A DNA stretch of 64,000 bases. Source: Verrucomicrobia bacterium LW23. GTDB taxonomy: Bacteria > Verrucomicrobiota > Verrucomicrobiia > Methylacidiphilales > UBA1321. Within the stretch, counting starts at the first letter, position 1. Each line of letters begins with the position of its first letter. A program made the translations under genes and the position numbers. The stretch covers positions 879,956 to 943,955 of the forward strand of contig QAZA01000045.1 of the NCBI GenBank assembly GCA_003054695.1. Reading direction: 5' to 3'. Shown in pieces: positions 1 to 64,000 of this stretch. The notes under the pieces were generated by a model that worked only from the letters and a program-made list of their open reading frames with translations, was not told the DNA's origin and searched no databases.

Positions 1-1559
1 AGGCCGTTATCAGCGGCGACTTTACGGTGGAGGAGGCGCAGGAGCTTGCGTCCTCGCTGATGAACCCGCTGGAATCTCCGGTCAAGATCATCGATCGCCG
101 CTATGTGGATGCCTCTCTCGGTGCGGACTCGGTGCGATCCGGCTTTACCGCGGGCATCATCGCCACGCTGGGCGTTATTGCGTACATGGTGGTGTACTAC
201 CGCGTGGCGGGCGCGATCTCCGTGGTGGCGCTCTTCGCTAACATCGTGCTGCTGTTTGGGTTGCTGACGCAGTTCCAGTTTACGCTCACGCTGCCGGGTA
301 TCGCCGGCGTGGTGCTGACCATCGGTATGGCGGTGGACGCCAACGTGCTGATTTACGAGCGCATACGGGACGAACAGGCGGCGGGCAAACCGCTTAGCCA
401 CGCCATCGACGCCGGCTTCGACCGCGCGTTCAGCGCCATCCTGGACTCCAACGTAACAACCCTGATTCCCGCCGTCATCCTGGCCCTGCTGGGCAGCGGC
501 CCGCTGCGCGGCTTTGCAATGACCCTGACGCTCGGTATCGTGGCGAATCTCTTCGCGGCTATTGTTGTCAGCCGCAATTGCTTTGACTGGCTGCTTGCCA
601 CCAAAAAGCTTGAGCGCATTACCATGATGCAGTTCCTCGCCAACCCCACGTACGACTTCCTGAAGTACCGCTGGCAGGGCATCTTTGCCTCCGTGGCAGT
701 GCTGGCGCTGGGCTGCGCCTTTGCCTACATCAACTCCAAAACGCTGCTGGGCATCGACTTTGTCGGCGGCAGCAGCCTGGTGCTGAAGTTTGAGAAACCG
801 GTTGAAACCGACGCCATCCGCAAGGCGCTGACCGACGCCGGCATCAGCTCCGGCCTGGTGCAGTATGGCGGCGATATAAGAGACCGCGTGCTGCAGGTGC
901 AGACGGAAAGCGGCAAGGGGGACGCGGCGGAAAAGCTGCTCATCGAGAAGTTCCCGGACGCGAAGTTTAAGCACGGCAGCCTGGAGGAAGTCGGCCCCGC
1001 CTTCGGCCGCGAGCTGGCGCAGCGCGCCTTGCTGGCGCTGAGCCTCGGCCTCATCGGCATCCTGGTCTACAGCGCCATCCGCTTTGAGTGGAGCTTTGCG
1101 ATCGCCGCGACAATCGGCCAGATTCACGACGTGCTGATCGCACTGAGCTTCATGGCCATCCTTAACCGCGAGCTCAACCTCACGCTCGTCGGCGCGTTCC
1201 TCACCATCGCGGGTTACTCGATCAACGACAAGATCGTGGTGTTCGACCGCATCCGCGAAGGCATCGCGGCCAACGAGAAGGGTACGTTCTACGAGATCAT
1301 CAACCGCAGTCTGAACCTCACGCTGGCGCGCACCATCCTCACGGGCGGCTCGTGCGTCATCGCGTGCCTTGCGCTGATTTTCTTCGGCGGCCAGGTTATC
1401 CACGACTTCTCCGTGGCGATGCTCATCGGTATCCTCTCCGGTATCTACAGCTCGCACTTCACCTCCCCCGTCATCGCCTGGTGGCTGGACAGCTACCGCG
1501 ACCGCGTGGCCGCCGAAACCGGCCACAAAGGCAACACGGCGGAGACGATGCCCGCGTAA
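1..1559 (+). CDS. secDF: Protein translocase subunit SecDF (fused), 5' end missing
   Basis: Proton-driven accessory subunit of the Sec translocon in the inner membrane, which helps pull secreted proteins out of SecYEG. The frame is open from base 3, so the gene begins left of the window; about 518 residues remain. Counting from the in-frame GTG at 27, the end of the SecD periplasmic domain is followed by the SecD membrane signature VDANVLIYERIR (residues 103-114). A new SecF half begins near residue 200, with IDFVGGSS (243-250) and the SecF signature GYSINDKIVVFDRIRE (396-411). Having both signatures in one frame shows a SecD-SecF fusion, as in Bacillus and many PVC bacteria. No other sec gene is visible. 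Assignment is firm; only the N-terminus is unknown. Confidence 0.95.
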   Translation, partial: AVISGDFTVEEAQELASSLMNPLESPVKIIDRRYVDASLGADSVRSGFTAGIIATLGVIAYMVVYYRVAGAISVVALFANIVLLFGLLTQFQFTLTLPGIAGVVLTIGMAVDANVLIYERIRDEQAAGKPLSHAIDAGFDRAFSAILDSNVTTLIPAVILALLGSGPLRGFAMTLTLGIVANLFAAIVVSRNCFDWLLATKKLERITMMQFLANPTYDFLKYRWQGIFASVAVLALGCAFAYINSKTLLGIDFVGGSSLVLKFEKPVETDAIRKALTDAGISSGLVQYGGDIRDRVLQVQTESGKGDAAEKLLIEKFPDAKFKHGSLEEVGPAFGRELAQRALLALSLGLIGILVYSAIRFEWSFAIAATIGQIHDVLIALSFMAILNRELNLTLVGAFLTIAGYSINDKIVVFDRIREGIAANEKGTFYEIINRSLNLTLARTILTGGSCVIACLALIFFGGQVIHDFSVAMLIGILSGIYSSHFTSPVIAWWLDSYRDRVAAETGHKGNTAETMPA

Positions 1560-1860
1560 AGACTTGCTGCATAGGGGAGTTTATTCAGCCACGAATAGCG
1601 GAGGGGATGAGGGTTCGAGGGATGAATCACTCCCCCTCGCAGACAACAGATTTGGCCAGGGGGGACAAAGCCGCCAGGGGCGGATGGACGGATAGACAGA
1701 AATAAATCTCCCCCCCCGTCGACGACATCCCGCCCCTCTCCCCCGATTTGTGATTTGCATTGCCGCCGTTTGCGGCTATCCTCCTGCCTCCTGTTTTCAG
1801 CTGTCCTCCCCCAGAAATAGCCTACCGCCGTGATGGCGCGAGGCCCAACTTATTGTCCCT
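1560..1860. other. Intergenic spacer between secDF and obg
   Basis: About 300 bases with no convincing gene. Around 1588-1640 it holds a degenerate half of the CACGAAT-type repeat seen elsewhere in the window (cacgaatagcggaggggatg) without a matching second arm. No terminator with a T run was recognised after secDF. No clear Shine-Dalgarno sequence precedes the obg ATG. Confidence 0.5.
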
Positions 1861-2994
1861 ATGTTTGTTGATTGCGTACGTATTTTTGCCCGGGCCGGGA
1901 ACGGCGGGCGCGGCGGTTTGTCCTTTTTGCGCGAGAAAAATCGCCCCGACGGCGGGCCCGACGGCGGCAATGGCGGCAAGGGCGGGGACGTTATCCTGAA
2001 AGTGGACTCCAATATCAACAACCTGGAGGCCCTGAAATACCACCCCCACCAGTTTGCCAAACATGGCCAAAACGGCATGGGCCGGCAAATGTACGGCCGC
2101 GGTGGCGACAACTGCGTGATCCCCGTGCCGCCCGGCACTGTTATCTCCGTGCTGCTCAGGGGCGACAGCGCCAGCGTTGGCAACCCCAACAGCGTGCACG
2201 AGCAAGACCTGATGCCCAGCGACGCCGCCATTACCGGCGAGATCGAGCCCCGCATCATTGCCGACCTTACCGAGGACGGGCAAACTTTTGTGCTATGCAA
2301 GGGCGGCATCGGCGGCCGCGGCAACATGCACTTTAAAAGCAGCACCAACCAGGCCCCGCGCCGGTACGAGGACGGCGTGAAGGGCGAGGCCGGCCAGTTT
2401 CAGCTGGAGCTCAAGTCCATCGCCGACATCGGCCTGGTGGGCTACCCCAACGCCGGAAAGTCCACGCTGCTGACTGCCCTCTCCAACGCACGCCCCAAAA
2501 TCGCGCCCTACCCCTTCACCACGCTCTCGCCGATGATCGGCATCGTGGAGTACCCCGGCGACTTTGCCCGCCTCTCCGTGGCGGACATCCCCGGCATTAT
2601 CGAGGGCGCGCACGCCGGCGTGGGCCTGGGGCACGACTTCCTGCGCCACATCGAGCGCTGCCGCCTGCTGCTCTTCGTCATCGATATGTCCGGCAGCGAA
2701 GGCCGCGACCCGCGCGACGACTACGCCCAGCTGCGCAAGGAGATCCGCCTCTACCACAGCGGCCTGGCCCAGCGTCCCTACCTCATCGTGGCCAACAAGA
2801 TGGACGAGGAAGCCTCCGCCGAGAACCTGAAAGCTTTCCGCCAGCGCGTCCGCCGCGCCGTCATCCCTATCTCCGCGGGCGTCGGCGAAGGCATCGAGAC
2901 CCTGAAGGAGCGCCTCAAAGCCGCCGTCGAGAAGCTGCAACTGCAACAGGCCGGAACCGAAACCGGCGACGACGAGGCTATCGACGAAGCATAA
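1861..2994 (+). CDS. obg: Obg family GTPase
   Basis: Essential ribosome-associated GTPase that acts in 50S subunit maturation and stress control. The 377-residue protein has the glycine-rich Obg fold at residues 1-185 (repeated GG-x-GG-x-GG around 14-42 and 148-153). The G domain follows: G1 GYPNAGKS (194-201), G3 DIPG (242-245) with the Obg-type IIEGAHAGVGLGHDFLRH, G4 NKMD (312-315) and G5 SAG (338-340). The protein ends soon after the G domain, so there is no C-terminal OCT domain; this short form is common outside Firmicutes. The Obg domain carries a modest insertion around residues 98-122. The ATG at 1861 begins the conserved MFVD N-terminus, which fixes the start. Confidence 0.96.
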   Translation: MFVDCVRIFARAGNGGRGGLSFLREKNRPDGGPDGGNGGKGGDVILKVDSNINNLEALKYHPHQFAKHGQNGMGRQMYGRGGDNCVIPVPPGTVISVLLRGDSASVGNPNSVHEQDLMPSDAAITGEIEPRIIADLTEDGQTFVLCKGGIGGRGNMHFKSSTNQAPRRYEDGVKGEAGQFQLELKSIADIGLVGYPNAGKSTLLTALSNARPKIAPYPFTTLSPMIGIVEYPGDFARLSVADIPGIIEGAHAGVGLGHDFLRHIERCRLLLFVIDMSGSEGRDPRDDYAQLRKEIRLYHSGLAQRPYLIVANKMDEEASAENLKAFRQRVRRAVIPISAGVGEGIETLKERLKAAVEKLQLQQAGTETGDDEAIDEA

Positions 2995-3042
2995 CCGGCT
3001 GGCGGAACCGCGGAGCGCGCACGCCACCCCTGCTTTCTGTCC

Positions 3043-4035
3043 CTACTTGAGCAGCGCCTCCTCAAAGGATTTAAGCGCGGCGTGGGCGGATTCGGGCCGC
3101 TCGGCGGGGGTAAGGGCAAGGAGACGCATCACCCACTGCGCCACGGACTTACGTAGCGGTGTCTTCACCTCCTCCAGGCTCATGACGTTGTGGTGCAGGT
3201 GCGCCATCATTACGTCCGCATTGGTGGGGCCGGTGAAGGGGAGGTTGCCGGCGGCGCACTGGTACAGCACGCAGCCGAGTGCGTAGAGGTCTGTCCGCGC
3301 TGTAAACGGTTGGCGGTTAAACTGTTCCGGGGCCATCGTGTAGATGGAGCCAAAGAGCGTCACTTTGCCTTTCAGCAGTGGCAGGCGCGATGTTTCGTGC
3401 TGCGGGGGCAGCCGGCGCTCGGCCAGCGTAAAGTCGAATAGCCGCGAGCGGTAGGACTGCACGCCGGCGCGACTGAGCATGATGTTCTCGGCCTTGATGT
3501 CCTTGTGGAAATAGCCGCACGCGTGCGCCTCGTGCAGGCCGGCCAGGGTGTGGCGCGTTACATCGATAAAATCGCGCAGCGGCAACGGGCCCTTTTGCTT
3601 CAGGTGATCGGCAAGTGTAACGCCCTCAAGCAGTTCCATCACACAATAGAGGCCGTCATTGTCCGCCGCCAGGTCGTGGTAAGTCACCAGACCGGGGTGA
3701 TTCCAGCCGGGCGTGCCGCCGACGGGCGTCCAGCGCCGGTTATCTTTCTCCGCCGGCTCGATGTAGCGCTTGAACGCAACAAACTGCTGTCGCCGGTCGT
3801 CCCACGCCTTAAAGACACGGCCGTTGCCGCCTTGTCCAAGCAGTTGATGGAGTTGATATTGCAAGTTGCGCTGGGGGCGAATGGTGCGCGCGGCTCGAGG
3901 CTCGCCGCCGCCGGGGTGATGGTCGATCGCCGCCAACGCCGCGGAACAACTGCGTGAGGGCGGCCCAACAGGTAAGGGCACCGCAGCATGCGATCCGGGC
4001 GCGTTCATAGTGTTATGAACAGCCCCGGGCCGCAA
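3043..4035 (-). CDS. Hanks-type serine/threonine protein kinase with a DFT motif
   Basis: Probable cytoplasmic Ser/Thr kinase of 330 residues with no membrane segment or sensor domain. Visible kinase motifs are the glycine loop GQGGNGRVF (67-75), VAFK with the ATP lysine at 89, the catalytic loop HKDIKAEN (177-184) with Asp179 and Asn184, and APE (235-237). The usual DFG magnesium motif reads DFT (201-203). The stretch between Lys89 and HPG at 113 is too short for a normal alpha-C helix, and no obvious salt-bridge glutamate is seen. The core catalytic residues remain, so activity is possible but not assured. Residues 1-55 are low-complexity and the true start may be Met10 (4008). It faces away from obg and ends 48 bases after it. 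Substrates are unknown. Confidence 0.85.
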   Translation of the reverse strand: MRPGAVHNTMNAPGSHAAVPLPVGPPSRSCSAALAAIDHHPGGGEPRAARTIRPQRNLQYQLHQLLGQGGNGRVFKAWDDRRQQFVAFKRYIEPAEKDNRRWTPVGGTPGWNHPGLVTYHDLAADNDGLYCVMELLEGVTLADHLKQKGPLPLRDFIDVTRHTLAGLHEAHACGYFHKDIKAENIMLSRAGVQSYRSRLFDFTLAERRLPPQHETSRLPLLKGKVTLFGSIYTMAPEQFNRQPFTARTDLYALGCVLYQCAAGNLPFTGPTNADVMMAHLHHNVMSLEEVKTPLRKSVAQWVMRLLALTPAERPESAHAALKSFEEALLK

Positions 4036-4177
4036 TGGTTGCGGTGCCTGTGCTATTTAGCCGCAAATTATCGCCGTGAAAAGCGCGACCTGACGAAAAT
4101 CTCTGCAAACGCAAGCACTTGCGTAGCGCGACCGGCGTTTGTGACGCCCCCGCCGCGCGCATCCCCCCAGGTCCGGA

Positions 4178-5068
4178 TCAGCCCCGGTACTTGCCGATGA
4201 TCAGATCCAGCTTCGCCGCCGTCTCCGCAGGCCAGTGGGCCGGCTGGGTAAGGATGGCGTTTTTGAGCGCGGTGTGGGAGGGGCAGGGGCCCAGCGCGGC
4301 AATCTTCGGGATCGCCTTGAGCAGCACCTGCTGCGAGAGCGCGGTGTTTTTGCGCAGCCAGCCGATGACCGACTCGACGGTGACCGAGTCGTGCTCCGGG
4401 TGCCAGCAGTCGTAATCCGTGACCATGGCCATGGTTGCGTAGGCCATCTCGGCCTCCCGCGCCAGCTTGGCCTCCACCACGTTCGTCATGCCAATGATGT
4501 CGTAACCGGCGGCTCGGTAGGTGTTGCTCTCCGCCAGGGTGGAGAACTGCGGGCCCTCCATATTAACGTAAGTGCCTCCCTTATGCACAGTTGCGCCGGC
4601 TTCCAGGGAGGCGTCGTAAAGCGCCTCCTGCAGCAGGTGGCTCACCGGGTGGGCAAAGGCGATGTGCGCCACAATGCCGCGCCCAAAAAAAGTGCAAGGG
4701 GCGCGGCCTTTGGTGCGGTCCACAAACTGGTCGGGCAGAACGACATGGCCGGGCGCCTTCTCCTCGCGCAGGGAGCCCACGGCGCTGATGCTGATGATCC
4801 ACTCCACACCCAACTGCTTGAGCGCGTGGATGTTGGCGCGGTGCGGAACCTCCGCCGGCAGGTAGCTGTGGTGGCGGCCGTGGCGCGGCAGAAAGGCAAC
4901 CGGCTGGCCGGCCAGCGTGCCGATGCGGATCTTGTCCGAAGGCGCGCCAAAGGGCGTGTGCATCTCCCGATCTTCCTGAAGCTCAAAGGCTTCCAGATTG
5001 TACAGCCCGCTCCCGCCAATGCAGGCGATCTTGACTTTGGGCAACGTGGAATCGCTAAGGGAACTCAT
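4178..5068 (-). CDS. mtnP: S-methyl-5'-thioadenosine phosphorylase
   Basis: Cytoplasmic enzyme that splits 5'-methylthioadenosine with phosphate into adenine and 5-methylthioribose-1-phosphate, the first step of methionine salvage. The 296-residue product matches family length. Motifs: GGSGLY (18-23), the phosphate-binding PRHGRHH (61-67), SAVGSL (95-100), the substrate loop YVNMEGPQFST (167-177), and near 192-222 the family signature GMTN-VVEA-KLARE ending VTDYDCW. A longer frame reaches 5284, but its extra 72 residues look non-coding and overlap the divergent gene at 5270, so the ATG at 5068 (MSSLSDS) is preferred. No other methionine-salvage gene is nearby, so it appears to be transcribed alone. 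Confidence 0.94.
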   Translation of the reverse strand: MSSLSDSTLPKVKIACIGGSGLYNLEAFELQEDREMHTPFGAPSDKIRIGTLAGQPVAFLPRHGRHHSYLPAEVPHRANIHALKQLGVEWIISISAVGSLREEKAPGHVVLPDQFVDRTKGRAPCTFFGRGIVAHIAFAHPVSHLLQEALYDASLEAGATVHKGGTYVNMEGPQFSTLAESNTYRAAGYDIIGMTNVVEAKLAREAEMAYATMAMVTDYDCWHPEHDSVTVESVIGWLRKNTALSQQVLLKAIPKIAALGPCPSHTALKNAILTQPAHWPAETAAKLDLIIGKYRG

Positions 5069-5269
5069 AGTGTGGGTAAGGCTGGCAAGGGGTGCGGACC
5101 GGAAGCGGCGCGCCGGGGCGGGGCCGCGGGTCGATTCGAAGTGAGGGCCTGTTGTAGGCGCAAATCTCCCCGCGGGCCAAGGAAATTTCTCGCGACAGAC
5201 GGCGCCGCACGGGTTATGTTGCGGGCGAACGAGTGAGGGCAGCGCGGCAAGGCATCCCATTCCACGCCC

Positions 5270-5533
5270 ATGAATAAACAGCAACTCCTTGAGCTACAAC
5301 AGGAAGCAGCAGTCCAGCGCGGCGAGCTCCGCGTGGAAGTACGCGCCTGGAGGGGCGAGATCGACGGCCTGGTAAAAGGCGCCGACCGCGGCACGCCGCC
5401 AACCTGGATGCGCATCATCGACCTTGCCGCCCCGTTCATCGCCGCGGTGCCCGTGCGCTACGTCACCCCCTGGCCGCAGCGCCTTCTCCTCGCGTTCCAG
5501 ATCTGGCAGCAATCCCTGCGCGGCAGGAAGTAG
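5270..5533 (+). CDS. Small hypothetical protein, 87 residues
   Basis: Not recognised. The ATG at 5270 opens an 87-residue frame that is divergent from mtnP and ends 16 bases before the convergent isomerase gene. The N-terminal half is rich in Gln, Glu and Arg and probably helical (MNKQQLLELQQEAAVQRGEL). The C-terminal half has a hydrophobic stretch (IIDLAAPFIAAVPVRYV) and a basic tail (SLRGRK). The amino-acid make-up is balanced, unlike the Arg/Pro-rich shadow frames of this GC-rich DNA, which favours a real gene. No signal peptide is clear. Function cannot be assigned. Confidence 0.6.
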   Translation: MNKQQLLELQQEAAVQRGELRVEVRAWRGEIDGLVKGADRGTPPTWMRIIDLAAPFIAAVPVRYVTPWPQRLLLAFQIWQQSLRGRK

Positions 5534-5549
5534 GCGCTCTCAAATCGCG

Positions 5550-6422
5550 TTAAGCCACGGCACCCGTCGCCGCGGCAAGCACGGCGCTGAGGCGGCGGCC
5601 GTACTCCACGTAGCTGCGGAACGCGGTGTCCTCGCCGGCGGCGACGGCTTCGGCGTAGCTCGCTTCCTTCTTGGCGACGTCGTGAATATGGGGCTCGATG
5701 GAGACGTAGCCGCGGTAGCCGGTTTCCAGCAGTTGACGGAGCGTTTCCTCCACGCAGCTGTGGCCTTCGTCGGGCCAGGCATGGCGGCCGGCGGGGCCGG
5801 TGTGGGCCTTGATGTGCACGTAGGCGATGTGCGGGCGGGCGGCCTGGTACCACTCCCACGTGTTGGTGTGCCCGTGCGATGCGGGGTTGCCCGTATCGTA
5901 CACCGCCTTTACGGCGGGGCTGTCGACGCGCTCGAAATACTCGGCGTAATGCCTGGGGGAGAGGCACGCCCAGCCGTCGCAGTTCTCCACCAGCAGTATG
6001 GCGCCGCCGTCCTGCGCTATCTTGCCCAGTTCGCGCATGCGGCGTATCGATTCATCGCCCCAGGCGCTCTGCTCCAGCCCGTTGTTGGGGTAGCTCATCA
6101 CGCGGATGTAAGGCGTGCGAAAATGCTGAAGGCGGGGGATGGCGCGGCGCAACGGGTCGACAGACTTCTCGAACGGATCGGTGATTCTCGTGGACCAGTT
6201 GGCGATGGGCGAGGCCAGGCCGGAGACGCTCAGCCCCGCGTCGGCAAGCGCGGCGCTTACCGCCTCAAAGCGCTCTTCGGGCAGGTCGATGATGGAGGTG
6301 CCGTCCACGTTGCGAAGCTCGATATACTTCCAGCCCAACTCTTTATGCGCGGCTATCTGCCGCTCGATGGGCTTGCCGGCCTCGTCGGCAATGCCCGACA
6401 AGGCAAAAGGGGATTCATGCAT
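5550..6422 (-). CDS. Sugar phosphate isomerase/epimerase family TIM-barrel protein
   Basis: Predicted cytosolic metal-dependent isomerase or epimerase of the AP-endonuclease-2 / xylose-isomerase-like TIM-barrel superfamily, which acts on keto-sugars, inositols or hydroxypyruvate-like substrates. Of 290 residues. The N-terminus has GIADEAG followed by a helix-strand WKYIELRNVDG. The C-terminal half carries the expected metal-ligand positions: VENCDG (Glu), VYDTGN (Asp), YVHIKA (His) and SIEPH (Glu). The ATG at 6422 (MHESPFALSG) is preferred over a start 63 bases upstream because the extra residues are not family-like. It is the last gene of the leftward cluster with Rieske, amidohydrolase and IclR genes, but the 430-base palindromic spacer upstream may uncouple it. 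The exact substrate cannot be read. Confidence 0.85.
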   Translation of the reverse strand: MHESPFALSGIADEAGKPIERQIAAHKELGWKYIELRNVDGTSIIDLPEERFEAVSAALADAGLSVSGLASPIANWSTRITDPFEKSVDPLRRAIPRLQHFRTPYIRVMSYPNNGLEQSAWGDESIRRMRELGKIAQDGGAILLVENCDGWACLSPRHYAEYFERVDSPAVKAVYDTGNPASHGHTNTWEWYQAARPHIAYVHIKAHTGPAGRHAWPDEGHSCVEETLRQLLETGYRGYVSIEPHIHDVAKKEASYAEAVAAGEDTAFRSYVEYGRRLSAVLAAATGAVA

Positions 6423-6506
6423 GACCGGCGATTGTCCGCATGTGAGCCAATGGTGGCAATCCTTTTTATGTGGGCTCGATCGCAATGGGGAGAGGGGGAG
6501 TATTTC

Positions 6507-6824
6507 ACCACGAATAACACGAATAGGGCAGAGGGGGAGGAATGGGGAGAGATGACAGCGGGTCTGGAAATCCTAAACCCCTCCCCCCTTCGCGAACTTT
6601 GCGTCCTTTGCGTCCTTTGCGCGAAAACCACCCATTCGCGGTGGCCCACGTTCAACCGAGGTCCAACACAACAACGGTTTTCGCGCAAAGGACGCTAAGG
6701 ACGCAAAGTTCGCGAAGGGGGGAGGCTGAAGTATTGCAAATCAGGGAATCAGGTTCATCTCAGCCACCCTATTTCCCCATTCCTCCCCTCCGCCATATTC
6801 GTGTTATTCGCGTTGTTCGCGGTT
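6507..6824. repeat. Nested double palindrome (family A, copy 1)
   Basis: Two inverted repeats, one inside the other. Outer arms are 6507-6548 (starts accacgaataacacgaatag) and 6774-6824 (ends gtgttattcgcg...ggt). Inner arms are about 48 bases each, 6581-6630 (core cgcgaactttgcgtccttt) and 6676-6724 (core aaaggacgctaaggacgcaa), nearly perfect complements around a loop of about 45 bases. The inner arm itself repeats a gcgtccttt unit. It fills the spacer between the Rieske gene end and the isomerase start. The same two-level design recurs at 36691-37035. No open frame or transposase lies inside. Confidence 0.9.
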
Positions 6825-6852
6825 AAACCATCCCCGGGCTCCCGGCCCCGCG

Positions 6853-7581
6853 CTACACGTACACCATCACCACGCTGTCCACGACGCCTACCGGGTAGGT
6901 CTCCACGGCTTCGGCGTTGACGCCCAGGGCGGCGCTGCTGCCGGGGGGGCGATCGCAGTGGCCGGCGTGCAGGTGGTCGTCGCTATGCGCGGGGCACTCG
7001 GGCACGGAGGGCGCTGGGGCTTCGGCGGAGAGCTCGGGCGGGGCGACGCTGACCGGGTAGGCGCGGGTGCGCACTTTGTGGGGATTAAAGATGCTGCGGC
7101 CGGTGGTGATATCAAACTCCCACGCATGCCAGGGGCAGCGCACGATTTCGCCGTCGCGCTCCCACTGGTATTCGCCGGGTTTGGTGCCCATCTTCATGGT
7201 GCCGGTAACGCGACCGGCGCACAGCGGGGCCAGCTGGTGCGGGCAGATGTTAAGCAGCGCATAAAAGCGTCCGCCGCGCAGATGGAAGATGCCGATGGAT
7301 TTGCTCCCCACCTGCACAATCTTGCGCCCGCCTTCGGGAATCTCGCTCACGCGACACACCACGTGCCCCTGCTTGCCCTCTGCGGCGGGCGGCGGCGGCT
7401 GCACAATCGGCGCCGATGCCGCGGCGGTGGGTGCGGGGGGCGCGGCAGAGGCGGGCTGATTCAGCGTTGCCAGGTCCACCCCGGCGGCCATCGCCTCGTG
7501 GACGGACATCTGTTGCTGCTGCGGGTGTTTCGCGCCCTCCGCCGTTGCGGAGGGCGCAGCTTCTGTTGTAGGGCTACTCAT
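6853..7581 (-). CDS. Rieske [2Fe-2S] domain protein
   Basis: Predicted soluble electron-transfer protein of 242 residues carrying a Rieske 2Fe-2S cluster. The ligands are visible: CPH at 113-115 and CPWH at 149-152, giving the C-x-H ... C-x-x-H pattern, inside a typical fold (GIFHLRGGRFYALLNICPH ... GEIVRCPWHAWEFDITTG). Residues 1-70 are Ala/Pro/Gln-rich and probably disordered. No oxygenase catalytic domain is fused, so it is more likely a ferredoxin or oxygenase partner than a terminal oxygenase. It starts 27 bases after the amidohydrolase stop, so the two are likely co-transcribed and may act in one pathway. The C-terminus (about 175-242) has no recognised domain. Confidence 0.87.
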   Translation of the reverse strand: MSSPTTEAAPSATAEGAKHPQQQQMSVHEAMAAGVDLATLNQPASAAPPAPTAAASAPIVQPPPPAAEGKQGHVVCRVSEIPEGGRKIVQVGSKSIGIFHLRGGRFYALLNICPHQLAPLCAGRVTGTMKMGTKPGEYQWERDGEIVRCPWHAWEFDITTGRSIFNPHKVRTRAYPVSVAPPELSAEAPAPSVPECPAHSDDHLHAGHCDRPPGSSAALGVNAEAVETYPVGVVDSVVMVYV

Positions 7582-7608
7582 GGCTGTAAGATGTTGCAGG
7601 TAAGCGCC

Positions 7609-8709
7609 TTAAGCCAACGCCGGCTCCAGCACGCTCGGTTGAGATTCGGGCTTTTTGGGCAGCTCGATTTTCGGTCCCAGCCTGTCGCCGTACAGTTCCT
7701 CGGCGTTGGCGTGGTAGATGCGTTCGGCCAGCTTTTTGGGCAGGCGCGGCAGGCCGTGGGCGGGGGAGTCGTTGTCCCAGTGCGGGTAATCGCTGGAGAA
7801 CATCAGCGTCTTCTCGGCGTGGATCATCTCCATCAGCGCCATAAAGTGCGCATGGTTTTCCGGCTCCTCAATCGGCTGGCTGGTAAAGCGCACGTGGTCG
7901 ATGATGTACTCGCTCGGCAGCTTCTTGATCCACGGCAGCGTGTGGCGTAGCGCCTTCCAGTCCTTGTCCAGCCGCCACAGCACGGCGGGGATCCACGCCA
8001 GGCCGCCTTCCACGGCCAGAAACTTCATTTGCGGAAACTGCTCGAAAACGCCCTCGCACACCAGGCTGGCAATCTGCCCCATGTAGTTTTGGGGGATGCA
8101 GCTGTGCCACTCCAGGTACGTGCTGGGCATGCCGGCGATAAACCCGTTGGCGATGCCTTTGCCCTCCGTGCCCGGGTGCACGCTGATGTGCAGGCCGTGA
8201 TTGAGCGCCTCCTCGTAAATCGGCCAGTAAATGCTGTTGCCCAGGGGGATGCGTGTGGCGCTGGCCATGACGACCTGCACAATCTGCTTGTGCCGGCCCA
8301 GGCGGCGGATCTCCGCCACGGCCGCGTCCGGAAACTGCGGGGTGACGCACAGGGCGCCCAGGTAGCGCGGGCTGTAGTTCAGCCACTTGTCGATAAGCCA
8401 GTCATTGACGGCGGACGAATACGCCGTGGCAATCGCACGGTTGGGGTGGATGCCATACCCCAGCGCACCGCTGGGCAGCAGTACGGATTTCTCTACGCCA
8501 AACGGGTCCATCCAGTGTTCCATCAGGTAGCCTGGATCGGTCGCCGCGCCACCGCCGCCGGGTGGGCGCGCGTCCTCGCGCATAACGCCAATGGGGCTGG
8601 GCCACCAGTTGCCGCCGCCTGTGGGGAGCTTCTGGATGGCCTCCGGCAGGTAAGCTTTGATTGCGCCGTGGTCGTCGGCGGGATGGACGTCGCAGTCGAT
8701 GATTCGCAT
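7609..8709 (-). CDS. Amidohydrolase-2 family metal-dependent hydrolase or decarboxylase
   Basis: TIM-barrel amidohydrolase (family including ACMSD and gamma-resorcylate-type decarboxylases) of 366 residues, cytosolic. The N-terminal metal site is DCDVHP (5-10). A central histidine lies in HISVHPGTEGKG, and the late aspartate in MFSSDYPHWDND. The family acts on aromatic or cyclic substrates by hydrolysis or non-oxidative decarboxylation; the Rieske protein 27 bases downstream and the IclR regulator upstream suggest an aromatic or related catabolic step, but this is inferred. The ATG at 8709 directly precedes the conserved MRIIDCDVHP, fixing the start. A long palindrome (8788-8904) separates it from iclR. 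Confidence 0.88.
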   Translation of the reverse strand: MRIIDCDVHPADDHGAIKAYLPEAIQKLPTGGGNWWPSPIGVMREDARPPGGGGAATDPGYLMEHWMDPFGVEKSVLLPSGALGYGIHPNRAIATAYSSAVNDWLIDKWLNYSPRYLGALCVTPQFPDAAVAEIRRLGRHKQIVQVVMASATRIPLGNSIYWPIYEEALNHGLHISVHPGTEGKGIANGFIAGMPSTYLEWHSCIPQNYMGQIASLVCEGVFEQFPQMKFLAVEGGLAWIPAVLWRLDKDWKALRHTLPWIKKLPSEYIIDHVRFTSQPIEEPENHAHFMALMEMIHAEKTLMFSSDYPHWDNDSPAHGLPRLPKKLAERIYHANAEELYGDRLGPKIELPKKPESQPSVLEPALA

Positions 8710-8787
8710 GGGATGGGGGGATGTTGGGGTGGGGTGGGAGTGTTGGAGGGAAAGGGAAAGCGAAAGGGCTCTTCGGTTTCAGCCATA

Positions 8788-8904
8788 TCCCCTTCTGCCC
8801 TTAGCGGCTTCGTCCCCCTTAGCGTGATAAACTCTGCTTCTGTATCAGCGGGTTAACAGAGTTTATCACGCTAAGGGGGACGAAGCCGCTAAGGGCAGAG
8901 GGGA
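8788..8904. repeat. Long inverted repeat (family B, copy 1)
   Basis: Arms of about 48 bases, 8788-8836 (core cccttagcggcttcgtcccc) and 8857-8904, almost perfect complements around a 20-base loop. It could form a very stable hairpin in the iclR-amidohydrolase spacer. The core CTTAGCGGCTT-YGTCCCCCTT is shared with copies at 24910-25033 and, more diverged, 28851-28958. No T tract follows, so it is not a standard terminator. Confidence 0.92.
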
Positions 8905-8966
8905 ATGGGGAAGGGAATGGATGAAAGGGAGTTGTGCTTCTGGTCCAAATAAACGCCCGCTTCGGC

Positions 8967-9833
8967 TTAGCGGCGATCTGTCAGCTCCGCCGCCACGCGC
9001 AGGCATGCCTCGATGATCCTGGCGCGCGTGGCAGCGGGTGTGGCGCTGGGGGCGTCGGGCAGGGCCATGCCCTTGCTGGTGGTGCTGGCGCCGATGCAGC
9101 CCCAGAGCGTGCCGTCGCGATTGTAGATAGGGGCGGCGGCGCGCAGGGGGGCGCCTAGTGTCTCCGGGCACGCGTAGCCGCGCTGCCGGGCCTCGATGAG
9201 GAAGCGGTCCAGGTTCTCCTCCGAGCCCCACAAGCCCGCGCCGTAGAGGCTGAAGGAGTAGCGCGTTTGAAAATCAATGCGGTCGTCGTTATCCGCAAAA
9301 GCAAGATAGCACAGCGACGTGGCCGTGCTGTAGGGAACGCGCACGGGCGACCGCGGCTCCTGAATCACGTCCTGCATCGGCCCCTCAATGCGCATCAGCG
9401 CGATAAGCTCCGCCCCCACCGCCTGGCACAGCAGCGCGTTGGCACCGGGCAACGCCGTGCGCAGCGCCTGCATGGCCGCGCGGCACTGCGCGTGCGTGGG
9501 GCCGCTGCCCGCGCCGCCGGTGCTGCGGTGGATCTCCGCCAGCTGCCGCAGGCGCGGGCCCAGCTTGTAACGCACCGGGCGGGGCGTCTTCTCCAGCCAG
9601 GCGCCGGCGGATGGGGAGCCCGCGCCGGCGTTGGCCTCCAGCAGCGTGGCTGTGAGGTTAAACGCCGTGGCTGTGGCGACACCGAGCGCGTCGGCAATCT
9701 CCTGCAGCGAGAGGCCGTCCGGCGCCTTGGCAACCATCTCCAGGATAGCCATGCCGCGCGCCAGGGACTGGACGGAGCCGGAGGAGGCCTTGGCGGGGCC
9801 TTCGGAGGCAGAGTGTGTTGCGCTGATTTTCAT
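8967..9833 (-). CDS. IclR family transcriptional regulator
   Basis: Dimeric DNA-binding regulator of about 288 residues. The N-terminal winged helix-turn-helix reads SVQSLARGMAILEMV ... LSLQEIADALGVATATAFNL, and the C-terminal GAF-like effector domain includes AVGAELIALMRIEG, VRVPYSTATSLCYLAFA and the late APIYNRDGTLWGCIGAS. A 36-residue insertion follows the helix-turn-helix (AGAGSPSAGAWLEKT...). Upstream ATGs exist at 9854 and 9881, but a perfect inverted repeat (9848-9866) covers the 9854 start, so 9833 (MKISATHS) is preferred. It lies upstream of and parallel to the amidohydrolase-Rieske pair, which it probably controls together with itself. Confidence 0.9.
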   Translation of the reverse strand: MKISATHSASEGPAKASSGSVQSLARGMAILEMVAKAPDGLSLQEIADALGVATATAFNLTATLLEANAGAGSPSAGAWLEKTPRPVRYKLGPRLRQLAEIHRSTGGAGSGPTHAQCRAAMQALRTALPGANALLCQAVGAELIALMRIEGPMQDVIQEPRSPVRVPYSTATSLCYLAFADNDDRIDFQTRYSFSLYGAGLWGSEENLDRFLIEARQRGYACPETLGAPLRAAAPIYNRDGTLWGCIGASTTSKGMALPDAPSATPAATRARIIEACLRVAAELTDRR

Positions 9834-9847
9834 AATAGCTGAAAGTG

Positions 9848-9866
9848 TTTTCATGCTATATGAAAA
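9848..9866. promoter_or_regulatory. Candidate IclR operator (perfect inverted repeat)
   Basis: TTTTCAT-GCTAT-ATGAAAA: perfect 7-base arms around a 5-base centre, 15 bases upstream of the preferred iclR start. Size, AT-rich arms and position fit an autoregulatory site for a dimeric winged-helix regulator. Assignment is by position and symmetry only. Confidence 0.5.
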
Positions 9867-10064
9867 AACCGGCGCCGTCAAAGGTTTTCTTCACGATTTA
9901 TGCGATGCCTTGAACCCACGGCACCATATGCGCGTCCAAAGCCCAAAACGCATTGCTGGCACTATATAGCCCTGCTACACCTTTTACGCTCTATAGGACG
10001 TACCGCCAAAACTTGCGGTCCCCACCATTCCGATCCCCACCTCAAACCATTCGCGCCCCGTCCT

Positions 10065-10490
10065 ATGCTTCCACTGAAGTTTGTCGTAGCCGCCCTCGCG
10101 CTCGTCCTCCTCGGCCATACTTGCCCCGCCCAGGCACGCCTTGGCGAGACGGAGGAACAATGCATTAAACGCTATGGCGACATCAAATCGGAAGGGAAGA
10201 AGATCCACCCCGACATTAAAACCTGCGATTTTACCAAAAACGGCATTTCTATACAGATCGACCTTTACAAGGGCGTCTGCAGTCGCATCATTTTCCGCAG
10301 AGACTTGTCCACTGCTGAATATCAGGTCCTGAAAGAACTCAACGTCCCCGCTACAGAAACGACCGGGATCTACGAACACAAAGGGACCATCGCCACCATT
10401 TTTGCCTACGAGAGCTACCTGACTTTTCGTCGGAAAGCGGAGGAAGAGTTCCACTTACGGGAGGCCCGGAAGCTTTTTGAAGGCTTCTGA
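10065..10490 (+). CDS. Small secreted protein of unknown function
   Basis: A 141-residue protein with a clear signal peptide: MLPLKFVVAALALVLLGHTCPAQA with probable cleavage after AQA near residue 24. The mature part opens RLGETEEQCIKRYG, which resembles the start of many short secreted proteins I recall from Verrucomicrobia, and has cysteines in CIKRYG, KTCDF and KGVCSR, so a disulphide is possible. The rest is mixed charged sequence ending in a helical basic tail. No enzyme motif is seen. The ATG at 10065 is chosen because it starts the signal peptide. It converges on the marR gene and appears to be transcribed alone. Confidence 0.75.
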   Translation: MLPLKFVVAALALVLLGHTCPAQARLGETEEQCIKRYGDIKSEGKKIHPDIKTCDFTKNGISIQIDLYKGVCSRIIFRRDLSTAEYQVLKELNVPATETTGIYEHKGTIATIFAYESYLTFRRKAEEEFHLREARKLFEGF

Positions 10491-10514
10491 TGGCGTCCCA
10501 CCGGGTACTCGGCG

Positions 10515-10539
10515 GCATCCCGCATCACCCAGGGGATGC
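10515..10539. terminator. Weak hairpin between convergent genes
   Basis: GCATCCC and GGGATGC form a 7-bp stem around an 11-base loop between the stops of the secreted protein gene and marR. A C-rich tract rather than a T run follows, so termination from either side is only possible, not clear. Confidence 0.3.
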
Positions 10540-10586
10540 TTCCCCCCCCGGGTGCGGTGACAAAGGGCGGGCGTTCGCCCTGACCC

Positions 10587-11057
10587 TTACCCCTTGCGCA
10601 CCACCAGCTGCGCCTGGCTGCGCTTGTGGATGGTGCGGTAAATGCGCACCCAGGCTTCCTGGTCCTTGTTGTCCAGGTCGCTGAACAGGTCCTGGATGTT
10701 GCGGACGATGCCGCGCTTCATGCCCTCCACCAGCTCGCGGCCGCGGTTGGAGATGCGCACCAGCACCTGGCGGCGATCCTTGGGGTGGCTGAAGCGCTCG
10801 ACCAGGCCGGAGTCGACGAGGCGATCGACCAGGCCCGTGGTGGCCGGTGTCGTGTGGCGCATCAGATCGGCCAGCTGCGACATGTTGAGCCCGGAGCTCT
10901 GATTGAGAAAGCCCAGGAGCGTGTACTGCGGGATGGAGATGTTGCCCTTGTTGACCTCTGTGGAAAGCTCCACGAGGAATGAGCGTTGCAGCAGGGCCAG
11001 GATGTCAGCAAGTTCTTCGGCAAGGTGTGTGTTATCTTCAAATGTCTCCATGCCCAT
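10587..11057 (-). CDS. MarR family transcriptional regulator
   Basis: Winged-helix repressor or activator of about 156 residues. The domain reads YTLLGFLNQSSGLNMSQLADLM, then the recognition helix region TTPATTGLVDRLVDSGLVE and the wing SHPKDRRQVLVRIS, followed by helical dimerisation ends. A TTG at 11087 would add 10 residues, but ATGs at 11057 (MGMETFEDN) or 11051 fit better. It is divergent from mreC; the 270-base region between holds paired CAATTG palindromes that could be its operator. The target pathway cannot be read. Confidence 0.88.
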   Translation of the reverse strand: MGMETFEDNTHLAEELADILALLQRSFLVELSTEVNKGNISIPQYTLLGFLNQSSGLNMSQLADLMRHTTPATTGLVDRLVDSGLVERFSHPKDRRQVLVRISNRGRELVEGMKRGIVRNIQDLFSDLDNKDQEAWVRIYRTIHKRSQAQLVVRKG

Positions 11058-11084
11058 GTTTATTAACAAACTGATAGATTTAAT

Positions 11085-11097
11085 CAATTGCCAATTG
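11085..11097. promoter_or_regulatory. Possible MarR operator (two CAATTG palindromes)
   Basis: CAATTG-C-CAATTG, two hexamer palindromes one base apart, 28 bases upstream of the marR start. MarR proteins usually bind short AT-rich palindromes at such positions. Assigned by symmetry and location only. Confidence 0.3.
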
Positions 11098-11327
11098 CCA
11101 TCCTTTACATGATTCCATGCTGAACGATTTAAGGCAGACTCGCAAATCCATGCGTGTCACCTTTTTAGAGCAGCCTGCCCAGGCTGGCATACGGCTCATC
11201 AGCCCCTCCCGCCACACGTATAAAGCGCAGGCTTGCACTATTGTGGCGAATCGGCACAGTGAGGGCGATTTTGATTGGCGCCGCGCCGGGCCGCTTCCCG
11301 TGCCGGCATCTCTCCGCCCGCTTTGCC

Positions 11328-12188
11328 ATGCTGAAAAAGGTCTCCTACTTTGCCCTTGTGATCCTGGGCGTGCTCGTCGTGCTCGGCATCCTGCAGCCCG
11401 AGTCGGTGCGCTCCGAGGTAAGGTCGCGCTCGCTTGGCTACTTTGGGCCCATGCTGGCGTGGCTGGACTGGGGCGGCCAGCACATCTCCCCCGGCGACAC
11501 CACCGAGTTTAAAACCCTGCGCGACGCCACCGCGGAAATCGCCCGCCTGCGCCGGCAGAACGAGGAGATGCAGGTAAAGGTGCAACTGGCCGGCGATCTG
11601 CAGAAAAAAGTCGACAGCCTGCAGGAGCAGCTCAACTTCAAAAAAGAGAGCATGTACAGTGTCGTCGCCGCCCGCGTTATCGGCCGCGACCCGGTAACGT
11701 GGTGGAACAAGCTGCTCATCAATCGCGGCCATAACGACGGCATCACCCCCGATATGCCGGTCGTCACCCCGCGCGGCGTCATCGGCAAAGTCGGCATTGT
11801 CAAACCCGACTTTGCGGAGGTGATTTTGATGATCGACACCAACTGCAAAATCTCCGCCGTCATTCAGGAGACCAACGAGCAGGGCATCGTCGTTGGCGAA
11901 GGCAGCGTGCAGGGCGAGGGCAATTTCCACCAGGGCAAGCCGCGCGCCAAAATCACGTTCATCAGCCGCAAGGCGCAGATCGGCCCTAACCAGCTCGTCT
12001 TTACCAGCAGCATGGGCGGCGTCTTCCCCCCCGGCCTGCCCATCGGCATCATCACGGAGATCATCAACAACCGCCAAAGCAACTACGGCCTCTACCAGGA
12101 GGCCCTCGTGGAGCCGGTAGTCGACTTCAGCCGCATCGAACACGTGTTTGTCATCACCGGCGTGAAGGAGCCCGGGCAGCAGCAGTAG
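11328..12188 (+). CDS. mreC: Rod shape-determining protein MreC
   Basis: Periplasmic scaffold protein of the elongasome that organises MreB, RodA and PBP2 for lateral wall growth. Of 286 residues: an N-terminal membrane helix (VSYFALVILGVLVVLGIL, 5-22), a coiled coil (about 58-108, IARLRRQNEEMQVKVQ), then the beta-barrel domains with the family motif NKLLINRGHNDGITPDMPV, PRGVIGKVGIV and EQGIVVGEG. An upstream in-frame start at 11241 gives a 29-residue Arg-rich extension before the membrane helix and is rejected. mreB, mreD, pbp2 and rodA are not beside it, unlike the usual mreBCD operon, and it is followed by a convergent dehydrogenase. Confidence 0.9.
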   Translation: MLKKVSYFALVILGVLVVLGILQPESVRSEVRSRSLGYFGPMLAWLDWGGQHISPGDTTEFKTLRDATAEIARLRRQNEEMQVKVQLAGDLQKKVDSLQEQLNFKKESMYSVVAARVIGRDPVTWWNKLLINRGHNDGITPDMPVVTPRGVIGKVGIVKPDFAEVILMIDTNCKISAVIQETNEQGIVVGEGSVQGEGNFHQGKPRAKITFISRKAQIGPNQLVFTSSMGGVFPPGLPIGIITEIINNRQSNYGLYQEALVEPVVDFSRIEHVFVITGVKEPGQQQ

Positions 12189-12243
12189 GAGGGGACAGAG
12201 GGCCGGAGCAACCACGCCGCGCTTGCGCGCTTGTTTGCCGCGC

Positions 12244-13452
12244 TCACGTGCTGCGGTCAAACATTTCCAGGCTAAGGACGGCCTCCAGCGGGGCCCCGGT
12301 GAACCACGCCTCCAGGTTGCGCATAACCAGCTCGCCGCACAGGGCAAACTGGTCGGAGGTGGGGCCGGCGATGTGGGGGGAAAGGATGGCGCTCTCCACG
12401 CCGTGCAGGGGGGAGTCGGGCTCGATCGGGTCGCAGCGATATACATCCAGCGCAATGCGGATGCGGCCGAGCGCGGCCAGCTCCGCCAGCGCATGCTCGT
12501 CCACCACCAGGCCGCGGCCCACGTTGACGAACAGCGCGCCGGGGGGCATGTGCAGCAGCACCTCGCGGCTGACCTGGCCCAGAGTGCGCGGCGTAAGTGC
12601 CTCGCACTCAATAACAACGTCGCTGGTGGCAAACAGATGCTCCAGGCCGGGCGCCTCCGTAATCTGCGCGTCTGCGTACACCTGCGAGGGGACGCCGGCC
12701 GACCACGCCTGCAGCTTTACCCCAAACGGCCGCAGCAGCTGGCTGAGCGCGCGCGCCACATGCCCCATGCCGTGCAGCCCAACCCGTTTGCCGATAAGCG
12801 TTTGCGTGTAGACCGGCGCCGGTGCCCAGTGCTTGTGCCCCGCGATAACCGGGGCCCAGTCCGGCTGCCGCCGCAGGGAGGATAGCGTGAGCATAAGCGC
12901 ATGCTCCGCAACACCTTGCGCGGCTATGTCGCCCCAGTTGGTGACGATCCCTCCGCGCTCCAGGTAGGCGCGGTTCAGCAGCCGCCTGACCGAGCCGGTG
13001 GTGTGAAAGACACAGCGCGGCATCGGCCGGCCCTCGTTGTCCAGAAAGGGATGGTGCATCGACGCCGCGTCAGGCAAGGGCGCCACGTTCGACGCTTCGT
13101 ACTCCACGGAGTCCTGCATTTTCTCCGGCACAAACCCCGGCAGCGGCGGCGTTGTCCAGCTGGAGACCAGCACATCCGGACGCAGGCGACGCAGCGCCTC
13201 CTCCAGGCCCGCTCCACCGGCGTCCCCCGCAAAACGCAGCATCTCCACCTCGCCTGGGGAGCCGCTGCCGTTCACCTGGTCGCACCAGTGTGCGCGAGGG
13301 GCGGCGCCGGTTCCGGCAACGTGGGGAAAAAACAGCTTCCACTCCGTGGCGCTAAGCGCAAACAGCACGCGGCCCGACCGCCGCGGAGCCCGCCTTAAGG
13401 GCGCGCTGGGGGATTCCGCCGGGCACGGCAAAACGGCTGGGTCGGTAAACAT
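12244..13452 (-). CDS. D-isomer-specific 2-hydroxyacid dehydrogenase family protein
   Basis: Predicted NAD(P)-dependent cytosolic dehydrogenase that reduces 2-keto acids or oxidises D-2-hydroxyacids. In the 402-residue form the Rossmann motif GLHGMGHVAR lies at 225-234. Substrate and catalytic positions follow in VNVGRG (Arg), ALDVYRCDP and SPHIAG (catalytic His). A longer start at 13506 is open, but MFTDP at 13452 removes a basic leader. The N-terminal 100 residues are longer and less conserved than usual. It converges on mreC with a 55-base gap. Substrate unknown; glyoxylate or phosphoglycerate-type chemistry is possible. Confidence 0.85.
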   Translation of the reverse strand: MFTDPAVLPCPAESPSAPLRRAPRRSGRVLFALSATEWKLFFPHVAGTGAAPRAHWCDQVNGSGSPGEVEMLRFAGDAGGAGLEEALRRLRPDVLVSSWTTPPLPGFVPEKMQDSVEYEASNVAPLPDAASMHHPFLDNEGRPMPRCVFHTTGSVRRLLNRAYLERGGIVTNWGDIAAQGVAEHALMLTLSSLRRQPDWAPVIAGHKHWAPAPVYTQTLIGKRVGLHGMGHVARALSQLLRPFGVKLQAWSAGVPSQVYADAQITEAPGLEHLFATSDVVIECEALTPRTLGQVSREVLLHMPPGALFVNVGRGLVVDEHALAELAALGRIRIALDVYRCDPIEPDSPLHGVESAILSPHIAGPTSDQFALCGELVMRNLEAWFTGAPLEAVLSLEMFDRST

Positions 13453-13752
13453 GGCAACATAAACCCTACCCCGCCGTGCCGCCGAATCCACACGCCATTT
13501 CGTCAAACTGTTGACTGCAAGGCTGATTGTTGGAATGTGAAATGACGTGCTTCTTGCACGGCGCTACGGAACGGATTACGGCAAGGTCCATGAAACGAAT
13601 TCCAGTACAAGGAGATACCGCAGGCGTTTCAATCAACCGGCTGCGCCGGCAAGCACCCTAAACGAGCAGCGGCCACTTGTAGACTTGTGCTTACAACGAG
13701 GTATGTTACCATGCGAAATCTGTAGGAACTAAAGCAAACTGCTGTACCCGCC
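13453..13752. other. Upstream region of the giant adhesin gene
   Basis: About 300 bases between the divergent dehydrogenase and adhesin genes. TTGACT at 13511-13516 is a good -35 element, but the -10 at the right distance (AATGTG) is poor; TTGTAG (13677) with TATGTT (13702) has a 19-base spacer. A leader of 50 to 200 bases is likely. I compared it by eye with c-di-GMP and cobalamin riboswitch consensus sequences and found no match. Confidence 0.4.
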
Positions 13753-16700
13753 ATGATTCATCGCTCGCGTTGTTTTCACCTTGCCAAACTTTTTGCCGTA
13801 CTGTGGTGCATGTGCTGGGTGGCCTTGCCAGTGCAGTTGCTGCCTCTCATGGCAAACCCATCCGGCGGTACGGTGACGGGCGGATCGGCAAACATTGGGG
13901 GCTCGCCGGGAAACGTGACGGTGAACCAGAGCAGCCAGCGGGCGGTGATTAACTGGAAGGATTTCTCCATTAAGCACGGGGATACGACGACATTTGTGCA
14001 GCCGGGCAGCTCTTCGGCGACACTCAACAGGGTAACGGGCGGGCAGACGTCGCAGATCAATGGCACGTTGAATGCGAACGGCAAGGTGTACCTGATCAAC
14101 CCGCAGGGCGTGGTGGTGGGCAAAACCGGGCGTGTCAATACGGGCGGCGGGTTTACCGCTTCCGCGCTGGACGTTTCGGATCAGGAGTTTATGGCGGGCA
14201 AGGGCATGACGTTCAAGGGCAGCTCCAAAGCATCCGTCGTTAACGAGGGCAAGATTCGTGCGGCGCAGGGCGATGTGATGCTGATTGCGCGGCAGGTGGA
14301 GAACAAAGGGCGAATCACCGCACGCAATGGCGAAGTGCACCTGGTCGGCGGCTCAGAGGTTTTGGTGCAGCCGAGCGGCACCCAGGGGCAGCGCGTGTTT
14401 ATCAAGAGCGGGCCTGGCTCAGTATCCAATTCGGGCACGATTCGCGCCACGGCGGCGGAGCTGCGCGCGGCGGGCGGCAATGAGTACGCGCTGGCCGTCA
14501 ATAATAGCGGTGTCATACGCGCCACAGGTGTGGACCGAAGCGGTGGGCGCATTGTGCTGAAGGCGGAGGGGGGCTCCGGTGCTGCCGGCACAGGTCGTGT
14601 CCAGAACTCCGGTCGGCTCATCGCCGCCGGCAAGGCCCCGGGCAAAAAGGGCGGCTCCGTGGTTGTGACGGGTGAGGAAGTGCGTCTTACGTCCACCAGC
14701 CACATCGATGTCAGCAGCACGGCAACCGATGGAACGGGCGGCACGGTAAACATCGGCGGCGGATTTCAGGGCAAGGACCCCGATATCGCCCATGCGGATA
14801 CGACGATACTGGAGGCCGGCTCCCTCATTAACGCCAACGGCGGCCGTAAGGGCGGTACCGTGGTGGTGTGGAGCGACGTTGCTACGTCCTTCCAGGGTAC
14901 CATTACGGCCGAGGGCGCCGAGGTATCGCCTGGCAATTGGACCGGGACGGGCGGTTTTGTGGAGGTGAGCTCGAAGGGCTACCTGGATTTCCGCGGCACG
15001 GTGGAAGTTCCCGGCGGCACGCTGCTGCTGGATCCCGCCACGCTCACGATCACGACGTCGGGCTACGGTACGCTGCCTGGTCCGCCGTACGCGAATGACC
15101 CGGCGCAATCCACACTGAACGTCAGCCTGATCAGCACCGCGCTGAGGTTTGGCGACGTTATCCTTTCCGCAACGGATGCCATCATCCTGGATGCGCCGCT
15201 GAATACGCTTTCATCCGCGACCTATTCCCTGACGATGCAGACGACGGCGCCGGGAGGGACGATCACCTTTAACTCTCCCGCAAACCTGCACGGCAATCTC
15301 ACCCTCGACACCGCCAATCTCGTCCTCAACGCGCCGATTACCATGAACGGCTCGGCAGTCCTCTCCGGCACCGCCACTACCATCAACGTGGGCGCCGCCG
15401 GCAGGATCCAAAACGCTGTGGATGCGGCTTCGACCGTTACTCCCGCCACCGTGAATCTGGCGGCGGCGACGTATTACGAGAATGTCAACATCAGTGGCGC
15501 CAGCGCCAAGTCTATTAACATCATGGGTGTGACGGGGACCGTGATTAACGGCAATGGCAACCGGAGCACCGAAGGCGGCTCCCTCGATACCGGCACCGGC
15601 GACGGCTCGGTTTTCCGCATTAACGCGGCAGGCATTTCTGTCACTCTCGACACTCTTACGATTACCAATGGTAATGTGGGAAATCCCGGCGGGGGCGGAA
15701 TCTACATCTCGGGCGGTGCAACGGTGGCGTTGAGGAATTCCACTGTCCGCAACAATAGGTCGTCCTTTATAGCCTCTGGCGTCTTGCTGAACTCTGGAAC
15801 ACTGAACGTAACCAACAGCACGATCGCCTACAATAGCGGACCATCTGACGGCGGTGGCCTTTACAATTATGCGGGCACGATGACGGTGGAGAATTCTACA
15901 ATAAACAACAATAACGGTAGCTACGGCGGTGGCATCTTTGTCGCACCCACCTCTATATCCACCACCATAACCAATTCCACCATCAGCGACAACGCGGCCA
16001 GCACGACGGGCGGAGGCATTCGTGCGCGTGGTCCAGTCACCGTGCTTAACTCCACCATCAGTGATAACACCTCCAGCCAGGGGGGTGGCATCGCCTCGGG
16101 CGCTTCCGGAATCGTAACATTGCGCAACACCATTGTGGCCAACAGTAAGGCCGGAACGGATCTTTATACCAACGGCGGATCGTTCGTGGATGGCGGCTAC
16201 AATATCGTGGAGAATGTCGGCAATGTTACCGGTGTTTTCGGCCTGGCGGGCTCCAATACACGGACGGCAACTGATCCCGGATTGGCGCCCCTGGGCTGGT
16301 ATGGCGGCCCTACGCAGACGCACGCGCTGCTGGCCGGCAGCCTCGCGCTCGATGCAGGCGGGCCCACGTCGGTAACTCTGGATCAGCGCGGCCACAACGA
16401 CAACGGCGCGCGTAACGACATTGGCGCATTTGAGGCGCGTACTCAGGGCTCCTTTACCTGGACAGTAACGACCAGGGCCGATTATGGACCTGCCTCCGCC
16501 CCCATCGCCAACAGCCTGCGCATGGGTCTGGACCTGGAGGAGAAGCCCTCTTCCATCGTATTCAATATCCCCGACTCCGAGGCCGTGAACGGCACGTGGA
16601 GGATTACCATAGCCAGCGGGGCCACCCCGTTCCGGGTGACTTTCGGAGTCAACATCGATGGCTCAACCCAGCCCGGATGGTCGACTTCTACCGGTCCCGT

Positions 16701-19080
16701 CATCATCCTCAGCGGCGCTAACACTACTCAAGTGATGACAGTCAATACGCTTGACCCGGTGGTTTTAAATGCCCTTGGTTTTACTCAGGGATACTCCCTC
16801 TCTCAGGGCGGCGCCGGGCTTTACGTGGACAACAGCTTCGTCACGTTGTCGAACTCGGCCGTCTATAGCAACAGAGCTGTTTTATCCCAGCCCGGCGGCG
16901 GTATTGCCATAGACGGCGGCACCCTCCGTATCATCGATTCGGAGATCTACAATAACTTCTCCAGCAGCAGCTCCGGCGGCGGCCTCTATGCCTATGGCAG
17001 CACTGTATGGATCGATAACTCCACGTTTTATGACAATTCATCGTACAACTACGGCGGGGCCATCGAAGCAGTCAACCTGAACCTGCTGGCCATTACCAAC
17101 AGCACCTTTACGGGAAACGACAGCCAGTACGGCGGCGCGCTAGATCTCGACAACTCTCCCACCCTTATAATCAACAGCACCATAGCGGGGAACTGGGTGA
17201 TAGGTGATGCGGATGGAGCCGGCATTTATAGCTATAACAGCAATGTGCAGGTACAAAATTCCATCGTGGCGAACAACATCGGCGACGCGGATGTTGCCAA
17301 CAACTTTGTCGACCTGGGCGGCAACCTGATCGGCAACAGAGGTACCAGCGTAGGCTGGACGACATCCACGCTGGTGGGAACAAGCGCTTCTCCCATTGAT
17401 GCGCTTCTCTCCCCCCTGGGCAACTATGGCGGCCCCACCAAGACCATGGCACTGCTGCCCGGCAGCCTGGCGATCAACGGCGGCATTGCGTCTGGAGCAC
17501 CCGCAACGGATCAGCGCGGCCAGACGCGCGTGGGCAACGTGGATATCGGCGCCTATGAATCGCGCGGCTTCACCTACACGGCCTTGAGCGGCGGCGGACA
17601 GTCCGCCGTCATCACCAACGCTTTTGCCGCGCCACTGGTCGTCAGCGTCACGGCCCTGGATACCCTGCTGACCGATCTGACCGGCGGCCTGGTCACGCTC
17701 ACCGTTCCCGGGGGTGGAGCAAGCGCCACCGGCACGCTTACCCAAACCATTGGAGCCTCCAACCAGGCCAGCTTTTCGCTGACCGCCAACGACACAGCCG
17801 GCTCGTACAACGTGGTCGTGCAGGCCGATCCCTCCCAGATATTTGCGCTGACCAACAGCAAAATGACGCTCGTCATCACCCCAACGTCCGGCCAGTCCAA
17901 AGTATATGGCGAGGCCGACCCAGGCACGCTGGGTACCAACTACACCATTACCAGCGGCAATCTCGTCAGCGCCGACAGCCTGAGCGGCCTGCTGGTACGC
18001 GATACGGGCGACAATGCCGGCTATTACCAGATATTCCTGGGCTCAGTCGGCATTTCCAATCCCGGGCGTGCTTCCAACTACGACGTTGTGCTCGATTCCA
18101 CGCCTGTCTTCTTCGAAATCACCAAACGACCGCTCACGATCACTCCGGACTCCGGCCAGAGCAAAGTATACGGCGAAGCAGATCCGGCCACTCTCGGCAC
18201 CGCCTACACGATTACAAGCGGCACCCTGGTGGCTCCCGGCGACCTGACCGGCGCGCTGGAGCGACAGGCCGGCATCAACGTCGGATCGTACCAGATCCTG
18301 CTCGGCACGCTGGGCAATCCCAACTACGAGCTCACACTCGATCCGTCCGCCGTTTTCTTCAGCATAACACCACGAGCCCTCACCATCACGCCGGATTCGG
18401 GCCAGGCGAAAGTATACGGCAACGCCGATCCGACCTCGTACACCTACAGCATCACAAGCGGCACGCTCGTCTCCGGCGATACCTTCACCGGCAGCCTGGC
18501 ACGCGTCGCGGGACAAAATGTCGGCCTGTACAACATCCTGCTGGGTAGCCTGCAGGCGGGCCCCAATTACACGGTAACGCTGGACCCATTGCCGGTATCT
18601 TTCGCCATCACGCCCCGCCCAATTACCATCACCCCCACGTCAGGCCAGGGCAAAGCCTTTGGCGAATCCGATCCCGCCTTCACGTACAGCATCACCACCG
18701 GCAACCTCGTCTTCGCCGACAGCCTGTCCGGCAGCCTCTCCCGCGTCCCCGGTGAGTCGAGCGGAGACTACGCGCTGCTCCCCGGCAGCCTCACCGCCGG
18801 CGGCAACTACATTACCACCATTGTCGGCGGCATTTTCTTCACCATAGGACCCGTTCCGCCCCCCCTGCCTGCCATCCTCGACCCCACCATCATCGTAGAC
18901 CCCGCCCTTGTATCCCAGCTTGACGCCACCCGTGGCCGTAATAACGAAGACGAACGCTACTACCTCCATAACTCACTCCCCTCCTACCAGTCCGGCATCT
19001 ACTACGCCCCCGCAGCCCACCCCACCCCAGCCGGCACCCTCCTGCACTCCTCCAGCTACGACCTGTTCTCCCCGCGATAA
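13753..19080 (+). CDS. Giant filamentous-haemagglutinin-type adhesin with MBG repeats
   Basis: Predicted surface or secreted adhesin of 1775 residues. Residues 1-34 form a long signal peptide (LAKLFAVLWCMCWVALPVQLL core). Residues 36-180 form a TPS/haemagglutinin N-terminal domain (INWKDFSIKHGDTTTFVQP, VYLINPQGVVVGKTGRVNTGG). Two parallel beta-helix stretches follow (about 540-900 and 905-1275), rich in Asn-Ser-Thr ladders such as LRNSTVRNN, each closed by a choice-of-anchor-Q-like LxPLGxYGGPTxTxALLxGSxAxxxG and DQRG. About 1373-1700 holds four MBG-type repeats starting TPxSGQxKVYGExDP. The C-terminus (LLHSSSYDLFSPR) has no LPXTG or PEP-CTERM motif. No TpsB transporter gene is in the window, so the export partner is unknown. 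Confidence 0.9.
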   Translation: MIHRSRCFHLAKLFAVLWCMCWVALPVQLLPLMANPSGGTVTGGSANIGGSPGNVTVNQSSQRAVINWKDFSIKHGDTTTFVQPGSSSATLNRVTGGQTSQINGTLNANGKVYLINPQGVVVGKTGRVNTGGGFTASALDVSDQEFMAGKGMTFKGSSKASVVNEGKIRAAQGDVMLIARQVENKGRITARNGEVHLVGGSEVLVQPSGTQGQRVFIKSGPGSVSNSGTIRATAAELRAAGGNEYALAVNNSGVIRATGVDRSGGRIVLKAEGGSGAAGTGRVQNSGRLIAAGKAPGKKGGSVVVTGEEVRLTSTSHIDVSSTATDGTGGTVNIGGGFQGKDPDIAHADTTILEAGSLINANGGRKGGTVVVWSDVATSFQGTITAEGAEVSPGNWTGTGGFVEVSSKGYLDFRGTVEVPGGTLLLDPATLTITTSGYGTLPGPPYANDPAQSTLNVSLISTALRFGDVILSATDAIILDAPLNTLSSATYSLTMQTTAPGGTITFNSPANLHGNLTLDTANLVLNAPITMNGSAVLSGTATTINVGAAGRIQNAVDAASTVTPATVNLAAATYYENVNISGASAKSINIMGVTGTVINGNGNRSTEGGSLDTGTGDGSVFRINAAGISVTLDTLTITNGNVGNPGGGGIYISGGATVALRNSTVRNNRSSFIASGVLLNSGTLNVTNSTIAYNSGPSDGGGLYNYAGTMTVENSTINNNNGSYGGGIFVAPTSISTTITNSTISDNAASTTGGGIRARGPVTVLNSTISDNTSSQGGGIASGASGIVTLRNTIVANSKAGTDLYTNGGSFVDGGYNIVENVGNVTGVFGLAGSNTRTATDPGLAPLGWYGGPTQTHALLAGSLALDAGGPTSVTLDQRGHNDNGARNDIGAFEARTQGSFTWTVTTRADYGPASAPIANSLRMGLDLEEKPSSIVFNIPDSEAVNGTWRITIASGATPFRVTFGVNIDGSTQPGWSTSTGPVIILSGANTTQVMTVNTLDPVVLNALGFTQGYSLSQGGAGLYVDNSFVTLSNSAVYSNRAVLSQPGGGIAIDGGTLRIIDSEIYNNFSSSSSGGGLYAYGSTVWIDNSTFYDNSSYNYGGAIEAVNLNLLAITNSTFTGNDSQYGGALDLDNSPTLIINSTIAGNWVIGDADGAGIYSYNSNVQVQNSIVANNIGDADVANNFVDLGGNLIGNRGTSVGWTTSTLVGTSASPIDALLSPLGNYGGPTKTMALLPGSLAINGGIASGAPATDQRGQTRVGNVDIGAYESRGFTYTALSGGGQSAVITNAFAAPLVVSVTALDTLLTDLTGGLVTLTVPGGGASATGTLTQTIGASNQASFSLTANDTAGSYNVVVQADPSQIFALTNSKMTLVITPTSGQSKVYGEADPGTLGTNYTITSGNLVSADSLSGLLVRDTGDNAGYYQIFLGSVGISNPGRASNYDVVLDSTPVFFEITKRPLTITPDSGQSKVYGEADPATLGTAYTITSGTLVAPGDLTGALERQAGINVGSYQILLGTLGNPNYELTLDPSAVFFSITPRALTITPDSGQAKVYGNADPTSYTYSITSGTLVSGDTFTGSLARVAGQNVGLYNILLGSLQAGPNYTVTLDPLPVSFAITPRPITITPTSGQGKAFGESDPAFTYSITTGNLVFADSLSGSLSRVPGESSGDYALLPGSLTAGGNYITTIVGGIFFTIGPVPPPLPAILDPTIIVDPALVSQLDATRGRNNEDERYYLHNSLPSYQSGIYYAPAAHPTPAGTLLHSSSYDLFSPR

Positions 19081-19134
19081 GCGCTCTGCCGCCTCCGGCA
19101 AACGCCCTTCTGGCCCGCGACGAACGTACAGCCT

Positions 19135-20403
19135 TTAGTTCGCCGGCGCCGCGGGCGGCGTGGCGGTGGGCTGGCCCTGGGGGGTGGGGGCGGGGGGGAC
19201 GAGTTCGGCCAGGGGGGCAGGTTCGATGCGTTCGTCTTGCAGGCGGCCCTCGTAGTTGATGCGCAGGACGTAGCCGTAGTACTCGCGGCCGTCGGGCGTG
19301 TTGAGGCTGAAGTTGACTTTCAGCGTCTCGCGGTTGCCGGACTTCCAGGTGGGCTGGGGATTCTCGAACATCGGCTTGATCTGCGCCGCCGTGGGGGCGA
19401 TGCGGCCGTCCGGCAGTTTGTCGTAGAAGAACAGCTTGATGCCGACCTGGCCCGCATCAATCGTCTCGAGCTCGCCGGCGCCGATTACGATGCGCATGGA
19501 GAACTCATTGTTGGGGCGGGTGGGATTTCCTCCTGCGCGCTCCACTTTATCGATAAAGAGACGCTTTTGAAGCGTGCTTTCGATGGAAATCTTCTGCTCC
19601 GTGGGCACCAGCAGCGCCAGCTGCTCCTTGGCCGCCAGGTAGGGCGCGCCGATGGAGGAGCCCAGGTCAATGAGCTTTTGCCAGTACACCTTCGCGTCTT
19701 CCTTGCGGTTGTTTTCGGTGTACAGGGTGGCGAGTTTGAGGAGCGTGTTGGGGTCGCGCTGATCCAGCGCCAGGGCCTCGTGGAAGTTGCGTTCGGCGCC
19801 GTCCACGTCGCCTAACTCCTTCAGCCGCAGGCCTTCGGCGTTGATGGTGTGGATGCGGCGGCGCACCTCGGCGGTGGCGTCGTTCATCAGCCCGCCCTGG
19901 TTATGCATCACGGGCACGCTGTCGCTGGGCGCGGCGCGCGGGGGCTCGACACCGGGCTCGTTGGCGGTGGTCAGGATGGTGTCCTCGGGCGGCGTCAGCA
20001 CTGAGGGCGGGGGGGCAGAGGCCGGTGTCTGGCCGGGGCCGGTGTGCTCGTAGGACTGCGCCGCGGGTTGATGCGCCGGGTCGGCAGGTGCGCCGGGCTG
20101 GTGAGACGCGGTGGCCGGGGGCTGCTGTCCGGCGTTGGGGGTGGCGTCCGGCACCACAAAGTCATTTTTGGGCGGCGTCAGCGCGCGGTCCGGCTCGTTC
20201 TCCAGCGCTTTGGCCACGGCCTGGGCGTTGGCGGTGGCGGCGCGCAGCCAGAAGATGGAGCCGATCGCCGCGACCTGCACCAGCACCACGCCCACGATCA
20301 GAGCCACCGCGATGGAGAAGGTGGGGGGGCGCAACCTGCGGACGACGAGGGAGACATCCGGCGCGTGCCCTTGCGGGTGCTGCTGAGTAGGCTGCGTGGC
20401 CAT
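19135..20403 (-). CDS. Membrane-anchored TPR protein
   Basis: A 422-residue protein with a cytoplasmic basic N-terminus, one membrane helix (about 29-53, FSIAVALIVGVVLVQVAAIG), and a long Pro/Ala/Gln-rich linker. A TPR pair sits around 190-260 (GLRLKELGDVDGAERNFHEALALD, LLKLATLYTENNRKEDAKVYW). A beta-rich C-terminal domain (about 290-400) has NEFSMRIVIGAGE and YYGYVLRINYEGRL, followed by a Pro-rich tail. It probably faces the periplasm and acts in protein-protein contacts. The ATG at 20403 is preferred over the 20619 start because it begins just before the membrane helix. It converges on the adhesin gene (54-base gap). No specific function is recognised. Confidence 0.78.
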   Translation of the reverse strand: MATQPTQQHPQGHAPDVSLVVRRLRPPTFSIAVALIVGVVLVQVAAIGSIFWLRAATANAQAVAKALENEPDRALTPPKNDFVVPDATPNAGQQPPATASHQPGAPADPAHQPAAQSYEHTGPGQTPASAPPPSVLTPPEDTILTTANEPGVEPPRAAPSDSVPVMHNQGGLMNDATAEVRRRIHTINAEGLRLKELGDVDGAERNFHEALALDQRDPNTLLKLATLYTENNRKEDAKVYWQKLIDLGSSIGAPYLAAKEQLALLVPTEQKISIESTLQKRLFIDKVERAGGNPTRPNNEFSMRIVIGAGELETIDAGQVGIKLFFYDKLPDGRIAPTAAQIKPMFENPQPTWKSGNRETLKVNFSLNTPDGREYYGYVLRINYEGRLQDERIEPAPLAELVPPAPTPQGQPTATPPAAPAN

Positions 20404-20630
20404 TTGTGGTAATTCGGGTGGGGAGAGGGGAGAGGCTTGTCGGCGCCTTAAGCTTTGGCCGGCAGAGTAACGCCGTCGCATTATCCGCGAAACTGTGCGG
20501 CAGGTCAAAGGGAGAAAGCTGGAAAATGCGGCTCGCGGTTGGATTGAATCAAATGTATCCATCAATTTCGCCTGAACTATAACCTTAAAGCAGGTGGCTG
20601 GACCCCTCCTTACTCCCACAACAAGGGGAT

Positions 20631-20837
20631 GGGTTAACCACGGAGCACACGAAGCACACGGAATCTACGGAGCAGACGAAAAAGGGGTGGGAATCCTGTC
20701 GAAATTGATGCCTTCACCTTCCGAGATTCTCGAATACAAAACATTCGCTCCCACCGCAATGTGGACATTCTCCCTTGCCTGTTACCCTTCTTCCCCTCCG
20801 CAGATTCCGTGTGCTTCGTGTGCTCCGTGGTTAAATC
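20631..20837. repeat. Long inverted repeat (family C, copy 1)
   Basis: Arms 20631-20672 (starts gggttaaccacggagcacac) and 20796-20837 (ends gtgctccgtggttaaatcc) are near-perfect complements of about 40 bases around a 123-base interior. The unit resembles the widely dispersed ACCACGAAG/GCACACGAAG repeats I recall from environmental Planctomycetes, Verrucomicrobia and relatives. It lies between the divergent TPR and chemoreceptor genes, so it overlaps their promoter region. Confidence 0.9.
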
Positions 20838-21002
20838 CTCCGTCGCACTGCTTTCGCTCGCGCCCCTTTTCGCCCGGCGGCGCAAAGCAGGCTGGCGTTT
20901 CTGGCGCGGCGTTGTAGGGTGAGGGTGCGTCTGGCGGGGCGCGATGCGATGCCTGCGCCGGGTGCGATGCGGTTCCCTTTCCTCTCCCCGCCCCGCCTGA
21001 GC

Positions 21003-23126
21003 ATGGCCATCAACTTTGCTACCAAATATCTGTTTAAGGCATCGCTGCGCCACAAGATCTTCTTTTTTGGCGTGCTGCTGCCTATCGCGGCGCTGGTGCT
21101 GGCGGTGGCCTTTATCCCGTGGTTTGTCAGCAGCCATGTGGAGGAGCTGGCGCGCGAATCGAGCATGCGGGAGCTGAGCGCCGCCTGGCGCGTGGTGGAT
21201 CGCCTGAACGCCGAGGCGCTGGCCGACGCGCGCGGCATGGCGGTGGCGGAGGAGTTTGGCAGCTTTCGCAAGCCGGAGATGACCGTACGGCTGCTCCAGG
21301 CGTCGCTCGTCAGCGCCCCCTGGGCGCGCGGCGTGTTTATTGCGTACGAGCCCCCCGGCGCGGACATCACCACCAACTACACACTCCTCAGCCGCGGCAA
21401 CACGCAGGGCCTTACGGAGAACGCCCGGTACGCGCCCCACATCCTGCGCGGTGCGGATTTCCAGAGCTCGGGCCCCCCTGTGGTGGCAGCCCTGGAGAAT
21501 CCCGACTCCCTGCACGTGTACCGCGGCCTGCGCAACCGCTTTAGCGGCCTGCCGGAGTTTACCGGCGTGGACTCCGCGCTGGTAAGCAGCGTGGTGAACC
21601 GGCCGGGCCAGAGCCCGCCGCCGGGCGGCGGCATTGTGGGCGAGCCCGTGCTGCGCAGCGACACGCAGGAGCGCAACACCCTCATCATCCCTTTCGGCCA
21701 GCCCATTATGCTGGACGGCAAGTTTATGGGCGTGGCCGGCATCGAGCGCGCTTCCACGGACTTTGACGCGGTGCTTAGGGAGGAGGGGCAGCTTTTTGGC
21801 GCCAGCTACACGCTCATCAGCGCGGCAGGGCGCGTGATTGCGGACACGCAGACGCCGGAGAATCGCGGCCGCCTTATCGAGCAAATGCCGCAGGGCGAGG
21901 ATCTGCGCATGGTGATGAACGACACGGGCGCGGCCATGCAGATCAAGCGGCAGGATAATGATGACAGCCTGCGCCTGGCAGCCCGTATCCCCAACGGGAA
22001 CTGGCTGCTGGTGATGCAGATACCCTACACCAAGTACTACGCGCCGCTGCGCCGCATTGTGCATATTTTCATCGCCTACACGGCGGTGGCCAGCGTGGTG
22101 ATTATCATTGGCGCCCTGGTTTTCTCCGGCACGGTTACCCAGCGCGTTACGGCCGCCTCCGATGCGACCGCCCGCGTGGCGCGGGGCGACCTGGACTTTG
22201 AGGTTGTCGCCACCGGCAGCGACGAGACGGGCGCGCTTTTGCGCGAGGTGCGCGAGATGGTGCTGACGCTGCGGCGCCTTATCGGCCTGGTGCAAAGCTC
22301 TACGCGCCAGGTCATTATGGCTTCCGGCAATATCGATGTGGCTTGCGCCAAGCAGGAGGAGGTGACGCATTCGGTCAACACCTCCGCCACGGAGATTTCC
22401 GCCTCGGTGGTGGAGATTGACGCCACCGTGCTCAAGCTCGTCTTTACGATGGATTCCATCGCCAAAAGCGGCCATAGCACCAAGGAGCTTGCGCGCGAAG
22501 GCCGCACCGGGCTGCTCGAAATCATCGGCAGCATGCAGCAGTTGCAGGCGGCCAGCGGCATCATTTCGTCGCGCCTCACGGTCATCAGCAAGCGTGCGGA
22601 AGACATTACGCGCGTGGTGGATGTAATGAGCAAGGTGGCGGAGCAAACCAACCTGCTGTCGCTCAACGCCGCCATTGAGGCCGAGAAGGCCGGCGAGTAT
22701 GGCCTGGGCTTTGCCGTCGTTGCCGCGGAGATCCGCAAGCTGGCCGACCGCACCGCCACCGCCGCGCAGGAGATCCGCACCACCATCCGCCAGATGGACA
22801 GCTCCATCACCGCCGGCGTGATGGAGATGGACAAGTTCTGCCTCTCCGTACGCAGCAGCACCACGCAAACGGAGACGATTGCGCAAAGCCTGACGCAGAT
22901 CCTCGAGCAGGTGGAGAGCCTCCTGCCGAAGTTTGACCGCGTGCGCGCCGACATGCAGACGCACAGCCAGCAAAACCGGCAGATCTCCGAGGCGATGCAG
23001 CAGCTGAAAAGCAACGCCACGCTCAGCCTGGAGTCGCTGCGCGAGTTTCGCCAGGCCAGCACCCGCCTCAAGGAGGCCAGCAAGCTCCTGGAAGACGAGC
23101 TGGCTTACTTCCGGCTGAAGTCGTAG
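21003..23126 (+). CDS. Methyl-accepting chemotaxis protein with large periplasmic sensor
   Basis: Membrane chemoreceptor of 707 residues that should signal to a CheA-CheW complex. The first membrane helix is at about 16-38 (FGVLLPIAALVLAVAFIPWF). A periplasmic PDC/dCache-like domain (about 40-345) contains GVFIAYEPPGAD, LIIPFGQPIMLDGKFMGVAGIE and YTLISAAGRVIADT. A second helix lies near 355-378 (IAYTAVASVVIIIGALVF), then HAMP (about 380-432). The signalling tip around 540-590 is VAEQTNLLSLNAAIEAEKAG followed by FAVVAAEIRKLADRTA; the usual Arg in the tip YGRGF is Leu here. The 21003 ATG (MAINFATKY) is preferred to 20919. No che genes are nearby, so it is an orphan receptor. Ligand unknown. Confidence 0.9.
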   Translation: MAINFATKYLFKASLRHKIFFFGVLLPIAALVLAVAFIPWFVSSHVEELARESSMRELSAAWRVVDRLNAEALADARGMAVAEEFGSFRKPEMTVRLLQASLVSAPWARGVFIAYEPPGADITTNYTLLSRGNTQGLTENARYAPHILRGADFQSSGPPVVAALENPDSLHVYRGLRNRFSGLPEFTGVDSALVSSVVNRPGQSPPPGGGIVGEPVLRSDTQERNTLIIPFGQPIMLDGKFMGVAGIERASTDFDAVLREEGQLFGASYTLISAAGRVIADTQTPENRGRLIEQMPQGEDLRMVMNDTGAAMQIKRQDNDDSLRLAARIPNGNWLLVMQIPYTKYYAPLRRIVHIFIAYTAVASVVIIIGALVFSGTVTQRVTAASDATARVARGDLDFEVVATGSDETGALLREVREMVLTLRRLIGLVQSSTRQVIMASGNIDVACAKQEEVTHSVNTSATEISASVVEIDATVLKLVFTMDSIAKSGHSTKELAREGRTGLLEIIGSMQQLQAASGIISSRLTVISKRAEDITRVVDVMSKVAEQTNLLSLNAAIEAEKAGEYGLGFAVVAAEIRKLADRTATAAQEIRTTIRQMDSSITAGVMEMDKFCLSVRSSTTQTETIAQSLTQILEQVESLLPKFDRVRADMQTHSQQNRQISEAMQQLKSNATLSLESLREFRQASTRLKEASKLLEDELAYFRLKS

Positions 23127-23667
23127 CGGAGATCTCTGCGTGCGGCGGCAGCAGTTCCGAAAGCAAGTTGTAGACACCGGAGAACGCTTCAGAGCAGGCC
23201 TTGCTCTAACTCATTGAACTTCGAGGAGCGCCGACAGGGCTGCATGTTCCTCGCACAGTACTGCTCCAGATGCGATGGAAGCACGGAGCGATTCTCAAAC
23301 CTGGGGGTGATTCTGTCACTCAGACCGCGCTGCCCGGGCCCGTGACGCGACATTTTTTGTTTTTATTGCGTTTGCGATATACATGTGCTGAACAAACTGG
23401 GGCTGAAACGGTTGTGCATTAAAAATAAGATATTACGCGTTGGTGCGTGTAATTAGCGGCAAAGCTTTTGTTTTTCAGCGCGTTGTCAAAGTAAATACCT
23501 ATGTATCAATATTTTGAACGAAATTTTCGTGTTGCGGACGTTCCGAAATTGCTGCAGGAAGGTTCCGCAACGGCGGCGCAGTATCCCTCCGGATCAGCGC
23601 CCGCGGGTCAGGTCCCGCACTCGCCGCGCCACGCCTTTCCGCTTCGCATCCGCAACGCACGCACACC
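23127..23667. other. Spacer with AT-rich promoter-like zone
   Basis: About 540 bases. 23340-23520 is clearly AT-rich against its surroundings (runs such as cattttttgtttttattgcg) and probably holds the promoter of the protease gene, for example TTGTCA near 23484 followed by AT-rich hexamers. No intrinsic terminator after the chemoreceptor gene was convincing. A short frame from 23501 (MYQYFERNFRVADVP) runs into the protease gene in another frame and is not called. Confidence 0.45.
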
Positions 23668-24774
23668 ATGGCAGCCACCTTCCTTACCCCTATCGCAACA
23701 CCCGGCGCCCTGGCTCCGGCTCTGTGCGCCCGGGCCCGGGGTGCGTGGATGGCCGCGCGTGGCCTCACCGTCTCTTACGCCGCCCTGACGCTGAGCCTGG
23801 GCTTTGCCCTTGCCGCCGCCCCAGCGACGGCCCGGGCCGAGCAGCCTGCCGGCGCTGTGGAGCAGCGCGCGATGCCCGACGCCGGGCGTGTGGAGCCCGG
23901 CCTGCGTGCCGGCACCGCCGCCGTAACCTCCCCGCGCCAGGACGGCACGGTTCGCGTTGCCTCCCTCAACACCCCCGGCCGGCAGGAGATTGGCGAGCCC
24001 ACGCCCGCGCTGCAGCCGCTGCCCTCCAGCCCCCGCGGCTATGGGCGCGCCACCCTTTTCTCTCAGCGGCACGAGAGCCTGCCCAACGGCGGGCAGATGT
24101 ACTGCGGGCCCGCCGCCGCCGTCAACGCGCTGGGCTGGCTGGGGCAGACGGCGCCGCTGCGCAACGACACCACGTGGCTGGCCGCCATGCGCGAGCTGGG
24201 CGCCTGCATGAACACCGACCCCGTGCAGGGCACCACCCCGGCGCAGCTGCTGGACGGCCTGGAGCGCTACCTGCGCGAGAAATTCTCTCCGATGGCGCGC
24301 ATCAGCTACCTGGGCTGCCGCGAGGTGCCCGGCCGCTTCTCCGAAGGGATGCGCCCGCAGCTGTGGAACATGCGCTCCAGCGGCCGCGAGGCGGTGATGG
24401 TCAACATCGGCTGGTACAAGCGCATTGAAGGCACCAGCATTTACCAGCGCGTCGGCGGCCACTGGGTCAGCCTTAAAGAGGCCACCTTGACGAGCGAGGG
24501 CGATGTTCTTGTCGTCCTGCACGATCCCTATCCCCGCAACGGCGGCCGCGAGCACCGCACCATCGTCACCCCCCTGGCCGACGGCACCCTTACCGGCGGC
24601 GACGTCCGCGGCCGCTGCATGGCCCGCGGCTTCTTCAAGCTGGACGACCGCTACCCGCGCATCACCAAGGCGGACTGCGGCATCATCGACGGCGTCGTCA
24701 TCATGGATATCGGCACCAACCCCACCAATACGGCGCAGGGGCAGGGCGCGAATCGCCAGGCCAGCGCCAGGTAA
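23668..24774 (+). CDS. Secreted C39-like papain-fold peptidase
   Basis: A 368-residue exported protein with a predicted cysteine-protease fold. The catalytic Cys146 lies in GGQMYCGPAAAVNAL, His265 in RVGGHWVSL, and an Asp follows in VLHDPYP, the order expected of peptidase C39-like domains (PF13529 type). A hydrophobic export segment (SYAALTLSLGFALAAAPATA) is at about 36-55. If translation starts at the second ATG (23749, MAARGLTV) it becomes a normal N-terminal signal peptide, so 23749 is a real alternative start. The linker 60-125 is Ala/Pro-rich. No ABC exporter is adjacent, so a bacteriocin-leader role is unlikely. A role in the envelope or outside the cell is inferred. Confidence 0.8.
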   Translation: MAATFLTPIATPGALAPALCARARGAWMAARGLTVSYAALTLSLGFALAAAPATARAEQPAGAVEQRAMPDAGRVEPGLRAGTAAVTSPRQDGTVRVASLNTPGRQEIGEPTPALQPLPSSPRGYGRATLFSQRHESLPNGGQMYCGPAAAVNALGWLGQTAPLRNDTTWLAAMRELGACMNTDPVQGTTPAQLLDGLERYLREKFSPMARISYLGCREVPGRFSEGMRPQLWNMRSSGREAVMVNIGWYKRIEGTSIYQRVGGHWVSLKEATLTSEGDVLVVLHDPYPRNGGREHRTIVTPLADGTLTGGDVRGRCMARGFFKLDDRYPRITKADCGIIDGVVIMDIGTNPTNTAQGQGANRQASAR

Positions 24775-25199
24775 GAGAAAGGTGAAGGGCGGCCGGGGAG
24801 TTATACCACGGAAAGGGAGCGAATCGGGAGCCCGAAACGGGGCCGGGGAGAAAGTGATCCGGGATTGGCGGATACTTTACGGTAATGTAGCCGGTCGCGG
24901 CCTATCTCCCTCCCCCCTCTATCCCCACTTAGCGGCTTTGTCCCCCTTCGTGCGAAACTATTCCCTCAGAGCATCAGAGGGGACTATTTCGCACGAAGGG
25001 GGACAAAGCCGCTAAGTGGGGATAGAGGGGGAGTGGATGGGGCCCTTGCGGGCTCTCTTCTTTCCTCGGCGAATTTTCAGTTTCGCAACGCGCCTGTTCG
25101 CGATACATTCCTCGGATTGATTGCGATCGCGTTTTTGTTGAGACGCGTCGCAACGAGGAAATCATCCCCTCTGCACAGCTAAGCTTAGATTTTCAGCCC
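24775..25199. other. Spacer between protease and oligoendopeptidase genes
   Basis: About 425 bases. 24803-24850 holds a degenerate half of the accacgg-type repeat (ataccacggaaagggagcg). A long palindrome occupies 24910-25033. The final 165 bases are less structured and should contain the oligoendopeptidase promoter; no hexamer pair stands out. Confidence 0.5.
24910..25033. repeat. Long inverted repeat (family B, copy 2)
   Basis: Arms of about 50 bases: 24910-24960 (core acttagcggctttgtccccc) and 24982-25033, with a loop of about 20 bases. It shares the CTTAGCGGCTT-TGTCCCCCTT core with the copy at 8788-8904, while the loop-side sequence differs, so each arm pair has changed in a compensating way. 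Confidence 0.92.
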
Positions 25200-26915
25200 A
25201 TGAATATCGCCCCCTACCAGCCACGGCAGTTTGTCCCCGCAGCTATCGATCTTACAGATACTGAACAACTTGCACCGCTATTCGACGAGCTGAAAGAGCG
25301 GCTGGAAAAGATGGTGTGCGTGCCGGAACTGGAAGTGTGGCTGCGCGATTACAGCGAGCTCTCCGCCGCCCTCGGCGAGAGCAGCGCCCTGGCTTACATC
25401 CGCATGACGTGCCAGACCGACGACGAAGCGCGCGAAAAAGCGTTCCTCCACATTGTGGAGGTCGTTGATCCGTGGCTCAAGCCGCGCCACTTCGAACTGA
25501 GCAAACTCCTCGTCGACGGCCCCTTCCTGGCCGAGCTGCCCGCCGAGTACGAAGTCTACCGCCGCTCCATCCAGATGCACGTGCGCCTCTACCGCCCGGA
25601 GAACGTCGCGCGCGAAACCGAGCAGGCCCGCCTCTCCCAGCAGTACCAGAAGATCATCGGCGCCATGACCGTGCAGTGGGAAGGCGAGGAGCGCACGCTG
25701 ATGCAAATGGCCCGCGTGCAGGAGGAAACCGACCGCGCCCGCCGTGAGGAAGCCTGGAAGCTCGTCGCCGCGCGCCGCCTGGAGGACCGCGCGAAGCTCG
25801 ACGAGATCTTCCAGAAGCTGCTGGACCTGCGCGCCGAAATCGCCAAAGCCGCTGATTTCACCGACTTCCGCGAGTACGCCTTTGCGATGTACGAGCGCTT
25901 TGACTACACGCCTGCCGACTGCGTTCGCTTTCAGGATTCCATCGAGAAATACTTTGTGCCCCTGGCTCGCGAGCTACAGCGCAAGCGCCAGGCCCGCCTC
26001 GCCGTCGAGCCCCTGCGCCCGTGGGACCTCGCGGTCGATCCCGACGGACGCAAACCGTTGCGGCCGTTTGAGAAGAGCGACGAGCTCCTCACCAAAAGCC
26101 AGGCCATCTTTACCAGGCTGGACGCCCGCCTGGGCAGCTACTTTGAGCTGCTGCGCACCCGCGAACTGGTGGACCTGGACAACCGCAAAGGCAAAGCCCC
26201 CGGCGGCTACCAAAGCACGCTGCAGGAGGCCCGCGTCCCCTTCATCTTTATGAACGCCGTGGGCCTGCACCGCGACATCGAGACGATGGTGCACGAGGCC
26301 GGCCACGCCTTCCACGCCGTCGCCTCCCGCCACCACGACCTGGTGGCCTATCGCAGCGCGCCCATCGAGTTTTGCGAAGTGGCCAGCATGAGCATGGAGC
26401 TGCTGACCGCCCCGCACTGGGACGAGTTTTACCCCGAGGAAGACGCCCGCCGCGCCCGCCGCGAGCACCTGGAGGGCATCATCAAGTTCTTCCCCTGGAT
26501 GGCCACCGTCGACGCCTTTCAGCATTGGCTGTACACGCACCCCGGCCACACCCTGGCCGAGCGCGAAGCCACCTGGCTGGCGCTGATGGATCGCTTTGGC
26601 GGCATTGAAGACTGGGGCGGATGGGAAGCCGCGCGCGCCGCCATGTGGCACCGCCAGCTGCACATCTTCGAGATCCCCTTCTATTATGTGGAGTACGGCA
26701 TCGCCCAGCTCGGCGCCCTGCAAATCTGGACGCAAAGCCAGAAGGACGTGAGCCAGGCCCTCAACTCCTACCTCAACGGCCTGCGCCTGGGCGGCAGCCG
26801 CCCCCTGCCCGAGCTGTTTGCCGCCAGCAACATCCGCTTCGACTTCAGCGAAACCACCATCGCCCCGCTGGTGGAAGCCGTACGCAAAGAGCTGGAACTG
26901 CTGGGAGATGCGTAG
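25200..26915 (+). CDS. M3 family oligoendopeptidase (PepF-like)
   Basis: Cytosolic zinc metallopeptidase of 571 residues that degrades oligopeptides. The zinc site HEAGH is at 365-369 within MVHEAGHAFHAVASR; the third ligand Glu lies about 27 residues on, in IEFCEVASMSMELL, as in family M3. The late YVEYGIAQLGALQIW region, which supplies substrate-binding Tyr and His-type residues in the family, is present. Length matches PepF/M3B enzymes. No signal peptide. It starts with ATG directly at MNIAPYQPRQF. It is a single-gene unit flanked by palindromic spacers. Confidence 0.92.
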   Translation: MNIAPYQPRQFVPAAIDLTDTEQLAPLFDELKERLEKMVCVPELEVWLRDYSELSAALGESSALAYIRMTCQTDDEAREKAFLHIVEVVDPWLKPRHFELSKLLVDGPFLAELPAEYEVYRRSIQMHVRLYRPENVARETEQARLSQQYQKIIGAMTVQWEGEERTLMQMARVQEETDRARREEAWKLVAARRLEDRAKLDEIFQKLLDLRAEIAKAADFTDFREYAFAMYERFDYTPADCVRFQDSIEKYFVPLARELQRKRQARLAVEPLRPWDLAVDPDGRKPLRPFEKSDELLTKSQAIFTRLDARLGSYFELLRTRELVDLDNRKGKAPGGYQSTLQEARVPFIFMNAVGLHRDIETMVHEAGHAFHAVASRHHDLVAYRSAPIEFCEVASMSMELLTAPHWDEFYPEEDARRARREHLEGIIKFFPWMATVDAFQHWLYTHPGHTLAEREATWLALMDRFGGIEDWGGWEAARAAMWHRQLHIFEIPFYYVEYGIAQLGALQIWTQSQKDVSQALNSYLNGLRLGGSRPLPELFAASNIRFDFSETTIAPLVEAVRKELELLGDA

Positions 26916-26930
26916 GAAGGGAAGAGGAGT

Positions 26931-27287
26931 GTTTAACCACGGAAAGCAGGCGAAGGGGGGAGCCAGAAACGGGGATTATCTTGCCAAACAGCAAACCGTT
27001 GCGTTTGGCCAGGCGCCAAGATTGATTCATTAGATTTCAATCCACCGTCTCCCCTCCGCCCCTTTGCGCCTTCGTGTGTTTGTGGTAAAAATTCCCCCTC
27101 TGCCCATCTGCGGAGAGGGGGGGCAGGGGATTGTTTAACCACAAAGACACGAAGACACAAAGGGGCGGAACGGGATACTGCATCCCTTTTCTCCCCTTCC
27201 CCGTTTCTGGCTCCCTCCCTTCGCCTGCTTTCCGTCGCTAAACTCCCCGACCCTCTTCGTGCGCTTCTTGTGCGCCGTGGTTAAAAT
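26931..27287. repeat. Nested double palindrome plus extra half (family C/A-like)
   Basis: Outer arms 26931-26976 (starts gtttaaccacggaaagcagg) and 27199-27243 (core ctggctccctcccttcgcct). Inner arms 27051-27089 (core cccctttgcgccttcgtgtg) and 27134-27168 (core cacaaagacacgaagacaca). A small C/G-rich hairpin lies at the centre (27091-27132). A further single arm, gcgcttcttgtgcgccgtgg, follows at 27260-27287. It has the same two-level architecture as family A but different arm sequences. Confidence 0.88.
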
Positions 27288-27311
27288 AATCCCCTTTTGC
27301 CCCCGTATGTG

Positions 27312-27340
27312 TTGTTAAGGCCAGCCCGCCATGGTATAAG
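27312..27340 (+). promoter_or_regulatory. Candidate promoter giving a leaderless sigma-factor mRNA
   Basis: TTGTTA (27312-27317) and TATAAG (27335-27340) are separated by exactly 17 bases. Transcription would start about 27347, one or two bases before the ATG at 27349, so the mRNA would be leaderless. No Shine-Dalgarno sequence is present, which agrees. Confidence 0.5.
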
Positions 27341-27346
27341 GCGGGC
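27324..27346 (+). promoter_or_regulatory. Perfect hairpin or inverted repeat touching the sigma-factor start
   Basis: GCCCGCC (27324-27330) and GGCGGGC (27340-27346) flank a 9-base centre that includes the -10 element. As DNA it could be an operator over the promoter; as RNA from an upstream promoter it would hide the start site. It ends two bases before the ATG. Confidence 0.45.
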
Positions 27347-27348
27347 GT

Positions 27349-28092
27349 ATGGTTACCCGCGCTGCAAACCATGATGACGACATCGCCCTGGCACAGGCGT
27401 GTCTCAATCAGGAACCTTCTGCCGTACAGGCACTTAGGGATACGTATCACGTCAACCTCCGCAGTGTGCTGCTGCGCCGCGGCGCCACGTTTACCGAGGC
27501 CGAGGACCTTCTCTGGGACCTGTGGGGCGACCTGCTGGCCGGCAAAAACGGGGGCGAGCCGCTGCTGACCCGCTATCACGGCCGCTGCTCCATCAAAGTG
27601 TGGCTCATCACCGTGGCCACGCACCGCCTGGTGGATCTCAAGCGCCGCGCCCGCTTTCAGGGCGAGCTGCGCTCCGGCGTGGGCGACGACGAGGAAGAAG
27701 AGGCCGCAACGCCCTTCGACAAACTGCCCGGCCCCGCCAATACCTCCCCCGACAAGGAGCTGGCCGGCCTGCTGCACCGCGCGGTGCACGACGCCATCAA
27801 GGGCGCGACGCCCGAGGAGCGTGTGATGCTGCGCCTGGTCTATATCGAAAACCTCTCCCAGCGCGAGGTGGCCCAGATGTGGGGCTGGCACGAATCCAAA
27901 ATCAGCCGCTTCCTCACCGGCGCGCTAAGCGGCATTGAGGAGCGGGCGCTCAGCACCATCCGCAAAGCCGATCCATCCCTGGAATTCACCCTGGCCGATC
28001 TTCTCGATTTATGCGACGGCACGATGGAACTTCTCCTGCAAGGTGCGGTTCCTCCCTCGTCTCAATCGAAAAAGCCCGGACGCAAAGGTTGA
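27349..28092 (+). CDS. RNA polymerase sigma factor (ECF/sigma-70 like)
   Basis: Alternative sigma factor of 247 residues. Region 2 spans about 12-105: DIALAQACLNQEPSAVQALRDTYHVNLRSVL, an acidic TEAEDLLWDLWGDLL, and WLITVATHRLVDLKRRARF. Region 4 spans about 155-205: MLRLVYIENLSQREVAQM and the helix-turn-helix GWHESKISRFLTGAL. A 35-residue acidic linker and a C-terminal tail (about 206-247) extend it beyond the usual ECF length. A small protein resembling an anti-sigma factor lies 349 bases downstream. The promoter appears leaderless and overlaps a perfect inverted repeat. The regulon is unknown. Confidence 0.85.
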   Translation: MVTRAANHDDDIALAQACLNQEPSAVQALRDTYHVNLRSVLLRRGATFTEAEDLLWDLWGDLLAGKNGGEPLLTRYHGRCSIKVWLITVATHRLVDLKRRARFQGELRSGVGDDEEEEAATPFDKLPGPANTSPDKELAGLLHRAVHDAIKGATPEERVMLRLVYIENLSQREVAQMWGWHESKISRFLTGALSGIEERALSTIRKADPSLEFTLADLLDLCDGTMELLLQGAVPPSSQSKKPGRKG

Positions 28093-28441
28093 GCTCCGCA
28101 GCTCCGGTTTTGGCGACATAAGTGTCTCCCCTTCAGTAAGTTAGGTGAGCGGTGAGGCAGATTTTGATGCTGGAGGCGGAGCGGAGCGAAACAGGCGGAA
28201 GCGCCACAAAAAGCTTATTTCGCACGAAATTCGGTCGATTTACATGAAGATACGGAAGAAGCACACAATAACACCACACCGCGACACAGAGCCGCTACAC
28301 TGTGTATCGCGCACCCAAAGCCCAGGCTAATGCAGCCTAAGCAGCCTAAAGCAGCTCAACCAGACACAGCCCCGGGCACCCTTCTCTCCCTCCCTTTCCT
28401 CCTTTCCCCCTCCCTTTTTACCCCGCGACTTTCCTCTCACC
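28093..28441. other. Spacer between sigma factor and small partner gene
   Basis: About 350 bases, partly AT-richer than the genes. No reading frame is convincing and no T-tailed terminator is seen. It holds a short purine-rich tract (gctggaggcggagcggagcg) near 28170 and a triple CAGCCTAA-like run at about 28332-28352. Confidence 0.4.
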
Positions 28442-28729
28442 ATGGCGAATCCCTACCAAATCCTGGTCGAGTTCCTCGAAGCCTGCCAGCGCTCCCCGGA
28501 CCTGGCCGCCCCTTTTCTGCAGCTGGACCCGCCCCTGCGCCCGTCCAACGAAGTACCGGAGCTTGAGCCCCCGGTGGAGATCGCCAACAGCCTCCGCCGC
28601 TTTGCCCGCGGCGAGCTGCCCGAGCAAGAACGCCAGGAACTGTGCGTCCTGCTCGACACCCACCCCGTCTGGCTCAGCTGGCTAGCCCAGCAAGTCCGCG
28701 AGCTTCGCCCACCCGAGATGGAGCGCTAG
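28442..28729 (+). CDS. Small anti-sigma-factor-like protein
   Basis: A 95-residue soluble protein. The segment NSLRRFARGELPEQERQELC and the following LLDTHPVWLSWLAQQVREL match the general form of anti-sigma N-terminal helices (L-R-x-Y-x-x-G-E-L-x-x-E-E-R, then xHPxWxxxL). There is no Zn-binding HxxxCxxC motif and no membrane segment, so it would be a minimal cytoplasmic form. It follows the sigma factor gene on the same strand, but 349 bases away. The anti-sigma role is an inference from motif shape and neighbourhood. It could instead be a helical adaptor. Confidence 0.6.
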   Translation: MANPYQILVEFLEACQRSPDLAAPFLQLDPPLRPSNEVPELEPPVEIANSLRRFARGELPEQERQELCVLLDTHPVWLSWLAQQVRELRPPEMER

Positions 28730-28774
28730 CGCGGTTTCAATACGCGTGTATACACGACTACCTCTGAAGCGCCA

Positions 28775-28813
28775 CAGGCGCGAAAGCCTGAAGCCCAGGG
28801 CGTAAGCCCTGGG
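28775..28813. repeat. Tandem short hairpins
   Basis: CAGGC-gcgaaa-GCCTG (28775-28790), then CCCAGGGC-gtaa-GCCCTGGG (28794-28813). Both are perfect stems with GNRA-like loops, the style of dispersed REP-type elements. No T tract follows. Confidence 0.65.
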
Positions 28814-28850
28814 AAGAGTCTGTCGATATTTGGCCTCCTCCCCCTTTATC

Positions 28851-28958
28851 CCCCGCTTAGAGGCTTACATCCCCCTAGCGCGAGACATTCTCCTCCGTAT
28901 TGCAGTACGGCTTCACAGATGTCTCGCTCTAAGGGGGATATAAGCCTCTAAGCAGGGG
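28851..28958. repeat. Long inverted repeat (family B, diverged copy 3)
   Basis: Arms 28851-28888 (core gcttagaggcttacatcccc) and 28919-28958 around a 30-base loop. The core is a diverged form of the CTTAGCGGCTT-YGTCCCCC unit of the copies at 8788 and 24910; changes in one arm are mostly matched in the other. It lies upstream of the VWA gene. Confidence 0.88.
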
Positions 28959-29106
28959 CCTGAATTCTTCCGCACGGCGCCGCTGGACGCGTGTGCATTT
29001 TGCTGTCATAGTGTGGCTTAGACCTTTCTTTGCAGGGCTGGCGCGCGCTCAGGCGCTTCTCGCTCGCGATGCATGCGTCGGTGTCCGAGTGAGATCTCCC
29101 CCCATC

Positions 29107-31734
29107 ATGGACTGGGCCAACCCCTACATCCTGCTCCTCATCCCGCCTGCGGTGGCGCTGTTGTTCTGGATCGACAGCGGTTCCACGCACCCTATGCCGA
29201 CGGAGCGCCGGCGGCTGCTTCTCTATGTGCGCGCCGTACTGGTGGCTCTTGGTCTTCTCGCCCTGGCGGGGCCGGCGGTGCGCACTGCCAGCAGTGCGGC
29301 GGCGGTTATTTTTGTGCTCGATCACTCCGAGAGCCAGGGCAAGAAGGGTATTGAAGCGCAACGTGCTCGCGTGCAGCAGCTTGCGGATCGCCTGCCCGGC
29401 GGCGTCAAGGTCGGCTACGTCTCCGCCGGCGGCCGCACCCATGTGGAGCGCGCCCCTTCCGACGACCGTGCTGTGCCGTCCGCCGAGGAGCTGGAAAAGC
29501 TTCAATCCGCCGATGGCTCCCAGACCGATCTCTCCGGCGCCGTGGCCCTGGCCTCGGGCCTCTTCCCCAGCGGCCACAGCCGCACCATGGTGCTGGTGAC
29601 TGACGGTGTGCAGACGCGCGGCGACCTCGAGTCCTCCTCGCGCAATGCCTCCCTGGGCGGCACTGTTATCCACACCGTACCGGTGGCGGGCGAGGTGCGG
29701 CCCGACATCCGCGTGGATGCCCTGACGCCCACCCGCGCGCGTGTTAACGAGGGCGCCTCCGTGGAGCTGGCCGCGCATATCGAGGGCACCATCAGCGGCA
29801 AGGGCACTGTGCGGCTGTTTGAGAACGGCATCGAGGTGGAGTCGCGCCCCGTCACCATCGAGGCCGGCAAGCCTGTCACCATGCAGTTTCAGCGCACGCC
29901 GCGCCAGCGCAATCTCTACTCCTACCGCGTGCGTGTGGAGGGCATCCAGGGCGACTCGATCGCCGACAATAACGAGGGCCTGGCGCTCGTCGACGTCGCC
30001 GGCCGCCCGCTGCTGCTGTACCTGGAAGGCGAGCCCGGCGAGGCGCATTATCTGAGCGAAGCCATGGCGAAGGAAGGCATTCAGCTGCAAACGCGCTCCG
30101 CCGCCGCTATGCCGCAAAGCCTGCAGGAGCTGGCCGGTTACGACGGCATCATTATCTCCGACGTGCCCGCCCAGCAGTTTAGCGACCAGGCGATGGCCCT
30201 GATGCGCGACTATGTGGAGCAGCTGGGCGGCGGCTTCCTGATGATCGGCGGCAAAAACAGCTTCGGCGCCGGCGGCTACTACCGCACGCCGATTGAAGAT
30301 ATCCTGCCCGTCAAGATGAAGTCCCCCAACGAGGAGGAGCAGCAAAGCGTGGCGCTGTGCTTTGTGATGGACCGCTCCGGCTCCATGGCCGGCGACAAGA
30401 TCGAGATCTGCAAATCGGCCGCCATCGCCACGGTGGAGCTGCTTTCGCAAAAGGATTACGTGGGCGTCGTCGCGTTTGACAGTAACGCCACGTGGATTGT
30501 GGACATGCAGCAGGTCACCTCCGTGGCCGGCATCGCGTCGATGATCTCGACCATCAGCCCCGGCGGCGGCACCAACATCTACCCCGGCATGGTGGCCGGC
30601 CGCGCCGGGCTGGAGGGCGTCAAGGCGCGCATCAAGCACATGATTGTGCTGACCGACGGCCAGACCAGCGGCACCGGCTACGAGGCGCTGGCGGCCGACC
30701 TCAAAAGCAAAGGCGTCACCGTCAGCGCCGTTGGCGTGGGGGGCGATGCAGACTTGCGCCTGCTCCAGGCCATCGCGGCCAGCGGCGGCGGCAGCTTCTA
30801 CTACGCCAGCGAGGCCAGCATGCTCCCGCGCATCTTTACGCAGGACGCCATGGTGCACCTGGGCAAGCTTATTCGCGAGGAAGCCTTTGCACCTAAACAG
30901 ATGGAGCGCCACCCGATGCTGAAAAACTGGGATGCCGCGAAGACCCCGCAACTGCTCGGCTACGTCAAAACCAACCGCAAAGCCACCGCGCAGGTGCCCC
31001 TCGTCACCGATACCGGCGAGCCGCTGCTGGCCACCTGGCGCTTTGGCCTGGGCAAAGTCACCGCGTTTACGTCGGACTGCAAAAGCCGCTGGGCCAGCCT
31101 GTGGATCACCGGCTGGAGCGGCTACTCCCCCTTCTGGGCCCAGGTGCTGCGCGAGATGGCCCGCGAACCCTCCGGCCAGTTTATGGATTTGCAGATTGAA
31201 CAGCGCGGCGAGGAGGCGCGCGTGGTGGTCGATTTGCTGCGCGACGCTACCGAGTTCCGCAACGCCGCACAGGTGGACGCGGACGTGTATTTTGTGCCGG
31301 CCACGGCGCTGGGCGGCGCCCTGCAGCCCTTCGCCAGGCTCACCCTCTCGCAGACAGCGCCCGGGCGTTATCAGTCGGACTTTAATTTGAAAGACGCCGG
31401 CGTCTACATCATCCGCGCGCGCAGTGGCGCAGACATGGTCAGCGCAGGGTTAGTCCGCAACATCAGCGGCGAAACCGCCGGCGGCCGCGTTAACCTCCCG
31501 TTGCTGGAAAGCGCCGCCCGCATCAGCGGCGGCACCGTGTTGAAGGAAGGCGACCCCATACCCCTCCAGGGCCTGGCCCGCGGCAGCTATGTGGACTTGA
31601 CGCCCTGGCTCGTCCGCCTCCTCCTGCTGCTCTTCATCGCGGACATCCTCATCCGCCGCTGGGAGAATGCCACCGCCATGGTGGAATTCTTCGCCGGAAT
31701 GCTCGGCTGGCGCTCGCGCCGTACCGTGGGGTAA
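29107..31734 (+). CDS. Membrane protein with two VWA-type domains and a glutamine-amidotransferase-like domain
   Basis: An 875-residue inner-membrane protein. Two N-terminal helices (about 6-18 and 38-58) are followed by a first VWA-like domain (VIFVLDHSESQG, near 67-78) and an Ig-like region. A GATase1-like domain lies at about 300-400 (YDGIIISDVPAQQF, GGGFLMIGGKNSFGAGGYY) with no nucleophile cysteine in that glycine turn. A full VWA domain has an intact MIDAS, DRSGS at 422-426. A C-terminal helix is at about 838-857 (RLLLLLFIADILI). This layout is common in PVC bacteria near MoxR-BatA systems, but no MoxR ATPase is present here. The ATG at 29107 (MDWANPYILLL) is chosen because it starts the first helix. 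Function unknown. Confidence 0.85.
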   Translation: MDWANPYILLLIPPAVALLFWIDSGSTHPMPTERRRLLLYVRAVLVALGLLALAGPAVRTASSAAAVIFVLDHSESQGKKGIEAQRARVQQLADRLPGGVKVGYVSAGGRTHVERAPSDDRAVPSAEELEKLQSADGSQTDLSGAVALASGLFPSGHSRTMVLVTDGVQTRGDLESSSRNASLGGTVIHTVPVAGEVRPDIRVDALTPTRARVNEGASVELAAHIEGTISGKGTVRLFENGIEVESRPVTIEAGKPVTMQFQRTPRQRNLYSYRVRVEGIQGDSIADNNEGLALVDVAGRPLLLYLEGEPGEAHYLSEAMAKEGIQLQTRSAAAMPQSLQELAGYDGIIISDVPAQQFSDQAMALMRDYVEQLGGGFLMIGGKNSFGAGGYYRTPIEDILPVKMKSPNEEEQQSVALCFVMDRSGSMAGDKIEICKSAAIATVELLSQKDYVGVVAFDSNATWIVDMQQVTSVAGIASMISTISPGGGTNIYPGMVAGRAGLEGVKARIKHMIVLTDGQTSGTGYEALAADLKSKGVTVSAVGVGGDADLRLLQAIAASGGGSFYYASEASMLPRIFTQDAMVHLGKLIREEAFAPKQMERHPMLKNWDAAKTPQLLGYVKTNRKATAQVPLVTDTGEPLLATWRFGLGKVTAFTSDCKSRWASLWITGWSGYSPFWAQVLREMAREPSGQFMDLQIEQRGEEARVVVDLLRDATEFRNAAQVDADVYFVPATALGGALQPFARLTLSQTAPGRYQSDFNLKDAGVYIIRARSGADMVSAGLVRNISGETAGGRVNLPLLESAARISGGTVLKEGDPIPLQGLARGSYVDLTPWLVRLLLLLFIADILIRRWENATAMVEFFAGMLGWRSRRTVG

Positions 31735-31754
31735 GCACCCCGCATGTGCGTTGC

Positions 31755-33638
31755 CTAGCCACCCCCGGTTGCGGGCGAATTGGCCGCCGCGGCTTTGCGC
31801 TGCGCCTTTTCCGCAGCGCGGCGGGCGGCGCGTTCCATGCGTTCGGCGGCGCGGCCGGTGCTCCAGTACAGGGGGATGGCCAGGATAAAGCCGGTGATGG
31901 CGCCCACGGAGTGGGCGGTAAAGCTCACCTGCGGGTTGTTGAGATCCATGAACGTTTGCAGCGCCAGCAACATAACGATCTGGATCAGCCCCTCGCGGGA
32001 CATGGCGTGGCCCTCCCACACGGTGCGATGCAGCAGCACCCAGGCCGTGGCGCCCACAATGCCCATGATGCAGCCGCTGGCGCCCAGCATGCGCAGCGGC
32101 TCCATCCAGCCCATGGCGATAAACCAGGTCATTGCCGCCGTGCCGGCCATGCCGCTAAGCAGGTACAGCAGCAGAAAGCGCCCGCGACCCAGCACATACT
32201 CCATATCCGGGCCCATGGAAAGCAACGCCATGCAGTTGAAGCCGATGTGCAACACGTTGGCGTGCAGGAACAACGGGGTGAAGATGCGCCAGTACTCGCG
32301 GCCCTCCGTCAACAGCGTGTAGTCATACACGCCGGCCTGATAAAACATCAGGTAGTCCCCCAGCGGCTGCACAATCATGCGCACAACGCTGCGCAGCCAC
32401 ACTTGAAACTCCGTGGGCGGAGAGCCGGGTAACGAGCTGTCGATAAAGAAGATAGCGGCGCACAGGCCCGCCAGCGTCCACGTGACGTAGGGCGTGAAAG
32501 CGCGCTGGGTGGCTGCCAGGTCGCCGCCGGTCTTGGTATCGCCGTCGCCGCTGCCATCGCCATTGCGCTGGCTTTCGCGCGGGTCCCGCGTGTCTTCTCC
32601 GGGCTGCGCGGTAGAGGCCCTGTCCCCGGTGGAGGCGCCTGGGCTGTAGCGGGACGGCTCGATATACAGGCCTTCGTCGCGCAAATGCTCCTCCACATGC
32701 TGCAGTACGTAGCGCGCGTCGGGGCCGGCGGCGGCCGGGTCGGGCGTGTAGGGGTGGCTCAGGCGCAGGCGGGCGCCTTGTTGCACCAGCAGGCTGTAAC
32801 TGCGGGCCAGGCGCTCCAGAATCTTCTGGGCCTCGGCCGCCTTGCCGGCACGCTGCAGGGTGCGGGCCAGCCACAGCTCCTTTACCTGGTGGTTAAGGCC
32901 GGGCACGGGGCCGTTGATGAGGCTGATGACCAGATCCAGCCGGCCGGCGTGGCACGCGGGCACCAGGTAGGTCGCTTCGCCGCCCGGCGGGATTTCCGCC
33001 TCGGCTTCCGCCAGCTTGCGGGCGACGGCAAACATCTCTGCGGTGCGGCCGGCTTCGCCCAGGGCCAGCAGGTAGTTGTAGGCGATGCCCTGGCCGGCGC
33101 GCGTCTCCGGGGACAGGCTTTCGATCAGCCGGGCGATGTCGTCCCAATGCTGCAGTACACGCATTTGCGTCAGCACAATGGCGAGATCCAGCGGGGTCTT
33201 CGGCAGTCCCGTCGCGAGCTTGTGGCGCAGCATGTCGGCTCCCTGATCCACACTGCCGCCGCCCATTACCGCCAAAAAGCGCGCCAGTTGCCACTGGTAC
33301 CAGGCGGCGGGAAAAGGATGGAGGATCAGGTACCCCGTGGCGGCCAGCCAGGAGGCTGTAAAAAAGTGGTCCTCCTGAAACCTCAGCGCCATGCGCAGCA
33401 GCAGCGTCGGCACCAGCACCAGCAGGAAGAAAAGACCCAGGCATACCCATACCCATGTGGAGTCCACCCCGCCATGCCGCTGCATCCAGATAAGCGCGCC
33501 CGCAAACGCGGTGAGTCCCCCGCTGACCAGCAGCCACCCGGTCGCCATCGAGTCCCCGCCGCTGCGCCGCCAAAGGGTAACAAACATGAACAGGCTGTAG
33601 GCCAGGACAAGAAGGGGAATAAGCGTATAAAGGTCCAT
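31755..33638 (-). CDS. Rhomboid family intramembrane serine protease with long N-terminal region
   Basis: A 627-residue membrane protein. The C-terminal rhomboid domain (about 385-600) has HANVLHIGFN (459-468), the nucleophile Ser521 in GASG and His576 in AHSVGAITG, giving the Ser-His dyad plus the conserved Asn468. Residues 1-125 hold three or four extra membrane helices. About 130-325 form a helical TPR-like region (KELWLARTLQRAGKAAEAQKILERLA), probably cytosolic, followed by a disordered linker. The M at 33638 (MDLYTLIPLL) is chosen over 33698. It converges on the VWA membrane protein gene (20-base gap). A rhomboid with this large N-terminal adaptor suggests substrate recruitment, but the substrate is unknown. 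Confidence 0.9.
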   Translation of the reverse strand: MDLYTLIPLLVLAYSLFMFVTLWRRSGGDSMATGWLLVSGGLTAFAGALIWMQRHGGVDSTWVWVCLGLFFLLVLVPTLLLRMALRFQEDHFFTASWLAATGYLILHPFPAAWYQWQLARFLAVMGGGSVDQGADMLRHKLATGLPKTPLDLAIVLTQMRVLQHWDDIARLIESLSPETRAGQGIAYNYLLALGEAGRTAEMFAVARKLAEAEAEIPPGGEATYLVPACHAGRLDLVISLINGPVPGLNHQVKELWLARTLQRAGKAAEAQKILERLARSYSLLVQQGARLRLSHPYTPDPAAAGPDARYVLQHVEEHLRDEGLYIEPSRYSPGASTGDRASTAQPGEDTRDPRESQRNGDGSGDGDTKTGGDLAATQRAFTPYVTWTLAGLCAAIFFIDSSLPGSPPTEFQVWLRSVVRMIVQPLGDYLMFYQAGVYDYTLLTEGREYWRIFTPLFLHANVLHIGFNCMALLSMGPDMEYVLGRGRFLLLYLLSGMAGTAAMTWFIAMGWMEPLRMLGASGCIMGIVGATAWVLLHRTVWEGHAMSREGLIQIVMLLALQTFMDLNNPQVSFTAHSVGAITGFILAIPLYWSTGRAAERMERAARRAAEKAQRKAAAANSPATGGG

Positions 33639-33940
33639 CCGGGAAGGGCAGGGAAGTGGGGGAGGAAGAGATCTGCAATATAGCGCGATTCTCTGCAACC
33701 TCGAATCGGATTTTCAGTGCGACCAAGGGGAGTGTTTAACTACGAAACACACGAAGCATACGAAATGACGGAGGGGACGAAAGGAGATGGGATTGGGGAT
33801 GAATAGAGGCCTGGGAGGAACAGGCGCCAGTGTACGTGGCGGAGGCATCCGTTCCCCTTTACAAATAACAGTGCGAATTAGTTGGTGTTGCGGCAAGTAT
33901 CTATTTTAGGATCAGACGTGCATGGACGGGGAATCTCCGA

Positions 33941-34165
33941 GAACCTCGAAGAGGTTCTGTAACCTAGCCCAGGGTTCCCCGAGCGAAGCGAGAGAACCCT
34001 GGGTAAGCGGTAGTTTCAGATCAACCCCAATGCGGGTTGTATCCATCTGCGTAGCAAAGGGATGCGACCCGCGTTGGGGTCGTTCGATTTCGCGCCTTCA
34101 CCCAGGGTTCTCTCGCTTCGCTCGGGGAACCCTGGGCTAGGTTATACAACCTCGTTGAGGTTGTC
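33941..34165. repeat. Complex palindrome with hairpins inside each arm (family D)
   Basis: Outer arms 33941-34004 and 34100-34165 pair almost throughout. Each arm is itself self-complementary: CCCAGGGTTCCCCGAGCGAA with its mirror TTCGCTCGGGGAACCCTGGG, plus gaacctcgaagaggttc on the left and gacaacctcaacgaggttg on the right when read from the other strand. An inner pair (caaccccaatgcgggttg with cgacccgcgttggggtcg) fills the centre. The whole can fold either as one long hairpin or as a row of small ones. Confidence 0.88.
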
Positions 34166-34257
34166 AGAGCCTTGCGAACATCTCTTCTTGAACCGCCCTA
34201 ATACTAAAATAGATCCTTGCCGAAACACTAGAGGCTGTCGACATTTCCGCTGCATCC

Positions 34258-34361
34258 CCCTTCCGACCTTTGTGCCTTCGTGGTGAACCATTCCCACTAT
34301 CTCCGGCAACAGGAACAAATGCGGGGTATATTTTACCACAACGACACGAAGGTCGGAAGGA
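34258..34361. repeat. Inverted repeat (family C, copy)
   Basis: Arms 34258-34289 (ccttccgacctttgtgcctt then cgtggtgaac) and 34332-34361 (ttaccacaacgacacgaagg then tcggaagg) with a loop of about 42 bases. It belongs to the accacgaaggcacgaagg type of repeat. Confidence 0.85.
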
Positions 34362-34400
34362 GCGTCTGACTGCTCCTGCACTTGAATCCGCGCGGATGGG

Positions 34401-35519
34401 CTATTTCGCGAGATCCTGCGGAGGAAGGACCTGTGTGGAATCTCCCGGGACGACGGGCGGGGTGGCCGGCGGGACGGGGCCGACGCCGGACGGCTTGCGG
34501 GCGGGGCCTGTGGCGCCGATGCCTACGGCCGAGGGGCGGACGGCGGCGGAGGTGCGCGCAGGTTGCGGTGGGTGGGGCTGGGGCGGTGCATCTCCCGCGG
34601 CGGCGGCGTGGGAGGTATCCGGCATGGCGGCGCTGGTACCTGCGCTCGCGCTGGTTTCGCTGAAGGCACCGGCTTCGCTTACCGTGCCGCCGCCTCGCCG
34701 GGTGCCGCCGGGTGTTGTGGCCAGATCGCGCAGGGTGCGGCGCAGCACCTGGGCGGGCGGGCCGTGGGAGGTGATGCGGCCGGCGCTGATGACGGCCACC
34801 TCGTCCGCAAAGTTGCGCATCTCGTCGCGGTCGTGCGAGACGTAGATGATCGGGACGCGGAAGTGATCGCGCACGCGGCGAAGCAGGCCCAGGGCGCGGG
34901 CTTTCTTTGCGTCGTCCAGGCTGGCCAGCGGTTCGTCCAGCAGCAGCATGCGGGCGCCGGAGAGCAGGGCGCGGCCCAGGGCCACGCGTTGCTGCTCGCC
35001 GCCGGAGAGACCCAACACGTTGCGACGCATCAGTTTGTCCAGCTCCAGAATCTGCGCCAGTTCCAGCAGGGCAATTTCTTCGCCTATATCGGAGGTAGAG
35101 CCATCTTCACCCCCGCGGGGCGCTGCCGTGCCGTCGCCCAGCCGGGCCGCGCCGCGTCGTGCCCGGGCGCCGAAAAGCAGGTTGTCCCGCACGTTAAGGT
35201 GGGGGAAAAGGGCGCCGTCCTGCGGCACGTAGCCAATGCGCCGCGTGCGCGAGGGGCGATTGAGGCCGCGCGCGGAATCAAACACGGGCTGCCCGCGCAG
35301 GATAATCCGGCCCATGCGGGGCGTGCGCAGGCCGGTGATAATCTCCAGCAGCGACGTTTTGCCCGCGCCCGACGGCCCGAAAATGCCCAGCACCTCGGCA
35401 TCGCTGGAGAAGAGCGGAATCTGCAGCTCAAACCCGCGCACAGTCAAATGCACGTCGCGAAGATCCAGCGTGGAAGCCGTGGCGGGCAGTGTGGTGGTCG
35501 TGGTGGTGGCGGTTGCCAT
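34401..35519 (-). CDS. ABC transporter ATPase, ModC/molybdate-type, with disordered tail
   Basis: A 372-residue ATPase subunit. Motifs: Walker A GPSGAGKT (48-55), Q-loop Gln100, signature LSGGEQQ (171-177), Walker B MLLLDEP (191-197) and switch His229 in YVSHDRDEM. The sequence GLRTPRMGRIILRG and the DSARGLNRPSRTRRIGYV region resemble ModC/CysA-type importers. Residues about 122-146 form an insertion before the helical domain. In place of the C-terminal TOBE/MOP regulatory domain, residues about 265-372 are Ala/Pro/Thr-rich and look disordered. No permease or binding-protein gene is near, so it is an orphan subunit. It follows the LacI gene by 69 bases on the same strand, so co-transcription is likely. 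Confidence 0.85.
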   Translation of the reverse strand: MATATTTTTTLPATASTLDLRDVHLTVRGFELQIPLFSSDAEVLGIFGPSGAGKTSLLEIITGLRTPRMGRIILRGQPVFDSARGLNRPSRTRRIGYVPQDGALFPHLNVRDNLLFGARARRGAARLGDGTAAPRGGEDGSTSDIGEEIALLELAQILELDKLMRRNVLGLSGGEQQRVALGRALLSGARMLLLDEPLASLDDAKKARALGLLRRVRDHFRVPIIYVSHDRDEMRNFADEVAVISAGRITSHGPPAQVLRRTLRDLATTPGGTRRGGGTVSEAGAFSETSASAGTSAAMPDTSHAAAAGDAPPQPHPPQPARTSAAVRPSAVGIGATGPARKPSGVGPVPPATPPVVPGDSTQVLPPQDLAK

Positions 35520-35588
35520 GGCGGGGGAGGGGGGGGAGATTTCGCTTCCTGCGTCGGTGAGGCTTTAGGGCTACCAGGGCTACCGCGG

Positions 35589-36647
35589 CTACTGCCGGCG
35601 CACGGTGGTGCCCATGCGCCACTCGCCTTCTACCAGGATGCGGATGGGGGTGTGGGGAAAGCCTCGCTCGCCGCGTTGCACCATGCCTACCAGGAAGTCG
35701 ACCGCGGTGCGGCCGATAACCAGGCCGTTCTCGTAGATGCCGGAGATGGGGTCGCCTTCGCGGGCCACGCTCAGGCGCACGTAGGCGCAGTCGCGCGGCA
35801 CTTCCACGCCGATTTCGTGCAGCCAGTCGATAATGCCCAGGCCGCCGATGGAGACGATGGCATCCGGCTTGCACTTGCGGTACCACTCCTTCAGCGCGGT
35901 GCTGTCGCGCTCGCCGCGTTGCACCAGGTAGGCGGGCACTTTGGGGATGCGGGGGTTCTTGTGGTGAAAATGCCAGAAGGCCGTGTGGTAGGCGTTATCC
36001 ACCTTATCGTCAATATCCTGGTGGCAAAACAGGCCGATGCGTTTGTAGCCCAGTTCCGTAAGCTCGCGCAGGGCCATGGCCATGCTGTGGAACTGATGGT
36101 TGGTGACGAGGTGAAAAACGCGGGGCTGCAGGCTGTAGCCAAAGGTGATGGCCGAGAAGTGGTTATAATCCAGCGGCACCTGCATGCCGTAGCTGGGCTG
36201 CGGCGCCAGCAGCACGCCTTTAATGCCGCGGCTGCGCAATATCTTGCTGGCCCGCTCCGGCGTCATCCCCTTCTCGCGCAGGCGAAATTCCTCCAGCTCG
36301 TAGCCCAGGGAGCGGGCGCGCTCGGCGGCCCCCTCAAAATACTCGTTAAACGTGGCCTGCCCGCGCAGCAGCACCGGCCCCTCCCAATTATCCAGCCACG
36401 CCAGCGTGGACTGGTAGGCCACGGGCACCTTGGTTTTGCGATACGCGTTAAGCGCGGAGAGCACCGGATCGGGCGCGTACCCCAGCGACGCCGCGATATC
36501 CTTGATGCGCTGTCGCACCGCCGCCGAGATGCGGGGGTGATCGCGCAGCGCCAGGCTGACCGTGCTGTAATGCATTCCCGCCGCGGCGGCAATGTCCCGA
36601 AGAGTGACGCGGGGATTCACATCAACAGTTTGAGCAAATGCCGCCAC
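35589..36647 (-). CDS. LacI family transcriptional regulator
   Basis: Sugar-responsive DNA-binding regulator of 352 residues. The N-terminal helix-turn-helix and hinge are at about 13-60 (VTLRDIAAAAGMHYSTVSLA, then RISAAVRQRIKDIAASLGY). The remainder is a periplasmic-binding-protein-like effector domain, with GVLLAPQPSY, ELGYKRIGLFCHQ, PDAIVSIGGLGIIDWLHE and an end ILVEGEWRMGTTVRR. The effector end is typical of Verrucomicrobia LacI proteins I recall, but its inducer is unknown. It precedes the orphan ABC ATPase gene by 69 bases. No sugar-use genes are adjacent. A nested palindrome lies just upstream, so its promoter region is compressed into about 40 bases or embedded in that element. Confidence 0.92.
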   Translation of the reverse strand: MAAFAQTVDVNPRVTLRDIAAAAGMHYSTVSLALRDHPRISAAVRQRIKDIAASLGYAPDPVLSALNAYRKTKVPVAYQSTLAWLDNWEGPVLLRGQATFNEYFEGAAERARSLGYELEEFRLREKGMTPERASKILRSRGIKGVLLAPQPSYGMQVPLDYNHFSAITFGYSLQPRVFHLVTNHQFHSMAMALRELTELGYKRIGLFCHQDIDDKVDNAYHTAFWHFHHKNPRIPKVPAYLVQRGERDSTALKEWYRKCKPDAIVSIGGLGIIDWLHEIGVEVPRDCAYVRLSVAREGDPISGIYENGLVIGRTAVDFLVGMVQRGERGFPHTPIRILVEGEWRMGTTVRRQ

Positions 36648-36690
36648 GATGTCAATTCAGGGGACGGGCAGGGGAGGGGGAGTAAGATTA

Positions 36691-37035
36691 TTTAACCACG
36701 AATGACACGAATAGTACAGAGGGGAGGAATGGGGGAAATGTTGGATATGATGAACCTGAGAGGCTAACTACCGTTGATAATGGGTCCTGCTCCCTGTTTA
36801 CACTATCCCCCCTTTGCGAACTTTGCGTCCTTCGCGTCCTTTGCGCGAAAACCGCGCAGGATATCGCTTCCCCCTTTCGTGAGGCTCAATCGAATGGATG
36901 TTTCGCGCAAAGGGCGCGAAGGACGCAAAGTTCGCGAAGGGGGACACAGAGAAAAGGAAATTTTAGTTCTTCCCTCACAATCCCCCATTCCTCCCCTCCG
37001 CACTATTCGTGTCATTCGTGTTATCCGTGGTTAAA
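36691..37035. repeat. Nested double palindrome (family A, copy 2)
   Basis: Same design as 6507-6824. Outer arms are 36691-36736 (starts tttaaccacgaatgacacga) and 36981-37035 (ends ttatccgtggttaaa). Inner arms are 36806-36850 (core tgcgaactttgcgtccttcg) and 36901-36944 (core cgaaggacgcaaagttcgcg). Outer and inner arm sequences are both homologous to copy 1, yet the loops and the spacers between arms are unrelated. Confidence 0.92.
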
Positions 37036-37305
37036 CACTCCCTGATTTTTTTTCGTGGGTGCACTAATAAAGGGCGGGTCGCGGCGTTTAGACTGATAGG
37101 GAGCGCTCAGGCTTCTGCGGTTTGGTCGCCGCGGGGGCCGGGTCAGGGCGCTCTTTTACTCCAAATCTCCTGGCGGGATTTTCCCGGGCGTTGCCATCGC
37201 TGCGGGTGGTCCGGTCTGGCTCTCTCTGCGGATACGGGTTGCGTGCTGGTCCCATGCGGCCGATGAGTATCTGCTTCCGCCTCAAGCCCTTAACGTGATG
37301 ATTGG
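37036..37305. other. Spacer downstream of the nested palindrome
   Basis: About 270 bases after the palindrome and before the NtrC-type gene end. No reading frame, hairpin with T tail, or RNA gene was recognised. Confidence 0.4.
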
Positions 37306-38979
37306 TTAAGCTTGTATACCAAATTTTTTGAGCTTAGTATACAGAGTTGGCCGATGGATGCCGAGCAGCGCGGCGGCCTTCTTCTTGTTGCCCTTGCACT
37401 GGGCCAGCGCGGCGATCAGCGCCGCCTTCTCGCGGTCGGCCAGGTTAAAGCCGGCGGCGGGGATGGCTGCCGGCGTCGTCGCGGCGGCTCCTGGTGCCGA
37501 TGGCTGCGGAAGCAAGGGCGAGGCCTGGTCGCTATCGTCTGCCTGCCGCGGTTGCCATGGCGCGGGGACATCGCGCAACGGGGTGCCATAGCCGTGATGC
37601 GGCTGGGGCACTGCCGCGGCGCCGCCGGCTCCGGCGGATGGTGTCTCTCCATGCAGCGTGGCATAGCCGGCAAATCCCTGTGGCACAACGGGGGCCGGTG
37701 GCGGCGGCATGGCGGCGGGGAGGGCGAAACTCCCCGGGGCGCACTGCTGCCTGGCGCGGGCCAGGATTTCCGGCGGCAGATTTTTGGGCATCACCACGCC
37801 ACCTTTCTCCAGCACCACGGCGCGCTCGATCGTATTCTCCAGCTCGCGAACATTTCCCGGCCAATGATAATGCAGCAGCAACTCATAGGTCTCCGGGGCA
37901 ATCGTCAGATTGTCCTTGCCCATCTTTTTGCCAAAGCGGCGCAGAAAGGACTGTGCCAGCTCCGGGATATCCTCCGTGCGCTCGCGCAGCGGGGGCAGGT
38001 GCAGGGTAAAGGTGTTGAGTCGATAATACAAGTCCTCGCGCATCAACCCGTTGCGTATCGCCTCATCCGGCCTGCGGTTGCTGGCGGCGATGAGGCGGAA
38101 GTCGGCCTTCAGCGTCTGCGTGCTGCCCAGCGGGCGAAATTCGCGCTCCTGCAGCACGCGGAGAAAGCGCGTTTGCAGCTCAATCGGCATCTCGGCAATT
38201 TCGTCCAGGAAAAGAGTGCCGCCTCCGGCCGCGCTCAGCATGCCGGGGAAGTCCTGCAGCGCCCCGGTAAACGCGCCCTTTTTGTAGCCAAACAGCTCGC
38301 CCTCAATCATTTGCTGGGGAAAGGCGGCGCAGTTCAGGCGGATCAGCGGCCCGCCGGCGCGCAGGCTCAGCTCGTGCAGGCGGCTGGCAAACACCTCCTT
38401 GCCCACGCCGCTTTCGCCGACGATGAGGACATTCGCGTCGCTCGGCGCAATCTGCTCCACCAGCTCCACCAGCTCCGCCATGCGGGCGCTGCGAAAGACG
38501 GGCTGCGGCCGTGTCTCCGCATGGTTGATCTTGCGTTTAAGGCGGTCCGTCTCCTCGCGCAGCTCGCGCGCCTGCTCGCGCAGCGACGTTTGCTCCAGCG
38601 CCTGGGCGATGAGGTTGAGCAGCTCCTCGGGTGCGTAAGGCTTGCTGATGAAATGGAACGCACCGACTTTGATCGAGGCGATAGCGTTGTTGAGCGAATC
38701 GTGCGCGGTGACGACGATGACCGGCAGCGCCGGGTGCGCGGTGCGGATTTGCCGGAGAAAATCGAGCCCCTCGCCATCGGGCAGCCCAAGGTCCAGCAGC
38801 ACGATTGCAGGGTGTTGATCCGCAATGAGTTGCAGCCCCTGGCGGCCGGTGTAGGCGGCGGCGACGCGGTAGTTGCGGCGCTCCAGGATGGACTGCAGGG
38901 TGGCCTGGATATTGCGTTCGTCGTCGATGACACCGATGAGAGGTTTGTTTGCGGCGGTCACACTTTGTTTGTACGGCAA
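37306..38979 (-). CDS. Sigma-54-dependent response regulator (NtrC family)
   Basis: A 557-residue two-component activator of sigma-54 promoters. The receiver (about 13-130) has the acidic pair Asp19-Asp20, phospho-acceptor Asp63 (LLDLGLPDGEG) and Lys113. The AAA+ domain has Walker A GESGVGKE (188-195), the sigma-54 contact loop GAFTGA (235-240) and Walker B GGTLFLDE (253-260). A Pro/Ala/Gly-rich linker (about 410-515) leads to a Fis-type helix-turn-helix (NKKKAAALLGIHRPTLYTKL). No histidine kinase is next to it. It is divergent from cpaB, so it may control the Tad locus, but no GG-N10-GC sigma-54 site was found in the intervening 465 bases. Confidence 0.93.
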   Translation of the reverse strand: MPYKQSVTAANKPLIGVIDDERNIQATLQSILERRNYRVAAAYTGRQGLQLIADQHPAIVLLDLGLPDGEGLDFLRQIRTAHPALPVIVVTAHDSLNNAIASIKVGAFHFISKPYAPEELLNLIAQALEQTSLREQARELREETDRLKRKINHAETRPQPVFRSARMAELVELVEQIAPSDANVLIVGESGVGKEVFASRLHELSLRAGGPLIRLNCAAFPQQMIEGELFGYKKGAFTGALQDFPGMLSAAGGGTLFLDEIAEMPIELQTRFLRVLQEREFRPLGSTQTLKADFRLIAASNRRPDEAIRNGLMREDLYYRLNTFTLHLPPLRERTEDIPELAQSFLRRFGKKMGKDNLTIAPETYELLLHYHWPGNVRELENTIERAVVLEKGGVVMPKNLPPEILARARQQCAPGSFALPAAMPPPPAPVVPQGFAGYATLHGETPSAGAGGAAAVPQPHHGYGTPLRDVPAPWQPRQADDSDQASPLLPQPSAPGAAATTPAAIPAAGFNLADREKAALIAALAQCKGNKKKAAALLGIHRPTLYTKLKKFGIQA

Positions 38980-39255
38980 CGGGGGGTGGAAGACAAACCG
39001 AATGTAGTGATTTCGGACAGATTTCGGACCCGGCGTTGTGGCGCCGGGCGAGAGCTGACGAAGAAGAAACTGGGTAACGTGTTGGTGGGGAATGGTTTAT
39101 CTTGGTGGATGAACCAGAACCCTGTCAAAAGCGAACCCGCAACCGCTCTTATGCAAAAGGGCAGGAAAGACAGATTGTCTATGCACGAACCAGTATGTAA
39201 GAACATACGGAAGTATAACAAAGCAAGAGATTTCCAAAAAATTTTGGCGAATCAC

Positions 39256-39284
39256 TTGACTTTTTACACAAAACCGAGTGATAA
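39256..39284 (+). promoter_or_regulatory. Candidate sigma-70 promoter for the Tad locus
   Basis: TTGACT (39256-39261), a 17-base spacer, then TGATAA (39279-39284), in AT-rich DNA facing cpaB. The predicted leader before the cpaB start is about 150 bases. Confidence 0.55.
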
Positions 39285-39375
39285 GAAGTGCGTTATGGAG
39301 CAGGTAAACCTTACGCACTGTTCTGTAAAAAACCCGGCAACCTTGCCTAAATGTGGCACTTACAAAAAATAAAAG

Positions 39376-39402
39376 TTGACGCATGAAGCAGGTTTTTATA
39401 GA
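39376..39402 (+). promoter_or_regulatory. Second, weaker promoter candidate before cpaB
   Basis: TTGACG (39376-39381) and TATAGA (39397-39402) with a 15-base spacer, which is short. It would give a leader of about 35 bases. Confidence 0.35.
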
Positions 39403-39444
39403 AGGCAGCGTGAAATCTAACCCCTAACCGTCCAGGAGCCTACC

Positions 39445-40407
39445 TTGAAGAAGAAGCCGTTTCCCTTAATGATCCTCGGCGCCGTCCTATTGGGCGTCGT
39501 CGCCGTGTTCCTCATCCTGTCGTACATCAGCAAACTTAACTCCGACAGCCAGGCCAAGCTTGACGCTCTTGAAGCCAAGATGCGTGAGATGGCCGGCCGC
39601 CCGGTGACCGTCGAGGCCCCCAAGGTCGAGGCCGTGAAGGTGAGCACCCGCAAGGTTGCCTACGCCCGCATGAAGATCGCCGCCGGCCAGAAGATCTCCT
39701 CTGAGCTCTACGAGTTCAAGGACACCCCCGATGATCTGATCAACAGCTCCCTCAAGGAGAACGAGATCGAAGGCAAGTTTGCCCGCAAGAACATCGAGAT
39801 GGGTGAGCCGATCACGACCAACAACGCCTCCGACAAGCTCCCGCTGATGTCGATGGTGATCACCCCCGGCTATCGCGCCATGGCGATGCAGGTGTGGAAT
39901 GATCCCGCCGTCAACTCCACCGGCGGCTGGGTCAACGACGGCGACAAGGTCGACCTGATCCTGACCTACGAAGATCCGCCCCAGTCCAAGCAGATGCGCA
40001 CCAAGATCATGCTGCAGAACGTCAAGGTTCTCTTCATGCCCGGCGCGCAGCGCAACGAGGAGAGCCAGGGTGTTTTCTCCGCCGCCGGCGCCCCGCTGAC
40101 GGTGACCTTTGAGGTGACCCCGGAGCAGGCGGAAGTTCTGGCCTCGCTCGAAGGCTTCGGCAAAATGCGCATGATCCTGCGCGGCAACTACGACGACCAC
40201 ATTGGCAAGTACAACGGTGTCTACACCACGGAAGTGATCCAGGACCCGAACCTCCTGCAAAAGGTGGCGACGAAGTCCGAAGGCACGGCCGCTGAGGTTG
40301 CCAAGAAGGTCGAGATTAACAAGGCGATTGCAGTTGAGAAGGAAAAGGCCGAAGCCGCCCGCACCAAGAAGAAGGCGGAAGAAGGTCGCGAAGGTCTCAA
40401 CCAGTAA
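39445..40407 (+). CDS. cpaB: Tad pilus assembly protein CpaB/RcpC
   Basis: Periplasmic, membrane-anchored Tad pilus assembly factor of 320 residues that works with the CpaC secretin. It has one N-terminal membrane helix (about 8-26, LMILGAVLLGVVAVFLILSY). A SAF-like domain (about 60-115, VAYARMKIAAGQKISSELYE) follows, and then the RcpC domain (YRAMAMQVWND, GGWVNDGDKVDLILTYE, FEVTPEQAEVLASLEGFGKM). The C-terminus is a charged Lys/Glu/Ala helix. The start is TTG at 39445, supported by a good AGGAG at 39434-39438, one of the few clear ribosome sites in the window. It opens the Tad locus, downstream of two promoter candidates. Confidence 0.9.
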   Translation: MKKKPFPLMILGAVLLGVVAVFLILSYISKLNSDSQAKLDALEAKMREMAGRPVTVEAPKVEAVKVSTRKVAYARMKIAAGQKISSELYEFKDTPDDLINSSLKENEIEGKFARKNIEMGEPITTNNASDKLPLMSMVITPGYRAMAMQVWNDPAVNSTGGWVNDGDKVDLILTYEDPPQSKQMRTKIMLQNVKVLFMPGAQRNEESQGVFSAAGAPLTVTFEVTPEQAEVLASLEGFGKMRMILRGNYDDHIGKYNGVYTTEVIQDPNLLQKVATKSEGTAAEVAKKVEINKAIAVEKEKAEAARTKKKAEEGREGLNQ

Positions 40408-40866
40408 CCACAGGCGCGGCCCCTGGGCGCCTGCCCGGCAACCCTCCTGAGACGACGATCGCCCGAGACGTAACGCTCCATAACACAAGGCAGGTACGTA
40501 TCGCGCGGACCCTCCGCCGGACAGGCCCCACGCCCCTCCCTGATTACACGACGCCAAGAATCGAAAGCCCAGCGCAGCAGCCTCTCCCCGCGGCCCGGAC
40601 TCTCCCCCCATACTCAAGAGGGGAGAGCCCGGGCTGAGGCAACGCAAGAGGCAGCCCGCACCGCCGAGGTGGTGTGGAAAGCCTGCGCACCCCGGCCCCT
40701 CCCCACACGCATAGGCAAACGCACCGGCAGGGCCGGCCCCCTTTTCCCCAAAAAAACTGACAGTACCACCGTCACGTACACCCCCCGGCAAGGAAGTGTG
40801 ATGTAGCGGCACAGGCAGACAGAGAGAGAGCCAGACCAACAGACCAACCGAGAGAGATACTAAACC
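40408..40866. other. Long spacer between cpaB and cpaC
   Basis: About 460 bases, very long for two genes of one assembly pathway. It has no convincing frame. Its only strong element is the hairpin at 40593-40634. The last 60 bases contain a CAGACAGAGAGAGAGCCAGA-like purine tract before the cpaC start. Confidence 0.45.
40593..40634 (+). promoter_or_regulatory. Strong hairpin between cpaB and cpaC
   Basis: Arms GCCCGGACTCTCCCC (40593-40607) and GGGGAGAGCCCGGGC (40620-40634) form a 15-base stem with one mismatch and a 12-base loop. No T tract follows, so it could act as an mRNA stability or processing hairpin rather than a full terminator. Confidence 0.5.
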
Positions 40867-43461
40867 ATGACCACGATCCTACGAACCACCCTGCGTGGGC
40901 TCGGCCTTTTGGGCGTGCTGCTTCTAGCGGCGCCCGTGGCCTACGCTCAGCCCGCAGGCCCCAAGCCGATAGAACTGGAGGTCTCCCAGAGCGAGATCCT
41001 CCCGGGCAAGCTGGATAACCCCACCGCGGTGCCCAGCATCCTGGAAGCCGTTGAAGCCCCCAAGCAGGTGACTGCGACCGGTGCCTCGGTGGACCAGACC
41101 GAAGTGAAGGCGAAAGAAGTGGGCAAGGCCACGCTGACGCTGACACTGAACGGTGTGCCGGTGGAGTACGCCATTACCGTGGTGCCCGCCGCCCAGCGCA
41201 TCTATATCAACCTGAACGAGTCCACCCGACTCACGTTCAACGATGATATTGACGAAGTCTCCTTCTCCAACACCCGCTTCGTGCGTCAGCGCCAGCCCAA
41301 CAACCGCACGCTGCTGCTGGAGGCGATTGCCGAAGGTAAGGCCGCCGTTACGGTCATCACCAAAAATGGTACGATCTATCAGTACGCCGTCAGCACCTTC
41401 GACAACCGCGGCGCCGACGTTCTGCGCATCCGCAACGAGTTCACCATGAAGGGCTACAAAGGCCTCTCCATCGAGTTCACCCGCGATCAGGCCACCCTGG
41501 CCGGTTTCGTGGCCACTCAGGAAGAGCTGGACGACGCCACCCGCATCGTCAAGAAGTACACCCCCTATGTGGACGTGAAGGTGACCCTGGGCACCCCGGA
41601 AGCGGGCGGCAACGAGTACAGCGAAGACGAAGCGGCCATCATCAACTCGATCCACTCCCTGGCCCGCATCAAGGGCCTCGTGGTTCGCGTCAAGTTCCCC
41701 CGCCCCACCATCACGGAGACCAGCCGTACCACGGTCTCCACGGGTGACGTCATCAACGCCGAGTCGACGACCCGCGCCGATAACGTGACCACCACGACCG
41801 GCCCGAGCTTCGCCGTCCCGGCCGACGGCAACATCCAGGACTACCGCCCCCGCCAGAACGAGACGATCACCCGCAGCGTGAACCGTGTGCGCACGACTCC
41901 GGAGAAGATCTTTTTGTACGGCGAGCTGGAGGACGACCTGGAAGAAGCCCGCGCGCTGCGCGTGGCCCGCACCTACAGCCCCCTGGTAGTCTCCTTCATG
42001 ACGGTCAAGGACCCGATCCAGCTGCGCCTCAAGATCCGCTTCGTGCAGATCAACAAGGGCAAGCTTAAGGACACGGGCATCCTCTGGACCGACAGCGCGG
42101 GTGGCGACCAGCCCTCCATCGGTGCCGGCGTGCAGTTTAACAGCCAGCAGGCCTATGTGCGCGATCGCGGCGACTCTGTGAACACCCCCTACAGCCCCTT
42201 CCCCGCGTTTGATAACGCCGCTTCCCAGGTTGTCAACAAGGCCTCCTCCGCCTTTGAGAGCCTGCTGTACAACCTGCAAATTGACGCGGTGGCCCAGCTG
42301 CGCCTGATTGACCAGAACAACTACGGCCGCGTGATCCAGGAAGCCAACGTCAACCTGACCAACGGCCAGGTCGGCTACTTCTTCGCCGGTTCACAGGTGC
42401 CTTATGTCTCCGGTCAGGCCATCGCAACCTCGGGCGCCACTATCTCGGAAGTCAGCTTCCTGAGCGTGGGCGTCGGCATCTACATCATCCCGCTAAACTA
42501 CGAGCGCGGCAGCCAGGAGAACGGCACCACCCTGTCGATCCTTACCCAGGACGACCAGGAGCGTGTCCCGACCCTCGGCAAGGTGATGGGCGCCAACATG
42601 ATCCGCCCGCTCATCCAGGGCAGCGAAGTTCCGATTCTTGACGAATCCATGAAGTTTGTGGACGAGAACGGCCTGATCGGCCTGAACGTCGAGGCGAACG
42701 TCAGCACGCTCGACAGCTTCCTGTCTGTCGCCCCCGGCATCAGCGCCCCTCAGACGACCACCTCCCTGGTCGGCACCCGCAGCCACCTGCGCGACGGCCA
42801 GTCCGTAGTGCTCGGCGGCATCCTCAGCGACACGTTTACCAAGAACGTCCGCGGCATCCCCTGGCTGCGCAACGTCCCCTTGTTCTCCTGGCTCTTTGAG
42901 AATCCCCGCGCGCAGCGCACCCAGTCCGAGACGGTGGCGGTCTTCACCCCGGAGATCATCCGTATGCGTGACATGGATACCAAGCGCAACCCCCGCCCGG
43001 AGATGCCCGAGACAGAAGACGTGCTGCGTGAGCGTGGCGATGTGCCTGTCCTCAAGGCCATCCCCTATAAGCCCACCACGGTGGAGATGCGCCCTGTGAG
43101 CGACGTCAAGGCCATCAACCAGACCCCCGTCACGGTGAAGGACCGCCCGGCCCCCAGCAGCGACCTGCCCGAAACCGGCAACGGCCGCGCCATCGCCAGC
43201 CGCTCCGCCTCCAAGCCCGCCCCGGCCACCACCACCCCCGTGGCAGCGGCCCCCAAGAAGAAGCAGCAGACGGTCGAAGCGCCCGCGCGCCCCAAGCCTC
43301 TGCCGCCCGTTGAGGACAATGCGGCCCCCCAGATGGAGGACCGCCCCGCCGGCTCCCCGACGATCAACACCGAGTACGGTCCCGCGGCCAGCGCGCCCAA
43401 GGCCCGCCCCTCGTCCACTCAGGCTTCCCTCTCGGCCAACGCGCCTGAGACGATCCCCTGA
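40867..43461 (+). CDS. cpaC: Tad pilus outer-membrane secretin CpaC/RcpA
   Basis: Outer-membrane secretin channel of 864 residues for the Tad pilus. A signal peptide ends near residue 27 (LGLLGVLLLAAPVAYAQ). The pilus-assembly N-terminal domain (about 35-165) has RIYINLNESTRLTF. A BON-like or N1 region (about 170-270) follows, and then the secretin core (about 440-710: QVGYFFAGSQVPYVSGQAI, VGVGIYIIPLNYERGSQENG, RSHLRDGQSVVLGGIL, RGIPWLRNVPLFSWLF). Residues 730-864 form a Pro/Ala/Lys-rich tail. Family members are usually about 450-600 residues, so this one is enlarged by an insertion around residues 270-340 and by the tail. It is the second gene of the rightward Tad series. Confidence 0.93.
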   Translation: MTTILRTTLRGLGLLGVLLLAAPVAYAQPAGPKPIELEVSQSEILPGKLDNPTAVPSILEAVEAPKQVTATGASVDQTEVKAKEVGKATLTLTLNGVPVEYAITVVPAAQRIYINLNESTRLTFNDDIDEVSFSNTRFVRQRQPNNRTLLLEAIAEGKAAVTVITKNGTIYQYAVSTFDNRGADVLRIRNEFTMKGYKGLSIEFTRDQATLAGFVATQEELDDATRIVKKYTPYVDVKVTLGTPEAGGNEYSEDEAAIINSIHSLARIKGLVVRVKFPRPTITETSRTTVSTGDVINAESTTRADNVTTTTGPSFAVPADGNIQDYRPRQNETITRSVNRVRTTPEKIFLYGELEDDLEEARALRVARTYSPLVVSFMTVKDPIQLRLKIRFVQINKGKLKDTGILWTDSAGGDQPSIGAGVQFNSQQAYVRDRGDSVNTPYSPFPAFDNAASQVVNKASSAFESLLYNLQIDAVAQLRLIDQNNYGRVIQEANVNLTNGQVGYFFAGSQVPYVSGQAIATSGATISEVSFLSVGVGIYIIPLNYERGSQENGTTLSILTQDDQERVPTLGKVMGANMIRPLIQGSEVPILDESMKFVDENGLIGLNVEANVSTLDSFLSVAPGISAPQTTTSLVGTRSHLRDGQSVVLGGILSDTFTKNVRGIPWLRNVPLFSWLFENPRAQRTQSETVAVFTPEIIRMRDMDTKRNPRPEMPETEDVLRERGDVPVLKAIPYKPTTVEMRPVSDVKAINQTPVTVKDRPAPSSDLPETGNGRAIASRSASKPAPATTTPVAAAPKKKQQTVEAPARPKPLPPVEDNAAPQMEDRPAGSPTINTEYGPAASAPKARPSSTQASLSANAPETIP

Positions 43462-44070
43462 GACGTCGCGCGAGGCGGCGACACCAAGGCGCCCCCGACC
43501 GGGCGGCGCGCGAGCGGACGCGGATGATCCGTCCCCCTTACCAGGGCCCGCCATCCGCACCGCCCGCCGCCCCCCGGCGCCGCCTCGGTCCACCCGCCCT
43601 CCCCGCGACAGTCCCCCGGCAGTAACCTGACGTCGTAACCCGTGTCCCCGCATTCTGGTGCGAGGACCCACCGCCTGGCCGGTCTCAACCCGATAGCTGC
43701 TTCCTTGCCCGCGAGTATCTCTCCCCCGGTCGCCCGACACCCTCGGGCGACCCCCTGGGGGGAGGGGCTCGCCGGCGGTCGGGACAGCACTTTCGTTGTC
43801 TTCCGCCCCACCTGTCAGCGACAGCACGTACAGTGCCCGCCTCCAGCCGCACAATTAAGTGGCATAAAGCGTGGTTGTAAGTAATATCATTTTAGAGTTA
43901 TCCGTTCCCATCCATCCCGATACCCCTCGCGAGCAGGTGACCTGTTCGTAACTCAACTCATCAAGCGGAGCATTGACACCATACCAACTAAAGCACGATA
44001 CTGGCGCCCTGCCGTTTGTTCATACCCTTTGTTCCCCTAAACTTTTTCCCCCGCCGCACAAGCCCACGCA
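43462..44070. other. 609-base spacer between cpaC and cpaE
   Basis: The first 400 bases are very GC-rich, the last 200 near even. A perfect 9-bp hairpin, GTCGCCCGA-caccc-TCGGGCGAC, lies at 43729-43751, without a T tail. No pilin-like frame (Gly/Glu-Tyr motif plus membrane helix) was seen on reading the three forward frames, so the missing Flp pilin is not hidden here. Confidence 0.5.
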
Positions 44071-45294
44071 ATGATTGATGTATTTCTCGTTCACGACGAC
44101 CCCGAAAGAGCGTCGGTGATCAAATCCGCCATCAATGCCAACCCCGAGCTAAGCCTCGCCTCTGAGGCCACTACGGGGAAGAAGGGCCTCTATGATCTGC
44201 AAACGATCCACAAGGGCCACCCCCGCATGTGTATCGTGCGCCTTAACCTGGGCGACATCGACGGCTTCTCGTTCATCGACCAGGTGCGCCAGAAGGTGAA
44301 AGGCAAAGTCACCCTCGTCCCCGCTCTGGAGGGCACCGAGGCCGGCAATGTCTACCGCCGCCTGATGCAGATGGAACTGCTGGACACCCTTGAGGGCTCC
44401 ATGCCCGCGCACGAGGTGGCCAAGGTGCTCGATGCCGTCTCGAAAAAATGCGAGGCGGACGTTATCGAGACCGTCTACGGGGACTGCTTTACCGTCAGTG
44501 TCATGTCGGGCCGCAGCGGCGTCGGCAAGTCGGTCATTGCCACCAACCTGGCCGTTAACATTGCTCAGCGCGCCGCGCTGGCCGGTGGCGCGCCGGAGAG
44601 CGTGGCGCTGATGGACTTCTCCCTGAATGTGGGGGACTTTGCGGCCTTTCTCGACGACGTACCCCGCCGGCACATTATGGACGCCGTTGCGGAGGCCGCC
44701 ACGCTCGACTCCGAGATGATGCAGAACTTTTTGCCCACCCACCCGCGCCTCGGCTTCCGCTACCTCGCCCACCCCAACACGGATATGGACGTGACCGCGT
44801 TTGACTACAACGTGGCGCTGGCGATGCTGAACGCGATGAAAAGCGTGACGGGCTACATGGTGATCGACACCGGCGTATGGGCCAACGGCCCCTGCCTGGC
44901 CGCCGCCAGCATGAGCGACGTCATCCTGCTCGTCACCACCCGCGACATCCCCCGGCTTATGGCCACTGCCAACGCCATCCGGTACCTTAAGGACTGGGTG
45001 GAGATCAACAAGATCAAGGTGCTCGTCAACGAGAGCGAGATTGGCGCCGAGGACATGCCCGACGCGAACGTGGAGGAATGGCTGGAGCACTCCGTAACCG
45101 CCTACATCCCCAGCAACCCCGCGCACGTCATGCTCAGCGTTAACTCCGCCACGCCCATTACCATAATGGAGCCTAACATCCCCGTCTCCGTTGTGCTGAG
45201 CAAGCTGGGAGAGCACATTTTCAACAAATTTAAGGAACCGCCGAGCGCGCCGCCTGCACGCCCCTCGCAGCCGCGCGGCTTTCTCGGCCGGTAG
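44071..45294 (+). CDS. cpaE: Tad pilus localisation ATPase CpaE/TadZ
   Basis: MinD/ParA-type protein of 407 residues that places the Tad machine at the pole. Residues 1-130 form an atypical receiver domain: the acidic pair HDDPE is present, but the phospho-acceptor position reads Asn (VRLNLGDIDG), so phosphorylation is unlikely. Residues about 140-390 form the ATPase, with P-loop GRSGVGKS; the signature Lys of the deviant Walker A (KGGVGKT) is Arg here. VALMDFSLNVGDFAAFLDD follows. The C-terminus ends in a Pro-rich tail. Loss of the receiver Asp is usual in TadZ; the altered Walker A is less so. It lies in the Tad series before cpaF, with no Shine-Dalgarno sequence. Confidence 0.9.
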   Translation: MIDVFLVHDDPERASVIKSAINANPELSLASEATTGKKGLYDLQTIHKGHPRMCIVRLNLGDIDGFSFIDQVRQKVKGKVTLVPALEGTEAGNVYRRLMQMELLDTLEGSMPAHEVAKVLDAVSKKCEADVIETVYGDCFTVSVMSGRSGVGKSVIATNLAVNIAQRAALAGGAPESVALMDFSLNVGDFAAFLDDVPRRHIMDAVAEAATLDSEMMQNFLPTHPRLGFRYLAHPNTDMDVTAFDYNVALAMLNAMKSVTGYMVIDTGVWANGPCLAAASMSDVILLVTTRDIPRLMATANAIRYLKDWVEINKIKVLVNESEIGAEDMPDANVEEWLEHSVTAYIPSNPAHVMLSVNSATPITIMEPNIPVSVVLSKLGEHIFNKFKEPPSAPPARPSQPRGFLGR

Positions 45295-45816
45295 AAACTA
45301 CCGCCGCAACCGCTACCCCATGGTGTGTGAAGGAGCACGCTGCCGGGGCCTGATCAGGATCGTCCGGATCGACAACACTGATTGCTGGAAAGAGAGAGAA
45401 GAAAGATTGCCAGGGACCGCATGGTGCGACGACGCGTTTGCACCCATTTGTGCGCGTTAATGCGTAAAAAATGGCTCAGATTCTGCTGTGGCAGAACATC
45501 CGATACAAAATACAACCCATCGCGCGTCTTGATCTCCGGAGCGGAAACGTGTAGGCTTGCACTCGCAGGCAAGCCCGTTTCCCCCCCGCCCGCATGTTGC
45601 GCCTTGTGCCTGGAAACGGGCCAGAGTGTAAGATGCAGGATGTCAGGATGTCGACATGCCCCGGCCCTTTTCTGACAACCCCCGCCGGATTCTCACCCCG
45701 GCTCCAGAAAAAATCAGCAGTGCAGCCCAGGCGGCCCGTGCGCCCATGCTGTAAACAGGCACCGACACAGCTCCCTCCAACTCCCCGCGTAACCCTTCGC
45801 CCCCCACCACGACACC
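45295..45816. other. 522-base spacer between cpaE and cpaF
   Basis: It contains GGCTTGC-actcgcag-GCAAGCC (45554-45575), a 7-bp stem followed by cgtttcccc, a weak terminator or processing hairpin. The first part holds a gagagagaagaaagattg purine stretch near 45390. No convincing pilin or other gene was found in the three forward frames. Confidence 0.45.
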
Positions 45817-47412
45817 ATGGCCAACATCCCGGTTCCCCCCAATTTTGCGCGTCCGCCCGGAGGCATCCCTCCGCGGCCCCCTGGCATTGGCGCGCCGGGC
45901 GTACCCCCGCGCCCTCCCGGGGCGGGTGCGCCTCCGCCTCCGCGTCCCGGTGGGGCGCCGCTGCCGGGTTCGGTTACGGTGCCGCCGCGCCCTCCCGGTG
46001 CCGGCCCTTCGTCGCTGACTCAGGGCATGAAGTCCGTGGCGGCCTCTATTCCGCCCGCCCCTGGCGCCCACGCGGCGCCTCCCCCCGCGGCCAAGGCCGC
46101 CCCGCAGCAAACGGATGCGGCGCAGGAGTTTATCACCACCTTCAAGCGCGCGCTGCTGCCCTTCCTGATTACCCAGCTGGACCAAAAGCTGCTGGAGCGC
46201 GGTAATGAAAACGCCCTCAAGGCGCGCATCGAGCAGCTCGTGGACGAAAAGCTCAACGCCGACAAGGCCTCCATCGGCCGCCAGCTGCGCGTGCGTCTGC
46301 TGGACGAAGTCATCAACGAGATGGTGGGCTTCGGCCCCCTTGAGCACTGCCTGCGCGACGACACCATCTCGGAAATCATGGTCAACGGCCATGACACCAT
46401 TTACATCGAGCAAAAGGGTAAGGTAACGCTCAGCCCCATCAAGTTTGTGGACGTGGAGAGCTGCCGCCGCGTTATTGACAAGATTCTCTCCCCGCTCGGC
46501 CGCCGCGTCGACGAATCGAGCCCGCTGGCGGACGGTCGTCTGCCCGACGGCTCGCGCGTGAACGTCATTATTCCTCCGCTGTGCCTGAACGGCCCCTGCC
46601 TCACCATCCGTAAGTTCTCCAAAAACAAGCTCAGTATCGAGAAGCTCATCGGCTTCAAGGCGCTTAGCGAGTCGATGGCGATGTTCCTGAAAGGCGCCGT
46701 GCACGTTACGGCCAACATCGTGATCTCCGGCGGTACGGGCTCCGGCAAAACCACGATGCTGAACGCGCTCTCGTCGTTCATCGGCGAAGGCGAGCGCATT
46801 GTGACGATTGAGGACGCCGCCGAGCTGAGCCTGATGCAGGAGCACGTGGTGCGCCTGGAATCGAAGCCGAAGAACATCGAAGGCAAAGGCGAAATTTCCA
46901 TCCGCGAGCTGGTCAAAAACTCCCTGCGTATGCGCCCGGACCGTATCGTTATCGGCGAGTGCCGCGGCGGTGAGGCGCTGGACATGATCCAGGCCATGAA
47001 CACCGGCCACGACGGATCGATGACCACCACGCACGCCAACGATCCCCGCGCCGCGATTTCCCGTCTGGAGACGCTCGTCATGATGGCGGGCATGGACATG
47101 CCGCAGGAGGCCATCCGCAAACAGATTGCGGGCGCCGTGCATATCATGCTGCAGATCAGCCGCCTGCACGACGGCAGCCGTAAATGCACTTATATTACGG
47201 AGATCCAGGGCATGGAAGGCGCCATGGTCACCCTCCAGGACATTTTCAAGTACGAGCAGACCGGCGTTAACCCCGATGGCAAACTCATCGGCGTTACACG
47301 CGGCCTTGGCATCATCCCCAAGATCCACGCCAAATTCAAAAGCATGGAGCTGAACATCCCCGTCGAAATTTACCAGAGCGTGCTGCACCACAACAACCCG
47401 CAATACCCCTAG
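45817..47412 (+). CDS. cpaF: Tad pilus secretion ATPase CpaF/TadA
   Basis: Hexameric secretion ATPase of 531 residues that drives Tad pilus assembly. Residues 1-95 are a striking Pro/Gly/Ala-rich tract (repeats such as RPPGIGAPGVPPRPPGAG), absent in typical CpaF. The conserved N-terminal part runs from about 105. The ATPase has IVISGGTGSGKTTMLNALSS with Walker A at 305-312, the Asp box IVTIEDAAEL, Walker B-type RPDRIVIGECRGGEALDM and the His box TGHDGSMTTTHANDPRAAI. The start follows a poorly defined ribosome site. It is fourth in the Tad series, directly before tadB and tadC, as expected. Confidence 0.95.
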   Translation: MANIPVPPNFARPPGGIPPRPPGIGAPGVPPRPPGAGAPPPPRPGGAPLPGSVTVPPRPPGAGPSSLTQGMKSVAASIPPAPGAHAAPPPAAKAAPQQTDAAQEFITTFKRALLPFLITQLDQKLLERGNENALKARIEQLVDEKLNADKASIGRQLRVRLLDEVINEMVGFGPLEHCLRDDTISEIMVNGHDTIYIEQKGKVTLSPIKFVDVESCRRVIDKILSPLGRRVDESSPLADGRLPDGSRVNVIIPPLCLNGPCLTIRKFSKNKLSIEKLIGFKALSESMAMFLKGAVHVTANIVISGGTGSGKTTMLNALSSFIGEGERIVTIEDAAELSLMQEHVVRLESKPKNIEGKGEISIRELVKNSLRMRPDRIVIGECRGGEALDMIQAMNTGHDGSMTTTHANDPRAAISRLETLVMMAGMDMPQEAIRKQIAGAVHIMLQISRLHDGSRKCTYITEIQGMEGAMVTLQDIFKYEQTGVNPDGKLIGVTRGLGIIPKIHAKFKSMELNIPVEIYQSVLHHNNPQYP

Positions 47413-47668
47413 GCCTCGGCCGCCCCGCTCGTGCCCGCCGCCCGCTCCCCTGCGGGCCGGCAGGTGCGTGGGAGACGGGCAGGCGCTCGCCAGGCGCCGC
47501 AAAGGCAAAGGGCTGGTCGATTTCGCAGGAAACTCCGCTTCGCTTCACCTCCCCCCCGCTGACTTTCCCCCCACTTACCAACCCTAACCTTTTGCGGTAC
47601 CCGGCCGGCAGCCCGGGCCGTAAGCCGTTCGCAGCACCGCCGCCACAAAAGTCAACCCCCACGCACCT

Positions 47669-48676
47669 ATGGATCCAATCATCTATCTCTTTATAGCCTG
47701 CACCTTTGGAGCACTGATCCTGGCCGGTGCTGCCATGGCTTCGGCCATGTCGGGGCCGTCGCTGGACGTTACCAAGCGCCTGGAGACCCTCAACCCCAAG
47801 GCCGCCGCGGAAGTAAAGCAAGCCCAGCTGGAGGTGACCAGGAAGCCGGGCGTCGACTATAAGAAAGTCTTCAGCCAGTTTACCGGCCAGGCTTACATGG
47901 AGAAGCTGGAGAAGGACCTGGTGCAGTGCGACATCCGCATGAAGGTCGGCGAGTTTCTCCTGATGCGCGTGGGCCTTATTGTAGGCGCCTTTATCGCCGT
48001 GCAGGTGTGGAAGGGCAACCTCGTCTACTCGCTCATCGCGGCCGGTGTCGCAGCCATCATCCACATCCCTGTTCTCGCCATCAAGCGCTCCATGCGCGTG
48101 GCCAAGTTCGTCAGCCAGCTGGCGGAGTTCCTGGTGCTGATTACCAACTCCCTGCGCGCCGGTCAGACGTTCCTCCAGGGCATCGACATCGCCTCCCGCG
48201 AATCACCGGACCCGATCGGCATGGAGTTCCGCCAGCTGCTAAAGGAGACCAACCTGGGCGTGCCCGTGGAAGAAGCCTTTGCCCGCATGCTGGTACGTGT
48301 GCCGTCCGAAGATCTCAAGATCGTCATGAGCGCCTTCAGCATCCAGCGCAACGTCGGCGGTAACCTGGCCGACATTATGGCGAAGGTCGCTTTCATGATC
48401 CGCCAGCGTATTCAAATCGCCGGCCAGATCGCGGTGCTGACCACACAGGGCAAACTCTCCGGCGCCATCGTCGGCATGCTGCCCGTCGGCCTCGGCACCA
48501 TCGTTGCGCTGATTAATTACCGCTACATGTCCCTGCTTTGGGATCTCGATCACCCCGAGTTTGTGGAAAACAACATGGGCAAGAACATCTACGGCCCGAT
48601 CCTCATCGGCATCGCGGTGTTTATGCAGCTCCTGGGCTGCTTCGTGATCTACAAGATTTGCGACATCGAAGTCTAG
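47669..48676 (+). CDS. tadB: Tad inner-membrane platform protein TadB
   Basis: Polytopic membrane platform protein of 335 residues with the type II secretion F domain. Membrane helices lie at about 4-22 (IYLFIACTFGALILAGAAM), 102-120 (VGLIVGAFIAVQVW), 122-140, and two near the C-terminus (LSGAIVGMLPVGLGTIVALI, GPILIGIAVFMQLLGCFVIY). The F domain core (about 155-285) has QLAEFLVLITNSLRAGQTFLQ and FSIQRNVGGNLADIMAKVAF. With TadC it forms the platform engaged by CpaF. It starts 257 bases after cpaF and is followed by tadC 195 bases on. Confidence 0.92.
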   Translation: MDPIIYLFIACTFGALILAGAAMASAMSGPSLDVTKRLETLNPKAAAEVKQAQLEVTRKPGVDYKKVFSQFTGQAYMEKLEKDLVQCDIRMKVGEFLLMRVGLIVGAFIAVQVWKGNLVYSLIAAGVAAIIHIPVLAIKRSMRVAKFVSQLAEFLVLITNSLRAGQTFLQGIDIASRESPDPIGMEFRQLLKETNLGVPVEEAFARMLVRVPSEDLKIVMSAFSIQRNVGGNLADIMAKVAFMIRQRIQIAGQIAVLTTQGKLSGAIVGMLPVGLGTIVALINYRYMSLLWDLDHPEFVENNMGKNIYGPILIGIAVFMQLLGCFVIYKICDIEV

Positions 48677-48871
48677 TCCCCACCCGCTCGCCATGCCCGG
48701 TGTCGCCCCGCGCTACACCGGACGCGGCGCGAAGGCGGCCAGGCTCTGCTGCGCAAGACACCTTCCCTTCGCTTCCAACCCCCCACTCCCTCCCAAGCCC
48801 CCAACACGACCGGTTAGCCCGTGGGTCAAACCCCCTCGGCGCCACCCGGTCACAACCGCGAGAACACCCCC

Positions 48872-49867
48872 ATGTTGCTATTCCTGGGCATCGCCCTGAT
48901 CTTCGCCGCTCTCCTGCTGGGCGCATTTGCATTTGCGCCGCAACAGCGGGACCTGAGCGGTCGTATCCGCGTCCTGCAAAACCCGGGCAATGCTACCAAG
49001 CAGGGCCTGCGCGATGCGGACGAAATGAACAAAAGCTTCGTCGTTCGCGTCGTACTCCCCTTCGCCGAGAAGATAGCCAAGTACGTCCCGACGCCCGACG
49101 CCTCCATCGCCGCCGCGCAGAAGGAAATTGTGGGCGCGGGCCTTGCCGGCAAGGTTGCCCCCACTCAAATCATCGCCCTGCAGTACATGCTGATGATCGG
49201 CCTGCCGATGATCGTCATCCTCGTCTCCCTGGGCACCAACGGCATGATGAAGTGGGGCGGCGTGGGCCTGTGCGCCATGCTCGGCTACCGCCTGCCCATC
49301 GGCATCGTGGCCGGCCGCGCCAACAAGCGCCGGCACGAGATTCAGAAAGCCCTCCCCTTCACGCTCGATCTGATCTCGATCTCCGTGGAAGCCGGCGTCG
49401 CCATGGACGGCGCGCTGCGCATCGTGGCCGAAAAGACGTCCGGCCCGCTGACGGACGAAATTGTGCTGACGCTGCGCGAAATTCAGCTGGGCAAAGGCCG
49501 CGAAGAAGCGCTGACCGACCTGGCCAACCGCACCAATGTGGACGATCTCAAATCGTTCATCACCGCCATTAACTATATCGGACGACTCGGCGGCTCGCTG
49601 GTCGACGTTATCCGCATTCAGGCGGAGGCCATGCGCATCAAGCGCAAACAGCGCGCGGAAGAAAAGGCGATGAAGACGCCGGTCAAGATCATGATCCCGC
49701 TGGTGCTCTTCATCTTCCCGTCGATGTTTATCGTCATCCTGGGGCCTGCGGGCATCCAGCTGTATGTCAAGATTTCGAACACCGCGGAACTCGGCGGCGG
49801 CGGCAAGTCCAAGACGACCGGGGAGAACATCCCCAAGAGCCGCACCGACGCTGCGACCACGCAGTAA
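48872..49867 (+). CDS. tadC: Tad inner-membrane platform protein TadC
   Basis: Partner platform protein of TadB, 331 residues, again with a type II secretion F domain. Helices lie at about 1-20 (MLLFLGIALIFAALLLGAFA), 98-117 (MLMIGLPMIVILVSLG), 122-140 and 277-298 (IMIPLVLFIFPSMFIVILGP). The core (about 155-270) reads LPFTLDLISISVEAGVAMDGAL and LKSFITAINYIGRLGGSLVDV, followed by QRAEEKAMKTPVKIMIPL, the usual TadC end. The start at 48872 (MLLFLGIAL) opens the first helix; a start at 48821 would add 17 polar residues. A Lys/Thr-rich tail ends the protein. Confidence 0.92.
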   Translation: MLLFLGIALIFAALLLGAFAFAPQQRDLSGRIRVLQNPGNATKQGLRDADEMNKSFVVRVVLPFAEKIAKYVPTPDASIAAAQKEIVGAGLAGKVAPTQIIALQYMLMIGLPMIVILVSLGTNGMMKWGGVGLCAMLGYRLPIGIVAGRANKRRHEIQKALPFTLDLISISVEAGVAMDGALRIVAEKTSGPLTDEIVLTLREIQLGKGREEALTDLANRTNVDDLKSFITAINYIGRLGGSLVDVIRIQAEAMRIKRKQRAEEKAMKTPVKIMIPLVLFIFPSMFIVILGPAGIQLYVKISNTAELGGGGKSKTTGENIPKSRTDAATTQ

Positions 49868-49996
49868 CGGCGACACTCAACACGACGCGCCGGCCGGCCC
49901 CACGGCCCGCCTGGCGCGTCCACCGGCAACATGGGAGAAACGGCGCTCGCGGCAAAACAACCTGCGGGCGCCGTTTGTTGTACAGGCCGGCGGTTA

Positions 49997-50048
49997 GGGG
50001 GACGGGACCGGACGGGGCGGGGCGGCAAGGGCGGCCGGGCAGGGGGGG
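49997..50048 (+). other. Potential G-quadruplex tract
   Basis: Runs GGGGG (49997-50001), GGG (50004-50006), GGGG (50014-50017) and GGGG (50019-50022) are separated by 2, 7 and 1 bases, fitting the G3+N1-7 rule. More G runs continue to 50048, ending with seven Gs. In this GC-rich genome chance occurrence is possible. Confidence 0.4.
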
Positions 50049-50062
50049 CGGAACGTTCCGCC
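50047..50062. promoter_or_regulatory. Perfect 16-base palindrome upstream of tadE
   Basis: GGCGGAACGTTCCGCC reads the same on both strands, with no loop. Its length and its location about 160 bases before the tadE promoter candidate suit a dimeric regulator site. The regulator is unknown. Confidence 0.4.
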
Positions 50063-50219
50063 GTGTCGGCCGGTGTCAGGCTTTACATGCGGGTGTCGGG
50101 ATTAGAATCAGGCTGTTATTTTTGTGTTGAGTGTTTGCGTAAAATATTCTCTAAATGACAGCCATCTAGCGCTTTTCAACCTGAACGAATCCGGGTTTTG
50201 TTGCCCGGCTCTGCTGATT

Positions 50220-50248
50220 TTGCAGGCCGGCGCAATATCTGGTATAGA
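50220..50248 (+). promoter_or_regulatory. Candidate sigma-70 promoter for tadE-tadE-tadG
   Basis: TTGCAG (50220-50225), a 17-base spacer, then TATAGA (50243-50248). The expected start near 50255 gives a leader of about 15 bases before the tadE ATG at 50270. Confidence 0.55.
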
Positions 50249-50269
50249 AATTGCATTGGAAACACTACT

Positions 50270-50881
50270 ATGAGCACGTCTGGACCGAAACGTCGGAAAA
50301 AGAGTCTTGCGCAAACCACGGTGGAGTTTGCGCTGATTGCTCCCTGCTTTTTTGCGATTCTCTTCGCAACGCTCGATTATGCTCAGATCTTTTTCTACGA
50401 GCACTCGCTCCGCTACGCCATTTACATGTCCGGCCGTTTTGCGATGACCCGCAAGCCGATGATGGTTTACAGCAACGGCGTAGCGACAACCAACCCTGTC
50501 AAGTTCGGGACGAATGTCATTTCTCACTACAAAAGCATCCGCTGGGTGTATCAAAGCAACTGCGTGATGTTTGTGCCCGAGCCGTCCATCCGCTGCGGCT
50601 GGTATTACTCTACGGACCCGACCAACGTGATTACGATGGACATGCGTCGCGACGTGACCAAGTTGCCGTCCAGCCGATGGGGTCCGGGCGACAAAGAAAC
50701 GTTCCTGCGCATTCAGGTGGCCTACAAGATTTCTCTCATCACTCCCGCCGGCAGCCTTCTCGGCATGGGCTTTACGGACGATAACAACATTTTGACGCTC
50801 TCCTCCGCCACAACGGTGCGTCTGGAGGCCGCAGACGCCGCGTTTGGCATGGTGCCCAGCAATCCGGAGGACCTACCCTAA
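50270..50881 (+). CDS. tadE: TadE-like minor pseudopilin (first copy)
   Basis: Tad minor pilin of 203 residues. A basic N-terminus (SGPKRRKKSL) precedes the motif LAQTTVEFALIAPCFFAILF, the TadE pattern with Glu at +5 of the predicted cleavage point and a membrane helix behind it. The residue before the cleavage point is Ala, where characterised TadE and Flp proteins have Gly. The rest is an exported beta-rich domain without cysteine pairs. The stop overlaps the next ATG by one base (taATG), so the two tadE genes are translationally coupled. A promoter candidate sits just upstream. Confidence 0.82.
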   Translation: MSTSGPKRRKKSLAQTTVEFALIAPCFFAILFATLDYAQIFFYEHSLRYAIYMSGRFAMTRKPMMVYSNGVATTNPVKFGTNVISHYKSIRWVYQSNCVMFVPEPSIRCGWYYSTDPTNVITMDMRRDVTKLPSSRWGPGDKETFLRIQVAYKISLITPAGSLLGMGFTDDNNILTLSSATTVRLEAADAAFGMVPSNPEDLP

Positions 50882-51528
50882 TGAAAAACTACTTCTACTA
50901 CCTGCGCCGTGCACGTAAGGCCAACAAAAGCCAGTCGCTGGTAGAGTTTGCGATGATTTTGCCGGTCTACCTGTCGCTGATGTGCGGCGTGTTTGATTAC
51001 GGCTGGTTTATCGGCAACAAGACGCTGCTGACAATGAGCGTGGCCACCGCCGTGCAGGTGGGCGCCCGCTCGGAGGACGCCATGGCCACCACCATGACGA
51101 ACATGTACGAGATCATGATTACAGCGCCGTGGCCGCGGCTTAAGATGAACACGGCCTCCGGCGCCGGCGTCATTACCTTCCTCATTCGCCCCACCGCCGG
51201 CAGCAACTTTTTGCGCACAAATGGCGACCCGGAGGCCGCTGTGGGAAGCTTTGGCGGCTTTAAGGGTAGTCCAGACGAAACGAAGAACGCGAGCCGTTTG
51301 CTGTACGCGGGTGCCGGCACCAATGCGTTTAACTGGCAAAATCCGCCGCGCAAGATTCCCGGCGTCGACGCTCTTGATCTGGTGGATGGCAAAGTATACG
51401 TCCACGTGGAAGCTTGGTATGACGCCGAGCTTGTCACCCCCTTCCAGACAGCGATCTCCTGGAGTTTCCCCGACGGTATTTACGACAGTTACCTGCAGTT
51501 TTCCCTACAGAATCCCGATATTCTCTAA
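50881..51528 (+). CDS. tadE: TadE-like minor pseudopilin (second copy)
   Basis: Second TadE-type protein, 215 residues. The N-terminal basic stretch (RRARKANKS) is followed by SQSLVEFAMILPVYLSLMCG, with the +5 Glu and membrane helix of the TadE family; the residue before the presumed cleavage is Ser rather than Gly. The exported part has TMSVATAVQVGARSEDAM and a C-terminal ISWSFPDGIYDSYLQFSL. It overlaps the first tadE gene by one base and precedes the tadG-like gene by 79 bases. The two copies share only the N-terminal pattern, so they are probably distinct minor pilins acting as a pair. Confidence 0.82.
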   Translation: MKNYFYYLRRARKANKSQSLVEFAMILPVYLSLMCGVFDYGWFIGNKTLLTMSVATAVQVGARSEDAMATTMTNMYEIMITAPWPRLKMNTASGAGVITFLIRPTAGSNFLRTNGDPEAAVGSFGGFKGSPDETKNASRLLYAGAGTNAFNWQNPPRKIPGVDALDLVDGKVYVHVEAWYDAELVTPFQTAISWSFPDGIYDSYLQFSLQNPDIL

Positions 51529-51607
51529 CCCAATGGCGCTCACTTCCTTCTAGTCCGCCCCCCGGGCCCAAGAATCCACGGGGGAGCAAAACCGAGGACC
51601 ACTTTGT

Positions 51608-54301
51608 ATGAACAAGTCACACCCACGTCACGCCCGCAAGGCGCAAACCTTCATCTTCTTCCTGATCTCCTTCGGAGCCCTTTGGCTCGTCTGCGGTCTG
51701 GGCCTCGATGCTGGTATGCTCTATCTCCATCGCATTAAACTCGGTCGCGCGGTGGACGCGGCCATCCTGCAGGGTGTGGCCCTGTACAAGTTGCCCAAGG
51801 AGCAGGTGGCCGTTGCCATGAAGCACATGGCTGAAGCCAGCTACTCCGAGCTGGCGGCCGCCAACATGCCCGATACGTACACATCCTCGACATACGTGGA
51901 CCCGGCAACGGGTAACACGGAGTACACGTTTACGTTTAGCGCGCCCAACGGCACCCAGTTCAAGGCAACGCTGGCCATCGGCTCCAGCGGCCAGATTACG
52001 ATGTCCCGCGCCTCCGCCATCTCCCCGGCGCGCACGTTCTTTATGGGCTACTCGGAGTTGAATAACGCCAAGATTTATGATGTGGCCGCCACCGGTGAGG
52101 CTGTCCGCCGCCCCCGCATGATCGCGATGGTGCTGGACCGCTCCGGCTCCATGCTGGGCAACAAGGGCTACTCCGCCCTGCCGCCCGCCGTGACGAACTT
52201 CCTGAGCCTGTTCGACACCAATGGTGACAACATCGCCATCATCTCCTACTCCGCCTTTGCCCGCGTGGAGGTGCCGCTGACCAACAAGTTTAACCTGCTG
52301 GGCACCAACAACCAGCTCTACGCCAACCGCTACCCTCAGCAGCTGGATAACCCCATGGGCATGAAGTTCGGCGGCGTTACCGCCTCTGATGAAGGCATGC
52401 GCCTGGCCATCGAGACGATGATGGACAGCCCCGGCTGGAGCAATGCCCAGACGCTGCGCTTCCTGGTCTTCTTTACGGACGGCCAGTTCAACTCCGCCCG
52501 CTCGTTGTTTATGGCCCCGACCATCACCAACACGCTGATCCTGCCCGTGTATGCCGGCATAAGGGCCTCCAACGCGGGCACCAACGTGCTGACCAGGACG
52601 CTGGACGATGCGCTCGTGTCTGGCGTGAGGGTCCCTGTTCCCCTCACCTCCAACATCATTCGCTGGCCGAACCTGACCCGTATGTGGCACCGCGTTGCCA
52701 CGCCTACCCAGGAAGGTGCGCCGACCAACTTCATCCAGCTGGCCACCAATCCGTTCAACCCCAACCCGGTGGGCTACACCAACAATTCGTTCGGCATCCC
52801 CTTCCCCAACAACAAGAATCAGACGAACATGTGGCAGACAAACGTCAACGTCTGGCTGCCGCCCGGTTCGGTCAACTACCTGTTCGAGCAGGCCTATCCC
52901 AGCAACCCGATCGTCACCATCAGCTACGAGACGAACCGCCTCATCAGCTTCACGATGAAGCCTGGTGACAGCAATATGCTGGTGTTGCCCGGCTACATCG
53001 TGGATGGTGTTGCCTCCGGTTACTACCCGTACAACTCCGACGGCGGCATGCAGTACTCCGGCAACGATATCAACTGGAACAAGACGGCCAAGGCCGACGG
53101 CTGGCTGACCTGGCAGACCAACAACGTTGAGGATGACGTGTATAATGCCGAGTTTGGCAACTGGCCCGACGTCTCCGTGCCCAATAACGGCTCGCACGAC
53201 TACAAGAATCAGCGCGACTCCGGCCTCCGCTGGCTGACGATGCGCAACGCGGTCAACCTGTGGTCCGATCCCGCCATCATGATTCCGGAGGATTACTCCA
53301 CCAACTCGGCCGGTAATCCGGTCGACCCCGTCCGCGGCCGCCCTATCAATCCTGTTAACACCTTCTACCCCGGTGGCAACTGGTACTGGCCGGTCGACGG
53401 CTTTGCCCTCCAGAACCGCCGTGTGGATAACAGCCCTGGCGAGAGCGCCAACTGGCCGCCAAACTGGGCCTCCAACGCCTACGTGCTGTACAGCTTTAAC
53501 AGCAACCCGTTTGTCACTCCGCTGACGATTGTCAACGGCCCGACGTACGTCCGCAACACCCGCCATGCGCGCAGCTCCACCAATATGCACCTGGTCAAGG
53601 ATATCGGCGACGGCGATCTGTGGCTCAACACGAACATCCAGAAGGTGACGAACGCTGCGGTCTACTGGTCTGGAGGCCTGCCCCAATGGGCCAAGGATAC
53701 CCTGGCGAATGTGATGACGCCGGACGGCGGCGCCTGGAGAAGCAAGTTCCGCGGCACCAAGTGGACGAACTTCAACGCATTGGGCCAGCCTACCCTTGGT
53801 GGCGCGCTATACACCAACTTCACCGGCGGTATGATGGTGTATCGCGAAAGTAATGTCATCTACACCAACATTAACGTGATGAGCTGGAACGGCCGCCCGA
53901 CCCACTACTTCCACACCTCGCAACAGCGGTGGATTGCAATGACGTCCGAGTACCAAAACTCCGGCAACATCACCACCATGGGTAACTCCAAGACGAAGAA
54001 CTACTGCGCGTTTATCCGTCGCCAGCCCAACAACGTCACCATCTACACGGTGGGCATGGGTTCCGCCGACTTTAACCAGCTTATCCCAATGTCGAACGAC
54101 AATCCGGCAGAGTTCGATCCCTCGATGGGCTACATCAACGCTTCCACGCCTGCGGTAGCCGTCCCCGGCGGTTACACTCAGGTGACGACGGAGAAGCAGG
54201 GCAAGGTGTACCGCGCCCTCCCCACGGGCTCCGCCCCCACCAACCTCAGCGCCATCTTCACCAAGATCGCCAACAAGATCCTGTCCATCGTTACCGAGTA
54301 A
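51608..54301 (+). CDS. tadG: Large TadG-like protein with VWA domain
   Basis: Tad-associated surface protein of 897 residues. The N-terminus (KAQTFIFFLISFGALWLVCG, then LGLDAGMLYLHRIKLGRAVDAAI) matches TadG/TadE-like pilus proteins with a single membrane helix. A VWA domain begins about residue 175 (RMIAMVLDRSGSMLGNKGYS), with the metal-site residues D-x-S-x-S intact. About residues 320-830 form a long Asn/Thr/Tyr/Trp-rich insertion with no recognised fold before a final VWA-like strand (NVTIYTVGMGSADFNQL) near 805-830. Typical TadG is about 400-600 residues. It is last in the Tad series and ends at a strong terminator. An adhesive tip role is plausible but inferred. Confidence 0.85.
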   Translation: MNKSHPRHARKAQTFIFFLISFGALWLVCGLGLDAGMLYLHRIKLGRAVDAAILQGVALYKLPKEQVAVAMKHMAEASYSELAAANMPDTYTSSTYVDPATGNTEYTFTFSAPNGTQFKATLAIGSSGQITMSRASAISPARTFFMGYSELNNAKIYDVAATGEAVRRPRMIAMVLDRSGSMLGNKGYSALPPAVTNFLSLFDTNGDNIAIISYSAFARVEVPLTNKFNLLGTNNQLYANRYPQQLDNPMGMKFGGVTASDEGMRLAIETMMDSPGWSNAQTLRFLVFFTDGQFNSARSLFMAPTITNTLILPVYAGIRASNAGTNVLTRTLDDALVSGVRVPVPLTSNIIRWPNLTRMWHRVATPTQEGAPTNFIQLATNPFNPNPVGYTNNSFGIPFPNNKNQTNMWQTNVNVWLPPGSVNYLFEQAYPSNPIVTISYETNRLISFTMKPGDSNMLVLPGYIVDGVASGYYPYNSDGGMQYSGNDINWNKTAKADGWLTWQTNNVEDDVYNAEFGNWPDVSVPNNGSHDYKNQRDSGLRWLTMRNAVNLWSDPAIMIPEDYSTNSAGNPVDPVRGRPINPVNTFYPGGNWYWPVDGFALQNRRVDNSPGESANWPPNWASNAYVLYSFNSNPFVTPLTIVNGPTYVRNTRHARSSTNMHLVKDIGDGDLWLNTNIQKVTNAAVYWSGGLPQWAKDTLANVMTPDGGAWRSKFRGTKWTNFNALGQPTLGGALYTNFTGGMMVYRESNVIYTNINVMSWNGRPTHYFHTSQQRWIAMTSEYQNSGNITTMGNSKTKNYCAFIRRQPNNVTIYTVGMGSADFNQLIPMSNDNPAEFDPSMGYINASTPAVAVPGGYTQVTTEKQGKVYRALPTGSAPTNLSAIFTKIANKILSIVTE

Positions 54302-54341
54302 CGGCCGGCAAGCCTTGTAAAGCGTCTGGCAGGCAAACCCT

Positions 54342-54386
54342 CAACACCCCGCACGGGCTCGCCCCGTGCGGGGTGTTGTTGTTTTT
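54342..54386 (+). terminator. Strong intrinsic terminator of the Tad locus
   Basis: CAACACCCCGCACGGG (54342-54357) pairs perfectly with CCCGTGCGGGGTGTTG (54363-54378) around a 5-base loop, followed by ttgttttt (54379-54386). It is the clearest intrinsic terminator in the window and closes tadE-tadE-tadG. Confidence 0.9.
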
Positions 54387-54541
54387 GCGACACCCCAGCG
54401 CCGCCCAGTGCTGCCGCGCGCAACAGTGTCGCTGCACAGTGCGGCAATGTGCAGCAGCATCATGACAACCGTGCAAACTCAGCCGTTTTGCCCGGTTTTC
54501 TAGTCGCCAACCGCGGGGGTAACGTGCCAAGCTGCGGGCGT

Positions 54542-55954
54542 ATGGATACCATCCGCAAGACGCTCAATACTCACGAGAAAGCGCTCCATATCAACCTCAG
54601 CTCCCGCTTCTACGGGACATTTGCCGAGATTGGTGCGGGCCAGGAAGTCGCACGCTGGTTCTTCCGCGTAGGAGGCGCGGCCGGCACCATCGCCAAGTCT
54701 ATCTCCGCTTACGACATGCTCTTCTCCGACGCCATCTACGGCGCCGGCGAGCGCTACGTCAGCGAGGACAGACTGAACAAGATGCTGAAGCATGAGTACA
54801 ACCTGCTCATCGAGCGTTTGCAGGAAAAGCGCGCCGCCACCAGCTGCTTCTTCGCCTTTGCGGAAACCGTGGCCGCCCGCAGCTTTAAGGGCAACAGCGA
54901 GTGCCACGGCTGGATGGGCATCAAGTTTCAGATCCAGCCCCTGGCGGAGCCCAACTACATCGTCGTGCACGTGCGCATGCTGGACAAGGAGAACGTGCAG
55001 CAGCAGGAGGCCCTCGGCATCTTCGGCGTCAACCTGTGCTACGGCGCCTTCATGTACCACTCGGAGCCCGAGGTGCTCATCAAGTCGCTGATCGACAACC
55101 TCTCCACCGACCGCATTGAAGTGGACATGATCCGCTTTACCGGCCCCTACTTCCAGCAGGTGGACAACCGCCTGATGGCCCTGCGCCTGGTGGAGGAAGG
55201 CCTCAGCGACGCCGCCCTGCTTGGCCCCAAGGGCGAGGTGCTGCAGCCCAGCGAGGTGCTCCACCGCAAAGCCATCCTGGTGGAGCGCGGCAGCTTCCGC
55301 CCCGTTACCCACGTTAACCTGGACATGCTGGCCGGCGCTCGCGACCGCTTTATGGCGGATAACTGCGTAAAGCCGGAGGAGACCGTGGAGATCATGGAAA
55401 TCACCATGCGCAACCTCCTCACCACCGGCATTATCGATCACCGCGACTTCCTCGCCCGCGCGGACCTCATCGGCACCGTCGGCAAATACGTCCTCATCTC
55501 CAACTATGCGGAGTACTACCGCCTGGCCGCCTTTTTGTGGCGCTACAGCAAAAAGGGGATCGGCATCGTCATGGGTATCCCCAACCTGCAGGAGATTTTT
55601 AACGAGAAGTACTACGAGAACCTGGAAGGCGGCATCTTCGAGTCCTTCGGCCGCCTCTTCAAAAACAAGCTCAAAATCTACGTCTACCCCACGCTGGATC
55701 CGAGCGCGATGGATCGCGTCATCACCGTCCGGGACCTGGAAGTGCCCGCGCACCTGCGCAATCTCTACGAGCACCTTATCGAGAACAACAATGTGGAGGC
55801 GATCGAATCGTACAACCCGGCGTTCCTCAAAATCTTCTCCCGCGCCGTCCTCGCCAAGATCCGCGACCGCGATCCCAGCTGGATGCAGATGGTCCCCGAG
55901 GAAGTCGCCAACCTCATCCGGGAGCGCTTCTACTTCGGCTACCGCCCCAACTAA
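54542..55954 (+). CDS. Conserved protein of unknown function (GTFAEIGAGQEV family)
   Basis: A 470-residue cytoplasmic-looking protein with no signal or membrane segment. I recognise the family from many environmental bacteria, including PVC members, by blocks such as INLSSRFYGTFAEIGAGQEV, AAGTIAKSISAYDM, SECHGWMGIKFQ, HVRMLDKENVQQQEALGIFG and a C-terminal VMGIPNLQEIFNEKYYENL, followed by LEGGIFESFGRLFKNKLKIY. To my memory it is uncharacterised and databases give it unconvincing names (for example TonB-dependent receptor, although it lacks any such features). Conserved acidic and aromatic blocks suggest an enzyme or nucleotide-binding protein, not proven. It starts at ATG 54542 after the Tad terminator and lies 318 bases before the PATAN gene. 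Its conservation beside signalling genes is of interest. Confidence 0.8.
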   Translation: MDTIRKTLNTHEKALHINLSSRFYGTFAEIGAGQEVARWFFRVGGAAGTIAKSISAYDMLFSDAIYGAGERYVSEDRLNKMLKHEYNLLIERLQEKRAATSCFFAFAETVAARSFKGNSECHGWMGIKFQIQPLAEPNYIVVHVRMLDKENVQQQEALGIFGVNLCYGAFMYHSEPEVLIKSLIDNLSTDRIEVDMIRFTGPYFQQVDNRLMALRLVEEGLSDAALLGPKGEVLQPSEVLHRKAILVERGSFRPVTHVNLDMLAGARDRFMADNCVKPEETVEIMEITMRNLLTTGIIDHRDFLARADLIGTVGKYVLISNYAEYYRLAAFLWRYSKKGIGIVMGIPNLQEIFNEKYYENLEGGIFESFGRLFKNKLKIYVYPTLDPSAMDRVITVRDLEVPAHLRNLYEHLIENNNVEAIESYNPAFLKIFSRAVLAKIRDRDPSWMQMVPEEVANLIRERFYFGYRPN

Positions 55955-56272
55955 CCAACGCGGGGCGTTGGATCCCTGTTGCTTACGGCCCGTGTGGGGG
56001 GCCGTCGCGGGGAGGATGCGGGCCCTTGCCTCCTGAGCGCCGAAGCTCGCGATTCAAATATTCGAGGGGGGGAGTGCAAATTGCTCTTGAGAAACGCGCC
56101 TTCAACCCGATAATGAGAAGCACGCAGCGAACGCGATGTGCCGCAACGACTACCGCACCGGGGCCCGGTTGAGCCGACCCGGGGGCCGGACCGGGCCGTC
56201 GCGTTTTCCGCACCTTCACCAGAGGCGCCACGGGGGGCGCCGGCCGCACCAACCTGGAGACGGGGAGGGGAC
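55955..56272. other. Spacer before the PATAN gene
   Basis: About 318 bases, with a GC-rich end. gcccgtgtggggggccg near 55988 is a small imperfect hairpin. The stretch aattgctcttgagaaacg (56078-56100) is the least GC-rich part and may hold a promoter. A long in-frame extension of the next gene reaches 56138 but is Arg/Pro-rich and not called. Confidence 0.4.
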
Positions 56273-57475
56273 ATGATCAGCCGTGCATTAATCCTATCCA
56301 ACCAACGCCCATACGCCAACAGCCTCAAAAGCCTGTTGGAGGAACAGGTTGCGCCCGGATGCCGCGTCGACGTCGAGACCGACGCCCTGCGCGCCATGCA
56401 AATTTCCCCCCGCGCCTACCAGCTTATTGTGCTGGACGCCGAACTCTCCGGCACCGACGGCCTGCAGTTGCTGTTGATGAAAAAGCGGCAGTCCGCCGCC
56501 ACCAAGTTCATCATGGTCAGCGACTTTCCCAACGAGCTGACCCGCTTTCAGGCCTTTCAGAACGGCGCCAGCGTCTTCCTGGTGCGCCCCGCCGGCGACG
56601 CCGCCTGGCCGGGCTTTATGAAGGAGATCAGCGACGTCATCAACCCGGCCGGTGCCACCCGCGCCGCCGTGGACGCCGCACCCGCCACCGTACCGGTCGC
56701 GGACATCATCCAAACGGAATGCCTCAGCGGCCACTCCACCGGCATCCAGGTGTACCGCGGCGAGGAAATCGGCGACATCTTCATCTACCAGGGCGAGCTG
56801 TACCACGCCCAGTGCGCCGGCATGAGCGGCCCGCGCGCCTTCTTTCACATCGTGGCCTGGCCCATGGAGGAGGTGTCCATCAAAACACTCAAGCTGGCCC
56901 ACATACCTCCGCAAACAATCGAGCCCAACTGGCAGCAAATGCTGGAGGAGAGCCGCCGCGGCCCTGAGCCCTACGTCGACGAAGAATCCGCCATCTCCAT
57001 CACCCCCGTGTACGACGAGGACGTGCCCGAACAGGCCCTCGAGATGGCCCACCACGAAGCCCCGCCCCTGGACCTGGCGGACCCCGCCACCGGCTACACC
57101 GACGAAGGTGCCGAGAACACCGACGAAACCGGCCCCAACCGCCAGTTTGGCGAAGTGCAAAACGAGCTGCAGCTGCCCTCCCTCATCTCTCACTGGAAGA
57201 TTAACCTGATGGGCGAGCTGATGGAAGGCTTTAAGGTGGACGATCCCGACCAGGCCGGTATTGTCAGCTTCTTTCTCTACCGCAAACTGGCCGACGTGGC
57301 CGTTGCGCTGGAGAGCGACTACTTTACACGCCTCTCGCTGCAGGGTACCTCCGTTACCCACGAGCTTGTGGCCGATAACTTTGGTGTGCGGCACGGCACG
57401 TTCCGCACAGACGACCCGAATTGTGCCCAGGACAGGGAAGCCTTTATCGCATGGTGCTATGGAAACAGTCTTTGA
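56273..57475 (+). CDS. Receiver-like plus PATAN (DUF4388) signalling protein
   Basis: A 400-residue cytosolic signalling protein. Residues 1-125 form a CheY-like receiver (SRALILSNQRPYANSLKSLL, LIVLDAELSGTDGLQLLL with phospho-acceptor-like Asp near 60, and FLVRPAGD in place of the usual KP motif). Residues about 140-230 form a DUF4388/PATAN domain (DIIQTECLSGHSTGIQVYRG, GDIFIYQGELYHAQCAGMSG, GPRAFFHIVAWP). A linker of acidic and Pro residues and a C-terminal helical domain of unknown type follow (about 295-400). Start at ATG 56273 has the best ribosome site nearby, cggggagggg. The stop overlaps the roadblock gene by 17 bases, so the two are co-translated and probably work together. Confidence 0.82.
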   Translation: MISRALILSNQRPYANSLKSLLEEQVAPGCRVDVETDALRAMQISPRAYQLIVLDAELSGTDGLQLLLMKKRQSAATKFIMVSDFPNELTRFQAFQNGASVFLVRPAGDAAWPGFMKEISDVINPAGATRAAVDAAPATVPVADIIQTECLSGHSTGIQVYRGEEIGDIFIYQGELYHAQCAGMSGPRAFFHIVAWPMEEVSIKTLKLAHIPPQTIEPNWQQMLEESRRGPEPYVDEESAISITPVYDEDVPEQALEMAHHEAPPLDLADPATGYTDEGAENTDETGPNRQFGEVQNELQLPSLISHWKINLMGELMEGFKVDDPDQAGIVSFFLYRKLADVAVALESDYFTRLSLQGTSVTHELVADNFGVRHGTFRTDDPNCAQDREAFIAWCYGNSL

Positions 57476-57812
57476 GCACATGATGCAGATTGAAGGCACG
57501 CTCGCCGCCGCCTTCATCAATTTCGACAACAGCCTCGCCGGCTGGGCCGCCAACACGGCCATCAACCCGGAGCAGCTGCAGCAGCTGGCGCAAACCTGCG
57601 CCCACATCTGCCAAAGCATGGCCGGCGACGGCCAGGAAATCATCACCGGCCACGTCGCCTTTGGCGAACGCACCCTCGTCCTGCGCCAGTTCCCCGAAGG
57701 CATGCTCATCCTCTACCTGGACAGCCCGGTGAATGACGAGGTGCTGCTCTGGCTGTGGGAACAGGTCATGCCCCTGCTGAGCGAAGCGGGCATTGTGGCC
57801 GAGGCGGCGTAA
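57459..57812 (+). CDS. Roadblock/LC7-like small protein
   Basis: A 117-residue protein that overlaps the PATAN gene by 17 bases and is in a different frame. The sequence METVFEHMMQIEGTLAAAFI, then IITGHVAFGERTLVLRQFPE and GMLILYLDSPVNDEVLLWLW, follows the alpha-beta pattern of roadblock/LC7 domains (helix, then FGxRxxVLRxxPxGMxxLYLxxxxNxxLL). Such proteins pair with small GTPases and PATAN proteins in bacterial polarity and motility signalling (for example MglB with MglA). No MglA-type GTPase is in the window. Assignment rests on pattern and neighbour; moderate confidence. Confidence 0.72.
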   Translation: METVFEHMMQIEGTLAAAFINFDNSLAGWAANTAINPEQLQQLAQTCAHICQSMAGDGQEIITGHVAFGERTLVLRQFPEGMLILYLDSPVNDEVLLWLWEQVMPLLSEAGIVAEAA

Positions 57813-57855
57813 GGCGCGGGGCCCGGGGTGGCGCTCTTTGCAAAGCTCTCTCTCC

Positions 57856-58203
57856 CTACGATTTCCGGTCGATCATCGCCCAGAACTCCGGCGAGGTCTG
57901 CAGCGTTTCGTCCTCCCCGCTGGTCAGCTTCATGCGGTAGAAGAACTCCTTGAGCGTGTTTTTGTGCATGACGCGGTGGACGCGCAGGCCGCCTTCGACG
58001 ACCTCCAGGTAAATGCGGTACTCCTTGGTGCGGTAGCGCAGGAGTTTGCGGCCGTTGCGCTCCAGCTTGCCGAATTTCTCCGGGTCCACGTTCTGCAGAT
58101 CCTGCGGTAAGGCGTTGAACTCGTTGAGGATCTGCAATTGCAGCGCCAGGGGAAGCTCCTTAAGCTCCGCGGCGCTGGTGTCGTTGAAGATGATCTGGTA
58201 CAT
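57856..58203 (-). CDS. RelE/ParE-fold protein (toxin-like), no antitoxin visible
   Basis: A 115-residue protein with the RelE-superfamily pattern: MYQIIFNDTSAAELKELPLALQLQILNEFN, then FGKLERNGRKLLRYRTKEYRIYLE and VHRVMHKNTLKEFFYRMKL. The basic strand LLRYRTKEYRIYLE and following VHRVMHKN carry the usual Arg and Lys. No antitoxin gene is found on either side, within 197 bases upstream or in the overlapping space, and the protein is longer than most RelE toxins (about 90). So it may be a housekeeping RelE-fold protein or an orphan toxin. It converges on the roadblock gene. Confidence 0.7.
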   Translation of the reverse strand: MYQIIFNDTSAAELKELPLALQLQILNEFNALPQDLQNVDPEKFGKLERNGRKLLRYRTKEYRIYLEVVEGGLRVHRVMHKNTLKEFFYRMKLTSGEDETLQTSPEFWAMIDRKS

Positions 58204-58400
58204 GGGGAGATCCGGCGGGGGGAAGGCGGGCAAATGCGCAAAGGCAGGGTTCCGCGATGCGATTCGCTGCGAGCCCATGCTGGAGATTATCCTGCGCTTC
58301 TGTCGATCATGGCGTGGCGCGTAAATCTTGCAAACCATATCTCGCAGGTGGGAGAGGTGGGGGAAGTGCGAGAGCTGCGTCGCGGTACTTCCGCCGCCGC

Positions 58401-59729
58401 TTATCCCTGCGGGCTGTTCTGGTAAAGCAGGTACGGTTTGCGCATCACGCGAAATTGCTGGAGGCCGGGCTCCCAGATCTGCAGCAGTTCCGCCGCGCTG
58501 CCGCCGCGCTTAAAGTGGGTGCGCAGCTCGTCGCCGCCCACGCTGCGGTCAAACTCCAGCTCGCCGCCCGGCGGGTTGACGAACAGGTCGCTGCCCGGGA
58601 TGGTGCGGATAATTTCCATCATCATGGCGCTGGTGCCGCACAGGTTAATCTGCTGCTTGTCCGTAATGTGGATTTGCACGCCGCTGAGGTTAACGCGCTG
58701 CTGCGGCCCGTAGTTGGGCTTGTAGAAGATGGGCCGGAAGTAGACGCCCGGCATTTTGAGCTTGTTCAACTCGTCGGCCAGGTGAAAGGGATTCCACTGC
58801 GGCCCGCCCACCACGCCAAACGGGATGGTGTAGCCGATGCCCTGGTTGACCGGCCCCGCCTCCCCAATGGCGCGCGTAATGGCAAAGTAGTAGGCGGTAT
58901 CCGGCGTGGGGATGTGAGGGGAGGGCGGTACCCATATCAGGCCGGTGTCCTCCCATGTCATGTCGCGGTACCACCCCTTCATCGGCACGACGACCAGCTG
59001 TTTGGGTAACTTCTTGATCCAGTGCTGCTTGTAAATCATGTTGGCCAGCTCGCCGCACGTCAGGCCGTAGACGTAGGGGATATCCCACAGGCCATAATTG
59101 CTGGTAAAACGCGGGTTGACGGGCATTCCCTCGATGCGATTGCCGCCCAACGGGTTAGGGCGATCCAGCACATAAAACTCAATGCCGGCCTCGCCTGCCG
59201 CCTCCATCGCCAGGCCCAGCGTGGCAATATAGGTGTAGGCGCGGCAGCCAATGTCCTGGATGTCGTAGACCAGCACGTCGATGTTCTTCAGCATCTCCGG
59301 CGTCGGCTTGCGCGCCTCGTTTACCAGAAAGTGCACGGGCAGGTTGCTGCGTTGGTCGACCGTATTGCCCTTCTGGTACACGTCGTCCAGCACCTCGCCA
59401 TACACGCCGTACTCCGGCGCAAACAGGGCCACGAGATTCACGCCGCCCTCGCGCATCACCTCCAGCGTTGTACGGCCGCGGCAGTTAACGCCCGACGGAT
59501 TGGTGATGAGCCCCACGCGCCGCTGCTTGCCGCCCTCTGAAACCAGGCCCTTGAACTTGTTGGCCGCCAGGGTATCGATCCCCAGATAAACGCGCGGCTG
59601 GAAATCGGGCACGGCCGAGGCCCCCCCGCCTGCCGACGGCTGCGCGAGCGCCACGGGCGTGAGCCAAAGCGTTTGTATAAAGGCGAACACCAGCAAGTAT
59701 GCCGCCACGAGCCAGATGCGAATGCCCAT
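58401..59729 (-). CDS. namZ: NamZ-type exo-beta-N-acetylmuramidase (DUF1343, GH171)
   Basis: Secreted peptidoglycan-recycling enzyme family that releases terminal MurNAc from muropeptides. A 442-residue protein with a signal peptide (IWLVAAYLLVFAFIQTLWLT, cleaved near ALAQ). Family motifs: VGLITNPSGV, ALFAPEYGVYGEV, VLVYDIQDIGCRAYTY, FYVLDRPNPLGGNRIEG and the C-terminal PVNQGIGYTIPFGVVG. The usual FAPEHG-x-RG motif reads FAPEYG-V-YG here, so a commonly conserved His is Tyr. The ATG at 59729 is chosen for the signal peptide. It is alone on its strand, near alanine dehydrogenase but 202 bases away. Outside the cytoplasm by inference. Confidence 0.85.
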   Translation of the reverse strand: MGIRIWLVAAYLLVFAFIQTLWLTPVALAQPSAGGGASAVPDFQPRVYLGIDTLAANKFKGLVSEGGKQRRVGLITNPSGVNCRGRTTLEVMREGGVNLVALFAPEYGVYGEVLDDVYQKGNTVDQRSNLPVHFLVNEARKPTPEMLKNIDVLVYDIQDIGCRAYTYIATLGLAMEAAGEAGIEFYVLDRPNPLGGNRIEGMPVNPRFTSNYGLWDIPYVYGLTCGELANMIYKQHWIKKLPKQLVVVPMKGWYRDMTWEDTGLIWVPPSPHIPTPDTAYYFAITRAIGEAGPVNQGIGYTIPFGVVGGPQWNPFHLADELNKLKMPGVYFRPIFYKPNYGPQQRVNLSGVQIHITDKQQINLCGTSAMMMEIIRTIPGSDLFVNPPGGELEFDRSVGGDELRTHFKRGGSAAELLQIWEPGLQQFRVMRKPYLLYQNSPQG

Positions 59730-59931
59730 GTTGATGATGAAGATAGGGAAGACCCGCGGCGCGGTCAACCCCGCGAGCACGATTGATATGCAATTGCAAC
59801 GGCTTCGCCCGTTTGTTATCGAATAGCCTATCGGGATCGCTCATCCGGATTGCTTTTCCGATTCGTCATTCCCGAGTCCCTACTCGCGGCCGGCCGCCTC
59901 CCTGTTACACATTTCCGCGCGATGTACCGCG

Positions 59932-61068
59932 CTATGCGGATTCAAACTCCCGCAGCGGCGAGAACCTCAGCCCGTGCGCCTTCGCAATTGCCTCGTTCGT
60001 CACGCGCCCCTGATAGGTGTAGAGCGCGGAGACCAGCTCCGGGTAGCGCCGGCAGGTGGTGGCGAAGTGCGCAAGCCCCTCATCCGCAATGCGTTGGATG
60101 TAAGGGAGCGTGGCGTTGGTAAGCGCCTGCGTAGCGGTGCGCGCGTACGCGCCGGGCATGTTGGCCACACAATAGTGCACCACGCCCTCCTCCACATAGG
60201 CCGGGTCGGCGTGGCTCATCGGCCGCGATGTCTCCGAGCAGCCGCCCTGATCCACCGCGATATCCACAAAAACACTGCCCGGCTTCATCAGGCGCATCAT
60301 GCTGCGTGTCAACAGCTTGGGCGCGCGGGCGCCGGGGATAAGCACCGCGCCGATCAGCAAATCGGTGGTGGGCAGCAGCGCCTCCAGGTGCGCCGGCGAG
60401 GAGAAATAAGTGCGCACCCCCGGCATCGTCGCGTCAATCGCGCGCAGCCTCTCTATATCTATATCCAGGATAACGACTTCCGCACCCAGGCCCAGCGCCA
60501 TCCGCGCAGCGTTTACCCCGGCGGTGCCGCCGCCGAGAATCGCCACACGCGCCGGCAATACGCCAGGCACGCCGCTCAGCAGCACCCCGGCTGCGTCCAG
60601 CGCCGTGGTGGGGTACGAGCGCCCCAGAAAGTAGGCGCCCATGATCACCGAAATGCGCCCCGCGATCTCGCTCATCGGCTCCAGCAACGGGCGCCGGCCG
60701 TTGTGCACCAGGCTCTCGTACGCAATGCCTATAATGTTGCGCTGCAACATGCTAAGCGTCATCGCCTCCTCCACGGCCAGGTGCAGGTAGGCAAAGAGAA
60801 TCTGCCCCTCGCGCTGCAAATCCAGCTCCTCGGGCACCAGCTCCTTCACCTTCACCACCATCTCTGCGCGGGAGAAAACCTCGGCGTGCGTCGCCACGAT
60901 CTCGGCGCCCGCCCGCTTGTACTCCTCGTCGGGAAAACCAACGCCCGCGCCCGCAAGTGTCTCCACCACAACGTGATGCCCGCGCTCTACCAGTTGCCGC
61001 GCCCCGCCGGGCGTCAGCGCTACGCGGTACTCCTGCTTCTTGATCTCCCTGGGTACACCGATAATCAT
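59932..61068 (-). CDS. ald: Alanine dehydrogenase
   Basis: Cytosolic NAD-dependent enzyme that interconverts L-alanine and pyruvate plus ammonia. A 378-residue protein, as usual for Ald. Motifs: MIIGVPREIKKQEYRVALTP at the start, MVVKVKELVPEE with the substrate Lys, HNGRRPLLEPMSEIAGR, the nucleotide-binding GGGTAGVNAARMALGLGA, and DQGGCSETSRPMSHADP. These distinguish it from pyridine-nucleotide transhydrogenase alpha. The ATG at 61068 begins the family N-terminus; a longer start at 61125 adds unrelated residues. It is divergent from the deacetylase-like gene. It may help with D/L-alanine supply or nitrogen use. Confidence 0.95.
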   Translation of the reverse strand: MIIGVPREIKKQEYRVALTPGGARQLVERGHHVVVETLAGAGVGFPDEEYKRAGAEIVATHAEVFSRAEMVVKVKELVPEELDLQREGQILFAYLHLAVEEAMTLSMLQRNIIGIAYESLVHNGRRPLLEPMSEIAGRISVIMGAYFLGRSYPTTALDAAGVLLSGVPGVLPARVAILGGGTAGVNAARMALGLGAEVVILDIDIERLRAIDATMPGVRTYFSSPAHLEALLPTTDLLIGAVLIPGARAPKLLTRSMMRLMKPGSVFVDIAVDQGGCSETSRPMSHADPAYVEEGVVHYCVANMPGAYARTATQALTNATLPYIQRIADEGLAHFATTCRRYPELVSALYTYQGRVTNEAIAKAHGLRFSPLREFESA

Positions 61069-61148
61069 CCCGTAATTTCCGCCGTCCGCCCTGCATTGAC
61101 AAGCCTTTACCGCACGTGCCGGCACCGATTTTTGCAGTGCTCAACAGT

Positions 61149-61177
61149 TTGACCGCGCATGTGCTTCCATGTTTATT
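61149..61177 (+). promoter_or_regulatory. Candidate promoter of the deacetylase-like gene
   Basis: TTGACC (61149-61154), a 17-base spacer and TTTATT (61172-61177). The expected start near 61184 leaves about a 10-base leader before the ATG at 61194. Confidence 0.5.
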
Positions 61178-61193
61178 CTATTAATTGCATCTT

Positions 61194-62069
61194 ATGGCCA
61201 GATCGAAGCCCATTCCACCCATGATCTCCTCCCTTACCTCTCGCTTCCGTCCGCTGTATCTGCTTGCCGGCATGTTGGTTATGCCACTGATTGCCACCTT
61301 TGCCCACGCGCAGGAAACCGCCCCAGCCCCGGCTCCGTCCGCAACCCCGCGCGTCAAAATTATCCTCAAGCTGGACGACGTCTCCGGCGCCAGCCCGATG
61401 TGGAAAAAGGTCTTTGCGTTTTTGAAGGAGAAGAACATAAAGTCCAGCGCCGGAGTTATTTGCAACTCTCTGCAGGGCGACAAGAAGGCCTATTACGCCT
61501 GGATCAAGGAAGTCAACGACACCGGCCTGGTCGAATTCTGGCACCACGGCTGGGACCACAAAATGTGGGAAGAAAACGGCGTCAAGCTCCAGGAATTCAA
61601 GGGCCCCTCCTACGAGCAGCAAAAGCAGCATCTTGTTGATGCGCAAAATATTATGAAGGAGAAGACCGGCATCACCTTCCGCACCTTCGGCGCCCCCTTC
61701 AACGCCGTGGACGACAATACCATCAAGGCTCTTAACGAGATGGAAGATATCAAGGTCTTCCTGTACGGCAACAAAAAGCAGGCCGCCGAGCTGCCCAACA
61801 TGATGGTGCTGGAGCGCACGCAGATGAACATCGAGCAGCCCCTTTTCCTGCCGAATTCCGAGCGAATCAAGACCGACTATGCTAAGTTAAAAGGTAAGCA
61901 CGATGTCTTTGTCATCCAGGGCCACCCCAACAACTGGGCGCCCGAGGAGCGCTACGCCGAGTTCGTAAGGCTGATCGAGTTTCTGATCTCCGAAAACTGC
62001 GAGTTTGTAACGCCTTACGAGTACTACCAGAGCAAGCAGGCCGCCGGCAAAACCGCCGCCGCCAAATAG
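61194..62069 (+). CDS. Secreted polysaccharide-deacetylase-like protein (NodB fold)
   Basis: A 291-residue exported protein. The signal region (LYLLAGMLVMPLIATFAHA) ends near residue 38, after a basic start (MARSKPIPP). The NodB-type fold is suggested by KIILKLDDVSG (double Asp), AGVICNSLQGDK, FWHHGWDHKMW (two His three residues apart) and TFRTFGAPFN. The metal triad Asp-His-His is thus present, but the usual TFDDG and RPP motifs are changed, so it is a divergent deacetylase or related hydrolase, possibly acting on glycans. ATG at 61221 is an alternative start. It sits beside a glycan lyase gene pair, so a role in polysaccharide processing is inferred. Confidence 0.8.
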   Translation: MARSKPIPPMISSLTSRFRPLYLLAGMLVMPLIATFAHAQETAPAPAPSATPRVKIILKLDDVSGASPMWKKVFAFLKEKNIKSSAGVICNSLQGDKKAYYAWIKEVNDTGLVEFWHHGWDHKMWEENGVKLQEFKGPSYEQQKQHLVDAQNIMKEKTGITFRTFGAPFNAVDDNTIKALNEMEDIKVFLYGNKKQAAELPNMMVLERTQMNIEQPLFLPNSERIKTDYAKLKGKHDVFVIQGHPNNWAPEERYAEFVRLIEFLISENCEFVTPYEYYQSKQAAGKTAAAK

Positions 62070-62090
62070 CCGTACCGCACGCCCATCGCT

Positions 62091-62270
62091 ATGCTACGTG
62101 AACTGACCGACTCCCAGCGCCGCCGGCAGTGCGGCTGCCGCCTGCGCGAAATGGAGCGCCTCACCCATATCCGCCGCGCCCCGCGCCCGGCCAGCACGCC
62201 GGAGATCCCCGCCGCGTGCCCGCGCCGCCCGCACTCCGCCTCGGCCACCGGCGCGATTCATCTCTGACCT
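62091..62270 (+). CDS. Possible small basic protein, 59 residues
   Basis: ATG at 62091 opens MLRELTDSQRRRQCGCRLRE and ends with a stop at 62270. It is Arg/Pro/Ala-rich in its second half like a shadow frame, but its first 25 residues look helical and it begins 21 bases after the deacetylase-like gene. Not recognised; low confidence. Confidence 0.25.
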
Positions 62271-62288
62271 ACCCTGCTGGGGTGCTGG

Positions 62289-62327
62289 CAGGGACATTAG
62301 GTGTCCCTGGGACACGTAATGTCCCTG
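62289..62327. repeat. Near-perfect 39-base palindrome
   Basis: CAGGGACATTAGGTGTCCC (62289-62307) and GGGACACGTAATGTCCCTG (62309-62327), 19-base arms with one mismatch around a single base. It lies just upstream of the carbohydrate-binding protein gene. It could be a dispersed element or an operator. Confidence 0.7.
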
Positions 62328-62395
62328 TGCTTCATGCCTCGCTTTCGCAGTCTGCTTTATCGCAACCTTTTCCCCAACAAAGCCTTACCACGCCT

Positions 62396-63082
62396 ATGAT
62401 CTCCCTCCCCAAACTGCGCCGCATGGCCGGCATCGGCTCCCTCATGCTTCTTTCCCTTGCCGCGGCCGCCACGCCTGGCATGTGCGAAAATCTTCTGCCC
62501 AACGGCGATTTTGAGCAAGGCGAGTTTGGTTGGTATATCTTTGCGCCGCAGGAGGTTAAGGATAACTGTAGCTACGCCCGATCCTCCGACGAGCCGCAGG
62601 AAGGCAGCCACTGTGGCAAGCTCAACTCCACCGTCGACGCCCGCTACGCCATTACCAACGGCCCCCGCAACCACGTGTGCAAGCCCGGCGATCGCTACCG
62701 CGTGAGCGCCTGGGTTCGCGCCGGCCAGGACTTCGCCACCGGCGCCAAAACCCCCGGCTTCTGCATGCGCGTCTCCCTCTATTCCCAAATGGAGGGCTAC
62801 GTTGACAGTAAAGCCGGCCACTTTATGCTGGGCCTGGGCAATAAAGCCTACTTCGGCAAAAGCATCAACCCGCTCGTCCCGGCCGACCCCGTGCCGCCGA
62901 CATGGACCAAGCTGGAAGGCATTTTCGAACTCCCAGAAGACGTGCAGAAGGTCGGCGTCGCCATCTTCTCGTGGAACGGCCAGGGCACCCTCTACGTCGA
63001 CGACGTGCAGCTGGAGATTGTCGACAAAAGCTCCACGCTGACGCCGCTTATCGATTCCGACGAAAAAAAAACTGACGGCTGA
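62396..63082 (+). CDS. Secreted carbohydrate-binding module protein (CBM4/9-like), likely N-terminal half of the lyase
   Basis: A 228-residue exported protein. The signal peptide is MAGIGSLMLLSLAAAATPGM (10-29), followed by a CBM4/9-like jelly roll: NLLPNGDFEQGEFGWYIF, EGSHCGKLNSTVDARYAI, YRVSAWVRAGQDF, GKSINPLVPADPV, and the typical end GTLYVDDVQLEIV. It ends DSDEKKTDG just after a run of nine A (63063-63071). The next frame, with no start codon, encodes a heparinase II/III domain. Without one A the two become one protein with a linker DEKKLTADAPSTAAKAKGKP, the usual order of such secreted lyases. So it is either a separate binding protein or the front of a frameshifted lyase. Confidence 0.85.
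   Translation: MISLPKLRRMAGIGSLMLLSLAAAATPGMCENLLPNGDFEQGEFGWYIFAPQEVKDNCSYARSSDEPQEGSHCGKLNSTVDARYAITNGPRNHVCKPGDRYRVSAWVRAGQDFATGAKTPGFCMRVSLYSQMEGYVDSKAGHFMLGLGNKAYFGKSINPLVPADPVPPTWTKLEGIFELPEDVQKVGVAIFSWNGQGTLYVDDVQLEIVDKSSTLTPLIDSDEKKTDG
63063..63071 (+). repeat. Poly-A run (nine A) at a frame break
   Basis: A homopolymer of nine adenines between the binding module and the lyase frame. Homopolymers of this size are prone to replication or transcription slippage, and are also a common sequencing-error type. Removing one base would join the two frames. Confidence 0.95.
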
Positions 63083-64000
63083 CGCCCCCTCCACCGCTGC
63101 TAAAGCCAAAGGCAAACCCCGCAGCGGCGGCAATAATCCGTATCCGGACGTAGCGCCCACCCCCACTACCGACGCCGAACTGCTGGCCGCGCTGGACCCC
63201 GCCGCCACAGCTTTGCCCGCGGAGCAAGTAGCTGATATCGAAAAGGTTAAGGCCGCGCTCCTGGCCCGCCACCGCTCCGGCGCGCTGGGCGGCAAGTGGA
63301 AGATCAACCCCGGCGACCAGCCCGCCACAGCCGAAGCCGCCACCGACGAGGCCGGCGACAAAGCGTGCGCCCACATCATTCACGATACCTACATCTTCCC
63401 CGACCCCGTTAACATGGGCGCGGACTTTGACTGGGAGCTGAACCCCCGCAAGGAGGGCGACCCCGCCTACACGGAGGAGTGGACGTCCTGCAGCGTCAGC
63501 CGCATGAATTTCTGGCCCACGCTGGGCAAAGCCTACTGGCGCACGCGCAACGAGAAGTACGCGCAGGAGTGGATCTGGCAGATGCGCGACTTTGCGAAGG
63601 ATCAGCCCGTGGTTGTCCAAGTCTCTCAGTACGATACACTTCTGTGGCGCTCGCTCGACGCAGCCATCCGCATGGCAGGCACCTGGCCCAACGCCTACGC
63701 GCAGTTCCTCCACAGCCCCAGCTTTACGGCGGATGACCACTGGGTTTACCTCAAACTCGTCCACGACCACGCGCGACGCCTTGTCTATGCGCTCAATCAT
63801 CGCCCCGAACGCAGCGGCAACTGGGTCTCCGCTGAGTGCCACGGCCTTTTCACCATCGCCGTCATGTTCCCGGAGTTTCGCGAAGCCGCCGCCTGGCGCG
63901 ACATGGCGCTGAGCCGCATGACAAGCGAACTCGTCCGCATGGTTCCGCCCGACGGCTTTCAGGCCGAGCTGACGCCCAGCTACCATTACGGCACGGCCGC
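63072..64000 (+). CDS. Heparinase II/III-like polysaccharide lyase, start unclear, 3' end missing
   Basis: The open frame begins after a stop at 63039-63041 and runs off the window. No ATG, GTG or TTG occurs before 63414 (an ATG inside the domain), so normal initiation is unlikely; 63072 is the first base of the continuous frame after the A run. The frame encodes a Pro/Ala/Lys linker and then a helical-toroid domain typical of heparinase II/III N-termini: DAELLAALDP, CSVSRMNFWPTLGKAYWRTR, RSLDAAIRMAGTWPNAYAQ, and LTPSYHYGTA near the edge with family Tyr and His residues. It is probably a secreted lyase for uronic-acid-containing glycans. Read with the upstream binding-module frame, it is best explained as one gene split by a frameshift. 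Confidence 0.8.
   Translation, partial: MTADAPSTAAKAKGKPRSGGNNPYPDVAPTPTTDAELLAALDPAATALPAEQVADIEKVKAALLARHRSGALGGKWKINPGDQPATAEAATDEAGDKACAHIIHDTYIFPDPVNMGADFDWELNPRKEGDPAYTEEWTSCSVSRMNFWPTLGKAYWRTRNEKYAQEWIWQMRDFAKDQPVVVQVSQYDTLLWRSLDAAIRMAGTWPNAYAQFLHSPSFTADDHWVYLKLVHDHARRLVYALNHRPERSGNWVSAECHGLFTIAVMFPEFREAAAWRDMALSRMTSELVRMVPPDGFQAELTPSYHYGTA

Follow-up and report, generated by a model that had tools for sequence, protein, structure and literature searches.

The canonical Tad machine, as described in PMC6668835, comprises a motor, a pair of platform proteins, a secretin, RcpC, TadZ and the TadE/TadG proteins. According to this account the system is encoded almost exclusively at a single locus and scattered systems are very rare; the first Tad model of the same study allowed tadV to reside apart from the other genes, with pilD as a substitute. 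In Bdellovibrio bacteriovorus, extra flp genes are described outside the Tad/Flp locus, the several flp genes are differently regulated, and TadV is missing from the locus and was reported not to be found in the genome (PMC5430801). In the Kil system of Myxococcus xanthus, the major pilin KilP was found by a genome search, minor pilins form tip complexes, and a different peptidase, possibly PilD, is named as the probable processing enzyme of KilP (PMC12075869). For the T4cP of Sinorhizobium meliloti and Agrobacterium fabrum, an orphan flp gene is reported away from the Tad cluster, and two pilin genes of A. fabrum are said to be functionally interchangeable (PMC10934763). Bdellovibrio, Myxococcus and Sinorhizobium already provide examples of flp genes outside the locus and of a missing TadV.

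We analyzed a stretch of 64,000 nucleotides (referred to as the window) from the genome of Verrucomicrobia bacterium LW23. Judging from its genes, the segment at 39445-54301 is a Tad locus, very probably an operon that assembles a type IVc pilus and whose major-pilin genes have moved away. Nine genes are found on the forward strand in the order cpaB-cpaC-cpaE-cpaF-tadB-tadC-tadE-tadE-tadG, all at the positions given in an earlier, sequence-only reading of this DNA. The first is cpaB/rcpC (39445..40407; PF16976, 4.8e-20; PF08666 (SAF), 2.6e-8), followed by the secretin gene cpaC/rcpA (40867..43461; PF00263, 3.3e-24), cpaE/tadZ (44071..45294), the ATPase gene cpaF/tadA (45817..47412; PF00437, 1.8e-60), the platform-protein genes tadB (47669..48676; PF00482, 2.9e-14) and tadC (48821..49867; PF00482, 1.1e-21), the pseudopilin genes tadE1 (50270..50881; PF07811, 4.3e-9; cleavage motif AQTTVEF) and tadE2 (50881..51528; PF07811, 1.1e-7), and a tadG-like gene (51608..54301). 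For tadC, translation more likely starts at an in-frame ATG near 48872 than at the GTG that opens the frame. Domains over the Pfam cut-off at the locus are RcpC, SAF, Secretin, T2SSE, T2SSF (twice), TadE (twice) and VWA. The CpaE/TadZ protein, with a receiver and a MinD-like P-loop, scores below the cut-off for both CbiA (PF01656; 25.0 vs 25.4 bits) and Response_reg (PF00072; 22.5 vs 30.2 bits), and its assignment is based on these matches together with its operon position, which is conserved among family loci, and 47-55% identity to the gene at the same position in eight of these loci. Of the elements of a type IVc system, the CpaF/TadA motor, the TadB/TadC pair, RcpA/CpaC with RcpC/CpaB, and TadE/TadG are present. 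The Tad genes are full-length frames, the Walker and His-box motifs of CpaF are intact, and the gene order is kept in relatives. Profile searches of the whole genome identified one RcpC, two TadE over the cut-off and one TadG, all inside the window, and no further copy of any of the three.

The same reading had pointed out that a flp pilin gene, a cpaA/tadV peptidase gene and tadD are missing here, which the profile searches bear out. Neither the Flp HMM nor PF01478 has a match in the window, and among the ten proteins scanned with Pfam there is no TPR match, i.e., no TadD/CpaO protein, and no RcpB domain. A six-frame scan for a cleavage motif followed by a hydrophobic helix revealed no Flp pilin in the window, where its output was TadE1 plus a frame at 26504 lying antisense to an open reading frame of 571 aa, and it found nothing in the 20 kb and 17 kb flanks; with a loosened filter the scan recovers 6/6 known Flps, while TadE2 falls outside the filter.

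Searching the full genome for Flp and prepilin peptidase genes, as the reading had proposed, yielded six flp genes and one PilD-type peptidase gene, all located off the locus. The six Flp pilins score over the Pfam cut-off and reside at four sites on three contigs (one on C18, three in tandem and one separate on C21, and one on C50), none of them on the Tad contig, C45. All six are orphans, without a prepilin peptidase gene on the contigs that bear them. In five of the copies the cleavage site and helix are almost identical despite synonymous divergence (core identity 97-100%; dN 0-0.016 and dS 0.37-2.37 over 29 codons, with one of the ten pairs uncomputable), and all six genes are preceded by a Shine-Dalgarno match of 9-11 nt, as compared to at most 7 nt in 34 open reading frames of the window. 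Because of this constraint and these ribosome-binding sites, the flp genes look real. Among other members of the family, a match of at least 9 nt precedes 23 of 48 flp frames (3 of the remainder are cut off upstream), so that this mark of bulk production is not found on every flp. A search for the neighbors of the LW23 flp genes beside the flp genes of relatives gave three weak matches, the flanks being short and general loss of synteny lacking a control, so that no flp site is demonstrably syntenic. Because the assembly is 95.4% complete and in 56 contigs, a further flp or cpaA could lie in a gap, judged on this genome alone. In relatives, flp genes are places at which contigs break.

The only A24 peptidase over the cut-off in the genome is a full-length, PilD-type protein that includes the N-terminal domain (C45:67842-68747; PF06750 and PF01478), encoded about 850 kb from the Tad locus and on a different contig from all six flp genes; the genome-wide A24 profile search found no dedicated TadV/CpaA. 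There is also no flp-cpaA pair elsewhere in the genome, an arrangement that the sequence-only reading had set against its own proposal. A second PF01478 match, at C45:602171, was rejected as a peptidase (14.8 bits, below the cut-off, in a 371-aa frame). This frame is presumably CdsA-like, upstream of a gene that resembles dxr. Exactly one A24 match is found in 14 of the order's 17 RcpC-positive genomes; of the remaining three, G009 has a second match below the cut-off, while G011 (65% complete) and G026 (87%) have none. One A24 match is also present in many genomes of the order that lack RcpC.

Among 78 relatives, Flp and RcpC are found together in 23 genomes, Flp only in 3, RcpC only in 1 and neither in 51 (Fisher p 1.7e-15, ignoring kinship). 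CpaF is present in two of the three Flp-only genomes (G003 and G017), and in the RcpC-only genome (G072) a flp gene missed by the HMM search adjoins cpaB according to tblastn. In this set Flp follows RcpC rather than the more widespread A24 peptidase. Within the order to which LW23 belongs, none of 17 RcpC loci shares a contig with a Flp match, as compared to other orders of the class, where flp lies within 2 kb of the RcpC locus in 11 of 21 cases. Related loci in the class combine these core genes with a flp gene adjoining cpaB. A tree of CpaF places 13 loci of the order in a single clade (support 100/99) with two flp-bearing loci as its sister group, and this flp-less clade is nested among flp-bearing loci. 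Most likely, the pilin genes left the locus once, with PilD carrying out the processing. The tree was built without G066 (a 57-aa fragment), G080a and G087a (both wrongly framed) and the orphan CpaF of LW23, and without the loci for which the stretch examined contains no CpaF (G001, G013, G021, G026 and G084). A scan of genome contigs turned up one distant locus.

Taken together, the locus would supply the secretin, an alignment protein, a localizing protein, the motor, the platform pair and a single tip set made up of TadE1, TadE2 and the VWA-containing TadG, while the filament subunits would come from the six orphan flp genes at the four other sites and be assembled by the Tad machine into a Flp filament. 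By analogy, the single PilD-type peptidase most likely cleaves the Flp prepilins in place of TadV/CpaA, and probably also the TadE/TadG proteins. A further suggestion, tentative and less likely than not, is that a single Tad machine, equipped with one tip set, uses a wardrobe of independently placed, separately promoted and interchangeable major pilins, that this arrangement arose once as flp left the locus in an ancestor of the order, and that the firing of the flp promoters, not of the Tad operon, sets the filament composition.

The sequence-only reading had offered two explanations for the missing genes, of which the first, that pilin and peptidase are encoded elsewhere, agrees with the six flp genes, the single A24 gene and the Flp-RcpC co-occurrence. 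The second, export of something other than a Flp pilus, would require a secretion system in which the TadG-like protein, together with TadE1 and TadE2, is exported or displayed as a short pseudopilus. Such a system would be consistent with a locus without flp or tadV and with the size of the TadG-like protein (897 aa, with a VWA domain; PF00092, 2.6e-9). However, this genome is not one without Flp, the profile searches found no other RcpC, TadE or TadG that could serve the six flp genes, Flp and RcpC strongly co-occur, and relatives in the class have flp beside cpaB at loci with the same core genes, which together make this explanation very unlikely. The TadG-like protein itself resembles a tip protein. 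The Tad domain PF13400 scores 22.2 bits in one search, under its cut-off of 22.3, and passes with 26.5 bits in another, and the predicted model, which is poor (mean pLDDT 42; fair confidence only for about the first 178 residues), has a helix at 6-58 followed by strands. Its matches in the PDB are weak, with none reaching E 0.001; chains of complement factor B/C2 and von Willebrand A1 are among the top ones, as is expected of a VWA domain. With its N-terminal pilin-type helix and VWA domain, the protein is probably the pilus tip.

Even less probable is that the flp genes serve another machine, either a type IVa pilus or a type II secretion system, the Tad locus being a relic. Two flp genes do adjoin genes of other pilin-like systems (that on C50 is divergent from a PilT-family gene and that on C18 adjoins a Verru_Chthon_A gene), but a relic is at odds with the full-length Tad frames, the retained CpaF motifs, the conserved gene order and the way in which Flp tracks RcpC. 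A third alternative, compatible with the Tad pilus and its displaced pilin genes, has appreciable weight, if somewhat short of an even chance: the six flp genes may be a mixture of major pilins with minor or adapter pilins (the C50 copy, and second tandem members in relatives) similar to KilK/KilO of Myxococcus, adapter pilins of the Flp type having been described (PMC12075869). The C50 core is 72% identical to the rest, Ala replaces the Gly that usually stands before its cleavage site, and its gene is the one divergent from a PilT-family gene; this copy may not be a major pilin. In 8/8 relatives of genus g2 a flp gene is followed by a second, divergent one with a Shine-Dalgarno match of only 3-4 nt. 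Against the mixture, the C50 Shine-Dalgarno match (11 nt) is as strong as those of the other flp genes.

The proposed Tad pilus with displaced pilin genes can be placed among the described systems. LW23 shares the core components with the canonical machine, but its pilin genes and peptidase are all unlinked (PMC6668835). As in B. bacteriovorus, there are several flp genes, with copies outside the locus, and a locus without TadV, but flp1 and flp2 stay in the Bdellovibrio Tad operon whereas all six LW23 genes are off-locus (PMC5430801). The Kil system is similar in its Tad-type machine, off-locus major pilin, suggested PilD-type processing and minor-pilin tips; it is described with one major pilin, four tip sets and a prepilin peptidase, KilA, for some of the tips (PMC12075869), while LW23 combines a single TadE/TadE/TadG set with six flp genes, without a dedicated peptidase, so that a choice of pilins on one tip set would be the reverse of Kil. 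An orphan flp gene apart from the cluster is a feature shared with S. meliloti and A. fabrum, but the S. meliloti clusters have their own pilA and cpaA (PMC10934763). What is new is the order-wide, multi-pilin arrangement in which all flp genes are off-locus. A flp search limited to the locus would label the machine as defective or non-pilus; in the genome-wide view, neither pilins nor peptidase need be linked to the machine, and this applies to every RcpC locus of the order that was examined. The flp-less clade beside flp-bearing sister loci offers a clean evolutionary case in which to ask two questions: does a single Tad machine employ several major pilins, and is PilD able to stand in for TadV?

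No promoter motif common to the flp genes and the Tad operon was found in the upstream regions examined. Sigma-54 sites were rejected as a common promoter, as none was found ahead of the operon or of any of the six flp genes, and exact dyads common to the flp and Tad upstream regions were no more frequent than in shuffles (a crude test with 8 shuffles). Divergent from the operon, on the reverse strand, is a gene for an NtrC-type sigma-54 response regulator (37306..38979; PF00158, 2.3e-63; PF00072 and PF02954), a possible candidate for a Tad regulator. There is no homologue within the 2.6-3 kb cpaB flank of other family loci, apart from a 76% homologue on the cpaB side in G002 and G004 and a 42% partial match in G075.

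The Tad assembly operon occupies positions 39445-54301 of the window (C45:879956-943955), with the gene order cpaB, cpaC, cpaE, cpaF, tadB, tadC, tadE, tadE and tadG. The sequence-only reading, in which this locus lacks both a Flp pilin and a prepilin peptidase, was borne out: the window holds no HMM match to Flp and none to the A24 peptidase family, and a motif scan of the window, which as a control recovered 6/6 known Flps, found no hidden pilin frame. The scan's one other match in the window lies antisense to a 571-aa ORF. TadG harbors a VWA domain and, at its N-terminus, a helix of the pilin type (6-58 in the predicted model, for which confidence is fair only over approximately the first 178 residues), features that would fit a tip adhesin.

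The missing components had been proposed to be encoded elsewhere, unless the machine exports a product other than Flp, and a search of the genome (a 6.6 Mb draft of 56 contigs, 95.4% complete) supported the former, identifying six Flp matches and one A24 peptidase outside the window. The flp genes, every one above Pfam's cut-off, are found at C18:17919 (minus strand), in tandem at C21:5511, 5973 and 6548 (plus), at C21:117568 (minus) and at C50:371588 (minus). The peptidase, the sole A24 match above cut-off in the genome, is a PilD-type protein of 301 aa with both domains (C45:67842-68747), encoded on the contig that carries the Tad locus, ~850 kb away from it. The flp genes are unpaired with an A24 peptidase, i.e., an flp-cpaA pair elsewhere is not there. 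Because above-cut-off matches to RcpC (the cpaB product), TadE and the Tad domain of TadG were confined to the window in genome-wide searches, no other Tad-type machine was identified that could serve the six pilins.

Two of the flp neighborhoods are distinctive. Downstream of the C18 gene and on its strand (region C18:14048-18047) is a gene for a 1212-aa Verru_Chthon cassette protein A (TIGR02600, 2.2e-201) with a GspK-like N-terminus, a pairing absent from all relatives' flp neighborhoods examined. The name of this protein family points to Verrucomicrobiota, and the phylum was inferred on that basis. The C50 gene (region C50:371588-373468), the most divergent, encodes Ala before the cleavage site. 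A PilT/PilU-family ATPase gene (TIGR01420) points away from it, and an unassigned 177-aa frame separates the two.

Over the cleavage site and helix (29 residues), five of the six Flps display 97-100% protein identity as against 78-92% DNA identity, and a dN of 0-0.016 with a dS of 0.37-2.37 (one of the ten pairs was uncomputable) indicates that the protein is held by selection; the C50 Flp is 72% identical to the others in this region. Shine-Dalgarno matches span 9-11 nt in all six genes, compared with 3-7 nt, best start taken, in 34 long window ORFs, a mechanically chosen set that may include spurious frames. Among 11 other family members, the match is at least 9 nt in 23 of 48 flp frames, counted after removal of four non-Flp tblastn matches, and three of the remainder are truncated upstream. 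Judged from the sequences, such very strong translation signals are consistent with a subunit made in bulk, and flp genes lacking them may encode minor pilins. In 8/8 relatives of genus g2, a divergent second flp comes after an flp gene; its match is just 3-4 nt, and it possibly encodes an adapter or minor pilin. Contigs of three relatives (G002, G003 and G004) end inside flp or at most ~50 bases away; near-identical copies probably interrupt assembly from short reads, which makes the flp counts lower bounds.

Across 78 genomes searched, Flp was found in 26 and RcpC in 24: both in 23, Flp alone in three, RcpC alone in one and neither in 51 (Fisher p 1.7e-15, uncorrected for kinship). Two of the genomes with Flp alone (G003 and G017) harbor CpaF, while a search of the third (G010, 66% complete) returned none; in the one with RcpC alone (G072), tblastn revealed an flp adjoining cpaB that the HMM search had missed. 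The A24 peptidase is more widespread (58/78 genomes, including many of the order without RcpC), as expected for a shared enzyme. Exactly one A24 match is found in 14 of the order's 17 RcpC-positive genomes; G009 has one match and a fragment below cut-off, and the RcpC-positive G011 (65% complete) and G026 (87% complete) yielded none.

None of the order's 17 RcpC loci shares a contig with a Flp match, although in each the contig extends 3.3 kb or more upstream of the RcpC domain. In the other orders of the class, two pooled searches gave 21 RcpC matches, of which 11 have flp at 0.45-1.85 kb (G064, G071, G072, by tblastn only, G075, G080, G081, G084, G087, G088, G091 and G099). Eight have no flp within 2 kb (G062, G077, with a weak match at 4.2 kb, G078, G126 and second loci of G064, G071, G080 and G087); of the remaining two, G066 is cut by a contig end just upstream and a partial match on G099:C25 was left out. 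In a midpoint-rooted CpaF tree (29 rows), the 13 order loci form a single clade (support 100/99) whose sister is the flp-bearing pair G075 and G091 (99/95 for the whole); the six other flp-bearing loci fall outside this group, and the flp-less second-type loci form a separate clade. The simplest reading is that flp was lost from the locus once, in the order's ancestor, and that the second type became flp-less separately.

The absence of flp and peptidase from the locus is real and its main explanation ordinary; the arrangement is uncommon, yet consistent throughout the order. In the proposed scheme, the Tad locus would supply the machine and one tip set, the orphan flp genes would provide filament subunits and PilD would mature the pilins. 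An NtrC-type regulator gene (37306-38979) is divergent from the Tad operon, with a homologue on the same side of the locus in G002 and G004. The regions upstream of the six flp genes and the Tad operon yielded no sigma-54 site and no excess of shared dyads over shuffled sequences, and co-regulation is a candidate only.

According to the available parts of the cited papers, Bdellovibrio likewise has flp genes outside its Tad locus and lacks TadV (PMC5430801); the major pilin of the Myxococcus Kil pilus was identified via a genome search, with PilD proposed as a general peptidase (PMC12075869); and Sinorhizobium has one orphan flp, while Agrobacterium pilins are stated to be interchangeable (PMC10934763). 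The accessible text of a further paper describes Tad as almost exclusively single-locus, states that prepilin peptidases are swapped among systems, and reports that the first Tad model allowed tadV apart from the locus and replaceable by pilD (PMC6668835). Titles and abstract openings, in a coverage that excludes most subscription journals, yielded no literature on Verrucomicrobiota Tad loci without flp. The arrangement raises the question of whether several major pilins are used by one Tad machine.

Downstream of tadG are genes for a 501-aa protein with zero Pfam or NCBIfam matches (54449-55954) and a receiver-domain protein with a below-cut-off DUF4388 match (56138-57475); no homologues of either were found in the Tad regions retrieved from relatives. 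In G013, G021 and G026, cpaB, cpaC and cpaE lie together, and the stretch read showed no cpaF, tadB or tadC; cpaF of G013 is on a different contig (C23), such that the locus may be split in this family. The window's genome also encodes a second, orphan CpaF-like ATPase (C45:479379-481271, minus strand; 42% identity to the Tad CpaF over 488 columns), with no second CpaF at E 1e-20 in the 19 other genomes of a search of 20. It retains Walker A and, in GECRG, the glutamate of Walker B, and has ITALNA in place of TTTHAN, by which the His-box His is lost.
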